Assembly (NCBI GenBank): GCA_964023275.1
Contig: OZ029915.1
Location: forward strand, 35,088,573 to 35,152,572
Source of the DNA: Norana najaformis
Taxonomy: Eukaryota > Annelida > Clitellata > Crassiclitellata > Hormogastridae
Direction of reading: 5' to 3'
DNA length: 64,000 nucleotides
The position numbers and the translations under genes are program-made. The notes beneath the pieces are model-generated. The model did no database searches, was not told the origin of the DNA, and worked only from the letters and a program-made list of their open reading frames with translations. Shown here one piece after another: positions 1-64,000 of the stretch. The first letter of the stretch is position 1, and each line of letters starts with the position of its first letter.

Positions 1-313
1 GTTTTCACATCGCCTTTAAGTTTTTCACATTAGGTTTTGCCAGATAAGTTCATAGTCGGATTTTGAGCTTATAGCATATTGTATTTCTTTTAACAACTTA
101 AAGTATAATGAATTTTAGATTTTCAAATTATTTCATATTACCAATTTACTGTTTTACTAACAAGTAGCACAGCTACATTTATTTCAGTAGGTCTATTAGT
201 GCAATTGAACAAAAATTTATAAACTTGAGTAATTAAAAATATTTATTTTTTGTTTTTGATCAATAGCTTCCTAACCTTATTTCTTAATTAATATTTTAAC
301 TTATTTTATGCAG

Positions 314-532
314 GTGCCCAAACCGTATATGTTGGAAATCAAATTGTTCTTGGTCAAGATGGATTGCAGTGCGTGTGGTTTGTGTCTACAACAACCTCTA
401 GTGAACATTTTGTGTCCGATTCTCCAAAATTGACGATCGATCAAGCCATGCTGGATAATGCAGGATTGTACAAATGCTATGTAAATGGCCAGCTTACACT
501 TAGCTGCGAAGTCGGTGTGGTCTACAGTTGGG
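314..532 (+). CDS. Gene A, exon: Ig-like domain 1
   Basis: Exon bounded by a tatgcag acceptor and a GG|gtaaat donor, both phase 1, as usual for single-exon Ig domains. The frame reads an Ig-like fold: first Cys in LQCVWF with the Trp two residues later, then LTIDQAMLDNAGLYKCYV, which carries the D-x-G-x-Y-x-C signature around the second Cys. At about 73 residues it is short for an Ig domain, so strands at one edge may be missing or lie in an upstream exon. No signal peptide is seen; the gene starts outside the window. Family membership follows from the Cys/Trp/DxGxYxC pattern; the ligand is unknown. Confidence 0.72.
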
Positions 533-677
533 GTAAATACTTTTTAAATAAATTTTTAATATGCTGTTTTATTTGACATATTAGCTTTTGTGTTAGTAAG
601 GATTAAAATTAGGTAAAAGACTTATTTGTATTAGGTGCTTTCTAAACAGATAAGTTTTCCTGATATTTGTCTTTCAG

Positions 678-1028
678 ATCTGGATGCTCACAACTTTTGC
701 AGTGCTGAACCGGACCAGAATTTTGTCTGCCCAACAAAGGCTCCGAGTGATGTTGCCCTTAACACTGGCCAGTCCATATATGGGATCTGCAAAGTGGCAG
801 GAATTCCTGTACCTTATGTTCAATGGATGTTTTGTCCCAATGTCTGTGACAATATGTATCCTTCAAATGTCACTTCATCAGACACATGCCAGCCAATTAA
901 CAGCAGCAACGATACTTCATCATCATTTTTCATTAAGTCAAATGTGAGGCATGATGACAATGGCCTCTACGTTTGCGTGGCAACATATCTTGATGCAGTT
1001 GCAACATTTTATAATGTCTGTGTCAGTG
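678..1028 (+). CDS. Gene A, exon: Ig-like domain 2
   Basis: Phase 1-1 exon of 117 codons, with acceptor ctttcag and donor G|gtaagc. It encodes an Ig-like domain: SIYGICKVAGIPVPYVQW has the first Cys and core Trp, and VRHDDNGLYVCVATY has the D-x-G-x-Y-x-C motif. An insert between them carries extra cysteines (CPNVC, DTC) that may form additional disulfides, plus N-glycosylation sequons NVT, NSS and NDT, which places it outside the cell. The Pro-rich P-x-P-x-x-x-W stretch resembles I-set domains. It is followed by the first membrane exon, with no stalk exon recognised between. Confidence 0.78.
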
Positions 1029-2595
1029 GTAAGCTACATTTTCATATATGTTGGTAAGCTACATTTTCATATATGAATGAAGCTTGTAGAAATGCTGTCA
1101 GCTTCTCTGTAGTTTAAATAGAAATGTTTCAAGCTGATCTCAGTTAATGTACTTTTAGCTTAGACTCTGAGCTCTTCTGTTTAAAGTTTTCTTATGTTAC
1201 TTATTCACCATTCACCTTTGGATTCTTCAGTTCTGTTCTAGTACAGTTCTGTCCTTGTACATAGTTACACTGAGCACAATTTCTGTTCATTTTATGTGTG
1301 CCGATACACTTCTTAAAACAAGAAGCTCAGAAAACAGTATATCTACTACATTAAAAATCTAATTCTTCGGTTTTACCTGATGTTTGTCCTGAAATTGTAC
1401 TCTGGTTCACATAAAAAAATGCAAACACTATTACAGGTGCAAACTTCAATTAGAAAATAAATTAAATTTTATAGTAATATCCGAAAATAAAATCTTGCAG
1501 CTGGCAGGAGAATGTGAGGTTGCAATTTTTTGCTTCCCGTTAAACAGCTCATCTATAACTATAAAATCCAAGGTAACTCTCATCTCACAAATCAAATGGT
1601 GATCAGTTGTTGCTCGCTCATTTTTATCTTTTTGTACTTGATCTTTATTGAAACCCTGAAATACACATAATATTCAGATCATTGGGTCTACATTTGTAAA
1701 CAGTAAAGTATAGCCTGACTTACCAAGTTGGATATTGGAAAATTTTAATGATTTGTTTATAATTTACTTTGGTGCACCAATATGGTGAAGTTTCTTTTCA
1801 GTTTTCTATGAATGGTCTTTGTTTTTGCTTTTGTTTTGATGTGCCGGGTAACCAGATTTATTTTAGTTCTGCTTACCAAAATATCATTTGCACAAATATA
1901 GCTTTTAGTTTAAATAGGTTTCAGCTGTATTCTTCCATGCACATGTTGATAGAAGGAAGAAATGAAGCTTGATACTTCAGTTTCTTCTTGGGTGACTCGG
2001 TGTTTCTTTGTTTTATTGAGTGCCTGTGAATAAACTGATTCCAGCGACTTAACGTTTTTGTGCATTGTGGTAAAGAGTCTTAACAGGTACTCAGTCGAAA
2101 CAAAATTTATAATTAGGAAGGGTCAGATTCAGTTCCAGGTCAAGATTCATGTCAGACAGCTATGGTGGATGGTATTTGGAATTGGAGCGACGAGAGAGAT
2201 AAGGGGAAGAAAAGGAATCAGAAGTAGGATTTGTGGAAGAGGAGTGTTCAGTTTTGAGTGAAGACCTGCTCAGAGATTGCAAGAGGTGAAGCATTGGTGA
2301 GTTCGTAGGATGAATACAGTTACTGATGTTTGTGCTGCATTCCAAAATGAAACAATTCTAGTCTAATCTAATGTGAAGGCTTTTCCTAGTGTATAGTTAT
2401 CATAATAAATAAAGCAACAGTCAATGGTTGCTTCAAAGTAGAACCAATAAGTGATCATAAACATGACGAGAGAGGCCAGAGGGAAAGGTAAGCAACCTGG
2501 AATACGTACATTTTCAACCTATATTTGAATTATATTGATAAAAATGTTTAGATATAAATTTATGAGGGTAACTCTGTCTGTCTGTGTTCTTTCAG
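1029..2595 (+). other. Intron of gene A with one repeat relic
   Basis: AT-rich intron between the second Ig-like exon and the first membrane exon. A splice-flanked open stretch at 1501-1572 is open only in phase 0, so it does not fit this phase-1 gene. The only other feature seen is the interspersed repeat at 2085-2262. Confidence 0.6.
2085..2262 (+). repeat. Interspersed repeat family R1, partial copy
   Basis: Shares the ordered blocks aaacaaaat, ttccaggtcaagat, acagctatggtggatggt, ttggaattggagcg and agagagataag with copies at 17456-17690 and 59395-59620. The 5' block found in the longer copies (atcgtaatcgtaa, then tacagcgccc) is missing here. Confidence 0.7.
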
Positions 2596-2739
2596 CTCCA
2601 CATACATGTTCTGGCACTTGGGTGAAGTGGTGGCATTGGTACCAAGCTGCGGTTGCAATAGTCACAGTAGACATTATAGCTGCAATATGTTTTCTTGTGA
2701 TGGTCATTGTCATCTGGATCGACAATGACACAAAAATCA
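2596..2739 (+). CDS. Gene A, exon: membrane segment 1
   Basis: Phase 1-1 exon (acceptor gttctttcag, donor A|gtaaga). After a short extracellular part with one Cys (APHTCSGTWVKWWHWY), a roughly 25-residue hydrophobic helix follows (AAVAIVTVDIIAAICFLVMV and on), ending IVIWIDNDTKI. The aromatic WWHW cluster just before the helix fits a membrane-interface position. It is the first of five hydrophobic segments in consecutive exons. Confidence 0.75.
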
Positions 2740-3198
2740 GTAAGAGCTTTAGATGTTAACTATGGGTGTTTACGATGTTCAGGTTGTTTTTTTCTTTGTG
2801 AAAATCTATTCAAACAATTTGTATGGTGCCATTGTCTGTGCTAATGAAAATGATGAATTATTTGTAATGTAATTGTATATATTCTGTGAGTTTCCGATGA
2901 TTGTGACCAGGCTTACTAGTCAAATATATGTAAAATATTTAACTACAGTATGTCTGTGAATAGAAATCTTAATGATATTTGAATAATCATAATCAGTAAT
3001 AGTAACATCATGAAGATTAGAAATCAATCAAAAGCCATTATCATCAAAATGTTATAATATAAAGCGTTACTGTCATAACTTTGTATTATCCACATTCCTT
3101 AAACATAACAGACTTAGGCATTTGCTTCTTATTGATACTTTGTTTCTTTAAAATATATAATGTTTGAATCCTGCAAACTATTTTCATTTTATTTTCAG

Positions 3199-3248
3199 CA
3201 TTTTGCAGTCGACTTTTGCTGATAGTTCTAAATCACTGTGTGTTGCTG
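3199..3248 (+). CDS. Gene A, exon: membrane segment 2, first half
   Basis: Short exon with acceptor ttattttcag and donor ctg|gtaagt; phase 1 start, phase 0 end. It encodes TFCSRLLLIVLNHCVLL. The helix continues in the next exon across a phase-0 intron, the only non-phase-1 junction before the last exons. The two exons form one symmetric phase 1-1 cassette. Confidence 0.62.
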
Positions 3249-3542
3249 GTAAGTTTCCATTTCCATTTAATATTAACCAGTCATCTGGAAATTTGTATCT
3301 GTTGAACTAAAACTGTAAGGTTAGATGAAGTCTTTTGCTAAGTGTTGATCATAATGGTAAGTTTGATTTATAAAACTTCATATAATTGCATTATTTTATA
3401 AATTAAAAAAATTACCTTCACACATCTTGCACAGCTTGCATAAAATATACATATTAACACAATCACTGAGAAAATTAATGCAATCATTGATGCAAACTGA
3501 CCTGCTGAAAACAATTCTTATAATTTTTTGTCAAATTTTCAG

Positions 3543-3597
3543 ATACTGGCAGCAATGATGATTATTGGTTGTGCCATTTGCCTAAACAGAGACTCAG
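3543..3597 (+). CDS. Gene A, exon: membrane segment 2, second half
   Basis: Acceptor aaattttcag, donor G|gtatgt; phase 0 start, phase 1 end. It encodes ILAAMMIIGCAICLNRDS and completes the helix begun at 3199. The hydrophilic end NRDS would form a short loop before the third segment. Confidence 0.62.
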
Positions 3598-4011
3598 GTA
3601 TGTTTTCTCTTACTACATTGAAATTGCTTCAAATTCATAAAGGTGCTATATTAGCTCAATTTTTAATTTTTTTCTGAAAAGACCTCATTTGATGAATATT
3701 AAATTTTCCTTATATAAGAATGGTAAATCATATATTTCAATTTGAAATATTTTGGTAGAATATAATGAAATTCTGGTTATAGCTTGCATAGATTTGCAGA
3801 ATGGAAAACTAAAACATAAATCCTAAATTAACTTATTTTACCTTTTTCTTTACATTGTATTTCGGTTTTTGTGTCAATCTATGCACAGTCCTTTGAGACA
3901 ATGTACACAAGCACTTGGCATAAGAAGTATGGTTGTGGAACAGAATAATCTGATTTGATATCATAAATATCACAGTTATGAAAGACACGATGAATGTCTT
4001 TTGATTTGCAG

Positions 4012-4116
4012 ATTCAGTGGCTGTCCAGTGGGAGACCGGAGTTATCGTTATGTTTGTTTTGTTGTTCTTTTTTGGCATTTTATCAGCCATTGTGACTGGT
4101 CTTTTCAAGTGTAAAG
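4012..4116 (+). CDS. Gene A, exon: membrane segment 3
   Basis: Phase 1-1 exon (acceptor gatttgcag, donor G|gtaaac). It encodes DSVAVQWETG, a hydrophobic stretch (VIVMFVLLFFFGILSAIVTG) and the basic end LFKCK. The acidic or neutral side before the helix and the Lys/Cys side after it follow the positive-inside rule for an outside-to-inside span. Confidence 0.72.
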
Positions 4117-5148
4117 GTAAACATCTCATTAAAATTTAATACTAAAATGCTTCATCTGATCCTTGGAAATGAGGCAGTGAGCTGTTTGCCCAATATACTT
4201 GCAGGGGTCACTGTTGGTGATAGAGGTCAGTCAGCTCATTGTTTAAAGACGTTCTTACCGGTATTTCCCAGGGTCTATCATGCTGGATGTGCCTCTGAGT
4301 AGTTTGTTCTGTAAGAAGCGCTATATAAGTTATCAAATACAATACAATAAAATGCTTGCGTAAAATAAAATAAGGATGATACTGTTGCCATTTAAGATGC
4401 TTTGCACTAGTTAAGTGCTTGATTACACAATATACATTAATGCAATCAGGCATTTATATAGCACCACTTTAAGAACTTCAGCACACACTTCTGTGAATGT
4501 TGTATTTTAATTTCTTGTCACATTTTTATATAAAATAATCTCTTTAACAGCTACATAATCAGTTTTGACCTGTGAATTATAATTTTTTTGGTGATAATTT
4601 TGTCTTTCTCTACTGCTAAGATAATTATTTATTTCTTGTCTGTATTGATTTCCAGACCTTCACTGTTCATCTGATTATCTCTTTGTGGTTGTGCCAAAGT
4701 TAGAACCGCTCTTCGTGGATGAGTTGTTTGAGTTGCTGGACATAACATTTGGAACTTTCTTCCTGCAGTTTTTCATTCTGCTCAGTCTCTCTTGTCACAT
4801 CAGTCTCAACTTAAAACTTACCTTTTTCCGTTGGCTTATCCCCAATAAGCTGCCTCTCTGTTTCAGGGACTGATTTTCTAGATACTGGCCTGACTGCAGT
4901 TTGGTTTTGGTGTGCCATCAGTTGATGCCTTGTGCATTAGACACTGGCGCTATAAAATTTGTAAATACAATACAGTTAAAAGCACTGTGAAATTTTGGTG
5001 AATAAATAATTTGGTGAATGAAAGATTGAGGTATAAATACATGTGAAAAACCACTGATTGATGTGGTCAAACTGTTGGATGAATGTCTAAGTTTCATGTT
5101 CACTGTTTATTAAGTAGTTTTCTTCATTTAATATTGCCACTGTTTTAG

Positions 5149-5250
5149 GAAAAGTGCATCTGATTGTTGTCATTGTGTGGGATGTTGTTACCATTCTGGT
5201 TGCATTTGCCACATTAATATGGACCTTGGTGAATATGAGCCACTGTAGAT
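5149..5250 (+). CDS. Gene A, exon: membrane segment 4
   Basis: Phase 1-1 exon (acceptor ctgttttag, donor T|gtgagc). It encodes GKVHLIVVIVWDVVTILVAF, then ATLIWTLVNMSHCR. A charged Asp lies inside the helix, and a possible N-glycosylation sequon (NMS) after it would suit an extracellular position. Confidence 0.7.
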
Positions 5251-5639
5251 GTGAGCTTTTCCACTAATTTTTTATACTTTGCTAATTTATTTTTATACTT
5301 CAACATTTTAGAAGGTTTACTGTTTCTAACGTCTTGCAGTTTGCTTGCCGGTAATCTTTAAATAATATAAAGTATCGGAAAATGCAATATACAGATATCC
5401 AGATACATAAACAAGCATGCATTGTTTAAACTTGTGTCTGCATTAAGTCAAAATTTTGAAGTAATTTATTAAAAATTGTCTGCTAATATTATTACTACTA
5501 AAACACCATATTTCTTATTCATCAGTTAGCACTATGTTTGCTTAAGTCTCATTTGAAGTACAAGCCATTTCTATTTAATTTCTGCAAATGCACACTTGTC
5601 TTCTGTTCCTGGTAAGCTTCGGTCAGGTGTTTGTTGCAG

Positions 5640-5768
5640 CTACCCGGACAAGCGGGGACAGTGACAAATGGTCATGGGAGATTTTCCTCATTGCTTTGGC
5701 AATCGCTGTCTTGGTGTTTGTCCTGTTGACTCTTATTTGGTACATTCGACGAAAGAAACATTGCAAAT
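5640..5768 (+). CDS. Gene A, exon: membrane segment 5
   Basis: Phase 1-1 exon (acceptor gtttgttgcag, donor AAAT|gtaaga). The hydrophilic start STRTSGDSDKWSWE is followed by a long helix (IFLIALAIAVLVFVLLTLIW) and the basic stop-transfer YIRRKKHCK. The last base is a T. Joined to tail exons starting GC or GT it makes a Cys codon, extending the motif to KKHCKC. Joined directly to the exon starting AA at 8686 it would make TAA, a stop. This is the most typical single-pass anchor of the five. Confidence 0.75.
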
Positions 5769-6146
5769 GTAAGACTCTCTGGCTTTTAAAAGCATAAATT
5801 CTGATTTTGCTCATACATATAATAAGAAAAAAACCGAATTTATAGTTCAAATATTTCTTTAATGATTCATGTTATCTAAAAATTGTTTTATCTACAGATG
5901 TTTGGTCATTAAGCATTATAGTCAACTTCAGTATTCCAGATATTTGTATTTTCAGTCAAAGTTCATTCTACATTTTTCAGTGTATATCTCAAAGCAAATT
6001 GATTTAGTGCTATATTAATTTTGCACTGTGATTCACCATGTCCTGAATCCTCTTTATTTACCATATAATAACAAGATCCTGTTGTTGTAAAAATATAAAC
6101 TGGTTGAAAAAGTGTAAACCAGTAGAAACTTTTGGGGTTTCTGTAG

Positions 6147-6302
6147 GCTGTGGTGGAACTTCCAGATGGGATTGTCATTTCTCCTCGAGAAATTGTTGTT
6201 CCTGCTGCAAAAACAGCAACAGAGAAAGAATCACAGTGGAGTCTGCATCTGAGATAAAAGATGAAAGACAAAAATACCATACCAGACACGGGGAACGAAT
6301 GG
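6147..6302 (+). CDS. Gene A, cytoplasmic-tail exon T1
   Basis: Acceptor gggtttctgtag; phase 1 start. It reads GCGGTSRWDCHF, then the cluster SRNCCSCCKNSNRERI and a charged stretch (SEIKDERQKYHTRHGERM). Juxtamembrane Cys clusters of this kind are commonly palmitoylated; that is inference. The donor G|gtatct keeps phase 1. Without splicing the frame stops at 6329-6331, so this may instead be an alternative last exon. Confidence 0.55.
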
Positions 6303-6339
6303 GTATCTATCACCTACTTAACATGACTTAACGTAACAA

Positions 6340-6565
6340 AATTTTAAGTGGTTCAGAAAACATGTGATCTGTCTTAGCACCACTGCAAATTAACCCGGAA
6401 GGATTACCAACCAATCCTTCCAGCTTCTTCTTACAAGCCGTGATAGTGTCCACTGAGACAGTATTATCATCCAAGCTATTGCACAGGTCTACAATTCTTG
6501 CACTGAAGAATTTCTGTCCTAGTGTATCTTCTGCACCTTTTGTTAAACCTTATGAGTATCAACAA
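6340..6565 (-). mobile_element. CR1-like LINE, 3' end relic in an intron
   Basis: Read on the minus strand, the stretch gives, with frame breaks, the usual end of a CR1-type reverse-transcriptase ORF: ARIVDLCNSLDDNTVSVDT, then a Lys-rich helix and a short 3' tail. The same arrangement is found at 49255-50350. It is a 5'-truncated insertion in the intron after tail exon T1. Confidence 0.65.
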
Positions 6566-7445
6566 ATGAGTCTGTGAAAAAGTCATATTTTATTTATTTT
6601 AGCAGTCTAAACTTAGTTCAGTACTGGGTAAATGTCTTAAGGGTGCTGTATAAATACCAGGTACATACATACATACAACTTCAGTGCATCTGGTTCAACA
6701 AAGTCTGCCTTTTCTTTGGGGTTAGCAGATGAGTACTGGTGGATGTTAGAATGTGTAAGAAGGTGTCCTGGTGTGTAACAACATGTGACTCAGTCACATG
6801 GACACGTTTGAAGGAATGCATTTTAGCATTCCTATCCTAACTTGATTGAATGACTGCTTGTGGATATGGATACCAGGTGGTAGGCTAATCTATACAGAAT
6901 GATCCAGTAAATGTGGACTCCGTGAACAACGATCATCTTATTGTGTGCTTTCTGCTAGAATGTGAAGGTGTCCATGAGTTGCTGAGCACATGTGATGCCA
7001 GTTGTGAAAAGAAGAAATTTGCATGCATAATCTGATGAGGTGCTCTGGGCCAAATGGTGAAGGCAGTTGTTAACCAGCAACCCCATCCTGTACTTGATTC
7101 CATAGCTGATAGGGAGCCCATTGAAGTTCATCATGTTGAGTTTCTGTGACATGATTGCATTTATGCTTATGCATGATTAGTCATGCAGGGGCTTTGAGAA
7201 CAGGCTAGGAACAGGTTATTATATATGTTAGAGTTTTTTTTAAAGTTGACTTTTAATACTTTACTTTGCTTGCTTTGTTGCTGCTTTTCAGTGGACTAGT
7301 TACTCTGTTATTGATTTTGAGAAAACAAATCAAATTTTCAGGTTAACTCTGTCAACCTTAGTCTTATGGTTTACCATTCAGCTTGACATGAGTGCTTCGT
7401 CCAGTTCTTCTCATATCATGTGATTTGGTTTGCTATATTTTGAAG

Positions 7446-7601
7446 GTTGTCTTTGTTGCTTCTGCGGATTTTGCAAACGAAAAGTTGGAGATGATCCGGA
7501 GCTGGACTGTAAAACAAATAAGCAGTCAGAGCACAACAAAACTTATGGAGAAAGCAGCAGAACATCTCCCAATAGAAAACAGACTAAACCTTATAAGTCG
7601 G
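7446..7601 (+). CDS. Gene A, cytoplasmic-tail exon T2
   Basis: Acceptor atattttgaag, phase 1. It encodes GCLCCFCGFCKRK, then hydrophilic VGDDPELDCKTNKQ and more Ser/Lys-rich sequence ending KPYKS. Five Cys in ten residues next to the membrane would suit multiple acylation or metal binding. The donor G|gttagc is weak; without splicing the frame stops at 7604-7606 (SG stop), so T2 may also be a terminal exon. Confidence 0.5.
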
Positions 7602-7990
7602 GTTAGCATCTGATGATTTAAAAGAAGCTGAATATAAACTGAATTGCATAAAAGAATTGCATAAAACCACATCATTATGTCTTTTATCATTTTATGTTGA
7701 AATATCTATACTGTGATCATGGTGTTTCCTCTTATTTCAGGATTATAAAAAAAATGTAAAAAAGTTACAGTAGTATCTCTTCATTACATGAGGCTTTCCC
7801 TTGAAATCATTAAGTGAATTCCAGTGTAACAATGTTACCATTTGTCCAACAAAATTCTGTGGAATATTCTTATGTTATACATGTACTTCATATTTCACAT
7901 CAGCATGCATGTTAACATATATAAGGATGCGCATATATGAAAATCTTAAAACTCAGCTTTTGTGTGCATTGTATTTTTCTGTTGGTCAAG

Positions 7991-8170
7991 GTTGCTGTGA
8001 CAAGAGAGGTTATCGTGATCTACCCTGGGTCAGTTGTGTTCCTGTTTGTTCCTGTTGCAAATGTAAAGCCATGGATGATGAGGAACAAATTTCTAAAGCA
8101 GACAGTGAGGAAGAAGATAGAAGCCAAAATCCTGCTCGTGGGCACCCACACAACCAAAAGAAATTGCAAA
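7991..8170 (+). CDS. Gene A, tail exon T3a (first copy)
   Basis: Phase 1-1, 180 bp, acceptor gttggtcaag, donor A|gtaaaa. It encodes GCCDKRGYRDLPWVSC, then VPVCSCCKCKAMDDEEQISK, then an acidic/polar stretch with SEEEDRSQN and a His/Lys-rich end. The order (Cys cluster, basic residues, DDEE, charged tail) is shared with T4 and T5, so these exons look like one diversified family. DSEEED is a possible casein-kinase-2 site by pattern. Confidence 0.65.
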
Positions 8171-8353
8171 GTAAAAAAACAGTTTTTTCTTTTAAAATGA
8201 AGCTAATTTATTGCATCACCAAGTTAGAAATGTATAGTCATTGCAGTTTGGCTGAAGTGAAAACATGATGACAGTAATACAACACGAGGGCAACCCTTTC
8301 TTAACTAGTGACTTGACTCGACAACAAGCTGTCTCTTTCACTTTTTGTACCAG

Positions 8354-8394
8354 GTTTTGAATTGGAGAAAAACAGACCAGCCAGCACATTATAA
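8354..8394 (+). CDS. Gene A, alternative terminal exon (first copy)
   Basis: Acceptor ctttttgtaccag. Entered in phase 1 from T3a, it reads SFELEKNRPASTL and then stop TAA at 8392-8394. An AATAAA lies 139 bases beyond the stop. Splicing T3a to this exon would give a receptor with a short distinct C-terminus. The alternative is that this is intron and T3a joins T4a. A longer phase-0 reading is open to TGA near 8505 but does not match the phase of T3a. Confidence 0.4.
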
Positions 8395-8532
8395 ATCAGG
8401 GGTATGCCACTGGAATGATATCAGAGGCTTTCACAGCAAGAGTAGAGCCTATCTGGCTGAAATTGACATGAAAGCCTCTGCTGAAACTGTAGGACTTAGT
8501 TATTGAATATCTGAATGCATGAATTCATGTAG

Positions 8533-8538
8533 AATAAA
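8533..8538 (+). terminator. Candidate poly(A) signal, first copy
   Basis: AATAAA 139 bases after the stop of the alternative terminal exon, kept in the second copy at 9918-9923. Confidence 0.4.
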
Positions 8539-8685
8539 TCCATCTAGAGCTTTAGTCTAGTTATTGTTAATTAACATACTATTACAACCATTTTGATGAA
8601 TTCATGTAGTTCATGCAGTTCGATATGCAATTACTTAGCTGTGCTTGTGATGGCACACAGCTTCACACTTGTCTGTATATTGCAG

Positions 8686-8880
8686 AAACTTCACAAAGTC
8701 ACTATGACAGTGATAATAATCGTGATTATTATCCCCCCCTTGTCTGCTGTGCGCCAAGTATGTGCAGCAAACGTAAAGCTAGAGATGATCAGGAACGAAT
8801 TTCCAAGTTGGATGATCAGGATGAGGAAGATGGTCACAAGAACTCTGATAAACAGTCAAATAAAAAGAAAAAATTGAAAG
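8686..8880 (+). CDS. Gene A, tail exon T4a (first copy)
   Basis: Phase 1-1, 195 bp, acceptor tgtatattgcag, donor G|gtacat. It encodes ETSQSHYDSDNNRDYYPPLV, then CCAPSMCSKRKARDDQERIS, then KLDDQDEEDGHKN and a Lys-rich end. The DDxE...ISKxD...EED arrangement matches T3. Two Tyr-rich patches precede the Cys cluster. Because it starts AA, it cannot follow the membrane-5 exon directly (T+AA is a stop) but can follow any exon ending in G or A. Confidence 0.62.
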
Positions 8881-9377
8881 GTACATTGTTGAATTAAAGC
8901 ATACAAATTTATGCTATGCAAATTAGGATCAAGAATATTTCATTTGAAAACTTCATCTATCTGCATGATTTAAAAGAATTAATTTGAATATTTGTTGAAA
9001 TATTAAACTGAATATACACTGAATTGCATCAAAGAATTGCATAAAACCACAGCATTATGTCTTTTATCATTTTATGTTGAAATATCTATACTGCGATCAC
9101 GGTGTTTTCCTCTTTTTTCAGGATTATGACAAAATGTAAAAAGTTACAGTAGTATCTCTTCATTACATGAGGCTTTCCCATGAAATCATTAAGTGAATTC
9201 CAGTGTAACAAGGTTACCATTTGGCCAACAAAATTCTGTGGAATATTCTTGTTATTTTTGTACTTCATATTTACATCAGCATGCATGTTAACATATATAA
9301 GGATGCGCATATATGAAAATCTTAAAACTCAGCTTTGCCTAAACTTTAGTGTGCGTTGTATTTTTCTATTGGTCAAG

Positions 9378-9557
9378 GTTGCTGTGACAAGAGAGGCTAT
9401 CGTGATCTACCCTGGGTCAGTTGTGTTCCTGTTTGTTCCTGTTGCAAATGTAAAGCCACGGATGATGAGGAACAAAATTCTAAAGCAGACAGTGAGGAAG
9501 AAGATAGAAGCCAAAATCCTGCTCGTGGGCACCCACACAACCAAAAGAAATTGCAAA
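9378..9557 (+). CDS. Gene A, tail exon T3b (second copy)
   Basis: Duplicate of T3a with the same 180-bp length, phase and splice signals. Two residue changes are evident: the Met before DDEE is Thr, and Ile in EEQIS is Asn. Keeping the reading frame and both splice sites indicates that the duplicate is still functional or very young. Confidence 0.62.
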
Positions 9558-9738
9558 GTAAAAAAACAGTTTTTTCTTTTATAATGAAGCTAATTTATTG
9601 CATCACCAAGATAGAAATGTAGTCAGTGCAGTTTGGCTGAAGTGAAAAAATGGTGACAGTAATACTGCATGAGGGCAACCCTTTCTTAACTAGTGACTTG
9701 ACTCAACAACAAACTGTCGCTTTTGCTTTTTGTACCAG

Positions 9739-9779
9739 GTTTTGAATTGGAGAAAAACAGACCAACCAACACATTATAA
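9739..9779 (+). CDS. Gene A, alternative terminal exon (second copy)
   Basis: Copy of 8354-8394 with the same acceptor. It reads SFELEKNRPTNTL, then TAA at 9777-9779. AATAAA follows at 9918-9923. Confidence 0.38.
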
Positions 9780-9917
9780 ATCAGGGGTATGCCACTGGAA
9801 TGATATCAGAGGCTTTCGCAGCAAGAGTAGAGCCTATCTGGCTGAAATTGACATGAAAGCCTCTGCTGAAACTGTAGGACTTGGTTATTGAATATCTGAA
9901 TGCATGAATTCATGTAG

Positions 9918-9923
9918 AATAAA
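9918..9923 (+). terminator. Candidate poly(A) signal, second copy
   Basis: AATAAA after the second alternative terminal exon, in the same relative place as in copy one. Confidence 0.38.
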
Positions 9924-10075
9924 TCCATCTAGAGCTTTAGTCTAGTTATTGTTAATTAACAAATACTATAAAAACAACCATTTTGATGAATTCATATAGT
10001 TCGTGTAGTTCAATATGCAATTGCTTAGCTGTGCTTGTGATGGCACACAGCTTCACACTTGTCTGTATATTGCAG

Positions 10076-10270
10076 AAACTTCACAAAGTCACTATGACAG
10101 TGATAATAATCGTGATTTTTATCCCCCCCTTGTCTGCTGTGCGCCAAGTATGTGCAGCAAACGTAAAGCTAGAGATGATCAGGAACGAATTTCCAAGTTG
10201 GATGATCAGGATGAGGAAGATGGTCACAAGAACTCTGATAAACAGTCAAATAAAAAGAAAAAATTGAAAG
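10076..10270 (+). CDS. Gene A, tail exon T4b (second copy)
   Basis: Duplicate of T4a with the same 195-bp length and splice sites. The one clear protein change is Tyr to Phe in NNRDYYPP, which removes one possible phosphorylation site. Confidence 0.6.
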
Positions 10271-10354
10271 GTACATTGTTGAATTAAAGCATACAAATTT
10301 TATGCTATGCAAATTAGGATTAAGAATATTTCCTTTGAAAACTTCATCTATCTG

Positions 10355-11546
10355 CTGTCTTCTGCCTTATCCTTCTAAGTCATTAAATCATTCCTCCAAC
10401 CCTAGAAATGTCATTGCTTTCTACATTCTGAAAACTTTAGTTATGCTTGCTTCTCCTAATTGCCCAAGTATAGTTTTTAGACTTTGAGGTAATGGTACTC
10501 ACGACTTTCATAGTCATTCTCCATCACTATCATTCTCTGACATAATTTCTTTTGTCTCCAAAATTCTTTTCAATCAAAATATCCGGTCATTTTTCTTAGC
10601 TGTTTTCTATATACTCAATGTGCCGTAATAATTTTGTTTGTGCCCGGTTAAGTTGTATTCGCTATATATCAGGCATGGACTGATTAAAATTAGTGCATAA
10701 CGTTATAACATGCATTAAATGTATTGTGTAATTCATCAGTGTAGTGTATGATTATACTAATTCTATAATTCAAGATCATAATGAGGGAGATGGAGATCAA
10801 AGTGCTGTAAGAGCTAAAATATTGTTATGATTACGCTGTGAAGATTTCAACTCTAGGTGGTTAAAAATGAATCATTCTTGTTAATTTCTGATTGCCATGG
10901 GAGACATTTATGTCCCATAAATATAAACAACCAGAAACGTCCCTGGAATTAGCATACTGGGAGAATATGTTATGTTCATTGTCAATGCATGTTGCTGCCA
11001 ACATCCTTAAATAACATAATGTGATGTGCGGAAGACAGACTTGATTTGTGTTATTTGAAACCATTAAAGTGTATTTGAATGCCGAATGAAATCATCGAGT
11101 AACTGTCAGTAATAATTTCTGTGCACAATCAGTTGATGCCTTGTGCATTACATACCAGCGCTAAAGAATTTGCTAATTAATAATAATCTGACACCAATTA
11201 AACCACCCAGTGGAGCCCTCAGCAAAAACAATCAATACATAATAAACTTAGGTAAAAGTGAAATCATATCTAGCTGTGAATTAAACACATCAGCTTCTCT
11301 GCAGCTGTACTTTGGGAAACAGAAACAGAATAGTAACCTGGTTTCGTAGCAAGCTGTCTCAGTCTCAGCAGCTTTACGAAGTGACTACGGGAATTAAATG
11401 TGAAACCATGCTATTATTACTAAACACGCTGCTATGAAGTTCCTGAACTTTCTTTATTTAACATTACTAGTTAGCTTCTTCACTGTATGACCGTTCTGCA
11501 TTGTATTTTATTGGTGATTTTAATTTATATGCTTACTTAGATACAG
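10355..11546 (+). other. Intron of gene A
   Basis: AT-rich sequence without a supported exon. At about 11130-11175 it has a short block (cagttgatgccttgtgcatt, then a cagcgcta core) that also occurs at 4918-4955 in another intron of this gene. Confidence 0.5.
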
Positions 11547-11937
11547 GTGACAACTGTTGTCAAAAATTCTGCTGCCTTCCTCATTGTTCTCGTTGCAAAT
11601 GCTGTGATGGAAAAAGGAAAAAGTCGGAGAGGAAAGATGATGCTAAAAAAAGTGGCAACAAAAAAGATGATAAACCAGAAACAAAAAATGAAAAGAACAA
11701 TCAGAAAGAAGAAAAACAGGCAAAAAATAAAAACAACGAAACAGTGAGGCCTGAGAAGGAGATGCAAGTTGGAAAAGAACATGGAAAAGAGGATAAACCA
11801 GAAACTAAAGCAGAAAATGGTCACGACAATAATGATGACACAGATGGAAAAGGAAAGAGTTCAAGTGCCGCTAACAATAAGAAAAACAGTGAAGATGAGA
11901 ATCAACCATCAACCAAAAATGAAGATAAGCTTCTAAG
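11547..11937 (+). CDS. Gene A, tail exon T5
   Basis: Acceptor acttagatacag (phase 1), donor AAG|gtaaag (phase 2). It opens with GDNCCQKFCCLPHCSRCKCC, then DGKRKKSERKDDAKK and about 100 residues of very Lys/Glu/Asn-rich, low-complexity sequence, including a repeated DDKPETK / EDKPETK motif. The Cys cluster matches the other tail exons; the rest is probably disordered. The frame runs into TAA if not spliced (AGG TAA at 11936-11941). Confidence 0.75.
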
Positions 11938-12516
11938 GTAAAGTGTTTTCTGTATTGTAAAATCAATTATTTCAAATGTTTTCACTTGATTGATTTATTT
12001 ATTTTTACTTATTTGTATGTATCTGTATTAGTATTTGAATTTATGTCTTGTGCTGGATCATGGAAGCCCCTCAGAAGATAATGTGCTCCAGACTGGCTCC
12101 TTCCCTTTACATCTTTCCAACTGTTGCCATTCTTACTACTGCCATGTGCAGTGGTAAAATTTAGAAATTGTTCTGAACGTTTTATGTTTTGCTGCATGTC
12201 ATGGGCCTCCCAATTAACCAACATCTCCGCTTTGACATTCAATCCAAATGAAACAATTCTTTATACTTGGACGCTCACATAGAAATGTTCTCATGCATGC
12301 CTTCTGCTTATCAGGTGGATTTTGCCTTAACATCGTTTAAGCTTGTAAAACTGTATTGAGCAAGTTGGTTGCTGAGACTAGCTTTCATTGATGCCGAAGA
12401 AGCAAGGATCTTTGGTTATATTTTGCTATGTGTCTTTGAATCAAAAACATATTACCTTGACATTTAAACACATTCGTGGCAGAATCTTAATTGCTGGTTG
12501 TCTGTTATTTTGTTAG

Positions 12517-12826
12517 AGGGAAATTAGATAAAGAACAACTGCTACCTACAATGTTTGGTGACATAGAACTTCAGGAGAGTTCTCAGCGACAAGTGAAACG
12601 CTTTCTACCCCCAAAAAGAGTGCGAGCAGATTCATTTGCAGGTGACGACCGTTCTTTAACACCTGCAACCCCAGGAAGAGATACAAACCAGGATAAATTG
12701 GCAGGTAGCCCAAAAGAAAGCCCAAAGAAAAGCCAGAAACCTAACAAAACCAAAGATAAAGAGAGCAAGGAAGGGAGGAAGAAAGATAATGAAAAGGAGG
12801 AACTTGGAGCATCTACTGACCTATAG
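12517..12826 (+). CDS. Gene A, last exon
   Basis: Acceptor tctgttattttgttag. The split codon AG|A joins in phase 2 to T5 and restores Arg. It encodes GKLDKEQLLPTMFGDIELQE, a basic segment (VKRFLPPKRVRADSF), then Ser/Thr-Pro sites (RSLTPATPGRD, GSPKESPKK) and a charged end ESKEGRKKDNEKEELGASTD-L with stop TAG. SP/TP sites beside basic residues suggest a regulated cytoplasmic tail (inference). No catalytic domain is seen. Confidence 0.72.
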
Positions 12827-13440
12827 CTGACTAAGAATCAGACAGCTGTTAGAAACAGAAGAATTAGAAAAATTATAAAGTTATTATTTTTCCTAGTTGT
12901 CATGTTGCATATTACAATTTTGATACTTTATATGTACCGGTAAAGTACTAGACTAAATGTGGTTCATTTATTTCCATTAGCTTTCAAATAATATTACTGG
13001 TAAACATATAACCTCATCTAAATATCACTGCCCTCTGTACCAACACTCTTGTGTAGATTCTATGTGTTGAATGTGTAGTTATTCAGTTTCAGTTTTGCTT
13101 TCTATCTGAGAAATATCAAATTCACCCAAATTAAAAAACATGGAAATGAAATATGAATTGTACTTTTTGGCCATAAACTTATGTTTTCTAATATATATGA
13201 TATAAATGGTACATATATATGATGCATTTGATTTAGTTTAACTAACTTATATTTTAGGAGTTAAACTTTTATTAAAATTACACCAACTTCCTTTTATAGT
13301 TAAATATTAGTAATATTATTAAATAATAATTATAATACTAACTAATAATATTGTGATACTATTATTACTATTATATTATTATATAACTAAAGTGTTGTAC
13401 AAAAAATGAATAAATCCCAAAGATAACTGAACTGTAGGCA
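12827..13440 (+). other. 3' UTR of gene A
   Basis: AT-rich sequence after the stop with runs of ATTATTA and no open frame of note; ends near the AATAAA at 13409-13414. Confidence 0.5.
13409..13414 (+). terminator. Candidate distal poly(A) signal of gene A
   Basis: AATAAA about 580 bases beyond the stop at 12826, in AT-rich sequence. Confidence 0.45.
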
Positions 13441-13689
13441 AATGTTGTTTTGTGTTGGCTGTTGTCTTAATGGCTTTTACCATGTATAAGAGACTGTTTG
13501 CAACTTCTATCAATTTATTTATTTAACTTTCTATATTACGTCATTTAAATTAAGAAAATTAATATATACTTTAATAATATTACTATAGTTTACTTTTGCC
13601 CTGTTATAATATTAAATTGCTCGATTTATCTGCTGGAATAATCTCCCAAAGAATTACATAAAGGGTCTGATCCATCCTAGCAGATCATC

Positions 13690-13960
13690 AACTCTGCACC
13701 CCAAAAAGCACTGTTCGTTGGGCTTACAGCTGGCCCGCATTGTCACTGGCTGCAACAGGTGGTCCACCTGGGCACAACAACAGTGGCTGTCAGGGACCTT
13801 TTGCAATTTCTCTGCATATCTTTCATTCGAAACTGAAAACACTGCTCTTCAAATCCATCCTGATTCTGCTGCATCTCTTTCGCTGCTGACATTCAAAATA
13901 CCATCTACCACAGGTGTAAGTCTGCCTGTCTACCTGCCTGACCCTTGAATCTCAACTTGG
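13690..13960 (+). mobile_element. Non-LTR retrotransposon 3' relic
   Basis: Contains a frame reading ISLHIFHSKLKTLLFKSI, the F-(H/R)-x-x-L-K-T-x-L-F end typical of several LINE reverse-transcriptase ORFs. Related fragments occur at 59215-59300 and 62170-62380. Its upstream part is too decayed to assign to a clade. Confidence 0.45.
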
Positions 13961-14359
13961 AACCGAACATAACCTTTCCTACCTACAAATACCTTTTTCG
14001 ACTGAGCATTTAGCTGTGAATAAGCTGCATGATTCCAAAGACATGGCTTGCTTGCTGAAGAAACTTTGAGATTACGATTGTGATTATCTAGCAGTTTGAA
14101 TTCTGCTAACAACTTACAGGTTTCCACCACTGTCTAGGCAGGACTGGGCATTTCTACTGCACAAATTAGGCCTAAAACTTTGATGACTACCAGCCCATAA
14201 CATGCCCAATAGTCAGTTCGCATATCTGAACAAGTGTGTTTTAGCCCATGCAGATGTGATCGACAAAGCCGATGTTTTATGTACCGCAAGACATCCTATA
14301 GGCCTGTTAGTAAAGCTATATCTGTTATAGGCCTAATACTTATACATAAACTGATTATG

Positions 14360-14560
14360 ATGATGATGAGTTCGCTGCCCGAAGGCAGGTTCATTGGCTT
14401 TATGCCACCCGGGGATGAGATGAGTGAGGTGGTCCAGTTGCCTTCCTCACAGACAGTTGAGGGTGAGCAACTTGCCCAAGATCGCTACGCAGTGGCGTGC
14501 AGTAGATTCGAACCCGCGACCCTCCGGTTACAAGACATAGAACATATCACTACACCCACA
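14360..14560 (-). mobile_element. tRNA-derived SINE, minus strand
   Basis: On the minus strand it starts with a tRNA-like head: cttgtaaccggagg (anticodon-loop region, TGT) and a box B gggttcgaatct. It continues ctgcgtagcgatcttgggca and into a body ending at a (tca)n run. A diverged relative in the opposite orientation is at 14950-15180, and a similar head is at 47690-47765. Confidence 0.6.
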
Positions 14561-14949
14561 CGTCCCATAAATCATTTGTTATAAATGTATACTAAATTAA
14601 CAATGTGCGTGTAGTTTATTGCGATTTGTTGCGATCTGATTTTGTTATAATGTTCCGTGTTCTAAATTTATTGAAAATCTTGTCTAAACATTTCTGCCAA
14701 ATTTCATAGTTCGGTTAGGCTATAATACACAGAGCTAAAATATAGACTAGGATACATGTTTTATTTTAAGATTAAAGGGCATTAGGTTAAACCCTGTAAT
14801 TTCTGGTTTACATATGGTTAGCCGTGAATATATGGCCAGACAAACGTAGAATTATTCTGTGAAATAATCCTGTTAGGCATGTTTCACATGATATTCCGTG
14901 GCGTTTGTATGAAAACATAAAAGTTATTTTGATTTGCTATTTTACGTTT

Positions 14950-15180
14950 GGAAAATATGTTCTTGAGTCTGTAATCGAACGATTGCGGGTTCGCGCCTGC
15001 TGAGCGAATTCCGCGTAGCGACCCTGTGCAAGTTGTTTGCGCACACGTGCCTCTGTAAGGAGGCAACACTGTAATTTGGTGCCGTGTTGAGCTGGGAAGT
15101 AAACGACAAATCCTGCGCTGCGCTGGCCCAGTGTCCAGGACCTTTGAATCCGTCTACTGCCGGCTCAAGGGCCGAACAGT
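14950..15180 (+). mobile_element. tRNA-derived SINE, plus strand
   Basis: Shares with the copy at 14360-14560 the blocks gtctgtaatcgaacgattgc, gggttcgcgcc and ccgcgtagcgaccctgtgca. It lies just beyond the stop of gene B and would be in its 3' UTR if that transcript is long. Confidence 0.55.
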
Positions 15181-15292
15181 AGAAAGTGAGGGTCACACCT
15201 AAGTTCCACTAGGTACAAAGAAGGTTTACTTCACTTTAAACATTATATTTTACGGAGAATATCATTATATTACAAGTCGTTTGTATAAAAAA

Positions 15293-16001
15293 TTAAACTG
15301 ATAATTCCTCTGCGTATAGAGCGTTATCCACTAAAATAACTTCTCCATCTGCATAGTCAGTTTCATACCATCCTTCAGCGTGATTTTGATTTCCGGCAGC
15401 AGTTTGAAATTTCTGACCCAAAACTTGCTCCACCATTTCCACTGCAGTGCAGTTATAATAGCTTCCTTCGGGTTTATATCTCAGTGGAGGTGGAGACGAA
15501 TAGTTAATCACTGCATCCCTGTCTTTGACATTTTCTTTCAGAGAATCCTCATCGGCAGTCTCTCCATTATAAGCCAAGGCTTTATGCTTTAGCATAGTAG
15601 GGTGAAGAATTTGATCGCTGTTGTTCCCCACTATACCGAAAGAAGCATTTTCAGCATTGTTCTTTATGACAACATCAGTCACGTTTTCGCTGCTGCCACT
15701 GTTCGCATTCATTGGTTCTGGGGAACTTCTGATGGTTTCGTAATTAATAACATCTCCCATCAGCTCGTATACAGAATTATAATTGTCCCTATTTTTATTG
15801 GTCATTGCGTCCCTCTTTTCATTCGTGCTTGACGCTTTCTTCGTATGAAACGCACTGGGTGCTGATTGGTCGTATGATATCCTTTTGCCGTTGACGATGT
15901 TGTTGGAATTGTAAACTATCACAGTTTCTTGATTGATTGTTTGTTGAAGGTGAGCTGCAGGTCTGTCAGGTTGTCCTCGGTTGCCTTTGTTTAGTCGCCT
16001 C
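15293..16001 (-). CDS. Gene B, last exon: cytoplasmic tail with Tyr motifs
   Basis: On the minus strand the acceptor ttgattttgtag joins in phase 2 to the transmembrane exon (AA|G, Lys) and the frame runs 235 codons to TAA. It starts KRRLNKGNRGQPDRP, a basic juxtamembrane stretch. It then carries several tyrosines in phosphorylation-like settings: VIVYNSN, SVYELMGDVINYETI, EGSYYNCTAVEM and, next to the C-terminus, DNALYAEELSV. Acidic/hydrophobic Tyr motifs of this sort can recruit SH2 or PTB proteins; YELM and YETI do not strictly match the ITAM consensus. No kinase domain is present. Composition is polar and probably disordered between motifs. Confidence 0.75.
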
Positions 16002-16439
16002 CTACAAAATCAATTTCCAATTGTTCCCAAATAAAATCTTCAGTGGTTCCAAAATAAAATTAGAAGCGTGTATACTGGTGTGTGTAATAACAATTAAAGC
16101 CTAAAATAAATGTCCAGCAGGGATAGCACACTTTTCTCATGTAGCTATGTATAGGCCTAGTCTATACGTTGCTGTGGACCTGTAGGCCTATATTAAGTAG
16201 CCTATGGCATCGCTAATTAAGTAGGCCTATATTTGGAAAGACTCGCTGAGTTTATATATTTGAATCGGAATCTGTTGCGACAAAATAAAGTATTTTATGT
16301 TGCAACTGAACAGAATTTGTACTCCTTTGCTAATTAGGCTATAAGTAGGCTATTTGTGGAACCCTAATGCTGCGCTAAAGCAATTTCTGACAATGTCTTG
16401 CCGTTTTTACTTTATAAAGATCTCAATATTACCTCTGGC

Positions 16440-16551
16440 CTACGACTACGATTCCTCATCAAAGAGGTTATACTATATATCATTGTTCCTCACTCAGCCG
16501 ATGGACATGTGGCGTGTTAACAAATATCTTACTTACTTACTTACTTATCTC
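16440..16551 (+). repeat. Interspersed repeat family R2 with (TTAC)n tail
   Basis: Core ctcagccgatggacatgtgg, then cgtgttaac, then a ttacttacttac run. The same core occurs at 62078-62155 (+) and 60911-60972 (-), each time beside a simple repeat. Confidence 0.65.
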
Positions 16552-16780
16552 TGACCATTAACTACGGCAAGATTCGTGACTGACTATCTTTTCAATCATC
16601 CAGATAAGTAATTAGCTATAGGCCTAAGACGCATATAACATTAAGAAAACAAATTCATTGAATATATAGCTCCCCTATAGAATTTCTGTTTTTTTTTGAC
16701 TACACATTGACTACAAACTACTTTAAATATCGTCTAACAGTGAACCAACTTCTAACAGTACAAACTAATTTAATACATAC

Positions 16781-16862
16781 TTGTGTCTTAAAAGCACTAT
16801 TGTTAGCGATATTAGGAGGATGGCCACGATAACTGCTCCTACGACGATTCCAGTGATGGCAC
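16781..16862 (-). CDS. Gene B, exon: transmembrane helix
   Basis: Minus-strand exon with acceptor gtctgattatag (phase 1) and donor AA|gtatgt (phase 2). It encodes GAITGIVVGAVIVAILLISL and TIVLLRHK: a single hydrophobic helix with small-xxx-small packing (GIVVGAV) and a basic stop-transfer. Both phases fit the neighbouring exons. Confidence 0.72.
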
Positions 16863-17455
16863 CTATAATCAGACAAGCATGAGTTAGATTTGCAATGTTC
16901 AGAGTTGTTAAGTCTCCATTGAAAAGCCATTCTTTAAAATATGGACTTTGCCTGATCATTTAAATTAGGCAACTGTTATCTATATATACCCTATATAGGC
17001 CTACAAGGTATAATTAAATCTAAATAATTTAAATTGAGTAAACTGAATTTTAATTGTTTGACAGAACTACGAGTTTTGACACAGGATAGGCCTATATGTT
17101 CCAACCTCATGCCAAACATTTTCAACTTTTCCACAGAATAAATCAATATTTCGGCTTTGACTCAGCCGCTTTGTAAACTTGATAATTAACTATTTTTAAA
17201 GAACACTGTCATTTAAATTGCTTCATAGGCCCTACAGCTGTAGACGAACTGATGTATGATAAAGAGAAAATATATACAATAAGAAAACAAGAATGAACGC
17301 GTCTCAACTGTGCTAATTATATCCAATAGAGTTCTACTGCACTGTCTACTATAAATAGACCACGAACGACAACAGCATTTAGAAGCGCAATAATAGAGCA
17401 GTGTGTGAAATTGAATGGATGGCATAACAAGCTATAGTATGAACATACAATGGTG

Positions 17456-17690
17456 ATCGTAATCGTAAACTCGAGATTTCTACAGCGCCCAATGAAAGCT
17501 AAGTCGCGGAAACCAACTTATTCCCAGGAGCTCAGTCAAAACAAAATCGATAGGCAGGAAGGGTGAGCATCTGTTCCAGGTCAAGATCCACGAGGCAGGC
17601 AGCCATACAGTCAGACAGCTACAGTGGATGGTGATTGGAATTGGAGCGGAAGAGAGATAAAAAAGGAAGAGGAAGAGCTTTTCGGTTGTG
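17456..17690 (+). repeat. Interspersed repeat family R1, full-length-like copy
   Basis: Best-preserved copy: atcgtaatcgtaa, then actcgagatttctacagcgc, agtcgcggaaaccaactt, aaaacaaaatcgataggca, ttccaggtcaagatcc and acagctacagtggatggt, ending agagagataa. It sits in an intron of gene B. Relatives are at 2085, 28205 (-), 28500 (-), 57545, 59395 and 60347. Confidence 0.75.
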
Positions 17691-17804
17691 TAAACACGGA
17701 CACATTCAAAGGCAATAAAATAAAATGGCTGTTGATGTAAATTAATATAGATCGATATCTTGAGATTGCCATAAAATCTATTAAGAAATCAATATCATCT
17801 GTAC

Positions 17805-18056
17805 CTGTGCTCAATGAAAAGCCGCTTAGGAGGATTGGCATAAGTGGTGATTGCGTATCATCTTGTGTTTGTGATGGGGTAGGTCTATGTCTTGAACTGT
17901 TCGTTGTGGGTCCAGAGCTGACGAGCGTCGAAATCGTAGGCACATTTCTAGTTTCTGTCAGTGAACTCAGGGATACGCTACCATCAAAGAAACTACCGGT
18001 TGTTGTTCGTGAGCAATTGTATCGACCATTTAAGTGAGGTAGTTTGACACATAAAT
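17805..18056 (-). CDS. Gene B, exon: Ser/Thr-rich stalk
   Basis: Minus-strand phase 1-1 exon (acceptor ccatttattacag, donor CAG|gtacag). It starts DLCVKLPHLNGRYNCS, then a Ser/Thr/Pro-rich stretch (TTTGSFFDGSVSLSSL, STLVSSGPTTNSSRHR, PTPSQTQDDTQSP). It looks like a mucin-type, O-glycosylated stalk between lectin domain and membrane. Sequons NCS and NSS are present. The split codon G|AT links it to the lectin exon as Asp. Confidence 0.62.
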
Positions 18057-18249
18057 CTGTAATAAATGGACAGCTGACTCTTTTAACTTATGGCATTAAT
18101 CTGCATTTGCCCATTGCTTTAAAACGTTCTGTAAGAAGGCTTATTTCGTAAAGCCACTATATTCTATAGGAATCTTAGCATACCTGATACTAAATATAGG
18201 CCTACTGGAGCAAACAGTAATTTCTTTCCGAGACTTACTTACTCAGTAC

Positions 18250-19075
18250 TTAGTCCTTTCTGTGCAGGGCTGCACATCGGGAAACGCAGCTACTCCACTC
18301 ATCTCTGTCGACCGCCAGTCTTTCTGCCTCATCTCACGACATCTCGAAACACCCAAGGTCGTCGTCTCTTATGGTCTCTGGTCAGTTCTTCTTCCCCTCC
18401 TCCGTTTCCCTTCAGCAATCCAGTACATTGCTTGACTGGCTCGCCTATCTTTATCCTTATGAATTACATATCCCATCCATTTCAGTCTTCTGTTTCTGAT
18501 GGTATTTTCTATATACTCTTTCCCCGTCCTTCCTTTTATAGTTTTATCTGATATCTTATCATGCCACGAAATGTGCAGAATTCTTCTCAGCCATCTGTGA
18601 TCTGCTGTCTCCAGTCTTTTCTTGTCTGCCACCGTCATTGGCCAAGTTTCCGATCCATATAGTAGTGTGCTTAATACTATGGCCTCATATAGACGAAGTC
18701 TCCCAAAAGCAGCATTTGTCTTCCCTATGCGTACCTTATCTCCCTGCCACAGCTGCTGTCTGCTGTTATTAAGCTACCGAGTTAGCAGAAATCATCCACG
18801 ACATCAACCTCTTTGTCACTAACCATGATGTTATCCATTCCATTCCATTTTCCTATAATCATGATTATGGTCTTTTCGGGATTGATAGTGAGTCCCACCT
18901 TCACTGCCTCCTCCTGTGCTTTAGATGTTAGTTCTTTCATGCCTTTCCAAGTGCTGTCCAACAGGGCGATATCATCCGCAAAGTCCAAGTCCTTTATTTT
19001 ATCGCCGTTCATCCATTTCAGTCCAGTGTTAGGCCTACTGCCTCCCGTCATTCTCGACATCGTCTAATCCACAAC
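18250..19075 (-). mobile_element. RTE/CR1-type LINE, C-terminal part of reverse transcriptase
   Basis: The minus strand carries the reverse-transcriptase catalytic motif in DLDFADDIALLDSTW (the FADD box), then GLTINPEKT, and after a frame break LETADHRWLRRILHISWHDK, RRLKWMGYVIHKDKDR, RRRGRRTD, and finally LAVDRDEWSSCVSRC to a TAA at 18250-18252. These are the palm, thumb and C-terminal motifs of RTE-like non-LTR elements. A short taagtaagt run follows the stop, as in RTE 3' ends. The copy is 5'-truncated and frame-shifted, and lies in an intron of gene B. Confidence 0.85.
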
Positions 19076-19911
19076 CAGGGAAAAATCATCGGAACTAGGT
19101 CGTGCAGGGACAAGGTCGGCATGAATATAAGCAGGCTCATGACTCATTGAAACGGTCTACGGTGGGATTACGAATTTCAGGGAGGTATGTGTGGCCTATG
19201 CTGCACAACGAACAAGTTGTCAGGACTTATCGTAGGCCTAGGTTCTGCTTGTTATTATCGTTAAACACGCTGGAACTCCTGCTCTCTGAATGTTTTTCTT
19301 CACTGCTGATACATTTTAATTCCAGGTTGCATCGTAAATTCCATTATATTGATTATTGATTAAATTGTGTTTATTATTATAAAGAAAATAACTACACAAC
19401 GCTACAGAAAATGTGTCGTTATTTTCTTTATTTTGTGTTGTCACCATTTCCGTACTGTTTTTATTGGTTTATAAGAAAAATTAAGAAATAGTTATAACTA
19501 TTTTCCAAAAATGTTAAAATGCATTAAAAGGCAGAAAGTTGACATTTCTATTCTAAAATTCAAAGCATCCATCACTAGTTTGCCCTTATTCGGTCACTCG
19601 TTCTGATGCGCCTGGAATTTTGTTATTCTTAACTCGCAGGCATGCATAAGTTCCGAAGAGTCTATCATCAAGTTTGCCGCCCAAGTATTCTAGCATACAG
19701 TATAAGCCTTTTGTTATTTAAATGAATCAAACCAAAATTAATGTGAGAAACACCACATTGGCTTCTCGATACGACAAAAATAAACTTCAAAATGTCTCCA
19801 TATTATAGTACACGTAGTTCTCGCTGGTTGGTACCGTTCACTTTCGAAGACACGGCAACCGCTGCTGCTTTAAAAAACCGCTGCGAATTGGTTGCGTAAC
19901 TTTTCCGGAGA

Positions 19912-19925
19912 GAGTGAGAGAGAGA

Positions 19926-19972
<47 letters not shown>
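19912..19972 (+). repeat. (GA)n microsatellite
   Basis: About 60 bp of nearly pure ga repeats. Confidence 0.9.
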
Positions 19973-19976
<4 letters not shown>

Positions 19977-20198
19977 TTCATGTACCCTCAACGTTTTTGT
20001 GCTTCTACCTTGTGAAAAGATTTTAAATGAAGCGATATTTCTTTGGTTGCTCAGGCGGATAACTGCATTTGCAGAAACACAGAAACAGTTGTTCGACCGT
20101 TAGGTCGCTGTTTAGCCTGCGTGACGTCTAAGAATTCTGAAACTGAGCAAGCATCCAGATGCACACGTGTACATTACTACTTGAGAATAATTGCAAAC

Positions 20199-20567
20199 CT
20201 CGACTGATGCATGAATAAATGATTTTGATAAAGTTTCCATCCAACTGCTGGCTTGTACCGCTACTGCACCGTAAACCGGATTCGTTGTAGAGAAGAATCC
20301 GTTGAGCTATACTGCACTCGTTGTTTCCTGTGCAGTACGTAGACGGTCCTGTAGTCGTATTTGTACACGCATCGCTGGTTACTGGACATTCGAAGCCATT
20401 GTTAATTGCTTGGTACAGTGGACTGAAACCAATGACGGCTGACTCGACATACACAACTTCAGCTGAGTTGTTACAGCTGAAGATAAACTTCGATGCGAAT
20501 TGAATCGGATTATCTCGACATCCGTGGAAGACTTTGCCTGCATTCAGCGTGCTGACTATGTTTACAG
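20199..20567 (-). CDS. Gene B, exon: SUEL/galactose-lectin-like ectodomain
   Basis: Minus-strand exon of 369 bp, phase 1-1. It holds the end of one Cys-rich domain (AVNIVSTLNAGKVFHGC, then FASKFIFSC) and a second complete one. The second starts VVYVESAVIGFSPL, has TYCTGNNECSIAQRILLY and RCSSGTSQQLDGNFIKIIYS-C. The order C-x-G-x-x-x-C-(S)-(I/V) followed by a final hydrophobic strand ending Y-x-C is the pattern of SUEL-type (rhamnose/galactose-binding) lectin domains. The canonical YGR motif near the start is not visible, so sugar binding is uncertain. Upstream exons and the signal peptide were not found. Confidence 0.6.
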
Positions 20568-20845
20568 CTGTACAGTTAATATTACAGGTAATGTTATAAG
20601 AAAATTTACAACATGCACCTCGTGGATTCTATCAGCATAAACGGTCGACACCTTTACTAATATACCCATTCGAAGAATTACACTGTAATCTTATGTAGTT
20701 GGTTTGTACGAGTTTGCAACAAAAATACGATTAAAATTGTATCTAGGCCTGCGCTCTAGATGCCTATGTTCGCGCAATTTCCAAAAGCTGCTTAGGCCTT
20801 TCTGTAGTAGCAGTAATGTTTCTGTAGTAGCATTGTATGCATGTA

Positions 20846-20925
20846 TGTATGTGTGTGTGGGTGGGTGGGTAGGTGGGTGGATGGATGGATGGATGGATGG
20901 ATGGATGGATGGATGTAGGTATGTG
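20846..20925 (+). repeat. (GTGG)n/(ATGG)n microsatellite
   Basis: tgtgtgtgggtgggtggg followed by nine or ten atgg units. It is followed by a tatagcacctttta module of the kind found beside other simple repeats here. Confidence 0.85.
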
Positions 20926-21049
20926 TGTATGTATCTGGCTATTTTTATAGCACCTTTTAAGAAGATCATAAGGGCGCTACTGTGTATGTTCGCATGTATG
21001 TATGGATGTATACATGTGGCCTATGCGTGCGTGTGTATGCACGCGTGAA

Positions 21050-24000
21050 ACTATTTATACATGGAAGCATGCGTCCATGCACTGATGTGCACGAAGATGA
21101 CCAGTGATTACGGAATAGATATAGTTATTTACAAGTTCTACTATGACGCTTAGGCTATTTCAAAGTCCGTGGCTCAGCCCAGCGTATGAGATTTTTTGTA
21201 GCGGAGTGCTTCTGAGAAGTGATTTTAAAATTTACTGCATTCATATACTGTAGGATCTACAGACTTACGACTTTCCTTCGATTGTTTTTTGTTCGTGCAC
21301 ACCTTTAGAAATACATTTCCTGGACCTTCACATAGCAACAGATCACCGAAAAAGAGTAGAAAACGCTAGGCCGATGTATGAGGTGTTTGCGACTTACCAA
21401 AGAAGAATATACGAACACAACGAATTCTGAAACTCCTCAGTGACATTATTTCGTTGGCCTACATATGTTGACAACAAAACTTGCAGTTGAGGAACACCTC
21501 GGTAAGACTGAACATTTGAAAAATTGTCGTTGGATTTCTTTAACATGGAGTAAACAGCTGACTAAACACAAAGTCTTTCGATATAAGCGGGTGGAGCTCA
21601 CATCTGTCATCCGTTCATGTCCCTTGAATACAAATACAGCTGCATGTAGGCAGTGCCTACACTCAGTGAAGCGTGTCGTTGATCTTTTAATGTGTGTGTG
21701 TGTGTGTGCATGTGTAGTAGTTGTTGTTTAACGACGCTGTGTCATAGCAAACATGATTAGCCTCGCCCTTCGACTTTATCCAGGCTGCTTGGGACTGGCA
21801 TTACCCGAATATGGCAGTGGCGGAGTTTATACTTTTAGCTGGCATTACCGTCTGTTTGTATGCATTCATGTGTGTAAGCCTAAGATTATTTTGGGCGTAC
21901 ATATCGAGACTAAATTACCAGAATCGTGTTATGTAAAATATATTAAGTATATTGAAATTAGAATAAACATGGGAAACATCCTAACTTCGTCATTGCCATA
22001 TACATACATATATATATATATATACATATATATTACAGACAGTTTGAAGTGAGTACAGCTTTGTGAACAGAATCAAATACTTTTCTTGAGTCATTACATT
22101 ATATAGCAGTTCATGGCAATTATCATTTCTCAAACTAAAGCTTTGATGCATATTACTAATGATCAGTAAAAAGCTGTGTTAGTTCTCTGAACTTCCTAAA
22201 GTAGGCCTATCTTACTGTGTTACATTACATTCTGAATGCAAACCTAAAATATGGCCTGGCAGATAAGTCAAGCACATATTTGAGAAATATTTAAGCGTCC
22301 TTAATCTCAACCTGAACGAGACCACAGCCTTTATTAGCTTTGCACTCTTTTAAGTCATGTTTCAGCTTCAGCCTAAGTTTAGAGCGTGGGAACCTTCGCC
22401 AAAATGAAAAACAGTGATCTGCTCGGTTGGTTGAATTTGTGTGCGCCTTTAGAAAGCATGGTCCGTCTGGGAAATATTCAGTTATATCGTTCTGTTCCCA
22501 TATTGTTAAACAAAACAAGACAGGCTGAGAAATTTCTGAGATTTACATCTGCGTTTCCATCAACCGTAGGCCTGCATTATAACAATAGGCCTATCAACAG
22601 ATAATGACAACAAAAATTACTCCACACCCAACTAAATCCGAATGCCAGTTAGAATTGCATTCAAAGACTGATCTCGCTAACGAGGGAAAACAACAAAGGA
22701 GGAAGATAAAATTACTCATCGAATCAACGGTGTGAGTGTGTTATTCTACGATTTGCCTGCCGATTACAGTAGGCGAGGTCAACGACTATCACAGCTTTAC
22801 CAATTGCAGAAAATTAAAAACTCAGTAGACTACAGATTAACAGTACAATATATAACATTTCAGCTGCATAAATACCCTAAAAATGTTATATCAGGATCCA
22901 GAGTTTAGGAAGTAAGACATACAATAATATGCTAATACTGTAGGCCTATATATTTTATTTATGTAACGAATGCAGCATAATTTGGGATATCACTGGAAAT
23001 GACACAATAATATTTTCTTTATTAGTGCTTGGGAAAACTCGCGCAACCGTGGATGGCTCATGTTTGTTTATAAATTCAGTTGAATTTACACCAGGTTTGA
23101 GTCATTCATTTTGTACAAGCACGACCTATCTTGCGCCATAATAAAGAAGAATATATAGATCAACAGACCATATAGGTCTATAATCAATTATTTTCTGCTG
23201 TCTGGTTCCTTTGTTGACAGTTTTCCACAGCTACAATGACAAAGTTTGCTCATGAGCACCCAAAAACGTATGCCTATGGCTGCTTAGAATTCGCAAGGGT
23301 CGAGATCAGCACTGTAGAAAGCGAAGATCGCTCTAAAAAGTTAACGACAAAAATTATTGTAGTTTTATTAATGATAACTATAGGCCTAATTTATACAGCA
23401 TCGTAAGGAATGGGCTATTTCTAGAGTGCTTTAGAACGATACTTTTAAGCGTGAGTGCTAAAATTATACACAGAATTTCAATGTTTTTTCAAAGCATGAA
23501 TGATTTCGGCTCTCTTAGTAGATACCGGAAGGCAGGTAACATTGTTGAGTGCTTTAGTGTAGTTGCTACATGGCAAGATGAAAGAGAAACTGCTTACCCA
23601 TGGTGCAATTTGTGGATGGAAGCACCGAGCGGAACAACCGGTTTTGCAGTGGTTGAATTGAAGGGAGGAACAGCCGCTGGGTTCTAAATACGCTTATGGA
23701 TAGATATCTGCAAAGGACAAGTCGATTAAGCGGCTTGTTATAAAGGCTTGTCATAAGCTGCCAACGGTTTGGGCAACATTTACCCAAAAGTAGATCAAGT
23801 CACTCCTTCATGTAGGGCTACCGCTTCGGCTTTTTATCAGAACATCTTGAGTTAGAATTTTGGCGTATCATTTAACAAACAGAAATGTTCGAAGCCATGA
23901 AACCTACGAGGAAAGGTCACCCAGCTGACTGATTACTGTTACCGGAACTTCAACGCAACACCTTTTGCCTTACCAAACTTTGCTCAGCACTTTGAAGCGC

Positions 24001-26520
24001 ACAAATAATAAATTTCTTTAAATTATTTCAATGTATTTAGTACGATCACGCACGCAGTGAAAATGGATGCTGCTTAATACGAACGTGAAGGCATGTTATA
24101 CTTCCTGGTTGAATATTTATTCATTCAGATTAGATCGTGCTTGCACAGGAGTCGTAACGAATGTTTGTTTAATTATGTGAATTGGGCAAATAGTTTAGGC
24201 TTATTCGTCGGCCTCCATAGACGTTAGCTGTTAAGGGAATTTCCGTCTCTTAATACTTTCTGGGATTTCATCTTGAAGCAGGTTTAGCATACCAGCAAGA
24301 CTATGGACTGACAGTTACAGTTTCTCGCGAATATCTAAATAACAAACGTGTATCAACATAAAATCTGCCTATCGTTGCTGTTAACCTGCTGCTCAAATGA
24401 CGATAGACATAGGCCTACGGGTGTTAACACGGCAGGCTTTCGTAAAGGTTGCACTGGTCTGTAAAGACGATTTCATCCTTAAGCCATGTAGGCCTATAGA
24501 ATGTGAAGCTGAATATGGTGGAATTGTCAATGGCACTTCAAGGCTATGTTATCACATCTGCACTTGGATCGCAAGCTTGCAAGCTAATAATAATAGGGCC
24601 TACGAATTAGGATAGTCTCATAATTAAAACTGCAGTACAGTTACAAATAGCCGAAATGGTTTGAGTAAAAGCCTTAAAATAAACCAGACATACAAAGCCA
24701 AAACCGATGAGGCCACGGTCAATTACTGTAAAGAGAATTATGCATAATTCTCGCTTAAGTTTTTCTTACCTTTCATGATTGCAAGGCCCCCCATACAGGG
24801 CATTTGCCGGACGCCATTCTTGGGGGTCGTCTGTCCGTTGAAATGCAAAACGAATGTGTAATGTCAATGACTATATATCTCCGAAATGTCTTAGTGCCAC
24901 TTTAGGGATACTAGGTTATTTATTGGCGCTATATATATCAAGGATGCAAGAGCCAGGTTGCTTGGTCAGTTTCGGTGCCAGATCATTTCCCGGGGGGGGG
25001 GGTTTGACCCAGGGAGACAGCATGGTTCTAACAGTGAATGCTGCATTCTGCGTGTTGCGTAGGTGCTTTGTGAACTGTTTTAAACTATGTAATGGATTAC
25101 CTGCACGAATTAACATGGATTCGTGGCGCCTCAAGCGACTAACAAGTGACCACGCAGCAATTTGGTTCAAAATTATGGTAAACTCACATTGATGCAGACC
25201 TCACTGCAGTCTGTTCACTGCGCTTCACTTCGAAGAGAGAAATCTGTGATCCACCTCTTGGCTACCCGGTAACAGTCACATCAAGCCCCTCTTAGCTATC
25301 ACTCCTAAAGGCTCAGCATTCATAATTGAAGTTCCATACTTCTTCCAGAAATCTTACTCTTAATCATCCAATTTGCCTTCTTCCCATTTCTCTCAACCTA
25401 AACATGACGCACTGTAACAGCTCTTGTGTCTCCCGGCAACCAGATCTTGTGTTACCTCAGAGTAGCCTACTTCTGGATAGCTCCTCTCAAGTCATATCAG
25501 AGGGGCTGTCGTGGAGAGCCGGTAAATAAGCTTGTACCCCGCGTTTAGCTTTAAAGCAGTGCTTCAGTGATTTCTAGTTTACAGTTATTACGCCTACGAT
25601 TACAAACCGTCGAGGGAACTTTCTCAATGTAGCATGATAAACTATCAAAGGCGGAGATGTCAGCGTTTTACTTCCTTTCGTTTATTAAAAGCGACAGCAT
25701 GTATCTGTGCATTGATTAAATGCTTTTCCAAACGAGCCTAACGACGAAAGCATCTGGCTATTCAGATGGAGGGACCTAACTGGATAAGCAGCCGAGTGTC
25801 ATGTGCAACGAGTGGGGAGAAAAGACATCTACATGGTTCTCATGCCAAATGGGAAACTCAGTGGACAAAGCAGGTTGATTCCACAGACCCAATGTAGAAA
25901 TCGCAGGGACCTCTTTGAACAAGAAAAGACAAAGGCGATAATGGCAACGAAGAATGAATGGAATACGACGCCAGCTGGTATCCACTCTGTCCCCCTTACA
26001 TTCAGGATCGGTAAATGAGTACCAAACGTAACTTGGGAGGTTAAAATGATGTCATGTCATTGGATTGATGAAGGGATTTCTGTGCCTCAGCCGAAAGATA
26101 TTTCGGCAACGAAAGCATGTTTCTGAGGAGTTTCTATGGAGGCGTTTAAACAAGTGATTTATTCGCTATCTTAATCTTTCAGATTTATTCAATAATCCAG
26201 GGGTTAAACTGATCATCTGAATGATCGATCACCATGCATTCAGATTAAACTGACCTCTTAAATTTATTGGTCCACGAAAAGCGACAGCACAAAGATTGGC
26301 AGTTGCTGGGTGGAGATGCAGTTACCGAATCAAAACCATGGCCTTTGATACGAAGGTATGATTAAATAAAAACAATGCACCAAAGGTCATATACTTCACT
26401 TTCTGTACATACAAAGCTATGACTGGATTCCGCAAGCGTGGCAGCAGAGGATTTTAATTCTTTAATAATTAATAAACGTGTTGCAGAAAGCTCTGCTTTA
26501 AGTAAGAATACTTGATCTAT
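21050..26520 (+). other. No supported gene
   Basis: Contains short GT and TA runs (21690-21710, 22000-22035), a run of ten or so G near 24992-25002, and many taggcct words. Open frames are short and lack a matching splice context. It probably holds introns upstream of gene B or intergenic DNA. Confidence 0.4.
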
Positions 26521-26717
26521 GCTCGATTTCAGATTAGTTGCGGGAAAACAAGACGTAAAGCCTTCTTTTCTGGTTTCGTGATTATTGTGCTTTTGTGCTG
26601 ACTAGAAGCAAGAAGATCTTTGGCATTCTTAGATTGTCTTCGTGTGACTTTAATGCCCTTATTCCACACATGAATATCCGCCAGCGGCCCACTCTTCTTC
26701 AGTCTATCATGTCGAAT

Positions 26718-26790
26718 GCTGTTGTTGTTGTTGCTGTTGTTGTTGCTGTTGTTGCTGCTGTTGTTTTTGTTGCTGCTGTTGTTGTGAGAA
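26718..26790 (+). repeat. (GTT/GCT)n trinucleotide repeat
   Basis: Mixed gttgttgct units. On the minus strand it would read as poly-Asn/Ser. Confidence 0.85.
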
Positions 26791-26828
26791 TGAACGAAGC
26801 AGTCCGTGTATTGCATATTGCATTGATT

Positions 26829-27115
26829 TCATTCTATAGTCCTAATGATCCTGAGCGTAGTAAAGAAGCATTCCTTTGGGTCAGCCGTCAGTCGTGCAGT
26901 GTCACTCTGCTCATCGCGTCCGGTGATCGTCCTGTCCTCGTCCTGTCCTCGTATTGTCCCTCCTTCTTGCGTTCCAACATCAACCTGGCTCTGCCTCTCT
27001 GAATCTTCGTTGTCCTGCAGTCTCAGCAACTGTTCAATGGCGATGTTTCGCATGTCGATCTGCTGCTTCAGGTCGTGTCTTTCCTCCAACAGCCGAACCA
27101 GATCTTCCGACACAG
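26829..27115 (-). CDS. Gene C, last exon: coiled coil
   Basis: On the minus strand, after acceptor ttgctctag (phase 1), it reads VSEDLVRLLEERHDLKQQID, MRNIAIEQLLRLQDNEDSER, then a polar tail with TQEGGTIRGQDEDRTITGRD and stop TGA at 26829-26831. The first half has heptad spacing of Leu/Ile, i.e. a coiled coil. It joins in phase to the exon at 29811-29873 (G|CT gives Ala) and makes one continuous coiled coil. The SEDLVRLLEERHDL segment is reminiscent of the C-terminal coiled coil of SCHIP1-type proteins, but this is resemblance from memory only. Confidence 0.55.
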
Positions 27116-27303
27116 CTAGAGCAACGAATCATATCACACACTATTATTAATTTTACTGTTAACGTTACTATTGCTATTATTATTATAGTTGTTGTTGTAA
27201 TTGTTATCGTTATGAATGCTATTATTATTTTTTTAAATTAGATAAAATTGTAATTGATTATATATTTTATGCTTATTATTAAATTTATTATGTACAGGCT
27301 ATT

Positions 27304-27304
27304 C

Positions 27305-27402
<98 letters not shown>
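27304..27402 (+). repeat. (ATT)n microsatellite
   Basis: About 99 bp of uninterrupted att repeats. Confidence 0.97.
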
Positions 27403-27403
<1 letters not shown>

Positions 27404-27914
27404 ATTACGGATGTATGTAGCGCTCACAGTCACACAGAAATGTGACTTTAATGGATAACAATCCAAACTTATAAAAATTACTTTCTAACATAACACAAAC
27501 TCGTTTAATCCGCCTAACTATTCGACTAAATTATAGATATTATCAGGTATTACACGAATGTATGCATTAATACTGTCATTAACAAAACGCATATGTTTAA
27601 TACAGACCGACGCATAATGTAAATATTTCATGCAACATATACTCCTCTAACTACAGGTGAAACTCAGAATATTTGTCTTTATGACACTCTGTGTAAACAG
27701 ACAAATATTTGTTTCCTTGTGGGTCATCTTGGGTCGACCATTGAGAGTTTTACAACCTGTCAAAAGTTGCGATGTTAATGCAAGAGCACCAATCCACTGC
27801 ATTCGTTGTCCAGCTGTTGATGCTGGTGTGGTCTGGGGCAAAACTGGGGCTTCCCAACACCGAAGCCAGTAACTTCTGAAGAAGTTCTCACTTTCGATGC
27901 ACGACAGCCTTGTT

Positions 27915-28075
27915 TGATATACTATTATGACTTTGAGCCTCATTTTGATATATTATTCGTTCGTTTTGATATATCATTATGACTTTTAGCCTCGTTTTGA
28001 TATATTATTCGTTCGTTTTGATATATCATTATGACTTTTAGACTCGTTTTGATATATTATTATGACTTTGCTGAC
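27915..28075 (+). repeat. ~55-bp tandem repeat
   Basis: About three units built from gttttgatatattattcgtt and gatatatcattatgactttt, with slight divergence at both ends. Confidence 0.85.
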
Positions 28076-28204
28076 GATAAATGAACAGCTGCAAACATCT
28101 GATGAACTCGTGAACTGATCATCAGAGTGCCAGGAAATGATGATGGGTGTGTATTTGTTGGTAAAACACGATAGTCACCTGCGCTGAGCAGCAATTATGT
28201 AGAA

Positions 28205-28290
28205 TGTATGGATAAGCTGGTTCCCGCGACTTAGCTTACTCATGGCGCTGTTGAAATCTCAAGTTTACGATTACGATTACGAATATGCCC
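28205..28290 (-). repeat. Family R1, minus-strand partial copy
   Basis: Reverse complement of the first part of the 17456 copy: gtaatcgtaatcgtaaac, ttgagatttcaacagcgcc, aagtcgcgggaaccagctta. Confidence 0.7.
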
Positions 28291-28499
28291 GCATCTTCAC
28301 ACGAAAAGCCTCTAAAGCCCTAACATCCTAATGTATGCAGACATCACTGAAACAGTCAAGTCATCCGAAAGTGATATGTCAAATCAATAATGGAACAAAA
28401 TAGTCGGCCCGTCAGGCTACATACACATCAAGCCACTCCTTAATGTTCGCACTTTTGGTGGCACTGAGAACAAAAGATGGAATCCTCGAATGATGGAAG

Positions 28500-28582
28500 A
28501 CTGAGCTGGTTTCCGCAACTTAGCTTTCTTTGGGTGTTTTAAAAATATCGAGTTTACAGATACGATTACGACCTGTGTTTCT
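28500..28582 (-). repeat. Family R1, second minus-strand partial copy
   Basis: Reverse complement shows ggtcgtaatcgta, aaactcgat and aaagctaagttgcggaaacc in the same order as other R1 copies. It lies 210 bp from the copy at 28205, so the two may be a local duplication. Confidence 0.62.
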
Positions 28583-29227
28583 CTAATCCCATTTTACATC
28601 ATTTAAACTCTGTCTCGTTGGGATATGAGGTCAATAAGACCCAGATAAATCTTGTCAGTCCGATTTGATGAACGCTGATACCATTCGCATCTTCAGTCGA
28701 ATGAGAAGTATGTGGCAAGTTTCATCCGCAGAATTGACTTCAGCGATTGAGATATCATCCGTGACTGATGGGGCAGCAGTGCAATCAGGGACCATGCGTG
28801 ATGATATCTCATGTGGTTTTGCAGGAAATCGAATGGTGCTCGGCGGCATGGTAAACAACCTGTCCAATTCTGAGTGGTGTGTTTCAAGCAGAAGCAGCTG
28901 AAGGTCCCGATGTTGAATCGTTTTCTGGTTCTGGCTTCTGTTGGTGCTGTACATGATGATGGTGATGATATTGATGGAGATGGTGATAACGATTGGGTGA
29001 TGATAGTGATGCGATGATAACAATATGGATGGGGATGGTGATGCTGCAGTTCTGAACAGTTATTCGTTTGGTTCTACATGTTTGCACTTAGTGGCCATGT
29101 ATGGGGGAGGGGGGCTTCCCTCTATTCGAGTTTCATTTGCCTCCGACCTTTCATTCTTATTGAACTGTGGCTGCGAGAAGAACCTTTGAGAGCTTCTTAG
29201 AAGGCGCTATACTTGTTCAAATACCTA

Positions 29228-29335
29228 CATACATGCGATGATCATGATGACGACAATGATGACGACAATGATGACGACAATGATGACGACAATGATGACG
29301 AGGAGGAGGAGGAGGAGGAGGAGGACAACGATGAT
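29228..29335 (+). repeat. (ATGATGACGACA)n and (GAG)n
   Basis: Several 12-bp units of atgatgacgaca followed by gag repeats. It directly follows an aaggcgctatacttg module. Confidence 0.9.
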
Positions 29336-29810
29336 AATAGCAAATACAATGATGACAACGTTGTTTTATGCTCTGCCCAGCTAACCTTCTCCACCCTGCG
29401 CCGTACCCATAACTCTACAGTCTCCAGTCTTCTGATGTCTTCTTTTCTGATGCTCCATGTTTCCGATCGATTTAAGACCACGCTCCATATCAATGTTTGA
29501 CCATTCTTTTCTTTAGGTTCCTGTTCAGTCCTCTTCTCGTTAATTCTTTCCTCTTCATAAAATGTGAAGAAGATGACAAAAGGGCCGACGAGGGGAAGTG
29601 GAATAGCGGTAGAAGATAAGAATTCTAGAACCCTACAAGACTTCAATGATGTCAGAAGACGGTGGAAGGAATATATATCGGACCTTTTTAAGCATAACTT
29701 TTAGCATAAGGCTATCGCTTAGGAAAATATTGATGATGACAGGCAAAACTAGCTACATGTCTGTTTAATGGTTGTGGCGATAAAGTCGTATCCGATGTTT
29801 TCATTCTTAC

Positions 29811-29873
29811 CTTGAACTTGCATCCTGAAGTTTTCTAATAATGTCTTCAAATCGTCGTAACTCCGATGTTGTA
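29811..29873 (-). CDS. Gene C, penultimate exon: coiled coil
   Basis: Minus-strand 63-bp exon with good splice sites (acceptor gttcatttcag, donor CAAG|gtaaga), phase 1-1. It reads QHRSYDDLKTLLENFRMQVQ. Joined to the exon at 26829-27115 it gives MQVQ-A-VSEDLV with no break in heptad spacing. The intron between them, about 2.7 kb, holds two R1 repeats and a long ATT run. Upstream exons were not found. Confidence 0.55.
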
Positions 29874-30059
29874 CTGAAATGAACGAGACAATGTATGGCT
29901 TTAGAATGACGTAATCGCAGCAGTTCGTATATAGGCCATCATCATTATTATATGGGTTATCATCATCTTTATAATCGTCGCCATCACTCTCTTCAACCAC
30001 TATAATCATCGTTAAAGGCAACATCTTTGTCATATTTGTCGTAAACTCTGTCATCAATA

Positions 30060-30190
30060 TGACCATCAGCGATATTTTGTGTATGTATGTATGAATATAT
30101 GTATGTCTGTATGCATATATATATATATGTGTGTATGTATATATGTATGAATGTATGTATGTATGTATGTATGTATGTATAAATGTATGC
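30060..30190 (+). repeat. (TATG)n-rich microsatellite cluster
   Basis: Repeated tgtatgtatg and atatat runs, ending in seven tatg units; followed by a tatatagcacttttaaaacc module. Confidence 0.85.
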
Positions 30191-30239
30191 ATAATGTATA
30201 TGGCTATTTATATAGCACTTTTAAAACCTCACAAGGGCC

Positions 30240-33000
30240 TTATTTTATAATCATGCTTACCATTATCAACAACACCGGCAACCAAGTTGTCGTCATTAAT
30301 GGTAAGAGAGGCAACTTAGACTATATACTGTAGGGCCTACTGTATATAGAAGCGTACAATGCAAGAAAAAAGTAGTTAAATAGTCCATCTATACTCAGTC
30401 GCTTTATAGGCCTACATTGTTCAGTTGGAAGTCATTCACAAGCAAATGTTTACATGTACCAACACAGCTTATGGCCTATACTTGACTGTTTATATTATTT
30501 TCAAGGTCACCTCGATAGTATACGCACATATTGATCTGTCTGTACTTACGTTGCCTTTATGCTTGCCACCCACATCATCTACTCTAAATTTAAGGCCATT
30601 CATCCTAATGTTTGGCATTTAAAAAAATCCAGTTTCTGGAACTTCCTTAGAGTTGTGATTTGTGTGGCCTGTAGCTTTGCATTACATTGCCAGCGCCACT
30701 TCCTACGCGTTTGTGATCAATGCAGAGTTATCCAGAAGAAATATTGCTTTGTCGGAACATTGCGTGATTTATTCGCCAACCGTACATCTGAATGCGTGTG
30801 TTCGATGGACGAACGGGCTTTTCGATGAACCGCTATGTGGCGGCGCCTTTATATAGCGCCGTCGTTCGCTAAATGATGATCTATATAGTACGGACGTTGA
30901 TGCATGGCGCCAAGACGTGTCTTAAAGAAATTGCCGATGTAGCTTGTAGAGTTTTTTCTGCTGTATTTATTGTTATTTTACGATTTCGTTGTGGTCGCCA
31001 CATCGAAACGGTCTTCCTTTGCAGCTTAGATTGAGTTAAATGCAGGTTGACGTCTGTGGAAAGGCAACGGTGCACGCGCAGGTCAGCGCCACTCGCAAAA
31101 CAATGCCTGGCCATTGCAAACACCTATGTGGCTAGTATGCTCACCATAGGCCACATGTCTAGTGCTTTACTGTCTCGTGATTACATGTACATATGTATAA
31201 TTTTGGTCACAATATGTTGATGATTTTTAAGATGGTGTATTTTGTACGAAATGTCCAGGCTTACACCGACCGCACGCATCGGTACATGGTTCTTAAAACA
31301 ATGCCTGGCTATTGCAAACACCTAAGTAGCTAGCACGCTCACCACAGGCCACATTTCTAGTGCTTCAGTGTCTCGTAACTACATATGTATACGTTCTGGT
31401 CGCAATAATGTTGGTTGCACTGATGATTTTTAAGATGGTGTATTTTGAACGAAATGTCGAGGCTTACATCGACCGCACGCATCGCATGGTGACTGCAAGA
31501 TTCTTAAAACAATGCTTGGCTATTGCATCTAAATGGCTAACATGATCACCACAGGCCACATTTCTAGTGCTTTAGTGTCTAGTAACTCCAGGTGTATATG
31601 TATAAATTTTGGTCACAATATGTTGATGATTTTTAAGATGGTGTACTTTGTACGAAATGTCTAGGCTTACGTCGAACGCCCGCACGCATCGCGTGGTGAC
31701 TGTATGGTTCTTAACACTCCTTAGGCCGTCTGTCTGTCTGTCTGCTGCAGTTGCCCGATTGTAGTTCTTAGACGAGCTGTGTGAGTCGAGTTAGGCTGGG
31801 GTTATAACCTCGGCGGACGTTGAATGATGAGCTCTGCTCTGTATCAATATGGTCAGCCGAACAAATTATCAGATTTCCTCTTTGGTTTTTGCATGCCGCA
31901 GCAACTGCTGGTTCGCAGTGCAGATAAATGAGTTCCTGTCATTCGCAAGATGCATAGGGCAAAAAATGAATAGTGCATTGGACAAATATGAAAGAGTCTT
32001 AAATTTTTTAGCATGATCGGGTTTGGCAGAGGTCGACGTAGATCTATCAGTCCTTTTCATTTTCCTTGAAACTTAACCCATTATTGGATGCTTTTATTTG
32101 GGCCTTTTTCATACATGATTAGAATTGAAATGGCATTCGATCTCCATACATATATTATTTAAGCTAGTTAAAAGATATAGCGATGGTCATATATATTCTT
32201 GGCCACATTCTGCTCACAATTTGGATTAGGCCTAATTACTTGAAATGTTTCTCAGCATTACTATCTTTCGTGTTTTTCTGTTACCTCTGCATGCTCCGAT
32301 GTTCTTTAAAATTCAGGAAATTTCAAAATTCCTCAAAATCAAGGTTTCAGGAAACTTCCTGAGACGCAAGGAGGCTGCAAACGCCCAGCTGGGGCAAGTT
32401 ACACGAATTTTCCTCAAACCTGAGGACGTGAGAATTTCTCGAAGGGTGAGATTGAAAGTTAGTTCCGGTGCAAGTTTGTTTCCCAGGGTCAGCATTGGCT
32501 GTTAGGTTGCAACTAATTACATCGTTTTCAGTCATCGTTGACTGTATGCAGACCCTTAAGATTGTTTTGCTGGGTTTCGATTCAACTGACCTCGGATTCT
32601 AACTAACTAGCTTACTTATTTATTTCATGTGGCATTTACCTTCGATTCATGTGCTATTAAAGTGGCGCTATCGAAGTCTTTAGGCCTATATTGCTTTAGC
32701 GTTTCATTTTTAGAGTTTCATTTTTACCAGTCGTTTGGCAAAAAAATCTATAATGCTCAAAGGGCGGCAAACCTTTTGTCTATTCTTGGATCTGAAGTTG
32801 GCAAAACACCAGATGTGTCCAAGAATTTATTTATGGCGGTCTAGCAAAAGCAACGCGCAGCTAACAAACCAGTTCAAATGTAAACATTTCTAGCATTCAG
32901 TCATTTTCTAATTATTTAACTAATTAACGCATTCACTCTGTCGAATTTTCGGTGGGTCCGTCAGTCAATCGGTCGGTCGATCTAGTTTGTAATGATGGAG
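30240..33000 (+). other. No supported gene; contains a 200-bp tandem repeat
   Basis: AT-rich. The only structure seen is the three-unit repeat at 31102-31717. Confidence 0.4.
31102..31717 (+). repeat. ~205-bp tandem repeat, three diverged units
   Basis: Units start near 31102, 31300 and 31510 with aatgcctggccattgc or variants. Each contains accacaggccacat, gtgctt, gatttttaagatggtgta and a cgcacgcatcg block. Divergence is moderate (substitutions and indels). Confidence 0.88.
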
Positions 33001-33059
33001 GTTTGATATCCGAACACACTGTCCATCCAAGCAGCTTATTGCCAAGTTATTGGGTAAAC

Positions 33060-33740
33060 TCTTCGAAGAAATATTACGCCAATCGGGAGTTCAGCCGGCC
33101 CTTGAGCGTCGGCCGTCGGCACAAAGCGAAGGCAGAGACAAAGTGTACATCGGCCGCGATGCTTTATGTCTCTTGGTTCGCCGGAGTAGATCGGGACAAT
33201 CCGTGTCTGGACCCTCAACCCCTGGCAGCTGCGGCCGAGGCTGCTTCTGCATTATGCGCATAAAATTCGCCGCCTCGTTCTGAGTGCCGGCCTTTAGTTG
33301 ATACTAAATCAATATTATCACTCGGGCTTATATTGGCATTTGCCATCTAATCCCGTATCAATCATAATCCCTTCAGGCAGGCCGACCGGCGAGTGGGTCG
33401 ATGACCCTGTCCCGCTCTTCAGCCGTTGGCCACAGCCCCTCCTGTAACTCGCCCTCCACTGGGCGTTTGCACCCTTCTTGCGTCTGAGATGCTCGTAACT
33501 GACAATCTGTCGATGAAACCCGTTTAGTAGGTTCTGTAGGGTGGCCCTTGTTCTGCTTGCATGCTCGCAGGCCACCAAATGGGCTAGAGATTGTTATCCT
33601 ATCCCTCCAAGTAGCGAAGGGAGTTGGTCGGAAACCATGGAGGGCAGAGTGCAGGGAAAGATGTCGATGGCGGATATGATGCGCCGACACAAATAGAATA
33701 CGGGCGACTGATGTAGGAACGGAGGCGGCGAATGTCTAAA
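33060..33740 (+). other. GC- and CpG-rich patch, no gene model
   Basis: Notably richer in C, G and CpG than the surroundings (for example cggccgtcggc and cggccgcgatgc). Open frames exist on both strands but none has convincing splice sites or a recognised motif. It could be a promoter-type CpG patch or a GC-rich repeat. Confidence 0.35.
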
Positions 33741-34543
33741 TCTGCTGCCTATAAAACACGATAAGTAGTCCGCCGAAGTTAATGTTGTCCCGCACGAACA
33801 GAAGAGCGGTCTGTAATCAGAAGAGGAAGATGAAAAGTTTCCATTAAACAGCTGTACATACGTCAGTTTTATGTGTGTTTGCTATGCATATTGTTTATGT
33901 ATACCAGACTAGACGGTTATTACCAGCTTTAGAACTTAGGGGGTGGCCCAGTCATGTCATGTTTGCAAAATATTAGCACACTGCACGCCATTCTGCCAAG
34001 CTTATAGGCGCCTGCGTCTCTTGCGCAGGCTGGGTATTTCTAATTTTGATCTGGGATCTTTTGAAATTATATGGTCTATGGATAATCATAATAATAGTAA
34101 TCCATAATCCAAGAACTTCTATAGCCCCACTGTAATAATGCTAAATAATCGATCTAATCCAAATTGTGAGCAGAATGTAGCTGCAAAGCAAAGCCGGTGT
34201 GCATACCAATTTCCAGGGTGAGTTCAGTCAAAAGCCATGAGAGAAATCCGATAAGACACAGAAACAACCATAGGAGGAAATGAGACCAGAGCATATGCTA
34301 CACAAACCAAGACAGACATAGGAATGTGGCGCCTCAACATTTGAATATCACGAATGCGACAGAGGGTTGTCCTGCATATCGAGTCAATGTGTTCACTGAA
34401 GGATACATTAGAATCAAATACACCTGAATTACGAGCCTAACATGTAGCTGCGATGTATGACAAAATTCCCGAGATGCGCAGAATTCAGAGATTTAAATTT
34501 TTGTTCAACAGCCGCGTTGTACAGAAAAGCACAGCAACTCAGC

Positions 34544-35320
34544 TTTGGATGGATTTAGGAGCAGTCTCTGCTTTGGATGGATTTAGGAGCAGTCTCTGCT
34601 TTGGATGGATTTAGGAGCAGTCTCTGCTTTGGATGGATTTAGGAGCAGTCTCTGCTTTGGATGGATTTAGGAGCAGTCTCTGCTTTGGATGGATTTAGGA
34701 GCAGTCTCTGCTTTGGATGGATTTAGGAGCAGTCTCTGCTTTGGATGGATTTAGGAGCAGTCTCTGCTTTGGATGGATTTAGGAGCAGTCTCTGCTTTGG
34801 ATGGATTGAGGAGCAGTCTCTGCTTTGGATGGATTTAGGAGCAGTCTCTGCTTTGGATGGATTTAGGAGCAGTCTCTGCTTTGGATGGATTTAGGAGCAG
34901 TCTCTGCTTTGGATGGATTTAGGAGCAGTCTCTGCTTTGGATGGATTTAGGAGCAGTCTCTGCTTTGGATGGATTGAGGAGCAGTCTCTGCTTTGGATGG
35001 ATTTAGGAGCAGTCTCCGCTTTGGATGGATTTAGGAGCAGTCTCTGCTTTGGATGGATTTAGGAGCAGTCTCTGCTTTGGATGGATTTAGGAGCAGTCTC
35101 TGCTTTGGATGGATTTAGGAGCAGTCTCTGCTTTGGATGGATTTAGGAGCAGTCTCTGCTTTGGATGGATTTAGGAGCAGTCTCTGCTTTGGATGGATTT
35201 AGGAGCAGTCTCTGCTTTGGATGGATTTAGGAGCAGTCTCTGCTTTGGATGGATTTAGGAGCAGTCTCTGCTTTGGATGGATTTAGGAGCAGTCTCTGCT
35301 TTGGATGGATTTAGGAGCAG
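34544..35320 (+). repeat. 28-bp minisatellite, about 28 units
   Basis: Near-perfect tandem copies of a unit made of tttggatggatttaggag followed by cagtctctgc. Rare variants are gattgagg in two units (near 34806 and 34974, six units apart) and ctccgc in one unit near 35010. The array ends sharply at gagcag|actaat. Confidence 0.98.
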
Positions 35321-35329
35321 ACTAATATC

Positions 35330-36420
35330 TGCCATCCAAGACTGCACTCGGTTAAAGATCTCAGATAACAGAGAAAGTTGAAAGAGGGCTGGAAGATGTG
35401 GAATTGTCAAAATAAATATACCCGCTGAGTTGAAGAGTTGAAGAAGTCATCTCTGGAAGCTGACGATAGGTAAAATTACTGGCCACTTTCGAACTTGAAT
35501 TTTATTTCTATACTTCTCGAATGTTTAGGCAGAAAAAGTCAAAGGTAAATGCGGGGTCAGGGCACAGTCTAGGTTCTTGTTGGATTCTTGGGCGTAGCAT
35601 CAGCCACCTGCGATTTTGAGGCTTTTAAGAAGCAAATCTCTTCGGTTTAATTCGGGCTATGAACTCAACATAGCGAATGACAAAGCATAAAATACGCAAG
35701 GAAAGCAACATATTTTTTTGTTAAACGTTAATGATGTTAAAATAAAACAGAACCGAATCCAGGCAACTATGCCTACATCGAATACTCGTGGTTTAATGAC
35801 TGAGCCAAGGGCTATCGTGTAGGCCTACTGTTTAACACGTCTGAGAACGTGGCTTTAAGGGACCCTACATCTGATAGAATGGGGACGAAGTCGACGCTGG
35901 CGCATGCTCAGTAGGTCACCCGAACGGACGTAAGTCCCGATACGAAATGGGTCAACCTAATAAGAGAACAGGAAAAGGAAAAGTCAGAAACAGAAGGCAT
36001 AAATAGAAATAAAACCGAAACGGGAGATCTAAGTTTTTAAATTGCTAAATAATTGCAGATTGAATCGGATGGAATCTCAGCCTGTTCTGTGTTGGAAGTC
36101 CGTTACGTCGCCATGGATTAGAAATAAGAAACACTGTAACAAAATGTTATAACCTGTACGCGTCAGTCATCCAAGCTGCTGTGGAGAGGCGTACGTCCTG
36201 TATGCCCCAAATCCACCATGGACTGATGACAAAAGCCCGTCTCAGCCTCTGTCACTGCCTCTGCTTCTGCCCTGTCTCTGGATTTGCTTTTGTTTTGCCT
36301 CTGATTGTCCGTCTCTCTGTCTGCCTATCTGTATGTCTGAATATATATATATATATGTGTGTATATATATACAGAAAAATACAGAGAGACAGAATATGAG
36401 ACGAAGTGAGAAGAATTAGA
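35330..36420 (+). other. No supported gene
   Basis: Mixed unique sequence with short AT runs near 36340-36372. No exon or repeat family recognised. Confidence 0.4.
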
Positions 36421-36821
36421 AGACGGTTGGATGGATGGATGGATGGAGAGAGGGAAGGAGGAAACCCGAACGATGGATAAGCAGTAAGTGATGCTGATGG
36501 GGCTGCTGCTGCGGCTGCTGCGTGCATCTCGTATGCAAACTAAACATTATGGGAACGCGGCCATTCGATCGTCTGCAGGGGGCTTTAAATTTATGCAGCG
36601 CCACCTACATCAGTGTCTCGTCGTTCTACATATGCGACCAATGTACAGCGTAACGCAAAGTGAGACGGAGACGGACAAAGAACAGGCAGACAGAGGTAGA
36701 GGGACAGACAGATGGTTCATATGGTGAAAAACAGAGAGACAGGAACACGCACATCGAGGCGGGAAAACACATATAGGCCTAATGTACAGACAGTAACAAC
36801 AGGGCAAACACTCAGACGGAT

Positions 36822-36861
36822 AAGGAGTAAGAGACAGTGCCTGCACTGTCTCTTACTCCTT
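36822..36861 (+). repeat. Perfect 40-bp inverted repeat
   Basis: Two 19-base arms (aaggagtaagagacagtgc and its exact complement) separated by only ct. A (CAGA)n run follows from about 36864 to 36909. Confidence 0.95.
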
Positions 36862-37441
36862 CAGACAGATAGACAGACAGACAGACAGACTGACAGACAG
36901 ACAGACTGCTTTTACGCCGTGCTTTACAATAACCCACTCGAGTGGGTGTACATCTGAGCGCGAATGGATTAATGGGTTGGCTTGTGGGTGGATTGGTGGG
37001 TGAGAATGGTGGAGAGAGAAACATTGCACCTAAATCTGTCGGGATAAGACGGGCAGAAGAGGGAATGATCTATTACCGACCGGCCGAAGGGCCGGCGGGC
37101 AGAGGCCCTGAAGCCTTCTTTCGACCGGGAAGAAGACGATGAGATGAGGAAGGCGTTCCTAGTCACTCGATAGGGGCCTTCAATTGATGCCAGGACCGGA
37201 CGAGGAGACCCAGAAGGATCTTCGGCCTGCTAATTCAGTCAGAGAATCAGAATTAAATGGCAGGCTTGATTCAGCTGTCTACCGAAAGACTTCGTATCCC
37301 CGCGTCCCTTATTTTGCATCGCCTCCCGTAATGCAATGCAGTGTATACCCGGAACTAATATTGCGTTTTTAGACTAAAGGCTTCAAATAAGCGCAGGACA
37401 CGCGATGGCATGACAGATGTATATGAAAATGTTCGACTTAG

Positions 37442-37560
37442 ATTCATTCATTCATTCATTCATTCATTCAACTCGTTTATTGACCCCAATTCAAGAACGA
37501 CGCATGTTACAATCATATACAATTGAAAGGGATGCAAAAGGAACACCCAGAAGGAACAGA
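37442..37560 (+). repeat. (ATTC)n run with a retroelement-like flank
   Basis: Seven attc units, then aactcgtttattgaccccaa. A tetranucleotide run joined to such a sequence is common at LINE/SINE 3' ends read backwards; no coding part is recognised. Confidence 0.4.
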
Positions 37561-37762
37561 GGTTCCGCTTACCTATGGTCACATGTTGCTCAGTAGCAGC
37601 GAGATGGCTATTAACAAAGCTATAAAACAACGTATCCTTTATATTAACACAAAATCAGTAACTGTCAGAGAATAAATAAAAGACAAATATTCAACTTCAG
37701 CTAAGCTGAATTGCCTTAGTGACTAAGGTAATGTACAAAAAAATATCTAACTAACTAATAGC

Positions 37763-38006
37763 GATGATTGAAATTGCTCTTCACGTGTGTTGATTGCCCA
37801 CTCAATGAGTTCAGCCTATATGTATGTAGTTCTATATGATATATAGGCTCCTATGTGTTCACATAATTACACATAAAACTGCAAGATGATTGAAATTGCT
37901 CTTCACGTGTATTGATTGCCCACTCAATGAGTTCAGCCTATATGTATGTAGTTCTATATGATATATAGGCTCCTATGTGTTCACATAATTACACATAAAA
38001 CTGCAA
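37763..38006 (+). repeat. 122-bp tandem duplication
   Basis: Two practically identical 122-bp copies, 37763-37884 and 37885-38006, starting gatgattgaaattgctcttc and differing by one noticed base (gtgtgttg against gtgtattg). Confidence 0.96.
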
Positions 38007-38019
38007 GATCCTGCTGTTG

Positions 38020-41000
38020 TGCCTTCAATATCTTTTTATATCTTATTTTATTATGCAAAGTATACACATGATCGATGAAATATACGTTGCACACCATGAG
38101 TTGTCATTTATATATGCTGCTATAATTATGTATGTTTCGTTCTTATGTATGCAATTTGTATACCCAATTACATATGTAGACTATACGTATATTTGTATAT
38201 AATATCTGCATATAAATATCTGTATATATTGGTATATATATTGCGCAAATATATTACGTATATGCACATTGCATGTATTACATCTATATATTACATATAT
38301 ATCCTATGGTGAATGATGAAAGCAATTATAAGCTGACAAACTGCTTGGCTGAGGCTGAAACCATGTACAAATTTAATAAGCTTGTATAATAAATCAAACT
38401 CTCATCAATATGGAGTCCATATTTCCTCTGTCTCGACCATGCACTGGACTTTTCATATCTGCATATCAGTGACGCTTTGACAGTTGATATTCTGTCGGTC
38501 ACTTTATATTAACCTCTTGTTCCACGGTTCCCACACGATGTAACGGCTTTATAAGCCAGTGGATCTTCTGTCCGTTACTTTTTATTCGTATAGATGATCA
38601 AAGTAGAGCAGAGTGCAATGCAAGTAGTTAGAGAAGTGCAAGCTTTAGAGCGATCGCATTATTTGGACAACTAACCGCAAAATGGATTATATGTTAAACG
38701 TGAAGGAAGAGGAAAGGGAGGGAGGAGGAGATGTCAGCTGATCGGGTTGGTTAAGTATGATATCATTAATAAAATATAGACCTACAAAGGAACCACATCG
38801 CTGAAAATTTATTTTAAAGAGTCATATATATAATTTTATATAGTTGTTGTAACGTATTCGTTTTCTGTATTTCTGACCAATGTGGAGGTTGAAGGAAAGA
38901 AGCGAAGTTGAGGATTTCTTGGGGTATCTGGAAGGACAGTTTGAATTCGTGTGAGACAGCTGACTCTGAGTTGCATCTGTTTAAGAAAAACGAGTTACGG
39001 TGATTAAGGTCCGAGTAAACAAAATTTGGACAAGACGGACAACATAATTGTACATAACTGTTGAAGATACAGTGAATCGCAGATGCAGTCAACTAACCAA
39101 TAATATACACCTATAAATCATACATGTCATTTTATATATAACTGCAGTTAGCCTAAGTGGATTATCTATGCACCAACAGTATATATATATATATATATAA
39201 CGCATTGGGTTGTATATATATATATACAACCCAATGCGTTAAATACAAAGAGCTCAAACAAGTAGCGTATATATAAATATAAATATATATGTGCATAGGC
39301 AATATGAATACTCACATATAATTATATGCATATACAATTGCTTCCTCTAAATCCCAATTCCACTCTTCCGTATACTTTCGTCTAAGTATGTTGATAAATC
39401 TATTTCGAAGCAATATCAAAATACAAAGCATAAAAGCTGCAGCAGGAGCAGCAGAAGCAGAGGAAGAGTAAACGCCAGTGCAACATCAGAAACAAAAACC
39501 AGCAGCATCCATAGGATCAACAGACGCACTTTTTAGCAACAAGGCACTGTCTGACAACAAACTAAAATTTTTACAGCCAATTGTCATTCCTTGAGTCACT
39601 CACGCAAAGCCATTGTCCTTTGCATCATTCTTTGAGCACCTCATGCTAAGCTGTTGTCCTTGGGACTGAGTTTGGTATCCTATCATTTCAAAAATTTCTA
39701 ACTCTGAATTATTTTGTTCGAATATCCTTAGGGGCAGGGGAAGAGTTCAAACCTTCTTCGCAAGGCTTCATTTCGTTGGACATATTTTCACCGAAACTTG
39801 AATTTCTGAAAATTGTCCCCACACATAGAGACACAATTCAAGCCCTTTATTTAACTACGAAAATTCTTAGGAATTTGCTTCCATGGAGTTCTGACGATGT
39901 CTTAGAAGCATAGCCGCTTTAGCCGAGTTTAGCACAATCAGAATAACGATTGACATTGGAAAGGATTTTAGCGGTCTGTGTATACAGGTGTCTGCAGGTA
40001 AGAGGTGTTGTCGGTTCTCTCATTTGGTCCCTATGTTTAATATTGCGTATACAGGAGAGAATTGTGCTATTTTTTATCCTCTGCCCCGCCGTACACTAAA
40101 ACGTTTTAGTGATGCAAAACATAAGTAACATTTCTCATCTATGTTAATTGCCTCTCACACATAGGCCTAAATGTGTCAATTTAAGTTCCGGGTAACAATA
40201 AGTCTATAGCGATTAGAAGCGACCGTCAGTTGATATCGTGTATTATAAGTTGACGGCGCTATAGAAGTTCCCAGATTAAATTAGAGAGGCTAGAATACCC
40301 GACATACTCAGATCATTGACCACTTTTGAAGGCGATGTTATTTTCAATACGACAGTTAGGTAGCCTAACTAAACAAAAAAAATAATACTGATGGCCTCAT
40401 TCCTTGGTTTAGGATAGAAAGTAAAATCATTAAGAAGCCTATATACACGTAGGTTACTTAATATTTCTATAAATATATCCGACGCGAACCCTAGGTGCTA
40501 TTAATTTACTGAGAGTAATCAGTCGGAGACAAAGGCATTCCTGAATGTCGATAAACACAAGATAGAAGATGTACGACTCGGCAAGAGACACGACATAAGC
40601 GACCGCAGAGTTCGCGGTATGCTTTGAAGTCTGCAGACGTTTGCTTATCTCAAGCAGTCCACTGCTGTCTGTTGTTCAAGAGCTGCATGGTTCTCTAATC
40701 CACCAGCATGGACTGCTAGTTCGAAGCATTAGAGTCTAACGATGTGGTGGACAAACAGAATTAGGCTATACAGTCAAAAACAACGGCGATGTATATTCCG
40801 TGCAGTGAACTGGCCGGCTGCACGTTTTGCAGGCAGAGAACTCTTCACATGCTGACACACAGATGAACATCTAACGCCAGCCCTCCGAGATAGCGTGGAA
40901 TAGTTTAACTGTATATTATATATTATATATATATATATTGTATATTGTATATATTGCATATTAGTAGATTAACTGTATCCGGGATGACCAGTTTCGGGTT

Positions 41001-42170
41001 CAAAGTCACATTCAAATCTAATCTACAGTATTTTATGCCACTAATTTCAATAGTCGTTGTAATAATCAATAGATAGTTGCTTATATATATGTAAGCTTAA
41101 AATCGACACGCGTGTCAAAATCTGGAGACAATCCACGGAGTACATGCAGACGACGGGAAATGCGATCTTGAAGACTTTCTCTGTACTGATCGATTCGAAT
41201 CCGTTCTAAGTTTAATTTTTTACTTCTATAGCGCCACTGTAATAATGTGCTTGACATCAATCGGTGGTCGTTGTTAAGTGAAAAATAATGCAGTCATGAA
41301 CCAATCTGGTTGATTTCTGAATCCGGTTTACACCGCGAATCTACCCCAGCCTTGCTCTTCCGGATTTCCCTGGATCGCTAAATTTTTGTCTGTTTAAAGC
41401 TTTCTAAAGATCACCGCAGACTCAGCGATTATGGTTAGTGTTAGTATTCGTGCATAAGTTTCTGACGTTAGTTTTACCGTATACATCTTCAGCGTCTACT
41501 TGTGTAAGTTATTTGTTACGACACTCAATGCACTTTGTCCGTTCCAGTGGAACAGCTGAAACAAGATGGCGGTTTAACACGCGAAGCGCGGACGTATACA
41601 GGCCACTGGGCATTGTAGTATCCCTACGCCATCGGTGATGCGCCTGTAAATTCCGACGGTCCAACGAGCTTTCGCGGAAATACGTCTTGCCTCGTCTAAC
41701 GATCGCTCACTAAGCTGTTTTACATGACACGCAAGAAAAATGCCCCTTCGCATAAAGAAAATTAACAATGGCCATTCTTTTCCGACAATGCTCAACGAAA
41801 TCGTACGGACGAAAAAAGAAATATGAGCAATTATTCTTGAACGAAAGTTTCGTAGTCTTTCCAAAACAGAAGGCTATTATCAAACTCATTCAGAATAATG
41901 ATCCAATTAACCATTAAAATATCATCCAGACGTCAAACAGTGGCGCTTTATGAATGTCTGCAATTAATTATAAACATTAAACATGCTTATACAAAGGCGA
42001 TTGCGTACATCATGTGGGATATATAGGCTATGTTTACATAGGCTTTGTATAGACCTATGTCTACATCTATACAAATTGGGCGATGATAGTAAATATCCAC
42101 TATTAATACATTGTAGGCCTAAAACTGAAAAATTTGGCCGTAAACAAGCACTTATTTTATTAGATTCATA
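38020..42170 (+). other. No supported gene; AT-rich
   Basis: Long stretches of TA-rich sequence and short open frames without splice support. Includes the palindrome at 39199-39240. Confidence 0.4.
39199..39240 (+). repeat. Perfect 42-bp palindrome
   Basis: aacgcattgggttgtatata is followed directly by its exact reverse complement across a (TA)n centre, with no spacer. Confidence 0.95.
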
Positions 42171-42177
42171 CACCTAT

Positions 42178-42266
42178 ACATGTATGTATGTATATATGTA
42201 TGCATGTATGTATGTATGTATGTATGTATGTATGTATGTATGTATGTATGTATGTATGTATGCATG
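42178..42266 (+). repeat. (ATGT)n microsatellite
   Basis: About 20 atgt units with a few tatg/catg variants. Confidence 0.95.
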
Positions 42267-43034
42267 ATCGTAATATTGCGCTGTTTAGTCAGCAAGTTTT
42301 TGAGCGTGCGTATGTGTAGGAAGTTCCACGAGTCATCGGGTTATTGATTTGTTTGTGCACGTGCGGTTCACCTGCTGGCACGCAACGAACACGTGTCGAT
42401 TGGCCGGCAAAGAATTGCGGGCAGAAGTGCTTACAGCTGGCATCGGCACTCATTACCTCTCTTAAATGCCTGTCTCCAATTGCCGCCGGGGATAAAAACA
42501 ATTTGCACAAATGAACGCCTAGCTGTTTAAAAGAAGTTTTACGGTACGTAAATATACAGTAGGCCTACATACCGTACATATGTTTAAAACAAAACCCTGT
42601 TGCGCAGCTTGTGGTAATAGGCTAATACATAAATATTTATATACAGTTTATTCATAAAAGGTAAATTATATAATATATATATATAATATATATATACATA
42701 ACGGAGCAGATTATAAATGTTTGTCTTGAACTGTAGTTGATGATTTCATAGTTTCTTACAGAATGAGACTGTTGTTCACGGTGTTACGGTATTACGGCCT
42801 TAGATACAAGCTTCAGTGTATGAAGTCGAAGTCGTCCACGTAAGTTTGAAATCGGACTGTCTTTTAGTTGTCCTAACCCTCCCAAAGTGGATGGAGTTCA
42901 TTTCCAAGATCTGTTTGTGATCAAAGATGGGCCACTAAATATGAAAAAGGAGTACATTTGCCCACAAAAACATCAATTGATCGCTTAAATTTCTTTTTCA
43001 TTCTTTTGTAATCTCGCCTGTCCTGTCAATACTG

Positions 43035-43050
43035 CTCTCTCTCTCTCTCT

Positions 43051-43120
<70 letters not shown>

Positions 43121-43150
43121 TTTTTCTCTCTCTCTCTCTTTCTCTCCCCT
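43035..43150 (+). repeat. (CT)n microsatellite
   Basis: About 110 bp of ct repeats broken by ttt. Confidence 0.95.
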
Positions 43151-43367
43151 TTTGGTGTTTCTTTTTCTTTTCATCGTCCTACATTTATAATTTCATCTTT
43201 TTGTACGTGTAACAAAAGCGCTATGGTGATATATAACATAATAATAAAAGCTTTTGATTAGCAAAACGAACAATGTAGCACGCATGCATATATAACACAT
43301 AGAACGAGCATATATTTTTATGCGAAAATAAGATGTTTTCATAATCTGTAACCTATGCGACCATAGC

Positions 43368-43473
43368 CTCGGTTTGTTACATCAAACAAATACACAGACC
43401 ATATATAATATAACTGTCAAATATATGAAGCCTTTGTCTGGTTCATTTGTTTGTTTTGATGTAACAAACCGAG
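43368..43473 (+). repeat. Inverted-repeat element of 106 bp
   Basis: Left arm ctcggtttgttacatcaaac; the right end is the complement, gatgtaacaaaccgag, with further imperfect pairing inwards (acaaat; cagacca/tggtctg-like). The middle is AT-rich. It looks like a small foldback element; no clear target-site duplication flanks it. Confidence 0.7.
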
Positions 43474-43549
43474 ACTGTTTGACAAATGACCAAAAAAATG
43501 AGTTCATTATTCGCATCCATTGCCGTCAAATGGCTGACGTCATTAATCG

Positions 43550-43630
43550 ATAATGATGATGATGATTATGATGATAATGATGATGATGATGATGATTATG
43601 ACGATGATATAATATATATATATATATATC
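43550..43630 (+). repeat. (GAT)n and (TA)n microsatellites
   Basis: gatgatgatgatt repeats followed by atatatatatat. Confidence 0.9.
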
Positions 43631-44479
43631 GTCGGTTGGATGTCAGAACCTCGTAATATTTTTACGAAATACATTTTCTTGGATCAAAAAATTGCTTGCA
43701 TCATTAGGTCTGCTATTGCAAAAGCTCGTATTTATTTGATAAACGCGTTTATGATCTTTCAAAGATACGTGTAACTCTTGGGTATTATTATCATGCAAAA
43801 CCTCATAATCTTTATACTTGGGCTTTGCAGTTGTTGACCATTTTATCTGAAATGATGCAAAACCTAATAGAAGGCATACGTGGTTGGTTTTGCTAATAGG
43901 CCTACTTCTTTGTTTAGCCTCGTGCTTTTTTGGTCTTTTGCAACAATTTCGTTCTGACAAAATTCATTTAATTCGACGCGTTGTAAGGATAATGCAATAA
44001 CAGATTAGTAATAAAAGTATTCTTGCAATTGTAATTTCGTTTTTAAAATGTTTTTAATACCGCAGTAAAGTGTACATTTGAATAAATCATTATGTTAGTA
44101 ATTTTTCTTATCAAGCAATGATGAGGGGATACGAATATTAGGGCACTCACTACCTGGGTTTCTACAGTTGAATCCATATTTGTAATTACTAAAATACTAT
44201 AATTTTGACACTGTAACCTTAAAATAAATGGAATTTGTGAAATCATCGAATGTTTTATTTTGCAGATCACAAAGAAGTGACCGTGATTAAGACTTTTTCA
44301 ACTACTTCGTGACTTCGACCTGAACAAAATGAAAGAGCTTAATGATACCTCACTCGACCAAATCCAATCTCCCTATGTGGCCTGAAATGCATCGCCAAGC
44401 CAAAACTTCCAACACTCCATTAACTGCAACTCCGGCCAAGTCGACTGAAACGCGTGATCTATCGATTGCTACTATACCA

Positions 44480-46310
44480 ATTCGATTCCCCATGCATTCC
44501 ATCGATTGCTACTACGTCTACCATTGGCCAAATTAAATCTATTGGCATTCCATCGAAGGCTACTAGGCCTGTTATTGGCCTATAGTCGACTCTGAAGCAT
44601 TGCGTCGATTACTACTATACCTTCCACTGGCCAAGTTGAAAATTCAGGCATTTCATCGATTGCTACTATGCCTACCGTTGGCCAAGTTTAATCTTCGGGC
44701 ATTTCTTCGATTACTACTATGCCAGCTATTGGCCAGATGGAACCTCCTGGCATTCCAACGAGTGCCATTATGCCTATTAATTATTTTTTATTGTCCTAGT
44801 CAACTCTTAAAGCATTGCTTCCATTGCTACTATACTTTCCACTGGCCAAGTTGAATCTTAAGGCATTTTATCGATTGTTACTATACTTTCCACTGGCCAA
44901 GTTGAATCTTAAGGCATTTTATCGATTGTTACTATACTTTCCACTGGCCAAGTTGAATCTTAAGGCATTTTATCGATTGTTACTATACTTTCCACTGGCC
45001 AAGTTGAATCTTAAGGCATTTTATCGATTGTTACTATACTTTCCACTGGCCAAGTTGAATCTTAAGGCATTTTATCAATTGCTACTATACTTTCCACTGG
45101 CCAAGTTGAATCTTAAGGCATTTTATCGATTGTTACTATACTTTCCACTGGCCAAGTTGAATCTTAAGGCATTTTATCGATTGTTACTATACTTTCCACT
45201 GGCCAAGTTGAATCTTAAGGCATTTTATCGATTGTTACTATACTTTCCACTGGCCAAGTTGAATCTTAAGGCATTTTATCGATTGTTACTATACTTTCCA
45301 CTGGCCAAGTTGAATCTTAAGGCATTTTATCAATTGCTACTATACTTTCCACTGGCCAAGTTGAATCTTAAGGCATTTTATCGATTGTTACTATACTTTC
45401 CACTGGCCAAGTTGAATCTTAAGGCATTTTATCGATTGTTACTATACTTTCCACTGGCCAAGTTGAATCTTAAGGCATTTTATCGATTGTTACTATACTT
45501 TCCACTGGCCAAGTTGAATCTTAAGGCATTTTATCGATTGTTACTATACTTTCCACTGGCCAAGTTGAATCTTAAGGCATTTTATCGATTGTTACTATAC
45601 TTTCCACTGGCCAAGTTGAATCTTAAGGCATTTTATCAATTGCTACTATACTTTCCACTGGCCAAGTTGAATCTTAAGGCATTTTATCGATTGTTACTAT
45701 ACTTTCCACTGGCCAAGTTGAATCTTAAGGCATTTTATCGATTGTTACTATACTTTCCACTGGCCAAGTTGAATCTTAAGGCATTTTATCGATTGTTACT
45801 ATACTTTCCACTGGCCAAGTTGAATCTTAAGGCATTTTATCGATTGTTACTATACTTTCCACTGGCCAAGTTGAATCTTAAGGCATTTTATCAATTGCTA
45901 CTATACTTTCCACTGGCCAAGTTGAATCTTAAGGCATTTTATCGATTGTTACTATACTTTCCACTGGCCAAGTTGAATCTTAAGGCATTTTATCGATTGT
46001 TACTATACTTTCCACTGGCCAAGTTGAATCTTAAGGCATTTTATCGATTGTTACTATACTTTCCACTGGCCAAGTTGAATCTTAAGGCATTTTATCGATT
46101 GTTACTATACTTTCCACTGGCCAAGTTGAATCTTAAGGCATTTTATCAATTGCTACTATGCCCAACATTGCCCTGGTCGACTCTTGAGGCATTTAATTGA
46201 TTGCGACTATGTCAATCATTTGCCAAGTTGAATCTTCGGGCTTCAATCATTTGCTTACTATGCCTACCGGTGGCTTAGTTGAATCTTCGAGCGTTTTAAT
46301 GGATAACATT
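44480..46310 (+). repeat. 51-bp satellite array with higher-order structure
   Basis: The core (about 44817-46157) is roughly 26 near-identical 51-bp units built from actatactttccactggcc, aagttgaatcttaaggcatt and ttatcgattgtt. Every fifth unit or so carries tcaattgct instead of tcgattgtt: variants start at 45075, 45330, 45636, 45891 and 46146, i.e. spacings of 255, 306, 255 and 255 bp. Both flanks (44480-44816 and 46158-46310) hold strongly diverged units of the same repeat. As 51 is divisible by 3, one + frame stays open for 461 codons (44815-46200), repeating a 17-residue hydrophobic unit. This is probably not a protein, since the edge units have stops and no start context is seen. Confidence 0.97.
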
Positions 46311-46622
46311 TCAGGTGATGCAGACTCTGTTAGTACACCCAGGTGATAACCAAACCATTTTCCATTTTACTAAACTGGCTAGATGATAATAATTTTATTA
46401 GCTTAGCTAATTATATCTGTTGTCGTGTAATTTAAAATTTATTTAATTTTTTAACAATTTTCTAATTGAAAGTTTCAGTAGTTTAAATTTAGTGCTTTGC
46501 ATGGGTTTGCAGTTTAGCACTTTAATGTAGACCTGATATCATCTAATACAAATGAATATGTAATAAGTTGCAGTAAGTTGTCAATGCAAGAACAATGTAC
46601 TCTGAAAATATATTTAAACTAC

Positions 46623-46628
46623 AATAAA
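46623..46628 (+). terminator. Candidate poly(A) signal
   Basis: AATAAA beyond the 51-bp array. With a good acceptor at 44265 (gttttattttgcag) it could delimit a terminal exon that carries the satellite; weak evidence. Confidence 0.2.
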
Positions 46629-46761
46629 ACATTGCATAGCAAAAACTCGCACTTTTTGCCTTTTTTCTTGTTTTGTAGAGTTTCGTTAAATTTAATTATA
46701 AGCCCAATTTTAGTAAGGTAAATAAAAATTCAGTTTCATGATAATTTATCTCCCCAATTTA

Positions 46762-46941
46762 TCAGCTAGCTGCTAATGATGTTTTTCCTTCTTTTGTAAA
46801 TTTCAAAATCAATTTGCTATGTTTTGCTAGTCCACCGACGATATATACATTAATGATAACTGATTGAATGTGACCGGCTCGCGATCCTTCATATAGAGCC
46901 ACGATAGAGAGAATCACATAAGACATCAAGGGGATTCGCAT
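46762..46941 (-). CDS. Possible small secreted protein or first exon
   Basis: Minus-strand ATG frame of 59 codons. It starts MRIPLMSYVILSIVALYEGS, a plausible signal peptide, followed by HIQSVIINVYIVGGLAKHSK and a Lys-rich end to a stop. No paralogue or domain recognised; a chance frame is quite possible. Confidence 0.25.
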   Translation of the reverse strand: MRIPLMSYVILSIVALYEGSRAGHIQSVIINVYIVGGLAKHSKLILKFTKEGKTSLAAS

Positions 46942-47394
46942 TTTGGTCAATCACATTTGACCACCAGCTGCGTGCAGTCGGGTGGGTGAATGGTGAGGCT
47001 CGGATTTAGGGCTACATGCGCCCACGCATTCTGCTCCGCCTGCGGCTAAGAACAACTACGACGACCATATTTAAACCATGATTAATTCCTCCTTAGCCGC
47101 CACCCACCAAGCCACAGCCTGCAGTGCATGCCTAACGAAAATACATTGTTTGGTCCTCTGGGCCGCACACGACTTTGCAGACCACCCATACCTTGCAGCT
47201 GAACGCCCACTCACTCTTCCTTCCCCGTGTTCTCTTCCCCTTCCCCTTACTCTGCTGGAACGACTCAATTGTTAAAACGTATACTAGGTACGTCTACTAG
47301 ACATTGAATGCGGAGTGCTGTAATGGGCAGCGTTTCCATATGCAACTGAAGGTAAGAGCATACGGATATCCATACATCTGTTTAACATCTGTTA

Positions 47395-47470
47395 GAGGTG
47401 AGAGATAGACGAAGTGGTTAGCATGCTCGACTGTTAACCCTGAGGTCGAAAGTTCACATGCCCGCCAGGA
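47395..47470 (+). mobile_element. tRNA-like SINE head (Asn-like)
   Basis: gaagtggttagcatgctcga, then an anticodon-stem region with gttaa, then a degraded box B (aggtcgaaagttcacatgcc). It resembles a decayed tRNA-Asn (GTT) gene or SINE promoter; the acceptor stem does not pair. Confidence 0.45.
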
Positions 47471-47689
47471 CAGGAAGATACTGCAAGGTTTTTTCACTAG
47501 CTGCCATCTTAAATTCGGGTAGGGGCTGTAAAGTAAGTCCACTGATCATATTTAACTGCCGGTGGGAAGTAAGATCAGGCGGCCAGATTATTACTTCTGC
47601 ATTTATTAAGCGCCATTATGTAATGATTAAGCATCAGTCGATGGCGTTGAGCAATTGTGAGTAAAAGCCTTTCTCAAAACCCTACACAG

Positions 47690-47765
47690 TAACCGTTCTA
47701 CGGGAAACTCGAACCCGTAATCCTAAGGTTACAAGCCGAGCGATCTAACCGATCGGCTACCGTAT
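47690..47765 (-). mobile_element. tRNA-like SINE head (Thr-like)
   Basis: On the minus strand: ggtagccgatcggttagatc (box A region), gctcggcttgtaacc with a TGT anticodon position, and box B gggttcgagtttcccgta. Better preserved than its neighbour; related to the SINE heads at 14360 and 14950. Confidence 0.55.
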
Positions 47766-48559
47766 TTACCGATATAGAGGACTGGCCATTTATCCTCATG
47801 TATCGAGGCTTAGAAAATTAAGTCGCTAATCTTTTCTGCCTCTCAGGGTTAGCTTAAGAAACTTCGCTTATTTTTAGGCTTTTTCTATAAGTCCTATAAC
47901 GCACGAATATGGGCACATAGTAAATTCCCATATTTTGCAAATAAGGCACTTGCAGACGCCTTTGCATATCTCATACCAGCACTGTCTACCAATCGCCTAT
48001 TTGGTCATATACACTTGTATGAATTAATAGATAACCTATATGTAAGCCTAAAACTTCGACCTAATGTCTTGGTAGACCTACACGTGTACAATTTACCTAT
48101 TACTTCCATGTGCGCGTGTTATATAGAATCGCTTGTAAAACGCATATTCGTTTGCATATGTTGAACATATGCTATGCATGTGTTTGCAGATCCATGCAGG
48201 CCTAGGCTTACTGTATTAATTGATTCAGATAATAAAATTCATCTTTAAAAAATGCATTCTGCTTTGATCTCTTTATATAACACTTGCATAATATATGTCG
48301 TGCTGCAATATTGTCAGCGGTGTATTAATTCAGCATGACGTCCTTCGTAGCAATGCTTTGCTGCTGGGAATATATGCTAAGCATTTGTTTGCGGATTCCA
48401 TGCAGGACATCACAGCCGAAGGCTCATCGCTGTTCGTGGCCAAGCATACATTGCCACCTTCAATTTCCCGTAGACAATGAATAAATTGTCAGAAGAAGCC
48501 ACGAATCTACATAATTATAGATCCATACGTTGGATATGTGACAGATATGTGGATGGTCG

Positions 48560-48930
48560 ATACTACCGTCAATGCATGGACGAAGTTACAGCCCACACAT
48601 AAATAGGAAGACTCAGTCCACGCATGAAGGAAGTCATAAATGTACATGTACACGTTTTTCTATAGCGACCGTATGGCCTCGACCCTGCTCATTTCTCTGT
48701 GAATTAATCGGGTCCCTACTACTCTATGATAAACCAGGCTCTGAGAATGTCCCCACTTCGGCCGATTTGGATCTCTGGGGTTGCTGCAGTTGCTGTACTC
48801 TGTTGGCCCATACATGTGGGACACCATTGGGTACATGCTATGGATTAAGTCGCCTTCTTTACACCTAGAGATTTACCATCCATGCATGAGTGACAACAGG
48901 TGACCGTTCATGCATGAAGGAAGCCGTCAT
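48560..48930 (+). repeat. Decayed minisatellite with catgcatgaagg motif
   Basis: Irregular recurrences of phrases such as ccacgcatgaaggaagtcat and cgttcatgcatgaaggaagc. Similar phrases recur at 51225-51430. Confidence 0.45.
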
Positions 48931-49254
48931 CTGCTGTTGATCGATATCCAGTTGATAGATTTCCAATTGCTGCAAAGTTTCAGGAAGCCACGGCCCATGG
49001 AAGTCGCCGTACATTCCATATTCTGTTATACCGCTAAGCATCCTTCACGCAACTATGTAGCCATGCACTTGATCTGAACATTCACAACACATTACAGTGT
49101 ATATTGGAATCTTTGAGCATCCAGTTGGGAACCTCAAAACCAGAGCCTTAGACCTTTTTTCAGTTTTTTTTTTACTTTTTTCTGTAGGCCTGCAGCCTAG
49201 CATCCTCCACGCAAGTGCATGGCTCCCACCATCGACCATGCATAACTAGGGTTT

Positions 49255-50350
49255 AAGTGCTCAGAAGACATGCAATCTGTGTTAGAACCACTGCAAATTA
49301 GCCAGACTTTCTTATCTTATTACTAAAGAATGAGACAGTGTCCACTAAGGCAGTACTGTCTTCCAAACCATTTTACAAGCCTACAACTCTTGCACTAGAA
49401 ATCTCTGCCCTAATGTTCCTTTCCGGTTCTTAAATAATTTATACCCTTGTCCTCGAGTCGCCTTGTTTTGTGCTCATTCAAAGAGCCTCTCCCTCTGCAC
49501 TGTCTCATTTCTTGTGGTAATCTTATAAGCTTCAACTATGTCTCCTCTCTCCCTTCTTCTCTCATGTGATATTAGCCCACGCCTTTTCAAGCTTTTCTCT
49601 GCTAACTATTGTCTTTTGATCATACTTAAGGTTGAGTTAGCCTTCTCCGCTGCTTCAACCCATTGCTTTAAAGGTTTTGCATTCTTATGTAAAATTACCT
49701 CCAAGTCTCTTTCTTCCTCGTATACTTTTAATACCTTATCTCCTATTTCAAATGAAAATCCTTTGTTTCTCTTCCCTACGTACATCACCAAGCACTTTTC
49801 TAAAGTAAAAAGCATGCGCCAGAGACCACTTGAACATTCTTCTAAGATCTTCTCCCAGTATCTATGCTTCTTCTGTATCACCACTGTTATGCATAGTTTC
49901 ACGTCATCCCCAAACTTAAGAAACTTTAGATAAAATCCGATCATCTATGTCATTGATAGAAAGTTTGAACAGTCCAAGTACTCCGCTTAGCACATATGTC
50001 CAGCTAGAATATTTGTCTCCTAGGCCTCCTTTTTGCCTAATAACCAGCTTGAATCCCTATTCGTATCTGCCATGTAATCCTGCATGATTGCAACTGTTTG
50101 GCCAGCCTTAATTGAGGCATGCTTTGACAAAATCTAGGTAAACCCTCATCTATCCTTTCATAAACCTCCTAAAAGAACCCTAACAGAATTGTCACACATG
50201 AGCGACCTCTTGTAAATTGATGTCGAGTGCCCTTTATTATATTATGCTCATGCAAATGCTCCATTATGTTATCCTCAATAATTCTCTCCATGACCTTGCG
50301 CAAAATTTCACACCAGATGCTATTCTTGAAGGCCTCGTTCCTCTCATCAC
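49255..50350 (-). mobile_element. CR1-like LINE, reverse-transcriptase relic
   Basis: The minus strand, with several frame shifts and stops, gives the CR1 RT series: a segment like GRSC-(V/L)T-x-L-L-x-FF, DFVKA, a SSWTYV...SGV block with an internal deletion, IND-x-DD and SKVSKFGDDVKL (a form of the FADD box). It then reads KCLVMYVGKRNKGFSFEIGD, EERDLEVILHKNAKP, AAEKANSTLSMIKRQ and LKRRGLISHERR. It ends with the RGDIVEAYKI segment and a short tail. The longest clean frame is 49606-49944. The relic is inactive. Confidence 0.85.
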
Positions 50351-50499
50351 ACCTCTCTATACTGCATTAATATTGCGAGACACGACCGCTTTCACTCAAC
50401 CGGAAGAACAGACTCGAATACAAGAACGCATCGAAGAAGTCTCCATGTATAAAGTTACCGTTCGTACAAGTCACCGTCAACGCACCAAGTAAGTTATCA

Positions 50500-52700
50500 C
50501 GCATGCACTTCGGAAGACTAATCCCACGTTTGTAGGCCTATGCACGTGACTACGCATTTATATAACGGCTTTAATGGAGTCTCTCAAAGGTGCTCCCCGC
50601 TAGCTCAATTGTTTGCTGGAAACAGCTGAAAAGTCTCCATTTGAAGGCTATTGCAAAACGAGAACGAGGTTAAAAGAATCTCATCCTATAGCCTGACAGA
50701 TGACAACGTATTCAGAGTTCATGGTTACAATGAGGACGAGGAATGACGACAACCGAAAGAAGTGCTCACAGCACTAGGTTATGCTCACCCACCAGCCTTA
50801 GCCTGGTATGAAGATAGAATGCCTCGTGTCCGGACGTCCCTTGCGTCGTCAGTCTGTGCAAGACAGGCATTCTTCTGTAGAATGGCCGGCTGGTTGCCTA
50901 GCGACGAAGACTTCCTGTAGCATGATTTCACTGTGAAGACCGTCTTTCGCTGCTGTCTCACCAAATCCATGAGTTTCTCGTCGCAGACGGCAAGAAGTTA
51001 ACAGCGGGATCGACATTGTCCAAACCTCCAAACTTGCATTAGCACTTATTTACCGACCAAAAGAATGAAGGGAAGAGAGGGCGTCATGGTTGGATGGTGT
51101 TCCACAAACGGTCTCTCATGCAAGAATTAACCTGACTGAAAATGTCTTAACTTCAACAAAATCAAGCTGTGTTAATGTCCGACTGGCGTCTAAAACTACA
51201 CGGTCCTGGTTGCATTAAGCCCTGTCAATGCATGCATGAAGCCACCTTCCATTCATGAACGATGCCAGCCTTCATTTGTGTGTGAAGCCATCGTCCATTC
51301 ACATACAGAGTCACTGTTCATTCATGTATAAAGCCACCGTTCAGTTGCTTATGAAGCCACCGCTCATTAATAATTTGAAGCTACGATCCATTCATGCACG
51401 AAGCCACCGTAAATGCACTGAGGTAGCCATGCATTAACTAGGCGTGTGCTACCATCTGGAGTGTCTACATATCGTTCTCGTCTAAGTTATGGGAGCATCA
51501 TCACACCGATGAGCCTTCATTATTCGGCGCTGAAGAGAATTGACCGAAGGGTGCACGACAGTCATTCCGCAGAAGTTTTATCACCTTCCGTAAAGGAAAT
51601 AGGTTTCGCCGCAACGCAATCTGGGAGAAATGGAACGAACAACGACCATCGTTGGATATGATGATAGTTGTGCAGTCTTTTCCACGGAGCCCTCTTCTCT
51701 CTCTCTCTCACGGCTCATACATAAATGCACAGAGAATACACTTATGCGCTCATATACAATCGCAGACTTACTAGTCTGTCTTGAACGCAGCTTACTTTTC
51801 AAGCGAAGTACTTCTTGTTTCTGCAAAGTAACATACAATATTATCGTGAGCTCTGCGCGTGTCCGGTGCACCCGCTATGTAGGTCCCTATGTCAGCATAG
51901 ATACAGATTCAATCCCCGAATTTCTTTCCAATTCCCGTTATGGATCAATCCGTCATGTTCTATAATTCAGTCCTTTGAATGTGAATGTCTGCTTGTACAG
52001 TAAGTCTAGTCCCGCATCGCAGAATCGATTATTAGATTATTCGACTTCATTTGCATCAGCTGATGAAGAAACCTAAGGCAAGTGGTCTGAGCTTCCATCC
52101 AATCGGCCTATATCTGTCTGTCACTCATGCAAGTATTCCTGAAAAATAGTGATGTACGTTGTTCAAATGCATCCGGTCATCATAGCAATATCTTGACGAG
52201 TTACTTCCTGCATTAACACTGGTATGAGTTCAACATACGGATAAGGGGCATACAGTTTCATAGCCTGCTGCATAAAGCTTCCTTTGTGCGGTCACTATAT
52301 AGGCAAAAGTAAAAATATTGTGATACATTCTAATACCATTAGTTGCTGTATGGTAAAGACTGACAGTTTTTCATTATACTAAAATGAAACATTTTATTTT
52401 ACAGTGTTGTATTGCATTGCATGATTGTTTCTTTACTTTCATTGTGCTGTTCAATTTTTACAGTTTTGTATGCATTTGCTTGTAAAGTGCGGACGTATGT
52501 CTCGCATCTCTAAAGATCACTACTTACATAATTAAACAAAGTCGTGGTCAATCCAAGTCAAAATACATTGCTTCTGCTTGCTTTTCCTGGTATATACCAT
52601 TGTCTAAATATTCCCAGATTGATTGTCTCAGTTCAAGCATTGCATACGCCAGTGTGCAGAAGAGTTACCATTCAGTAAGACTTGGCCGAAACTTTACTTC
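50500..52700 (+). other. No supported gene
   Basis: Unique-looking sequence with a decayed minisatellite at 51225-51430. No exon with convincing splice sites. Confidence 0.4.
51225..51430 (+). repeat. ~27-bp diverged tandem repeat
   Basis: Seven or so units around gaagccaccgttcattcatg with many substitutions. Confidence 0.7.
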
Positions 52701-52737
52701 TTTCGTTACCTGTTTACTTCAACACGTCTTCAGTTCA

Positions 52738-52850
52738 TTTGTGTGTGTGTGTGTGTGTAGATGTGTGTAGGTGTGTGTGCACATATATATGTTTATATGG
52801 TGTGTGTTTGTGTGTGTGTTTGTGTGCGTGTGTGTGTGTTTATACATATA
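52738..52850 (+). repeat. (GT)n-rich tract
   Basis: gtgtgtgtg runs interrupted by agatgtgtag and acatatatatg. Confidence 0.9.
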
Positions 52851-53603
52851 TACGCAGACGCGCAGTTACAACGAACAATTTTCTCTTTAATTCGATTCCT
52901 TGAAGCCTTGAAATAAGCTCTATCGCCTAAAACTTCTGCAATGAAAACGAGAGCCCAGAATAAAGAAAGCTTCGAATATAAACATATATATGTGCACATA
53001 ATATGTACAGTGTATATATATATAGAGAACGGAACTGGATTCGCCATATTCCGTCAGCACCCGAGTAATAAACCGGAAGCGGAAATTATTCACGATCGAA
53101 GGCAAACATTGGAAAACCTTTGCTTATTTGATCCTCATTGCCATAAAGTATTTCTCCGCGTTAGGCATGCACACACTTGGGGAAGCAAAGCTGCAATAAA
53201 GCTGGCTATATATGGTTACACTTACTTCTTTCTGCGTCGTGCCGTCATTACATCAAGGTTGTCAGCACGAACATAGACTTGTTGTTTTGAATATGCTCCG
53301 ACTTTGTATGTTTGCACATCTGTTCTTTTATCTCTCTGTCTTCTCTGTTTTGTTTGCATGAGGGTCGTTTAACTGTTTGTCAGGCTGTCTCTCTGTCTGT
53401 TTGTCTCTATGCCTGTGTGTCTGTCTACATCTGTACGCGGCTCTCTGTGCAGTGGCTGAATTCCAATAAACTAGCACGGCTGCTGGTGGTGGGAATTCAG
53501 TGTCTAGTTGTCTGTCTTTTGATCTCTGTTTATGTATCTCTGTCTGTTTCTATGCGTGCTTGTCTGTGCAATGCCAATGTGCGAATTCCAATAAACTAAC
53601 GCG

Positions 53604-53605
<2 letters not shown>

Positions 53606-53655
<50 letters not shown>
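53606..53655 (+). repeat. (CTG)n trinucleotide repeat
   Basis: Sixteen or so ctg units, pure. Confidence 0.95.
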
Positions 53656-53656
<1 letters not shown>

Positions 53657-55115
53657 GAAGTCAGTTATCCGTCTATCTGTCCTGTAAATGCATTTTGCCA
53701 CTGCTTCTAGGAATCACTGTACGCCTAGTGACACCTCCTCTCTCATTTTCCCGCACACACTTTCTCCATGTGGTGCAAAAAACGCCTGATCGGAATCTCG
53801 TTTCCGCAGTGAATGGTGCGTTCCGTCAAATTATACCTCGGCTTCCGCCGTCAGCTGCGGCTGATCACAAGAACGGCAGCTGAATTGACTTACTTGAGTC
53901 GAGAGGAACACTTCACCGTAGGCGTCATGCAGAATCAGATTCAGGACAGGCTACTAGCTTGCAACCAACGGACTAAGCAGCGATAGTTAGTAACAGATTG
54001 TGGATCAAAAAATTTAGAAGAGGTGTCTTGTGAAGCGGTAGCAACGCTTCCTGACATTTGTACAATTGTTCTGTGTTGCCGATCCGAATACAACAACATG
54101 GTTTACAAAGTGAAAATCATCGTCTCTATTCCATATTACAGAATTTGCATGAATTATATAGATATACTTGTAAGTACTGCAGGATTGTATGTGGAGATAT
54201 CATATGAAGATTTAGAAATTAGAGTAAGTCAATACTTTCTCTATCAGTTTACTGGCGTATTAACACATCAGCTGCTGAGTTTAGGACTTTATAGTAGAAA
54301 ATGAATTTCTGTCATATTGAAACATGATTTATTTGTGTTTTTCTAGAGATACCGCTATCTCCAGCATATTCTACGGATTATGTGCTACAGTGTCTAATCG
54401 GAATAAATCCAAAATACAAGTAGCTTTATAAATGCAGAAGTTAACCACATAAATTGTTGTTTGGATTTACGTGAGAGAGATAAGAGGTGGCAGAAAAGCC
54501 GTAAATAAGCAGGCAAGTTAATAAGTAAATAACTAAGTAAGTAGCCTTTATTTGCATCTGACAAACGCACATGCTTCCCTGCATAACTGTGGTTTCATTT
54601 AAGCTTTAAAATGGATTTTAAAATTAATGGTCAGTCTTCCAATGTAATTGCGGTAGATCGAATTAAGATGATATTGCATTTACAACTTAGGCATATAAAA
54701 TGAAAGTTATAGATTCAAGGAGGAATTGTTGGAGTGGCATGGTTTCTCAGAAGCAGATTGATTGAGTGCAGGAGAGGACGACAGACAGAGAAAGACAGAG
54801 ACAGAGAGAAAGACAGAGACAGAGGGATCTTGATCGAACGATTGATCGAAGTCGACAGAACAGGGATAGATATAGATATCTATTTCATGGAGAGAGAGGG
54901 CACGGAAAAGAGAAATATGCAACAGAGCAGAGAGAAGTCAGCCAGAAGGGTAAACAACAGAAAGAAGGTGCAAGTAATGTACAGGAACATGCAGGTATAG
55001 TGGGACCTGAGAGGAAGGTTGGATTGGCAGTGCTGAGTTTTAGGTAAGAAAGATGAAGAAGATATGCATTAATGTCGATCAAAGAATGGATTCACAACCT
55101 AGTCACAGATGACTA

Positions 55116-55450
55116 CTATCTTACGAAGTCAAAGAGCTTAGAAAATTGATGCTGGTCTGTGTTGACCGGGAAGCACGTGACAGGATGAAACCGATACTGA
55201 GAATGACTGACTGCTCGTCGCTCAGAAGAAGATAATATATGCCACTGCAGGGCAAAGCTGGCGTTCGTTTTATCTGATTCAGTTCCGCTGCCTTGGCTGC
55301 TTTTATCAAGAAGCTCGTTCTTGACTGCGGCCGTTTTAGAGCAGGAGGGAGGAGTGATGGACGGTGGCAACGGACGATCGGAGGATGACCTTTGGATGTT
55401 GTCGATCAATGTCCCTTCCTCCTCGCGGGACTTGACTCGCATCGTACGAC
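55116..55450 (-). CDS. Gene D, last exon
   Basis: On the minus strand, acceptor ttgcgttctttgag starts a phase-1 frame that joins the exon at 57745 by T|GT (Cys), giving TRCKC-RTMRVKSREEEG. It continues with a polar, Ser-rich stretch (IQRSSSDRPLPPSITPPSCS, ELLDKSSQGSGTESDK) to a stop at 55116. The phase match and the Cys made at the junction support linkage. No domain recognised; internal ATG codons mean it could also be an independent frame. Confidence 0.42.
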
Positions 55451-57544
55451 CTCAAAGAACGCAAATCAGTTCTACCTCATTTGTCCTTTTAGAATTCTAC
55501 TATCCTCCTGCCTGCTGCCGCCGCGATTACTGGCTGCTGCTGCTGCTGCTGCGGGTGATGGTGCTGATGGGGCTACAGCGTCTTCCATATGCAAACAGCG
55601 CAGCCATCCTGATATGTATGCACCAGACGAAATCCGGCCTCGCGACAACCAACACATCTACGCAGCACCAGTCGCAGTTCCCGCAACCGGAGGAGGTTCG
55701 GGCTGTGAGGATGGAGGGCTAAAAGATGGAAGAATCGGGAGGGAGAGAAAAGCAGAGGGAAGGAGAAGGATTTGGGAGGAAGGAGAAGACTTCTTTGGGT
55801 TGCGAGAATAGAGCGGCAAAATAGGGAAAGAAAGGCAGAGGGAAAGTGAGCAGAGAGAGAGAGGGGGACGTGGGAGGGACGGGAAGGTGTCCAAGGGAAA
55901 ACTCCGTGAAATCGAATTTGCCTTTCCGGAACTAACAGAACAAAGTCGATTTGATTGCTGGCATCTTTGGATTCGAGCCTCGTGGAATCCAACGCCCTAA
56001 GCAATGCCGCTGAATCACTACAATTATAATCGCCCCGACTGAAACGAGACTCGCTCAGTCCAACTATGTCTCAGTTCGTGCAGCTTCTGCCTCGGGACCC
56101 GGGCTTAATGAAGACCATGGAGTGATTGAAACACATACGCCTGTTTACTCAATTAAGAGAACCGCACGAAAAACTCCAAATAAATCTACTGCATATAACA
56201 GAAAAATCTGGAACATGCGAATAGAAACAGCAGGTGGGGTTTCCGTCTTTCTGTCTAGTATATATCGACCAACTATCGGCGGCTTGATGCAGTACAGGAA
56301 TGCTATAGGTAATACGAGTCATAATGTTTAACATCACCCAGACTGTCTCATAAAGAAACCACGTGATATAATGCTTAACATAACACAGAGTGCCTCATTG
56401 GAAGCCAAGCAAACAAACCTTAGATTGTTCAGAGTACGACTCAACAGGCAGATTCCACCGTAACTAAATTACTGGTCCATCGACATCGCAGTACATGAGG
56501 AAATGCGATTTCTAGGAAGGGAGAACTGCCATCCTCTGCATCATCTCCCCGTATATTAATAATAGCAGATCTCCCAACAATGCCCGCCATCCAGAAATCG
56601 CGCCCTGCATCGTATCGTATCATATTACGAAGTCAGTCAAAGGTCATTCATCATCAGTCATGGTCGTCGCACCGGTTAACATCCGCATCAATTTTTCTTA
56701 CTTTAAATACTTCATGAATAAAAATGCGAACTCCATATCGTCAACAGCAGCAGCAGACGCAATATATCACCATCCTCTTCTTGATCCCAGAAGGACTTGG
56801 AGATGGATAATTAGTAGATTCCATGAGTGTCAATTGCTATATCACAATATTCTGTTATGTTGACTACAAAACGTGTGCATATGAGTTGTGTAGAAAATGT
56901 CAACAATTTTGATTCTAAAGTGCCTTAGACGATCGCTGTATCCAAAAGGCACAAAATCTCTCCGCTCGACTGATGTTCAAGACTGTGTCAACGAAGAGAT
57001 CATTTCTGACTTCAAACATTCAGATACCCTCTATATATACGAGATGGCGGCTTGGCACTGTATGCTTTATATTCAATGCTGGCAAGCACTGTGGATGCAA
57101 AGCAATCTGGTCCAACTTAGCCTGGGCAAGTATATGATTACCAAAGCAAGATTAAGGGCTAAAATTAACTCTGTTATCAAGTTGTAATAGAAACTGTAAT
57201 CACATACATGTATTTATGTAGCGCCAATAACAGAAAAACTCGTTAGAGGCGCTCTGCACCTGACAACATAAAAGCATGATCAAACAGAATGATTTGAAGC
57301 GGTTACGAAAAAGAGGCAGAGAAATGTCAAGAAGTTCATGACGCAGGTTGTAGGCAACCTATTTCAGAAAGATGGATCAAACATAGCAAAAAGTTTGTAT
57401 CGTTATTTTGCGCTTGGCCCAAAGGTCTTTCAAACCGAGGGTTGCCCTGCTGAGGAATTGCTATAGACGCGCCTTAACACTCGTGTTAGCGTAATCATGA
57501 CGAAACACGGAAGTCATTCAAAAAGACAATTTGTAAATATACGA

Positions 57545-57625
57545 TAAGAAACTTAATTGTAATTGTAATTTGAAATTTATAAAGCGCCTCTCAGAGGATA
57601 AACTCAACAGAGGTGCTTAAATGAC
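57545..57625 (+). repeat. Family R1, short diverged copy
   Basis: ttgtaattgtaatttgaaat followed by ttataaagcgcct, parallel to the first 45 bp of other R1 copies. Confidence 0.45.
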
Positions 57626-57744
57626 GTTGTTACGTGTTCTCATTTCTCAGAGACACAGACAGACGTGGATCCAGATTTGTTAATTAACAATGACTAGAAG
57701 TTTGATGTAACTTTACATGCGAATTTAGGTTTCAATCAACTTAC

Positions 57745-58489
57745 ATTTGCATCTCGTGTAGGTCGAGGACGTCGTTGTTTTGTTGTTACCATCGTCGTCG
57801 TTGTCTCGTCTGCTGTGGCGCACCTGTTGTTGTCGTCGTTTGCACGTGATTTCCGGCGTCCGAGTCACTGAGTTCGGTTGCTGCTTTTGTCGGCTGCAGA
57901 ATCCGCAAGGGTCGTTGCCAGTGTTTGCCAAGCAGTTTATGCAAATCCGTCGATGGTCTTCCAGTCGACGACTGCACGACTTATGATTACACTCGACGCA
58001 AGTAGTCACAGGTAGGCCTTGTCCCAGCCGAGTATCATCTACGTCAGATGACGTCATGGGACCGGAAGAGGAAACTGAAGAAGATGACGAAGAGGAAGAC
58101 GAAGAGGAGGAGCAGCAGGCACTGGCGTCGTCGGTGTTACACTCGTAGTAGGTAAATCGTCTGGGAAGAACTGGCGTCTGGTGGAAACACCTTTCCGTGC
58201 CTCTGTCGTCCAAGAGCTCAATTGTCTGCGAGAGACGGCGGCACGTGGGTCGGCCGACCACCTGTTTCTCATATTCCAGATTGCACGTGCCTCGGTCGAG
58301 ACGCGTCGAGTAGTGGAACGCTCGGCGGTAGAGGGCCGACTTCAGCGTCTGACAGATGCAGACGACACTTGGAGTGACGCTTCGCCTCGAGTGACACTGA
58401 AAACATATCCAACTCCAGTCGATCGTCGATGAGTCGCCTTCTTTTCCATCCTTTTCTCGAAGGATCGGGTCAAGGTCGGACCCCGCCAT
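57745..58489 (-). CDS. Gene D, exon: cysteine-rich protein with poly-Ser
   Basis: Minus-strand frame of 248 codons ending at a strong donor AAAT|gtaagt. It reads MAGSDLDPILREKDGKEGD, then WSWICFQCHSRRSVTPSVVC, a region with GRPTCRRLSQTIELLDDRGT and PVLPRRFTYYECNTDDASAC, a run of about twelve Ser, then CVECNHKSCSRRLEDHRRIC, INCLANTGNDPCGFCSRQK and a basic end to TRCKC. The many paired Cys (CxxC) suit a disulfide-rich secreted protein or a zinc-binding protein; I recognise no family. Whether the ATG at 58487-58489 is the start or the exon extends upstream is unresolved. Confidence 0.5.
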
Positions 58490-58726
58490 CAGGACTTCCT
58501 CCCGACCACCAGATGGACTACCAAACGAATCGTGTCATATCTTCAGATGGAATACGAAACGCTGATCTCATCCATTCGTTAATCTATAGCACCGATACCA
58601 TAATACGCAGTGTGCTTAACATTTCGATTCGTGCCGCACGGAAGAAGTGTTTTCAGGAGATGCGTGTTGTTAATCGTGCGCAGATTATCTGCAGCCTCTG
58701 CAACTCGTTCGGCCCATCTGCCATAC

Positions 58727-58949
58727 CGGTAAGAGGCTTCTTTGGACGATGACTGATGCCGGCCGTCCGGTCTGCACATGCTACAGCAGCTGGCGGCTGC
58801 TGCTGCTGTTGCTGAGGATGGTGATGCGATCGGTCGTTGGATGCAAAGAAGAGACAGGAGGCAGATCGTCCACGCTGTTGCTCGTCCGACTGTCTGCAGA
58901 CGACTCCTAGATATTTCATGTCATCTGCTTCACTCCTCAAGTCAATAGC
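58727..58949 (-). CDS. Gene D, possible upstream exon
   Basis: On the minus strand, acceptor ctgctgctctggttgcag is followed by AIDLRSEADDMKYLGVVCRQ, then Cys/Ser/His-rich sequence, a Gln run and a donor ACCG|gtatgg (phase 1). The frame is open through 74 codons. Its join to the 57745 exon is not fixed, because no clear phase-1 acceptor was found just upstream of 58489. Confidence 0.35.
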
Positions 58950-59214
58950 CTGCAACCAGAGCAGCAGGACTAGAGACACACGCACGGGTTGCAGTAAGAA
59001 TTTAGATCACAGTTTGGATTAGATGGCATTTAATGTGAGTCCGACAATGCATTGGCCCGTGTCCGGCACACTGAGGCTTGCCCCTGCTGGCTCAGGTCTT
59101 AGAACAGACAATACTAGCGCTTCAGTTTATGCCCTATTTGCCGTAACAGGGTATTTAGCGAAAGACAAGCGAAAGATCTTCGCCATTTCGCTCATCCCCT
59201 TTGATGCCTGTAAA

Positions 59215-59300
59215 TCTGTGTACTCCTCCGCTTCCCGTCTTGCAGCATTTCACTCAAGACTGAAAACTGAACTACTTTTCAAGCGATTCTATCCTGCTTC
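59215..59300 (+). mobile_element. Possible LINE 3' ORF fragment
   Basis: Frame reads SRLAAFHSRLKTELLFKRFY, matching the FHSKLKT-LLF end seen at 13690-13960. It lies in a 109-codon open frame (59023-59349) whose other part is not recognised. Confidence 0.35.
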
Positions 59301-59394
59301 CGCTCCAGCACCGTACCATGACTATCATCACCAACGTTTCCCACCGTAGCACCACGTTGTCTGCCAGGATTGACCCTGAATTCTGAACTGACAC

Positions 59395-59620
59395 CGTAAT
59401 CGTAATCGTAATTCCGAGATTTCTACAGCGCCCAACGAAAGCCGCGCCACGGGGACCAGCTTATTCACAGGCGCTCAATCAAAACAAAATCGATAGGCAA
59501 AAGGGTTAGGCTCCAGGTCAAGATCCAAAAGTCAGCCGGAGAGACAGCGTGGCAGCTATGGGGGTGGTGGTGTTTGGGGTTGGAGAGGAGAGAGAGATAA
59601 GAGGAAGAAGGGGTGTGGAT
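59395..59620 (+). repeat. Family R1, long copy
   Basis: gtaatcgtaatcgtaatt, gagatttctacagcgcccaa, ctcaatcaaaacaaaatcga, ccaggtcaagatcc, then agagagataag, all in the same order as at 17456. Confidence 0.75.
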
Positions 59621-60346
59621 AGCCTGCACCGAATCTGACTGCACAACCTTGATTTAATATAGCGCTGGTTCATAAGCTGGTCTCCCATGCAGACGCGGCT
59701 TTTGGTGGCGCTGAGAAATTGAAGGTATTTACATTACATTTAGGCCTAGTAAACTTTTATTCTTACTCCGCTAGGTGTGATTTAGTAGTAGCCACAACAG
59801 CGCGGCTCTGAAGCGGTGTCGCGTCCTGTCTCAGCAGCCCAACAGCATCAGTATCAGATGCAGTTGAATCAGCAGCAGCAGCAGCAATAGCATATACTTG
59901 TGACTGCGAAGGGCATTCTTCGACCCGTTGCCATCCTGCTCCTTAGAGATGCATCGGTCAGGGTTCAAAGTCGGCAGCTGGTTTCCATCTATTATGCTAG
60001 GAAACTGTAGTGGTCACCGTAGAGATGGTCATTCAATGGTCATTATCTACATTTCAAAGCACTCTATAGTACGTGTTCAGTGCCATCCAATCACCGCCAG
60101 AACCAAAGAATCCACTATTTACAGAAATCCCAAACAGAACTTTACTACGATGTTCCGTTTCTGTCTTCATTCATATGTATATATATATAATGCGCATATA
60201 TATGCGCATATATATGTTTATGTATGTGCATTAGATAATATATGCACGTGTTTATAGGATGAGCACGTATAGGTTCATGTGTATTCATGTATCTGACCCA
60301 TTTTTTTCCTAATCTTAATGAATGAAGCAGGCATATTTAATCGTAG

Positions 60347-60475
60347 ACCAATCGTAATCTCCGGATTTCTTCAGCGCCCAAATGGTCAGATTCGATTCCC
60401 AGTCCAGATGGAAGGCGGGACAGACAGGCGCTACAATGGATGGTGTCTGAAAGTGGACAGGCGAGAGATATATTT
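60347..60475 (+). repeat. Family R1, internally deleted copy
   Basis: caatcgtaatctccggattt, ttcagcgccc, gattcccagtccagat, tacaatggatggtgt and gcgagagata; the middle part is missing. Confidence 0.6.
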
Positions 60476-60910
60476 AGACTGAAAGTCATTACACGCCGTT
60501 ACTGCGAACTTTCACTGTAATTAGTTTCTAAGTCGAAGTTTTGGACTTTGCGATGGTTTCGACTGAATTGGAAAAGTCACTACACCCGACACATTTCGAT
60601 GACGCAAATAACACGACGTCAGACGCGTCATTTGGGTCTGCGTTATCGTGCATATCTTTAGGAACCATGTATTTTAATGCAATGTAACAGTTTCCTGATA
60701 CAATGTAATGTAACGAAGTTTGATATAATACAATTTTATCAACACGAATCCACCATCATGCTTGCAAGATGATTTTCACCCGAACGAGGGCAGGTGGCGG
60801 CTGAAGAGTTCCGGTCTAATTGCAAACAGCAGTTTTCACGAGTCTCGTTCAACCATAAAACTACTTTGTTTTTATTTTGAACGTTATAATGCATAACCTA
60901 ATTTTGTTAC

Positions 60911-60972
60911 TAGAAGAGATTTGTTAACACGCCATGTGTCCATCGGCTGAGCGAGGAATCGTATAGGCGATT
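60911..60972 (-). repeat. Family R2, minus-strand copy
   Basis: Complement of cctcgctcagccgatggaca and catggcgtgttaac; a (GT)n run follows at 60980. Confidence 0.65.
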
Positions 60973-60979
60973 GGTTGTG

Positions 60980-60982
60980 TAT

Positions 60983-61059
<77 letters not shown>
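60980..61059 (+). repeat. (GT)n microsatellite
   Basis: About 80 bp of almost pure gt repeats. Confidence 0.97.
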
Positions 61060-61061
<2 letters not shown>

Positions 61062-62077
61062 AAAGCACAGAGCTTCGAACCCCGAACGCGTCATAGTGAA
61101 AAGGTCACAGTTACAATTTCATATCATGTAAGCTTGTAATGTAGTCATCACGAGTATCTGCTTTAAGGCTATGATTCAGTGGGCAGTACTTAAAATAATC
61201 CATGCATAAAACTACACAACCAGCAAAAAACACTGTAGACAGCTTGCCTTGCTTGTCGATTCAACAGTAACTTACTGTACTGCAGTACTGGCTCCAGTAT
61301 TGCTCACGGTTAAATTCACAGCATATATGTTACTGTTAACTGACTGAACAGTAACTTACTGTTATTATGACTGCCAATTTCTTCTCCTTGTCCTCTTTCT
61401 CATTCTGCTCCTTCTGATGCCACTCCTAAAGAAACCGGGTCCCTTCTTTCACCTTCATGTATTCATCAGTTATCATTCAGTCCAACGTCATCATTCTCTG
61501 GCTTTCTCTTGTTTTCTTCCTCTACTCCATTCTTCAATCAACGATGCTTCTTACGAGGTAGTCCCCTCTGATTTGATTAGGCCTACGCACAAATTACTAG
61601 AGCAGGCAATATGGGCAAAATGGGCGTCAGACGTTAGACTGTCCAGTTGCAGGCATGAAAAACGGCTTTTAATCATTGATGGAGAAATAGAGGGAGAGAC
61701 AGAGAGATGCAAAGAGCAGAAAGATACAGAGAGACAGACACAGGCAGACAGACAGAGAGATAGAAAGAGAGAGCTGTTTTCACGCTGGTTGCTGCATCAT
61801 CTGTCTGGCTGATAAATATGCACAGATATAACGCATGGGTGCGTTCGCTTGTCATGCATGATTCCTAATTATCTTTGGACGTTTATCTGTGTCGTGCGTT
61901 GATGTTTGTTGTTATGTGTGTATACATCATATACACATGCACACGTGTATATATATGCATGTGGTTGTATATATATACATGTATATATGTTTTGCTGTAG
62001 GGCCTATATATGCGTGTATATATACTTGCATGTGCATACATGCACGTTTATTGTTGCGCATATATTTATGGTGACCC

Positions 62078-62155
62078 ATCCACGCCTACGATTCCTCGCT
62101 CAGCCGATGGACATATGGCATTTTAACATAATAGTATTACTTACCTACTTACTCA
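62078..62155 (+). repeat. Family R2 copy with (TTAC)n-like tail
   Basis: cgattcctcgctcagccgat, ggacatatggcattttaaca, then ttacttacctacttactc. Confidence 0.65.
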
Positions 62156-62169
62156 CTTGCTCCTTACCT

Positions 62170-62380
62170 CTTCACACGATGGTCCACATGTATTGAATTC
62201 ACTACCAAAAACTTCGAGGGACCCCTTATTTCTATTATTTCATTTCGCAAAGCAATTGAAGACATATTTTTCCAGTTATACCCGCGCTTTGGAGGTGATT
62301 CATAAATTAGCGCGATATAAGTATCCGATTATTATTATTATTATTATTATTATTGTTTTTATTATTATTATTATTATAAG
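62170..62380 (+). mobile_element. LINE 3' end with (ATT)n tail
   Basis: Frames read VLNSLPKTSRDPLFLLFHFA and KQLKTYFSSYTRAL, the usual W-N-S-L-P...F-x-x-x-L-K-T-x-(L/F)-F end of a LINE ORF with Leu in place of Trp. Two att runs at 62328-62376 follow directly and look like its tail. Confidence 0.6.
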
Positions 62381-62479
62381 CTTATAGATATATCGATATA
62401 TATATATATCGATATATGACAGAAAATGTGACACATACTACAGAGACATTATTAACATCGTTCGTTGCATAAAGCAGAC

Positions 62480-62902
62480 AACGATTACGTCCATTATTCA
62501 GCCAACTCGGTCTACGATAGCAATAAAGCTCTCGACATGAACACACTGCTACTGCTGCTGCGGGCTAATACATCACATAAACGCCTCGACAAACTCATAT
62601 ATAGGTCTAAATATATATACAGGTCAATGTATCTCATGCTTGTTAAAGTACATTTGCATAATGTGTACACACATCAACGAAATAGGCAACATGTATGCGT
62701 CACAGAGCACTACAATGATCTCTATGAAACTATGTTTTCACACGACGGATTCCAAGAAGAGCAATATGAATATTCTACAGTTTCTATAAACAGCTGCAGC
62801 AGCTGTCAGATGTCAGACACGTGGTCTTCGACGTCAGAGGCCACTCCACAGCAGTTTATTGTGCTACACTTCTGGTACTTCGACAATATGTCACCGGCCT
62901 AA
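62480..62902 (+). CDS. Possible tyrosine-rich cytoplasmic-tail exon
   Basis: An aaagcag acceptor-like site opens a phase-1 frame of about 140 codons to TAA at 62900-62902: NDYVHYSANSVYDSNKALDM, later EHYNDLYETMFSHDGFQEEQ, YEYSTVSI and a Ser/Thr-rich end. The clustered Tyr motifs (YVHY, SVYDS, NDLYETM, EYSTV) recall the tail of gene B. No membrane exon was found upstream on this strand, and a (TA)/(ATT) run precedes it, so the call is weak. Confidence 0.28.
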   Translation, partial: NDYVHYSANSVYDSNKALDMNTLLLLLRANTSHKRLDKLIYRSKYIYRSMYLMLVKVHLHNVYTHQRNRQHVCVTEHYNDLYETMFSHDGFQEEQYEYSTVSINSCSSCQMSDTWSSTSEATPQQFIVLHFWYFDNMSPA

Positions 62903-64000
62903 TGTGTTCTATGTGTCAAAAATAATCTGTTCCGTTTAGAAAATCAGTAGTTCTTAAACCTTTTCAGGCTATGGATTAGGATAGCCGTATCAAAATGAAG
63001 CACTTCCTCATGACAATATTGTATCGCGTTGTATTGTATTGTATTGTAAGCCTATTGATAGGCCGGGTCTAGTGAAACTGACAACAAATGAATGCAGTTA
63101 AGTAAATGGTTACTGCTGAGCCATAAGTAATGGGGGGTCTACAAGCAGACATTTGATTAAATTTCCGGCGTCTATGTACTGTTGGGTTGCACATCGGAAA
63201 TCAGTTCAATTCAGGAAAAGTTTATCTGGACCATCCTCTTAAGAATCAAGTGACTTTGGTGATTGCTGGTGTTGTCTTGCTGACAACGTCGTCTGAGCAG
63301 TGCCGTCTCTTGTCCTACATTCACTAGATTTCTGTCGGGTGAAAAGATTTATGCGTGGGTAGACTGATCAATGTGTTTCTGTATGACCGCTTCACCCAGC
63401 TCATCTGCTTTTTCTGAGACTTGTATGCACAGTTCCTGTGTTGCTTCAGTGACTCACCATGCCCAGCTGTTGTGTGTCTTAATGACTCCATTTGCCCAAC
63501 TTCTGTCTCACACGCATCCCTATGTCTTTTTCGTTCTTGCTGCTTCGATTAATACTTTCCATTTGGACAACCCTTCTTTAATTCTGGTCAGTATCAGCAG
63601 TGAAGCTTCTAACGCACATCCCTTTGCATCAGTTCAACCTAAACGATCAGACACTACAACAGCATCCAAAACAGCATCCTTTCTGCATGCAGATTAGATA
63701 TAGTTGTCCGCGCAACCTTGTGACGCAGCCACATCAGCAGCAGTAGCTTCAGCAGCAGCGGCGGCGGCGGCGGTGGTAGCAGTAGTAGTAGCAGCAGTAG
63801 CAGCAACAGCTTCCGATAGCCGTGGACTCATTACAAATGCACGCGATGAAATTAAAAGAACAGTCACAACATCCCGTTCTACGTAATCCGTGATCATCCG
63901 TCAGTGTTGACTGTGACGAAAACAAAAAGTCAGCTGCAAAATTTGACAACATTTTAATGTAAAATAGTTATAATAACTAATAACGACAACATAATCTTAA
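62903..64000 (+). other. No supported gene
   Basis: Contains short gtattgtattgta repeats near 63030 and a CAG/GCG/GTA trinucleotide cluster at about 63730-63815. No exon with splice support. Confidence 0.4.
63730..63815 (+). repeat. (CAG/GCG/GTA)n trinucleotide cluster
   Basis: cagcagcagtagc, gcggcggcggcgg and gtagtagtagcagc in succession. Confidence 0.85.

Follow-up and report, generated by a model that had tools for sequence, protein, structure and literature searches.

The window analysed here, a stretch of 64,000 nucleotides from contig OZ029915.1 (GCA_964023275.1) of the hormogastrid annelid Norana najaformis, contains on its forward strand a row of exons in which two Ig-like exons are followed by five hydrophobic spans, the second of them split over two exons, and by eight tail exons, T1 to T8 (Table 1). 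The exon set covers positions 314 to 12826, and the 5' end of the gene lies to the left of the window. Apart from the second Ig exon, which was placed in this analysis, the exon starts in Table 1 had all been named in the original prediction, and 15 of these 15 are directly preceded by AG in the window sequence. Fourteen exons with GT donors, namely the eight Ig and span exons and T3 to T8, join into a single open frame that closes at the stop at 12826; T1 and T2 were left out of this frame, and each of them, placed alone after span 5, reads in frame to its own stop. The junctions are phase 1 except within span 2 (phase 0) and between T7 and T8 (phase 2). The earlier description of the exons as almost all phase 1-1 is accurate for Ig1, Ig2, TM1, the TM2a+TM2b pair, TM3, TM4, TM5 and T3 to T6, but not for T7 (1-2) or T8, which ends the frame, and T1 and T2 reach in-frame stops.

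Table 1 Exons and duplicated segment of the candidate receptor gene, in window positions
Feature	Positions	Strand	Description
Ig1 exon	314..532	+	phase 1-1; open frame and splice sites; short Ig-like unit
Ig2 exon	678..1028	+	phase 1-1; I-set/Ig_3 domain, extra cysteines, three N-glycosylation sequons
Span 1 exon	2596..2739	+	phase 1-1; Cys/Trp-rich stalk, then TM1 with Asp inside the span
Span 2, first half	3199..3248	+	phase 1-0; open frame and splice sites
Span 2, second half, and start of outer loop 1	3543..3597	+	phase 0-1
Span 3 exon	4012..4116	+	phase 1-1; ends KCK(G), predicted inside
Span 4 exon	5149..5250	+	phase 1-1; Asp inside the span; outer loop 2 begins, with its one Cys
Span 5 exon	5640..5768	+	phase 1-1; ends RRKKHCK
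Tail T1	6147..6331	+	Cys-rich; in-frame TAA; phase-1 GT after 6302 (donor 5/9)
Tail T2	7446..7606	+	CLCCFCGFCKRK..DD; in-frame TAG; phase-1 GT after 7601 (donor 6/9)
Tandem duplication	7625..10355	+	unit 7625-8964 repeated at 9005-10355, 94.7% identical
Tail T3	7991..8170	+	phase 1-1
Tail T4	8686..8880	+	phase 1-1; read-through adds GTLLN and a stop; ATTAAA at 8893
Tail T5	9378..9557	+	near-copy of T3
Tail T6	10076..10270	+	near-copy of T4
Tail T7	11547..11937	+	phase 1-2; Cys cluster, then long K/E/D/N-rich segment
Tail T8	12517..12826	+	last exon, with stop; KRFLPPKRVR, four S/T-P sites

Span-bearing phase 1-1 exons were sought with a scan based on exon length, pyrimidine count, 5/9 donor bases and a hydropathy of 2.6, thresholds that were chosen after the exons were known and a rule outside which the split span 2 falls. 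Four exons passed in 2401-5900, compared with a mean of 0.016 in 500 dinucleotide shuffles of this region (492 with no passing exon, eight with one). Under the same criteria the whole window yielded two further matches on the forward strand (27298-27441 and 60952-61095), both overlapping simple repeats, and none on the reverse strand. A stricter scan demanding 7/9 donor bases retained just four of the ten exons listed as phase 1-1 and added two overlapping candidates, 4018-4116 and, inside T8, 12519-12641. Rfam and tRNA scans were empty.

Predicted extracellular Ig part and five membrane spans

Of the two Ig-like units, the second is the clearer, with Pfam scores above the curated cut-offs for Ig_3 (PF13927, 42.3 bits; cut-off 30) and I-set (PF07679, 37.9 bits; cut-off 23.7), which places the protein in the Ig superfamily. 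Ig1 has an F-strand-like D-N-A-G-L-Y-K-C and lacks a clear B-strand Cys, and its residues 32-58 matched Ig_4, V-set and Izumo-Ig, all under the curated cut-offs. The part of the ectodomain inside the window holds 12 Cys. A structure predicted for the Ig2 exon by itself had a mean pLDDT of 37. When the core protein was searched against solved structures, 58 of the 59 matches fell in the Ig part (best NCAM1, E 5.1e-05) and the remaining one, weak, in the spans (4x5m_A, E 0.11); the spans alone returned four matches, again led by 4x5m_A (E 0.06), with no CD47 among them.

The five spans reach Kyte-Doolittle maxima of 2.7 to 3.4 in a 19-residue window. Lysine and arginine number 2, 3 and 8 in the inner loops and the first 25 residues of the tail (13 in all, taking T7 as the tail) and 1, 1 and 3 in the outer segments (5 in all), and KCKGK and RRKK both fall on the predicted inside. 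This distribution bears out the charge pattern originally proposed, with KCKGK and RRKKHCK inside and the loops after spans 2 and 4 outside, and it fits a predicted topology of five consecutive spans with the N-terminus outside and the C-terminus inside, although outer loop 2, with its three K/R, equals inner loop 2 and so counts against that topology.

Since the span exons are symmetric 1-1, or form a 1-1 pair in the case of span 2, each could be skipped in frame. Such symmetry would also suit a single-span receptor in which each transcript takes one, or an odd subset, of alternative membrane exons; different partners could then be served, for instance, by acidic or by neutral membrane segments, and the Asp in two of the spans is a feature of partner-binding single-span receptors. 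We consider this arrangement unlikely, given that the K/R pattern fits five consecutive spans, that span 2 is divided between two exons and complete only when both are used, as the five-span model would have it, and that the spans are dissimilar beyond composition, with the possible exception of TM4-TM5 (20/2000 segment shuffles as good), whereas the exons of the usual alternative-exon arrays resemble each other. The notion that the spans are copies of one another was likewise rejected, TM4-TM5 being the sole outlier in the segment-wise shuffles; a plain shuffle test had also favoured TM1-TM5 and TM3-TM5. Skipping of an odd number of span exons would leave the tail outside, which speaks against the five-span model. 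An additional span exon was considered at about 4656-4873, which is open and hydrophobic, but by eye this segment lacks a good phase-1 donor and resembles a repeat-like stretch near 13.9 kb; it was not among the matches of the span-exon scan, and a self-comparison at E 1e-10 gave no match to it.

A surface receptor crossing the membrane five times would expose its Ig domains on the cell surface and keep its tail within the cell, and one transcript would carry all five spans. The probable role of its ectodomain, which comprises at least two Ig units and the Cys/Trp-rich stalk, is to bind a ligand presented by another cell or by the matrix. Polar residues occur in the spans (Asp in spans 1 and 4, Asn/His in span 2), and the five probably form a bundle, which would pass on a signal or assemble with partners.

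A tandemly duplicated array of tail exons

T3-T4 and T5-T6 are the two copies within the tandem duplication. Between the copies, the exons differ at 4/375 sites and the remainder at 49/958 (Fisher P 0.0003), there is no indel inside the exons, and T5 and T6 have kept their frame and splice sites. Three of the four exon substitutions change an amino acid, so that the case for constraint is built on a small number of changes, to which gene conversion between the copies may be an alternative explanation. Beyond this duplication, kinship among the tails was assessed with shuffles that preserve composition alone, in sequences of low complexity. None of 1000 shuffles was as good for T3-T4 (alignment score 87, shuffle mean 30.3), for T2-T4 or for the first 63 residues of T7 against T4, and one of 1000 was for the same part of T7 against T3. 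T2-T3 similarity was weak (10/1000), and no convincing similarity was seen between T2 and T7 (257/1000) or between T1 and any other tail (best T3, 49/1000). These comparisons indicate that the tails arose by duplication, with an older kinship among T2, T3, T4 and T7.

For the many exchangeable tails of the original prediction the sequence offers eight tail exons of mostly compatible phases, but T5 and T6 repeat T3 and T4, and the tail types come down to T1, T2, T3/5, T4/6 and T7-T8. AATAAA occurs at 13409, downstream of T8. Neither AATAAA nor ATTAAA is present in 5769-8532, so that T1 and T2 have no near canonical poly(A) signal, a point against the model; their phase-1 GT donors are no worse than some accepted ones (TM1, 5/9; Ig1, 6/9), and each may therefore act as a terminal exon or as a cassette.

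It could also be supposed that two adjacent genes, or a decaying one, are present, with the Ig-span part separate from part of the tail array or with T1, T2 and T5/T6 as dead copies. The stops, the 5/9 and 6/9 donors and the lack of a near poly(A) signal in T1 and T2, together with the recent origin of the T5/T6 copies, are compatible with this view. We regard it as quite improbable, because T5 and T6 are intact and little diverged compared with the sequence around them, the 14 exons stay in phase from 314 to 12826, and most tails begin with Cys directly after the KHCK that ends span 5. The sequence itself, with its open joined frame, and the shuffle and duplication tests lend good support to the Ig part, five spans and row of Cys-rich tail exons first described at this locus, with the N-terminus predicted outside and the C-terminus inside.

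In what is probably one gene, the exon phases suggest that the tails are alternatively spliced. Splicing would either give a short tail with T1 or T2, unless these serve as cassettes, or place in-frame combinations of T3 to T6 ahead of T7-T8. The Cys clusters beside basic residues are putatively S-acylated, judging from Cys content only, and would hold the start of the tail at the membrane; beyond the cluster, a charged and probably disordered segment would then be offered to different partners.

Relation to CD47 and other known systems

The original prediction likened this arrangement to that of CD47, in humans the 'don't eat me' protein. The likeness extends to the layout of Ig part, five spans and tails, but not to kinship, which none of the Pfam, BLASTP, profile and span comparisons detected. 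PF04549 (CD47 transmembrane) and PF08204 (CD47 V-set) were unmatched at E <=10, under HMMER filters that drop most matches above about 0.1, while the human CD47 control gave 1.1e-52 and 3.5e-41. BLASTP against CD47 found no match (best E 2.6). With hhalign, 9 columns were aligned at probabilities of 0.5% and 0.1% in separate comparisons, against a profile that is shallow (Neff 1.8) since all its 26 CD47 sequences, picked among the matches listed (120 of 409), are mammalian. In the span region, 810 of 1000 segment shuffles were as good as or better than the alignment to macaque CD47.

These results ruled out CD47 homology as the main reading. That the gene is a highly diverged non-vertebrate CD47, its layout reflecting true homology, would be in keeping with the identical order of parts and with human CD47 having 13 exons and producing its tails by skipping exons 8-13 (PMC10902115). 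The structural report on CD47 (PMC8410850) adds a disulfide, C15-C245, from the Ig domain to the loop of spans 4-5, a loop that in the receptor described here contains one Cys, and features that the Trp-rich stalk and the Gly at the start of span 3 recall. We nevertheless judge such homology very unlikely, in view of the failed searches and of the differences in detail. Where CD47 has a single V-set, the receptor has two or more Ig-like units, of which the second is I-set-like and contains extra Cys, and further units may lie to the left of the window; Asp occurs inside its spans 1 and 4. In place of the SWF linker before helix 1 and the GLG at the top of helix 3 given for CD47 in the same report, it has SAPHTCSGTWVKWWHWYQ and a span 3 that starts WETGVIVM. 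Its tails measure about 60 (T1), about 53 (T2) and more than 230 residues (T7-T8), compared with 4 to 34 in human CD47 (PMC10902115), and its tail exons are duplicated. What the two share is an extracellular Ig part, five spans, an inside C-terminus (predicted here) and several tail exons.

No relative was found among 5.8 billion proteins, which leaves the model without support from cross-species conservation, and a scan of IMG/VR gave one pattern match and no relative by tblastn. In titles and abstract openings among the matches listed, subscription papers excluded, no invertebrate CD47 or other five-span Ig receptor was recognised, and the papers on intron phases among the matches listed gave nothing on CD47. 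According to PMC8410850, CD47 is alone among immune receptors in having five spans, and searches by the authors of its structure turned up no protein resembling the spans in sequence or in structure; passages of PMC9652883, on SIRP and CD47 in cancer, call the origins of SIRPs unknown and do not address invertebrate CD47.

From the sequence we conclude that the locus probably encodes, in one gene, an orphan five-span Ig receptor of CD47-like layout with alternatively spliced and probably lipid-anchored tails. More tentatively, it may represent an independent five-span family, as yet unnamed, that reached the CD47 layout by convergence and varies its intracellular part by repeated tandem duplication of a Cys-rich tail exon. 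If so, CD47 would have a five-span counterpart in the Ig superfamily unrelated to it in sequence, showing that the layout can evolve repeatedly, and a comparison of the two would separate the effects given by the layout from those specific to CD47. With a tail array built by duplication, moreover, the diversity generated by splicing would fall on the signalling side of the receptor.

Two further systems offer parallels. Cysteine string protein and SNAP-25 have S-acylated Cys-rich stretches at the membrane, and like them the receptor described here has Cys densely clustered next to basic residues where the protein would meet the membrane; here, however, a single receptor gene has the cluster in several of its tail exons, and acylation is putative. 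In arthropod Dscam, exon arrays vary mainly the Ig exons of a protein with one span. Both genes would derive isoform diversity, predicted in the present case, from duplicated exon arrays within a single Ig-receptor gene, but the array described here lies in the tail of a protein with five spans. As an independent family the receptor could, as a possibility short of an even chance, stand as a mirror image to Dscam, whose variation lies outside: one recognition head joined to many membrane-anchored signalling tails.

Gene structure and predicted membrane topology

An AG precedes all 15 exon starts named in the original prediction, and also the start of the second Ig exon. Once donors are placed, a single open frame runs to a stop at 12826 across 14 exons, namely two Ig-like exons, six exons encoding five hydrophobic spans, and the tail exons T3-T8; T1 and T2 are each in frame from span 5 to their own stop. 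The junction phase is 1, except for phase 0 within span 2 and phase 2 at T7-T8. An AATAAA lies downstream, and the window does not reach the 5' start of the gene. The sequence from 314 to 12826 on the forward strand has the form of a clean split gene, which is very probably genuine, and its predicted layout of an Ig part and five spans is striking. In Pfam, exon 2 matched Ig_3 and I-set above cut-off, and Ig models fell below threshold on the first exon; the ectodomain part within the window contains 12 Cys and three sequons.

Coordinates of the gene and of other features in the window
Feature	Position	Strand
Ig exons	314-532; 678-1028	+
Span 1 exon (start)	2596	+
Span 2 exons (starts)	3199; 3543	+
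Span 3 exon	4012-4116	+
Span 4 exon (start)	5149	+
Span 5 exon	5640-5768	+
T1-T8 (starts)	6147; 7446; 7991; 8686; 9378; 10076; 11547; 12517	+
ATTAAA, T4 side; T6 side	8893; 10283	
AATAAA	13409	
Palindrome TAGGCCTA, 29 copies	14167-61578	
Neighbour pieces	15296-16009; 16789-16863; 20131-20628	-
Reverse-transcriptase element remains	18372-19063	-
28-base repeat	34538-35320	
51-base tandem repeat array	44494-46288	
269-residue ORF	57728-58534	-

Phase 1-1 exons that have both splice sites (acceptor and donor) and contain a hydrophobic window of 19 residues were counted in 500 dinucleotide shuffles of 2401-5900; the mean was 0.016 qualifying exons (492 shuffles with none, 8 with one) versus four in the real sequence, where the split span 2 falls outside the counting rule; the thresholds were chosen once the exons were already known. 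By the same rule, the whole window yielded two further forward-strand sites only, both of which overlap simple repeats, and no match on the reverse strand. A stricter donor rule lost most of the exons, because several donors match just 5 or 6 of 9 consensus bases.

The charge distribution originally proposed was borne out: 13 K/R lie on the predicted inside versus 5 outside, which agrees with a five-span topology that has an extracellular Ig part. The inner residues are divided between inner loop 1 (2), inner loop 2 (3) and the initial 25 residues of tail T7 (8), and the outer ones between the last 25 stalk residues (1), outer loop 1 (1) and outer loop 2, the weakest point of the topology with three K/R and three D/E. 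An Asp is found mid-span in spans 1 and 4, and an Asn and a His in span 2; these polar residues hint at a functional bundle, beyond a mere anchor. All span units begin and end in the same phase and are thus skippable in frame; skipping an odd number would place the tail outside, and splice variation is therefore expected mainly in the tails. Both outer loops close with Trp-Glu, which is separated from the following span (3 or 5) by one residue at most; the exons of spans 3 and 5 end in Lys-Cys-Lys and His-Cys-Lys, respectively, yet the similarity between them was not significant (777 of 2000 segment shuffles scored as well).

Tail exons and proposed function

The eight tail exons represent five types (T1, T2, T3/T5, T4/T6 and T7-T8), T5-T6 being a near-copy of T3-T4. 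This tandem copy of about 1.36 kb shows 94.7% identity; in the exon parts 4 of 375 aligned sites differ and there is no indel, and in the non-exon parts 49 of 958 sites differ, with 25 gap columns (Fisher P 0.0003). The low exon divergence fits constraint, but measures it poorly, as three of the four exon substitutions change the amino acid. Older kinship was observed with 1000 shuffles per pair (T7 as its first 63 residues; the copies T5 and T6, and T8, left out): T3-T4, T2-T4 and T4-T7 each scored above all 1000 shuffles, T3-T7 above 999 and T2-T3 above 990. None of the four pairs that include T1 (49 to 388 shuffles as good) was convincing, nor was T2-T7 (257 as good). By eye, the tails share a Cys cluster followed by basic residues and then by DD and charged sequence.

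No AATAAA or ATTAAA occurs in 5769-8532, which includes the sequence downstream of the T1 and T2 stops; each of these two exons also contains a phase-1 GT that agrees with the donor consensus at 5 or 6 of 9 bases, so that it may serve either as a last exon or as a cassette. Read-through of T4 or T6 would add GTLLN and a stop, and an ATTAAA follows each of them (8893 and 10283, respectively); this arrangement would allow their use as composite last exons, although such hexamers are common locally (21 in 5769-14000).

Most likely, the gene would encode a recognition receptor in which a fixed head and span bundle are combined with a choice of tails. S-acylation is suggested by the Cys clusters that adjoin basic residues beyond the last span, by analogy with the Cys clusters of cysteine string protein and SNAP-25. 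Charged tail segments, together with a PPKRVR stretch and four S/T-P sites in T8, suggest partner and kinase sites.

Other features of the window

The 29 copies of the palindrome TAGGCCTA in the window compare with 0.81 expected from base composition, and include 29 of 30 AGGCCTA and 29 of 37 TAGGCCT in the window; 1-13500 holds 0 copies versus 6 under uniform spread. The reverse-strand neighbour, candidate joined pieces with a hydrophobic segment GAITGIVVGAVIVAILLISLTIVLL, a 238-residue ORF with 13 Tyr and a 166-residue ORF, may be another surface receptor. The 166-residue ORF had no Pfam match; its Cys spacing resembles that of SUEL-type lectin domains. In the reverse-transcriptase remains, RVT_1 matched 18785-19063 below cut-off (E 1.7e-4). 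The 17-residue translation LLLYFPLAKLNLKAFYR of the 51-base array lies in a 461-codon ORF, which probably reflects the repeat and is not a gene. The 28-base repeat has 28 copies with 99% matches, and the 269-residue ORF contains several CxxC-type Cys pairs, with no Pfam match above cut-off.

Relatives and comparison with CD47

Against 5.8 billion proteins, no match at E up to 10 was obtained with the 385-residue core (candidates of about 212-674 residues) or the full joined-exon model (residues 1-480 scored; candidates of about 477-1517 residues). A CD47 query showed that nr, UniRef and NCBI animal proteins are part of this collection. Because hits depend on 5-residue words in common, a distant relative could escape such a search. 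IMG/VR yielded no relative either.

The predicted likeness to CD47, a vertebrate receptor, holds for the layout but not for the sequence. Pfam gave no CD47 match, human CD47 matching strongly as control; BLASTP against CD47 and hhalign against a shallow profile of 26 mammal CD47 sequences were negative. The span region aligned with macaque CD47 (a stretch of 175 residues starting at its linker) no better than shuffled sequence, its score being equalled or exceeded in 810 of 1000 segment shuffles. Membership of the CD47 family was set aside, and the gene is therefore described as built like CD47, not classed as CD47. Among the CD47 features reported in PMC8410850, the SWF linker is not found in the candidate receptor and the GLG atop helix 3 is missing, with one Gly there; one Cys does lie in the loop between spans 4 and 5, a candidate at most for the disulfide that CD47 forms there. 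The tails of CD47 are alternatively spliced, according to PMC10902115.
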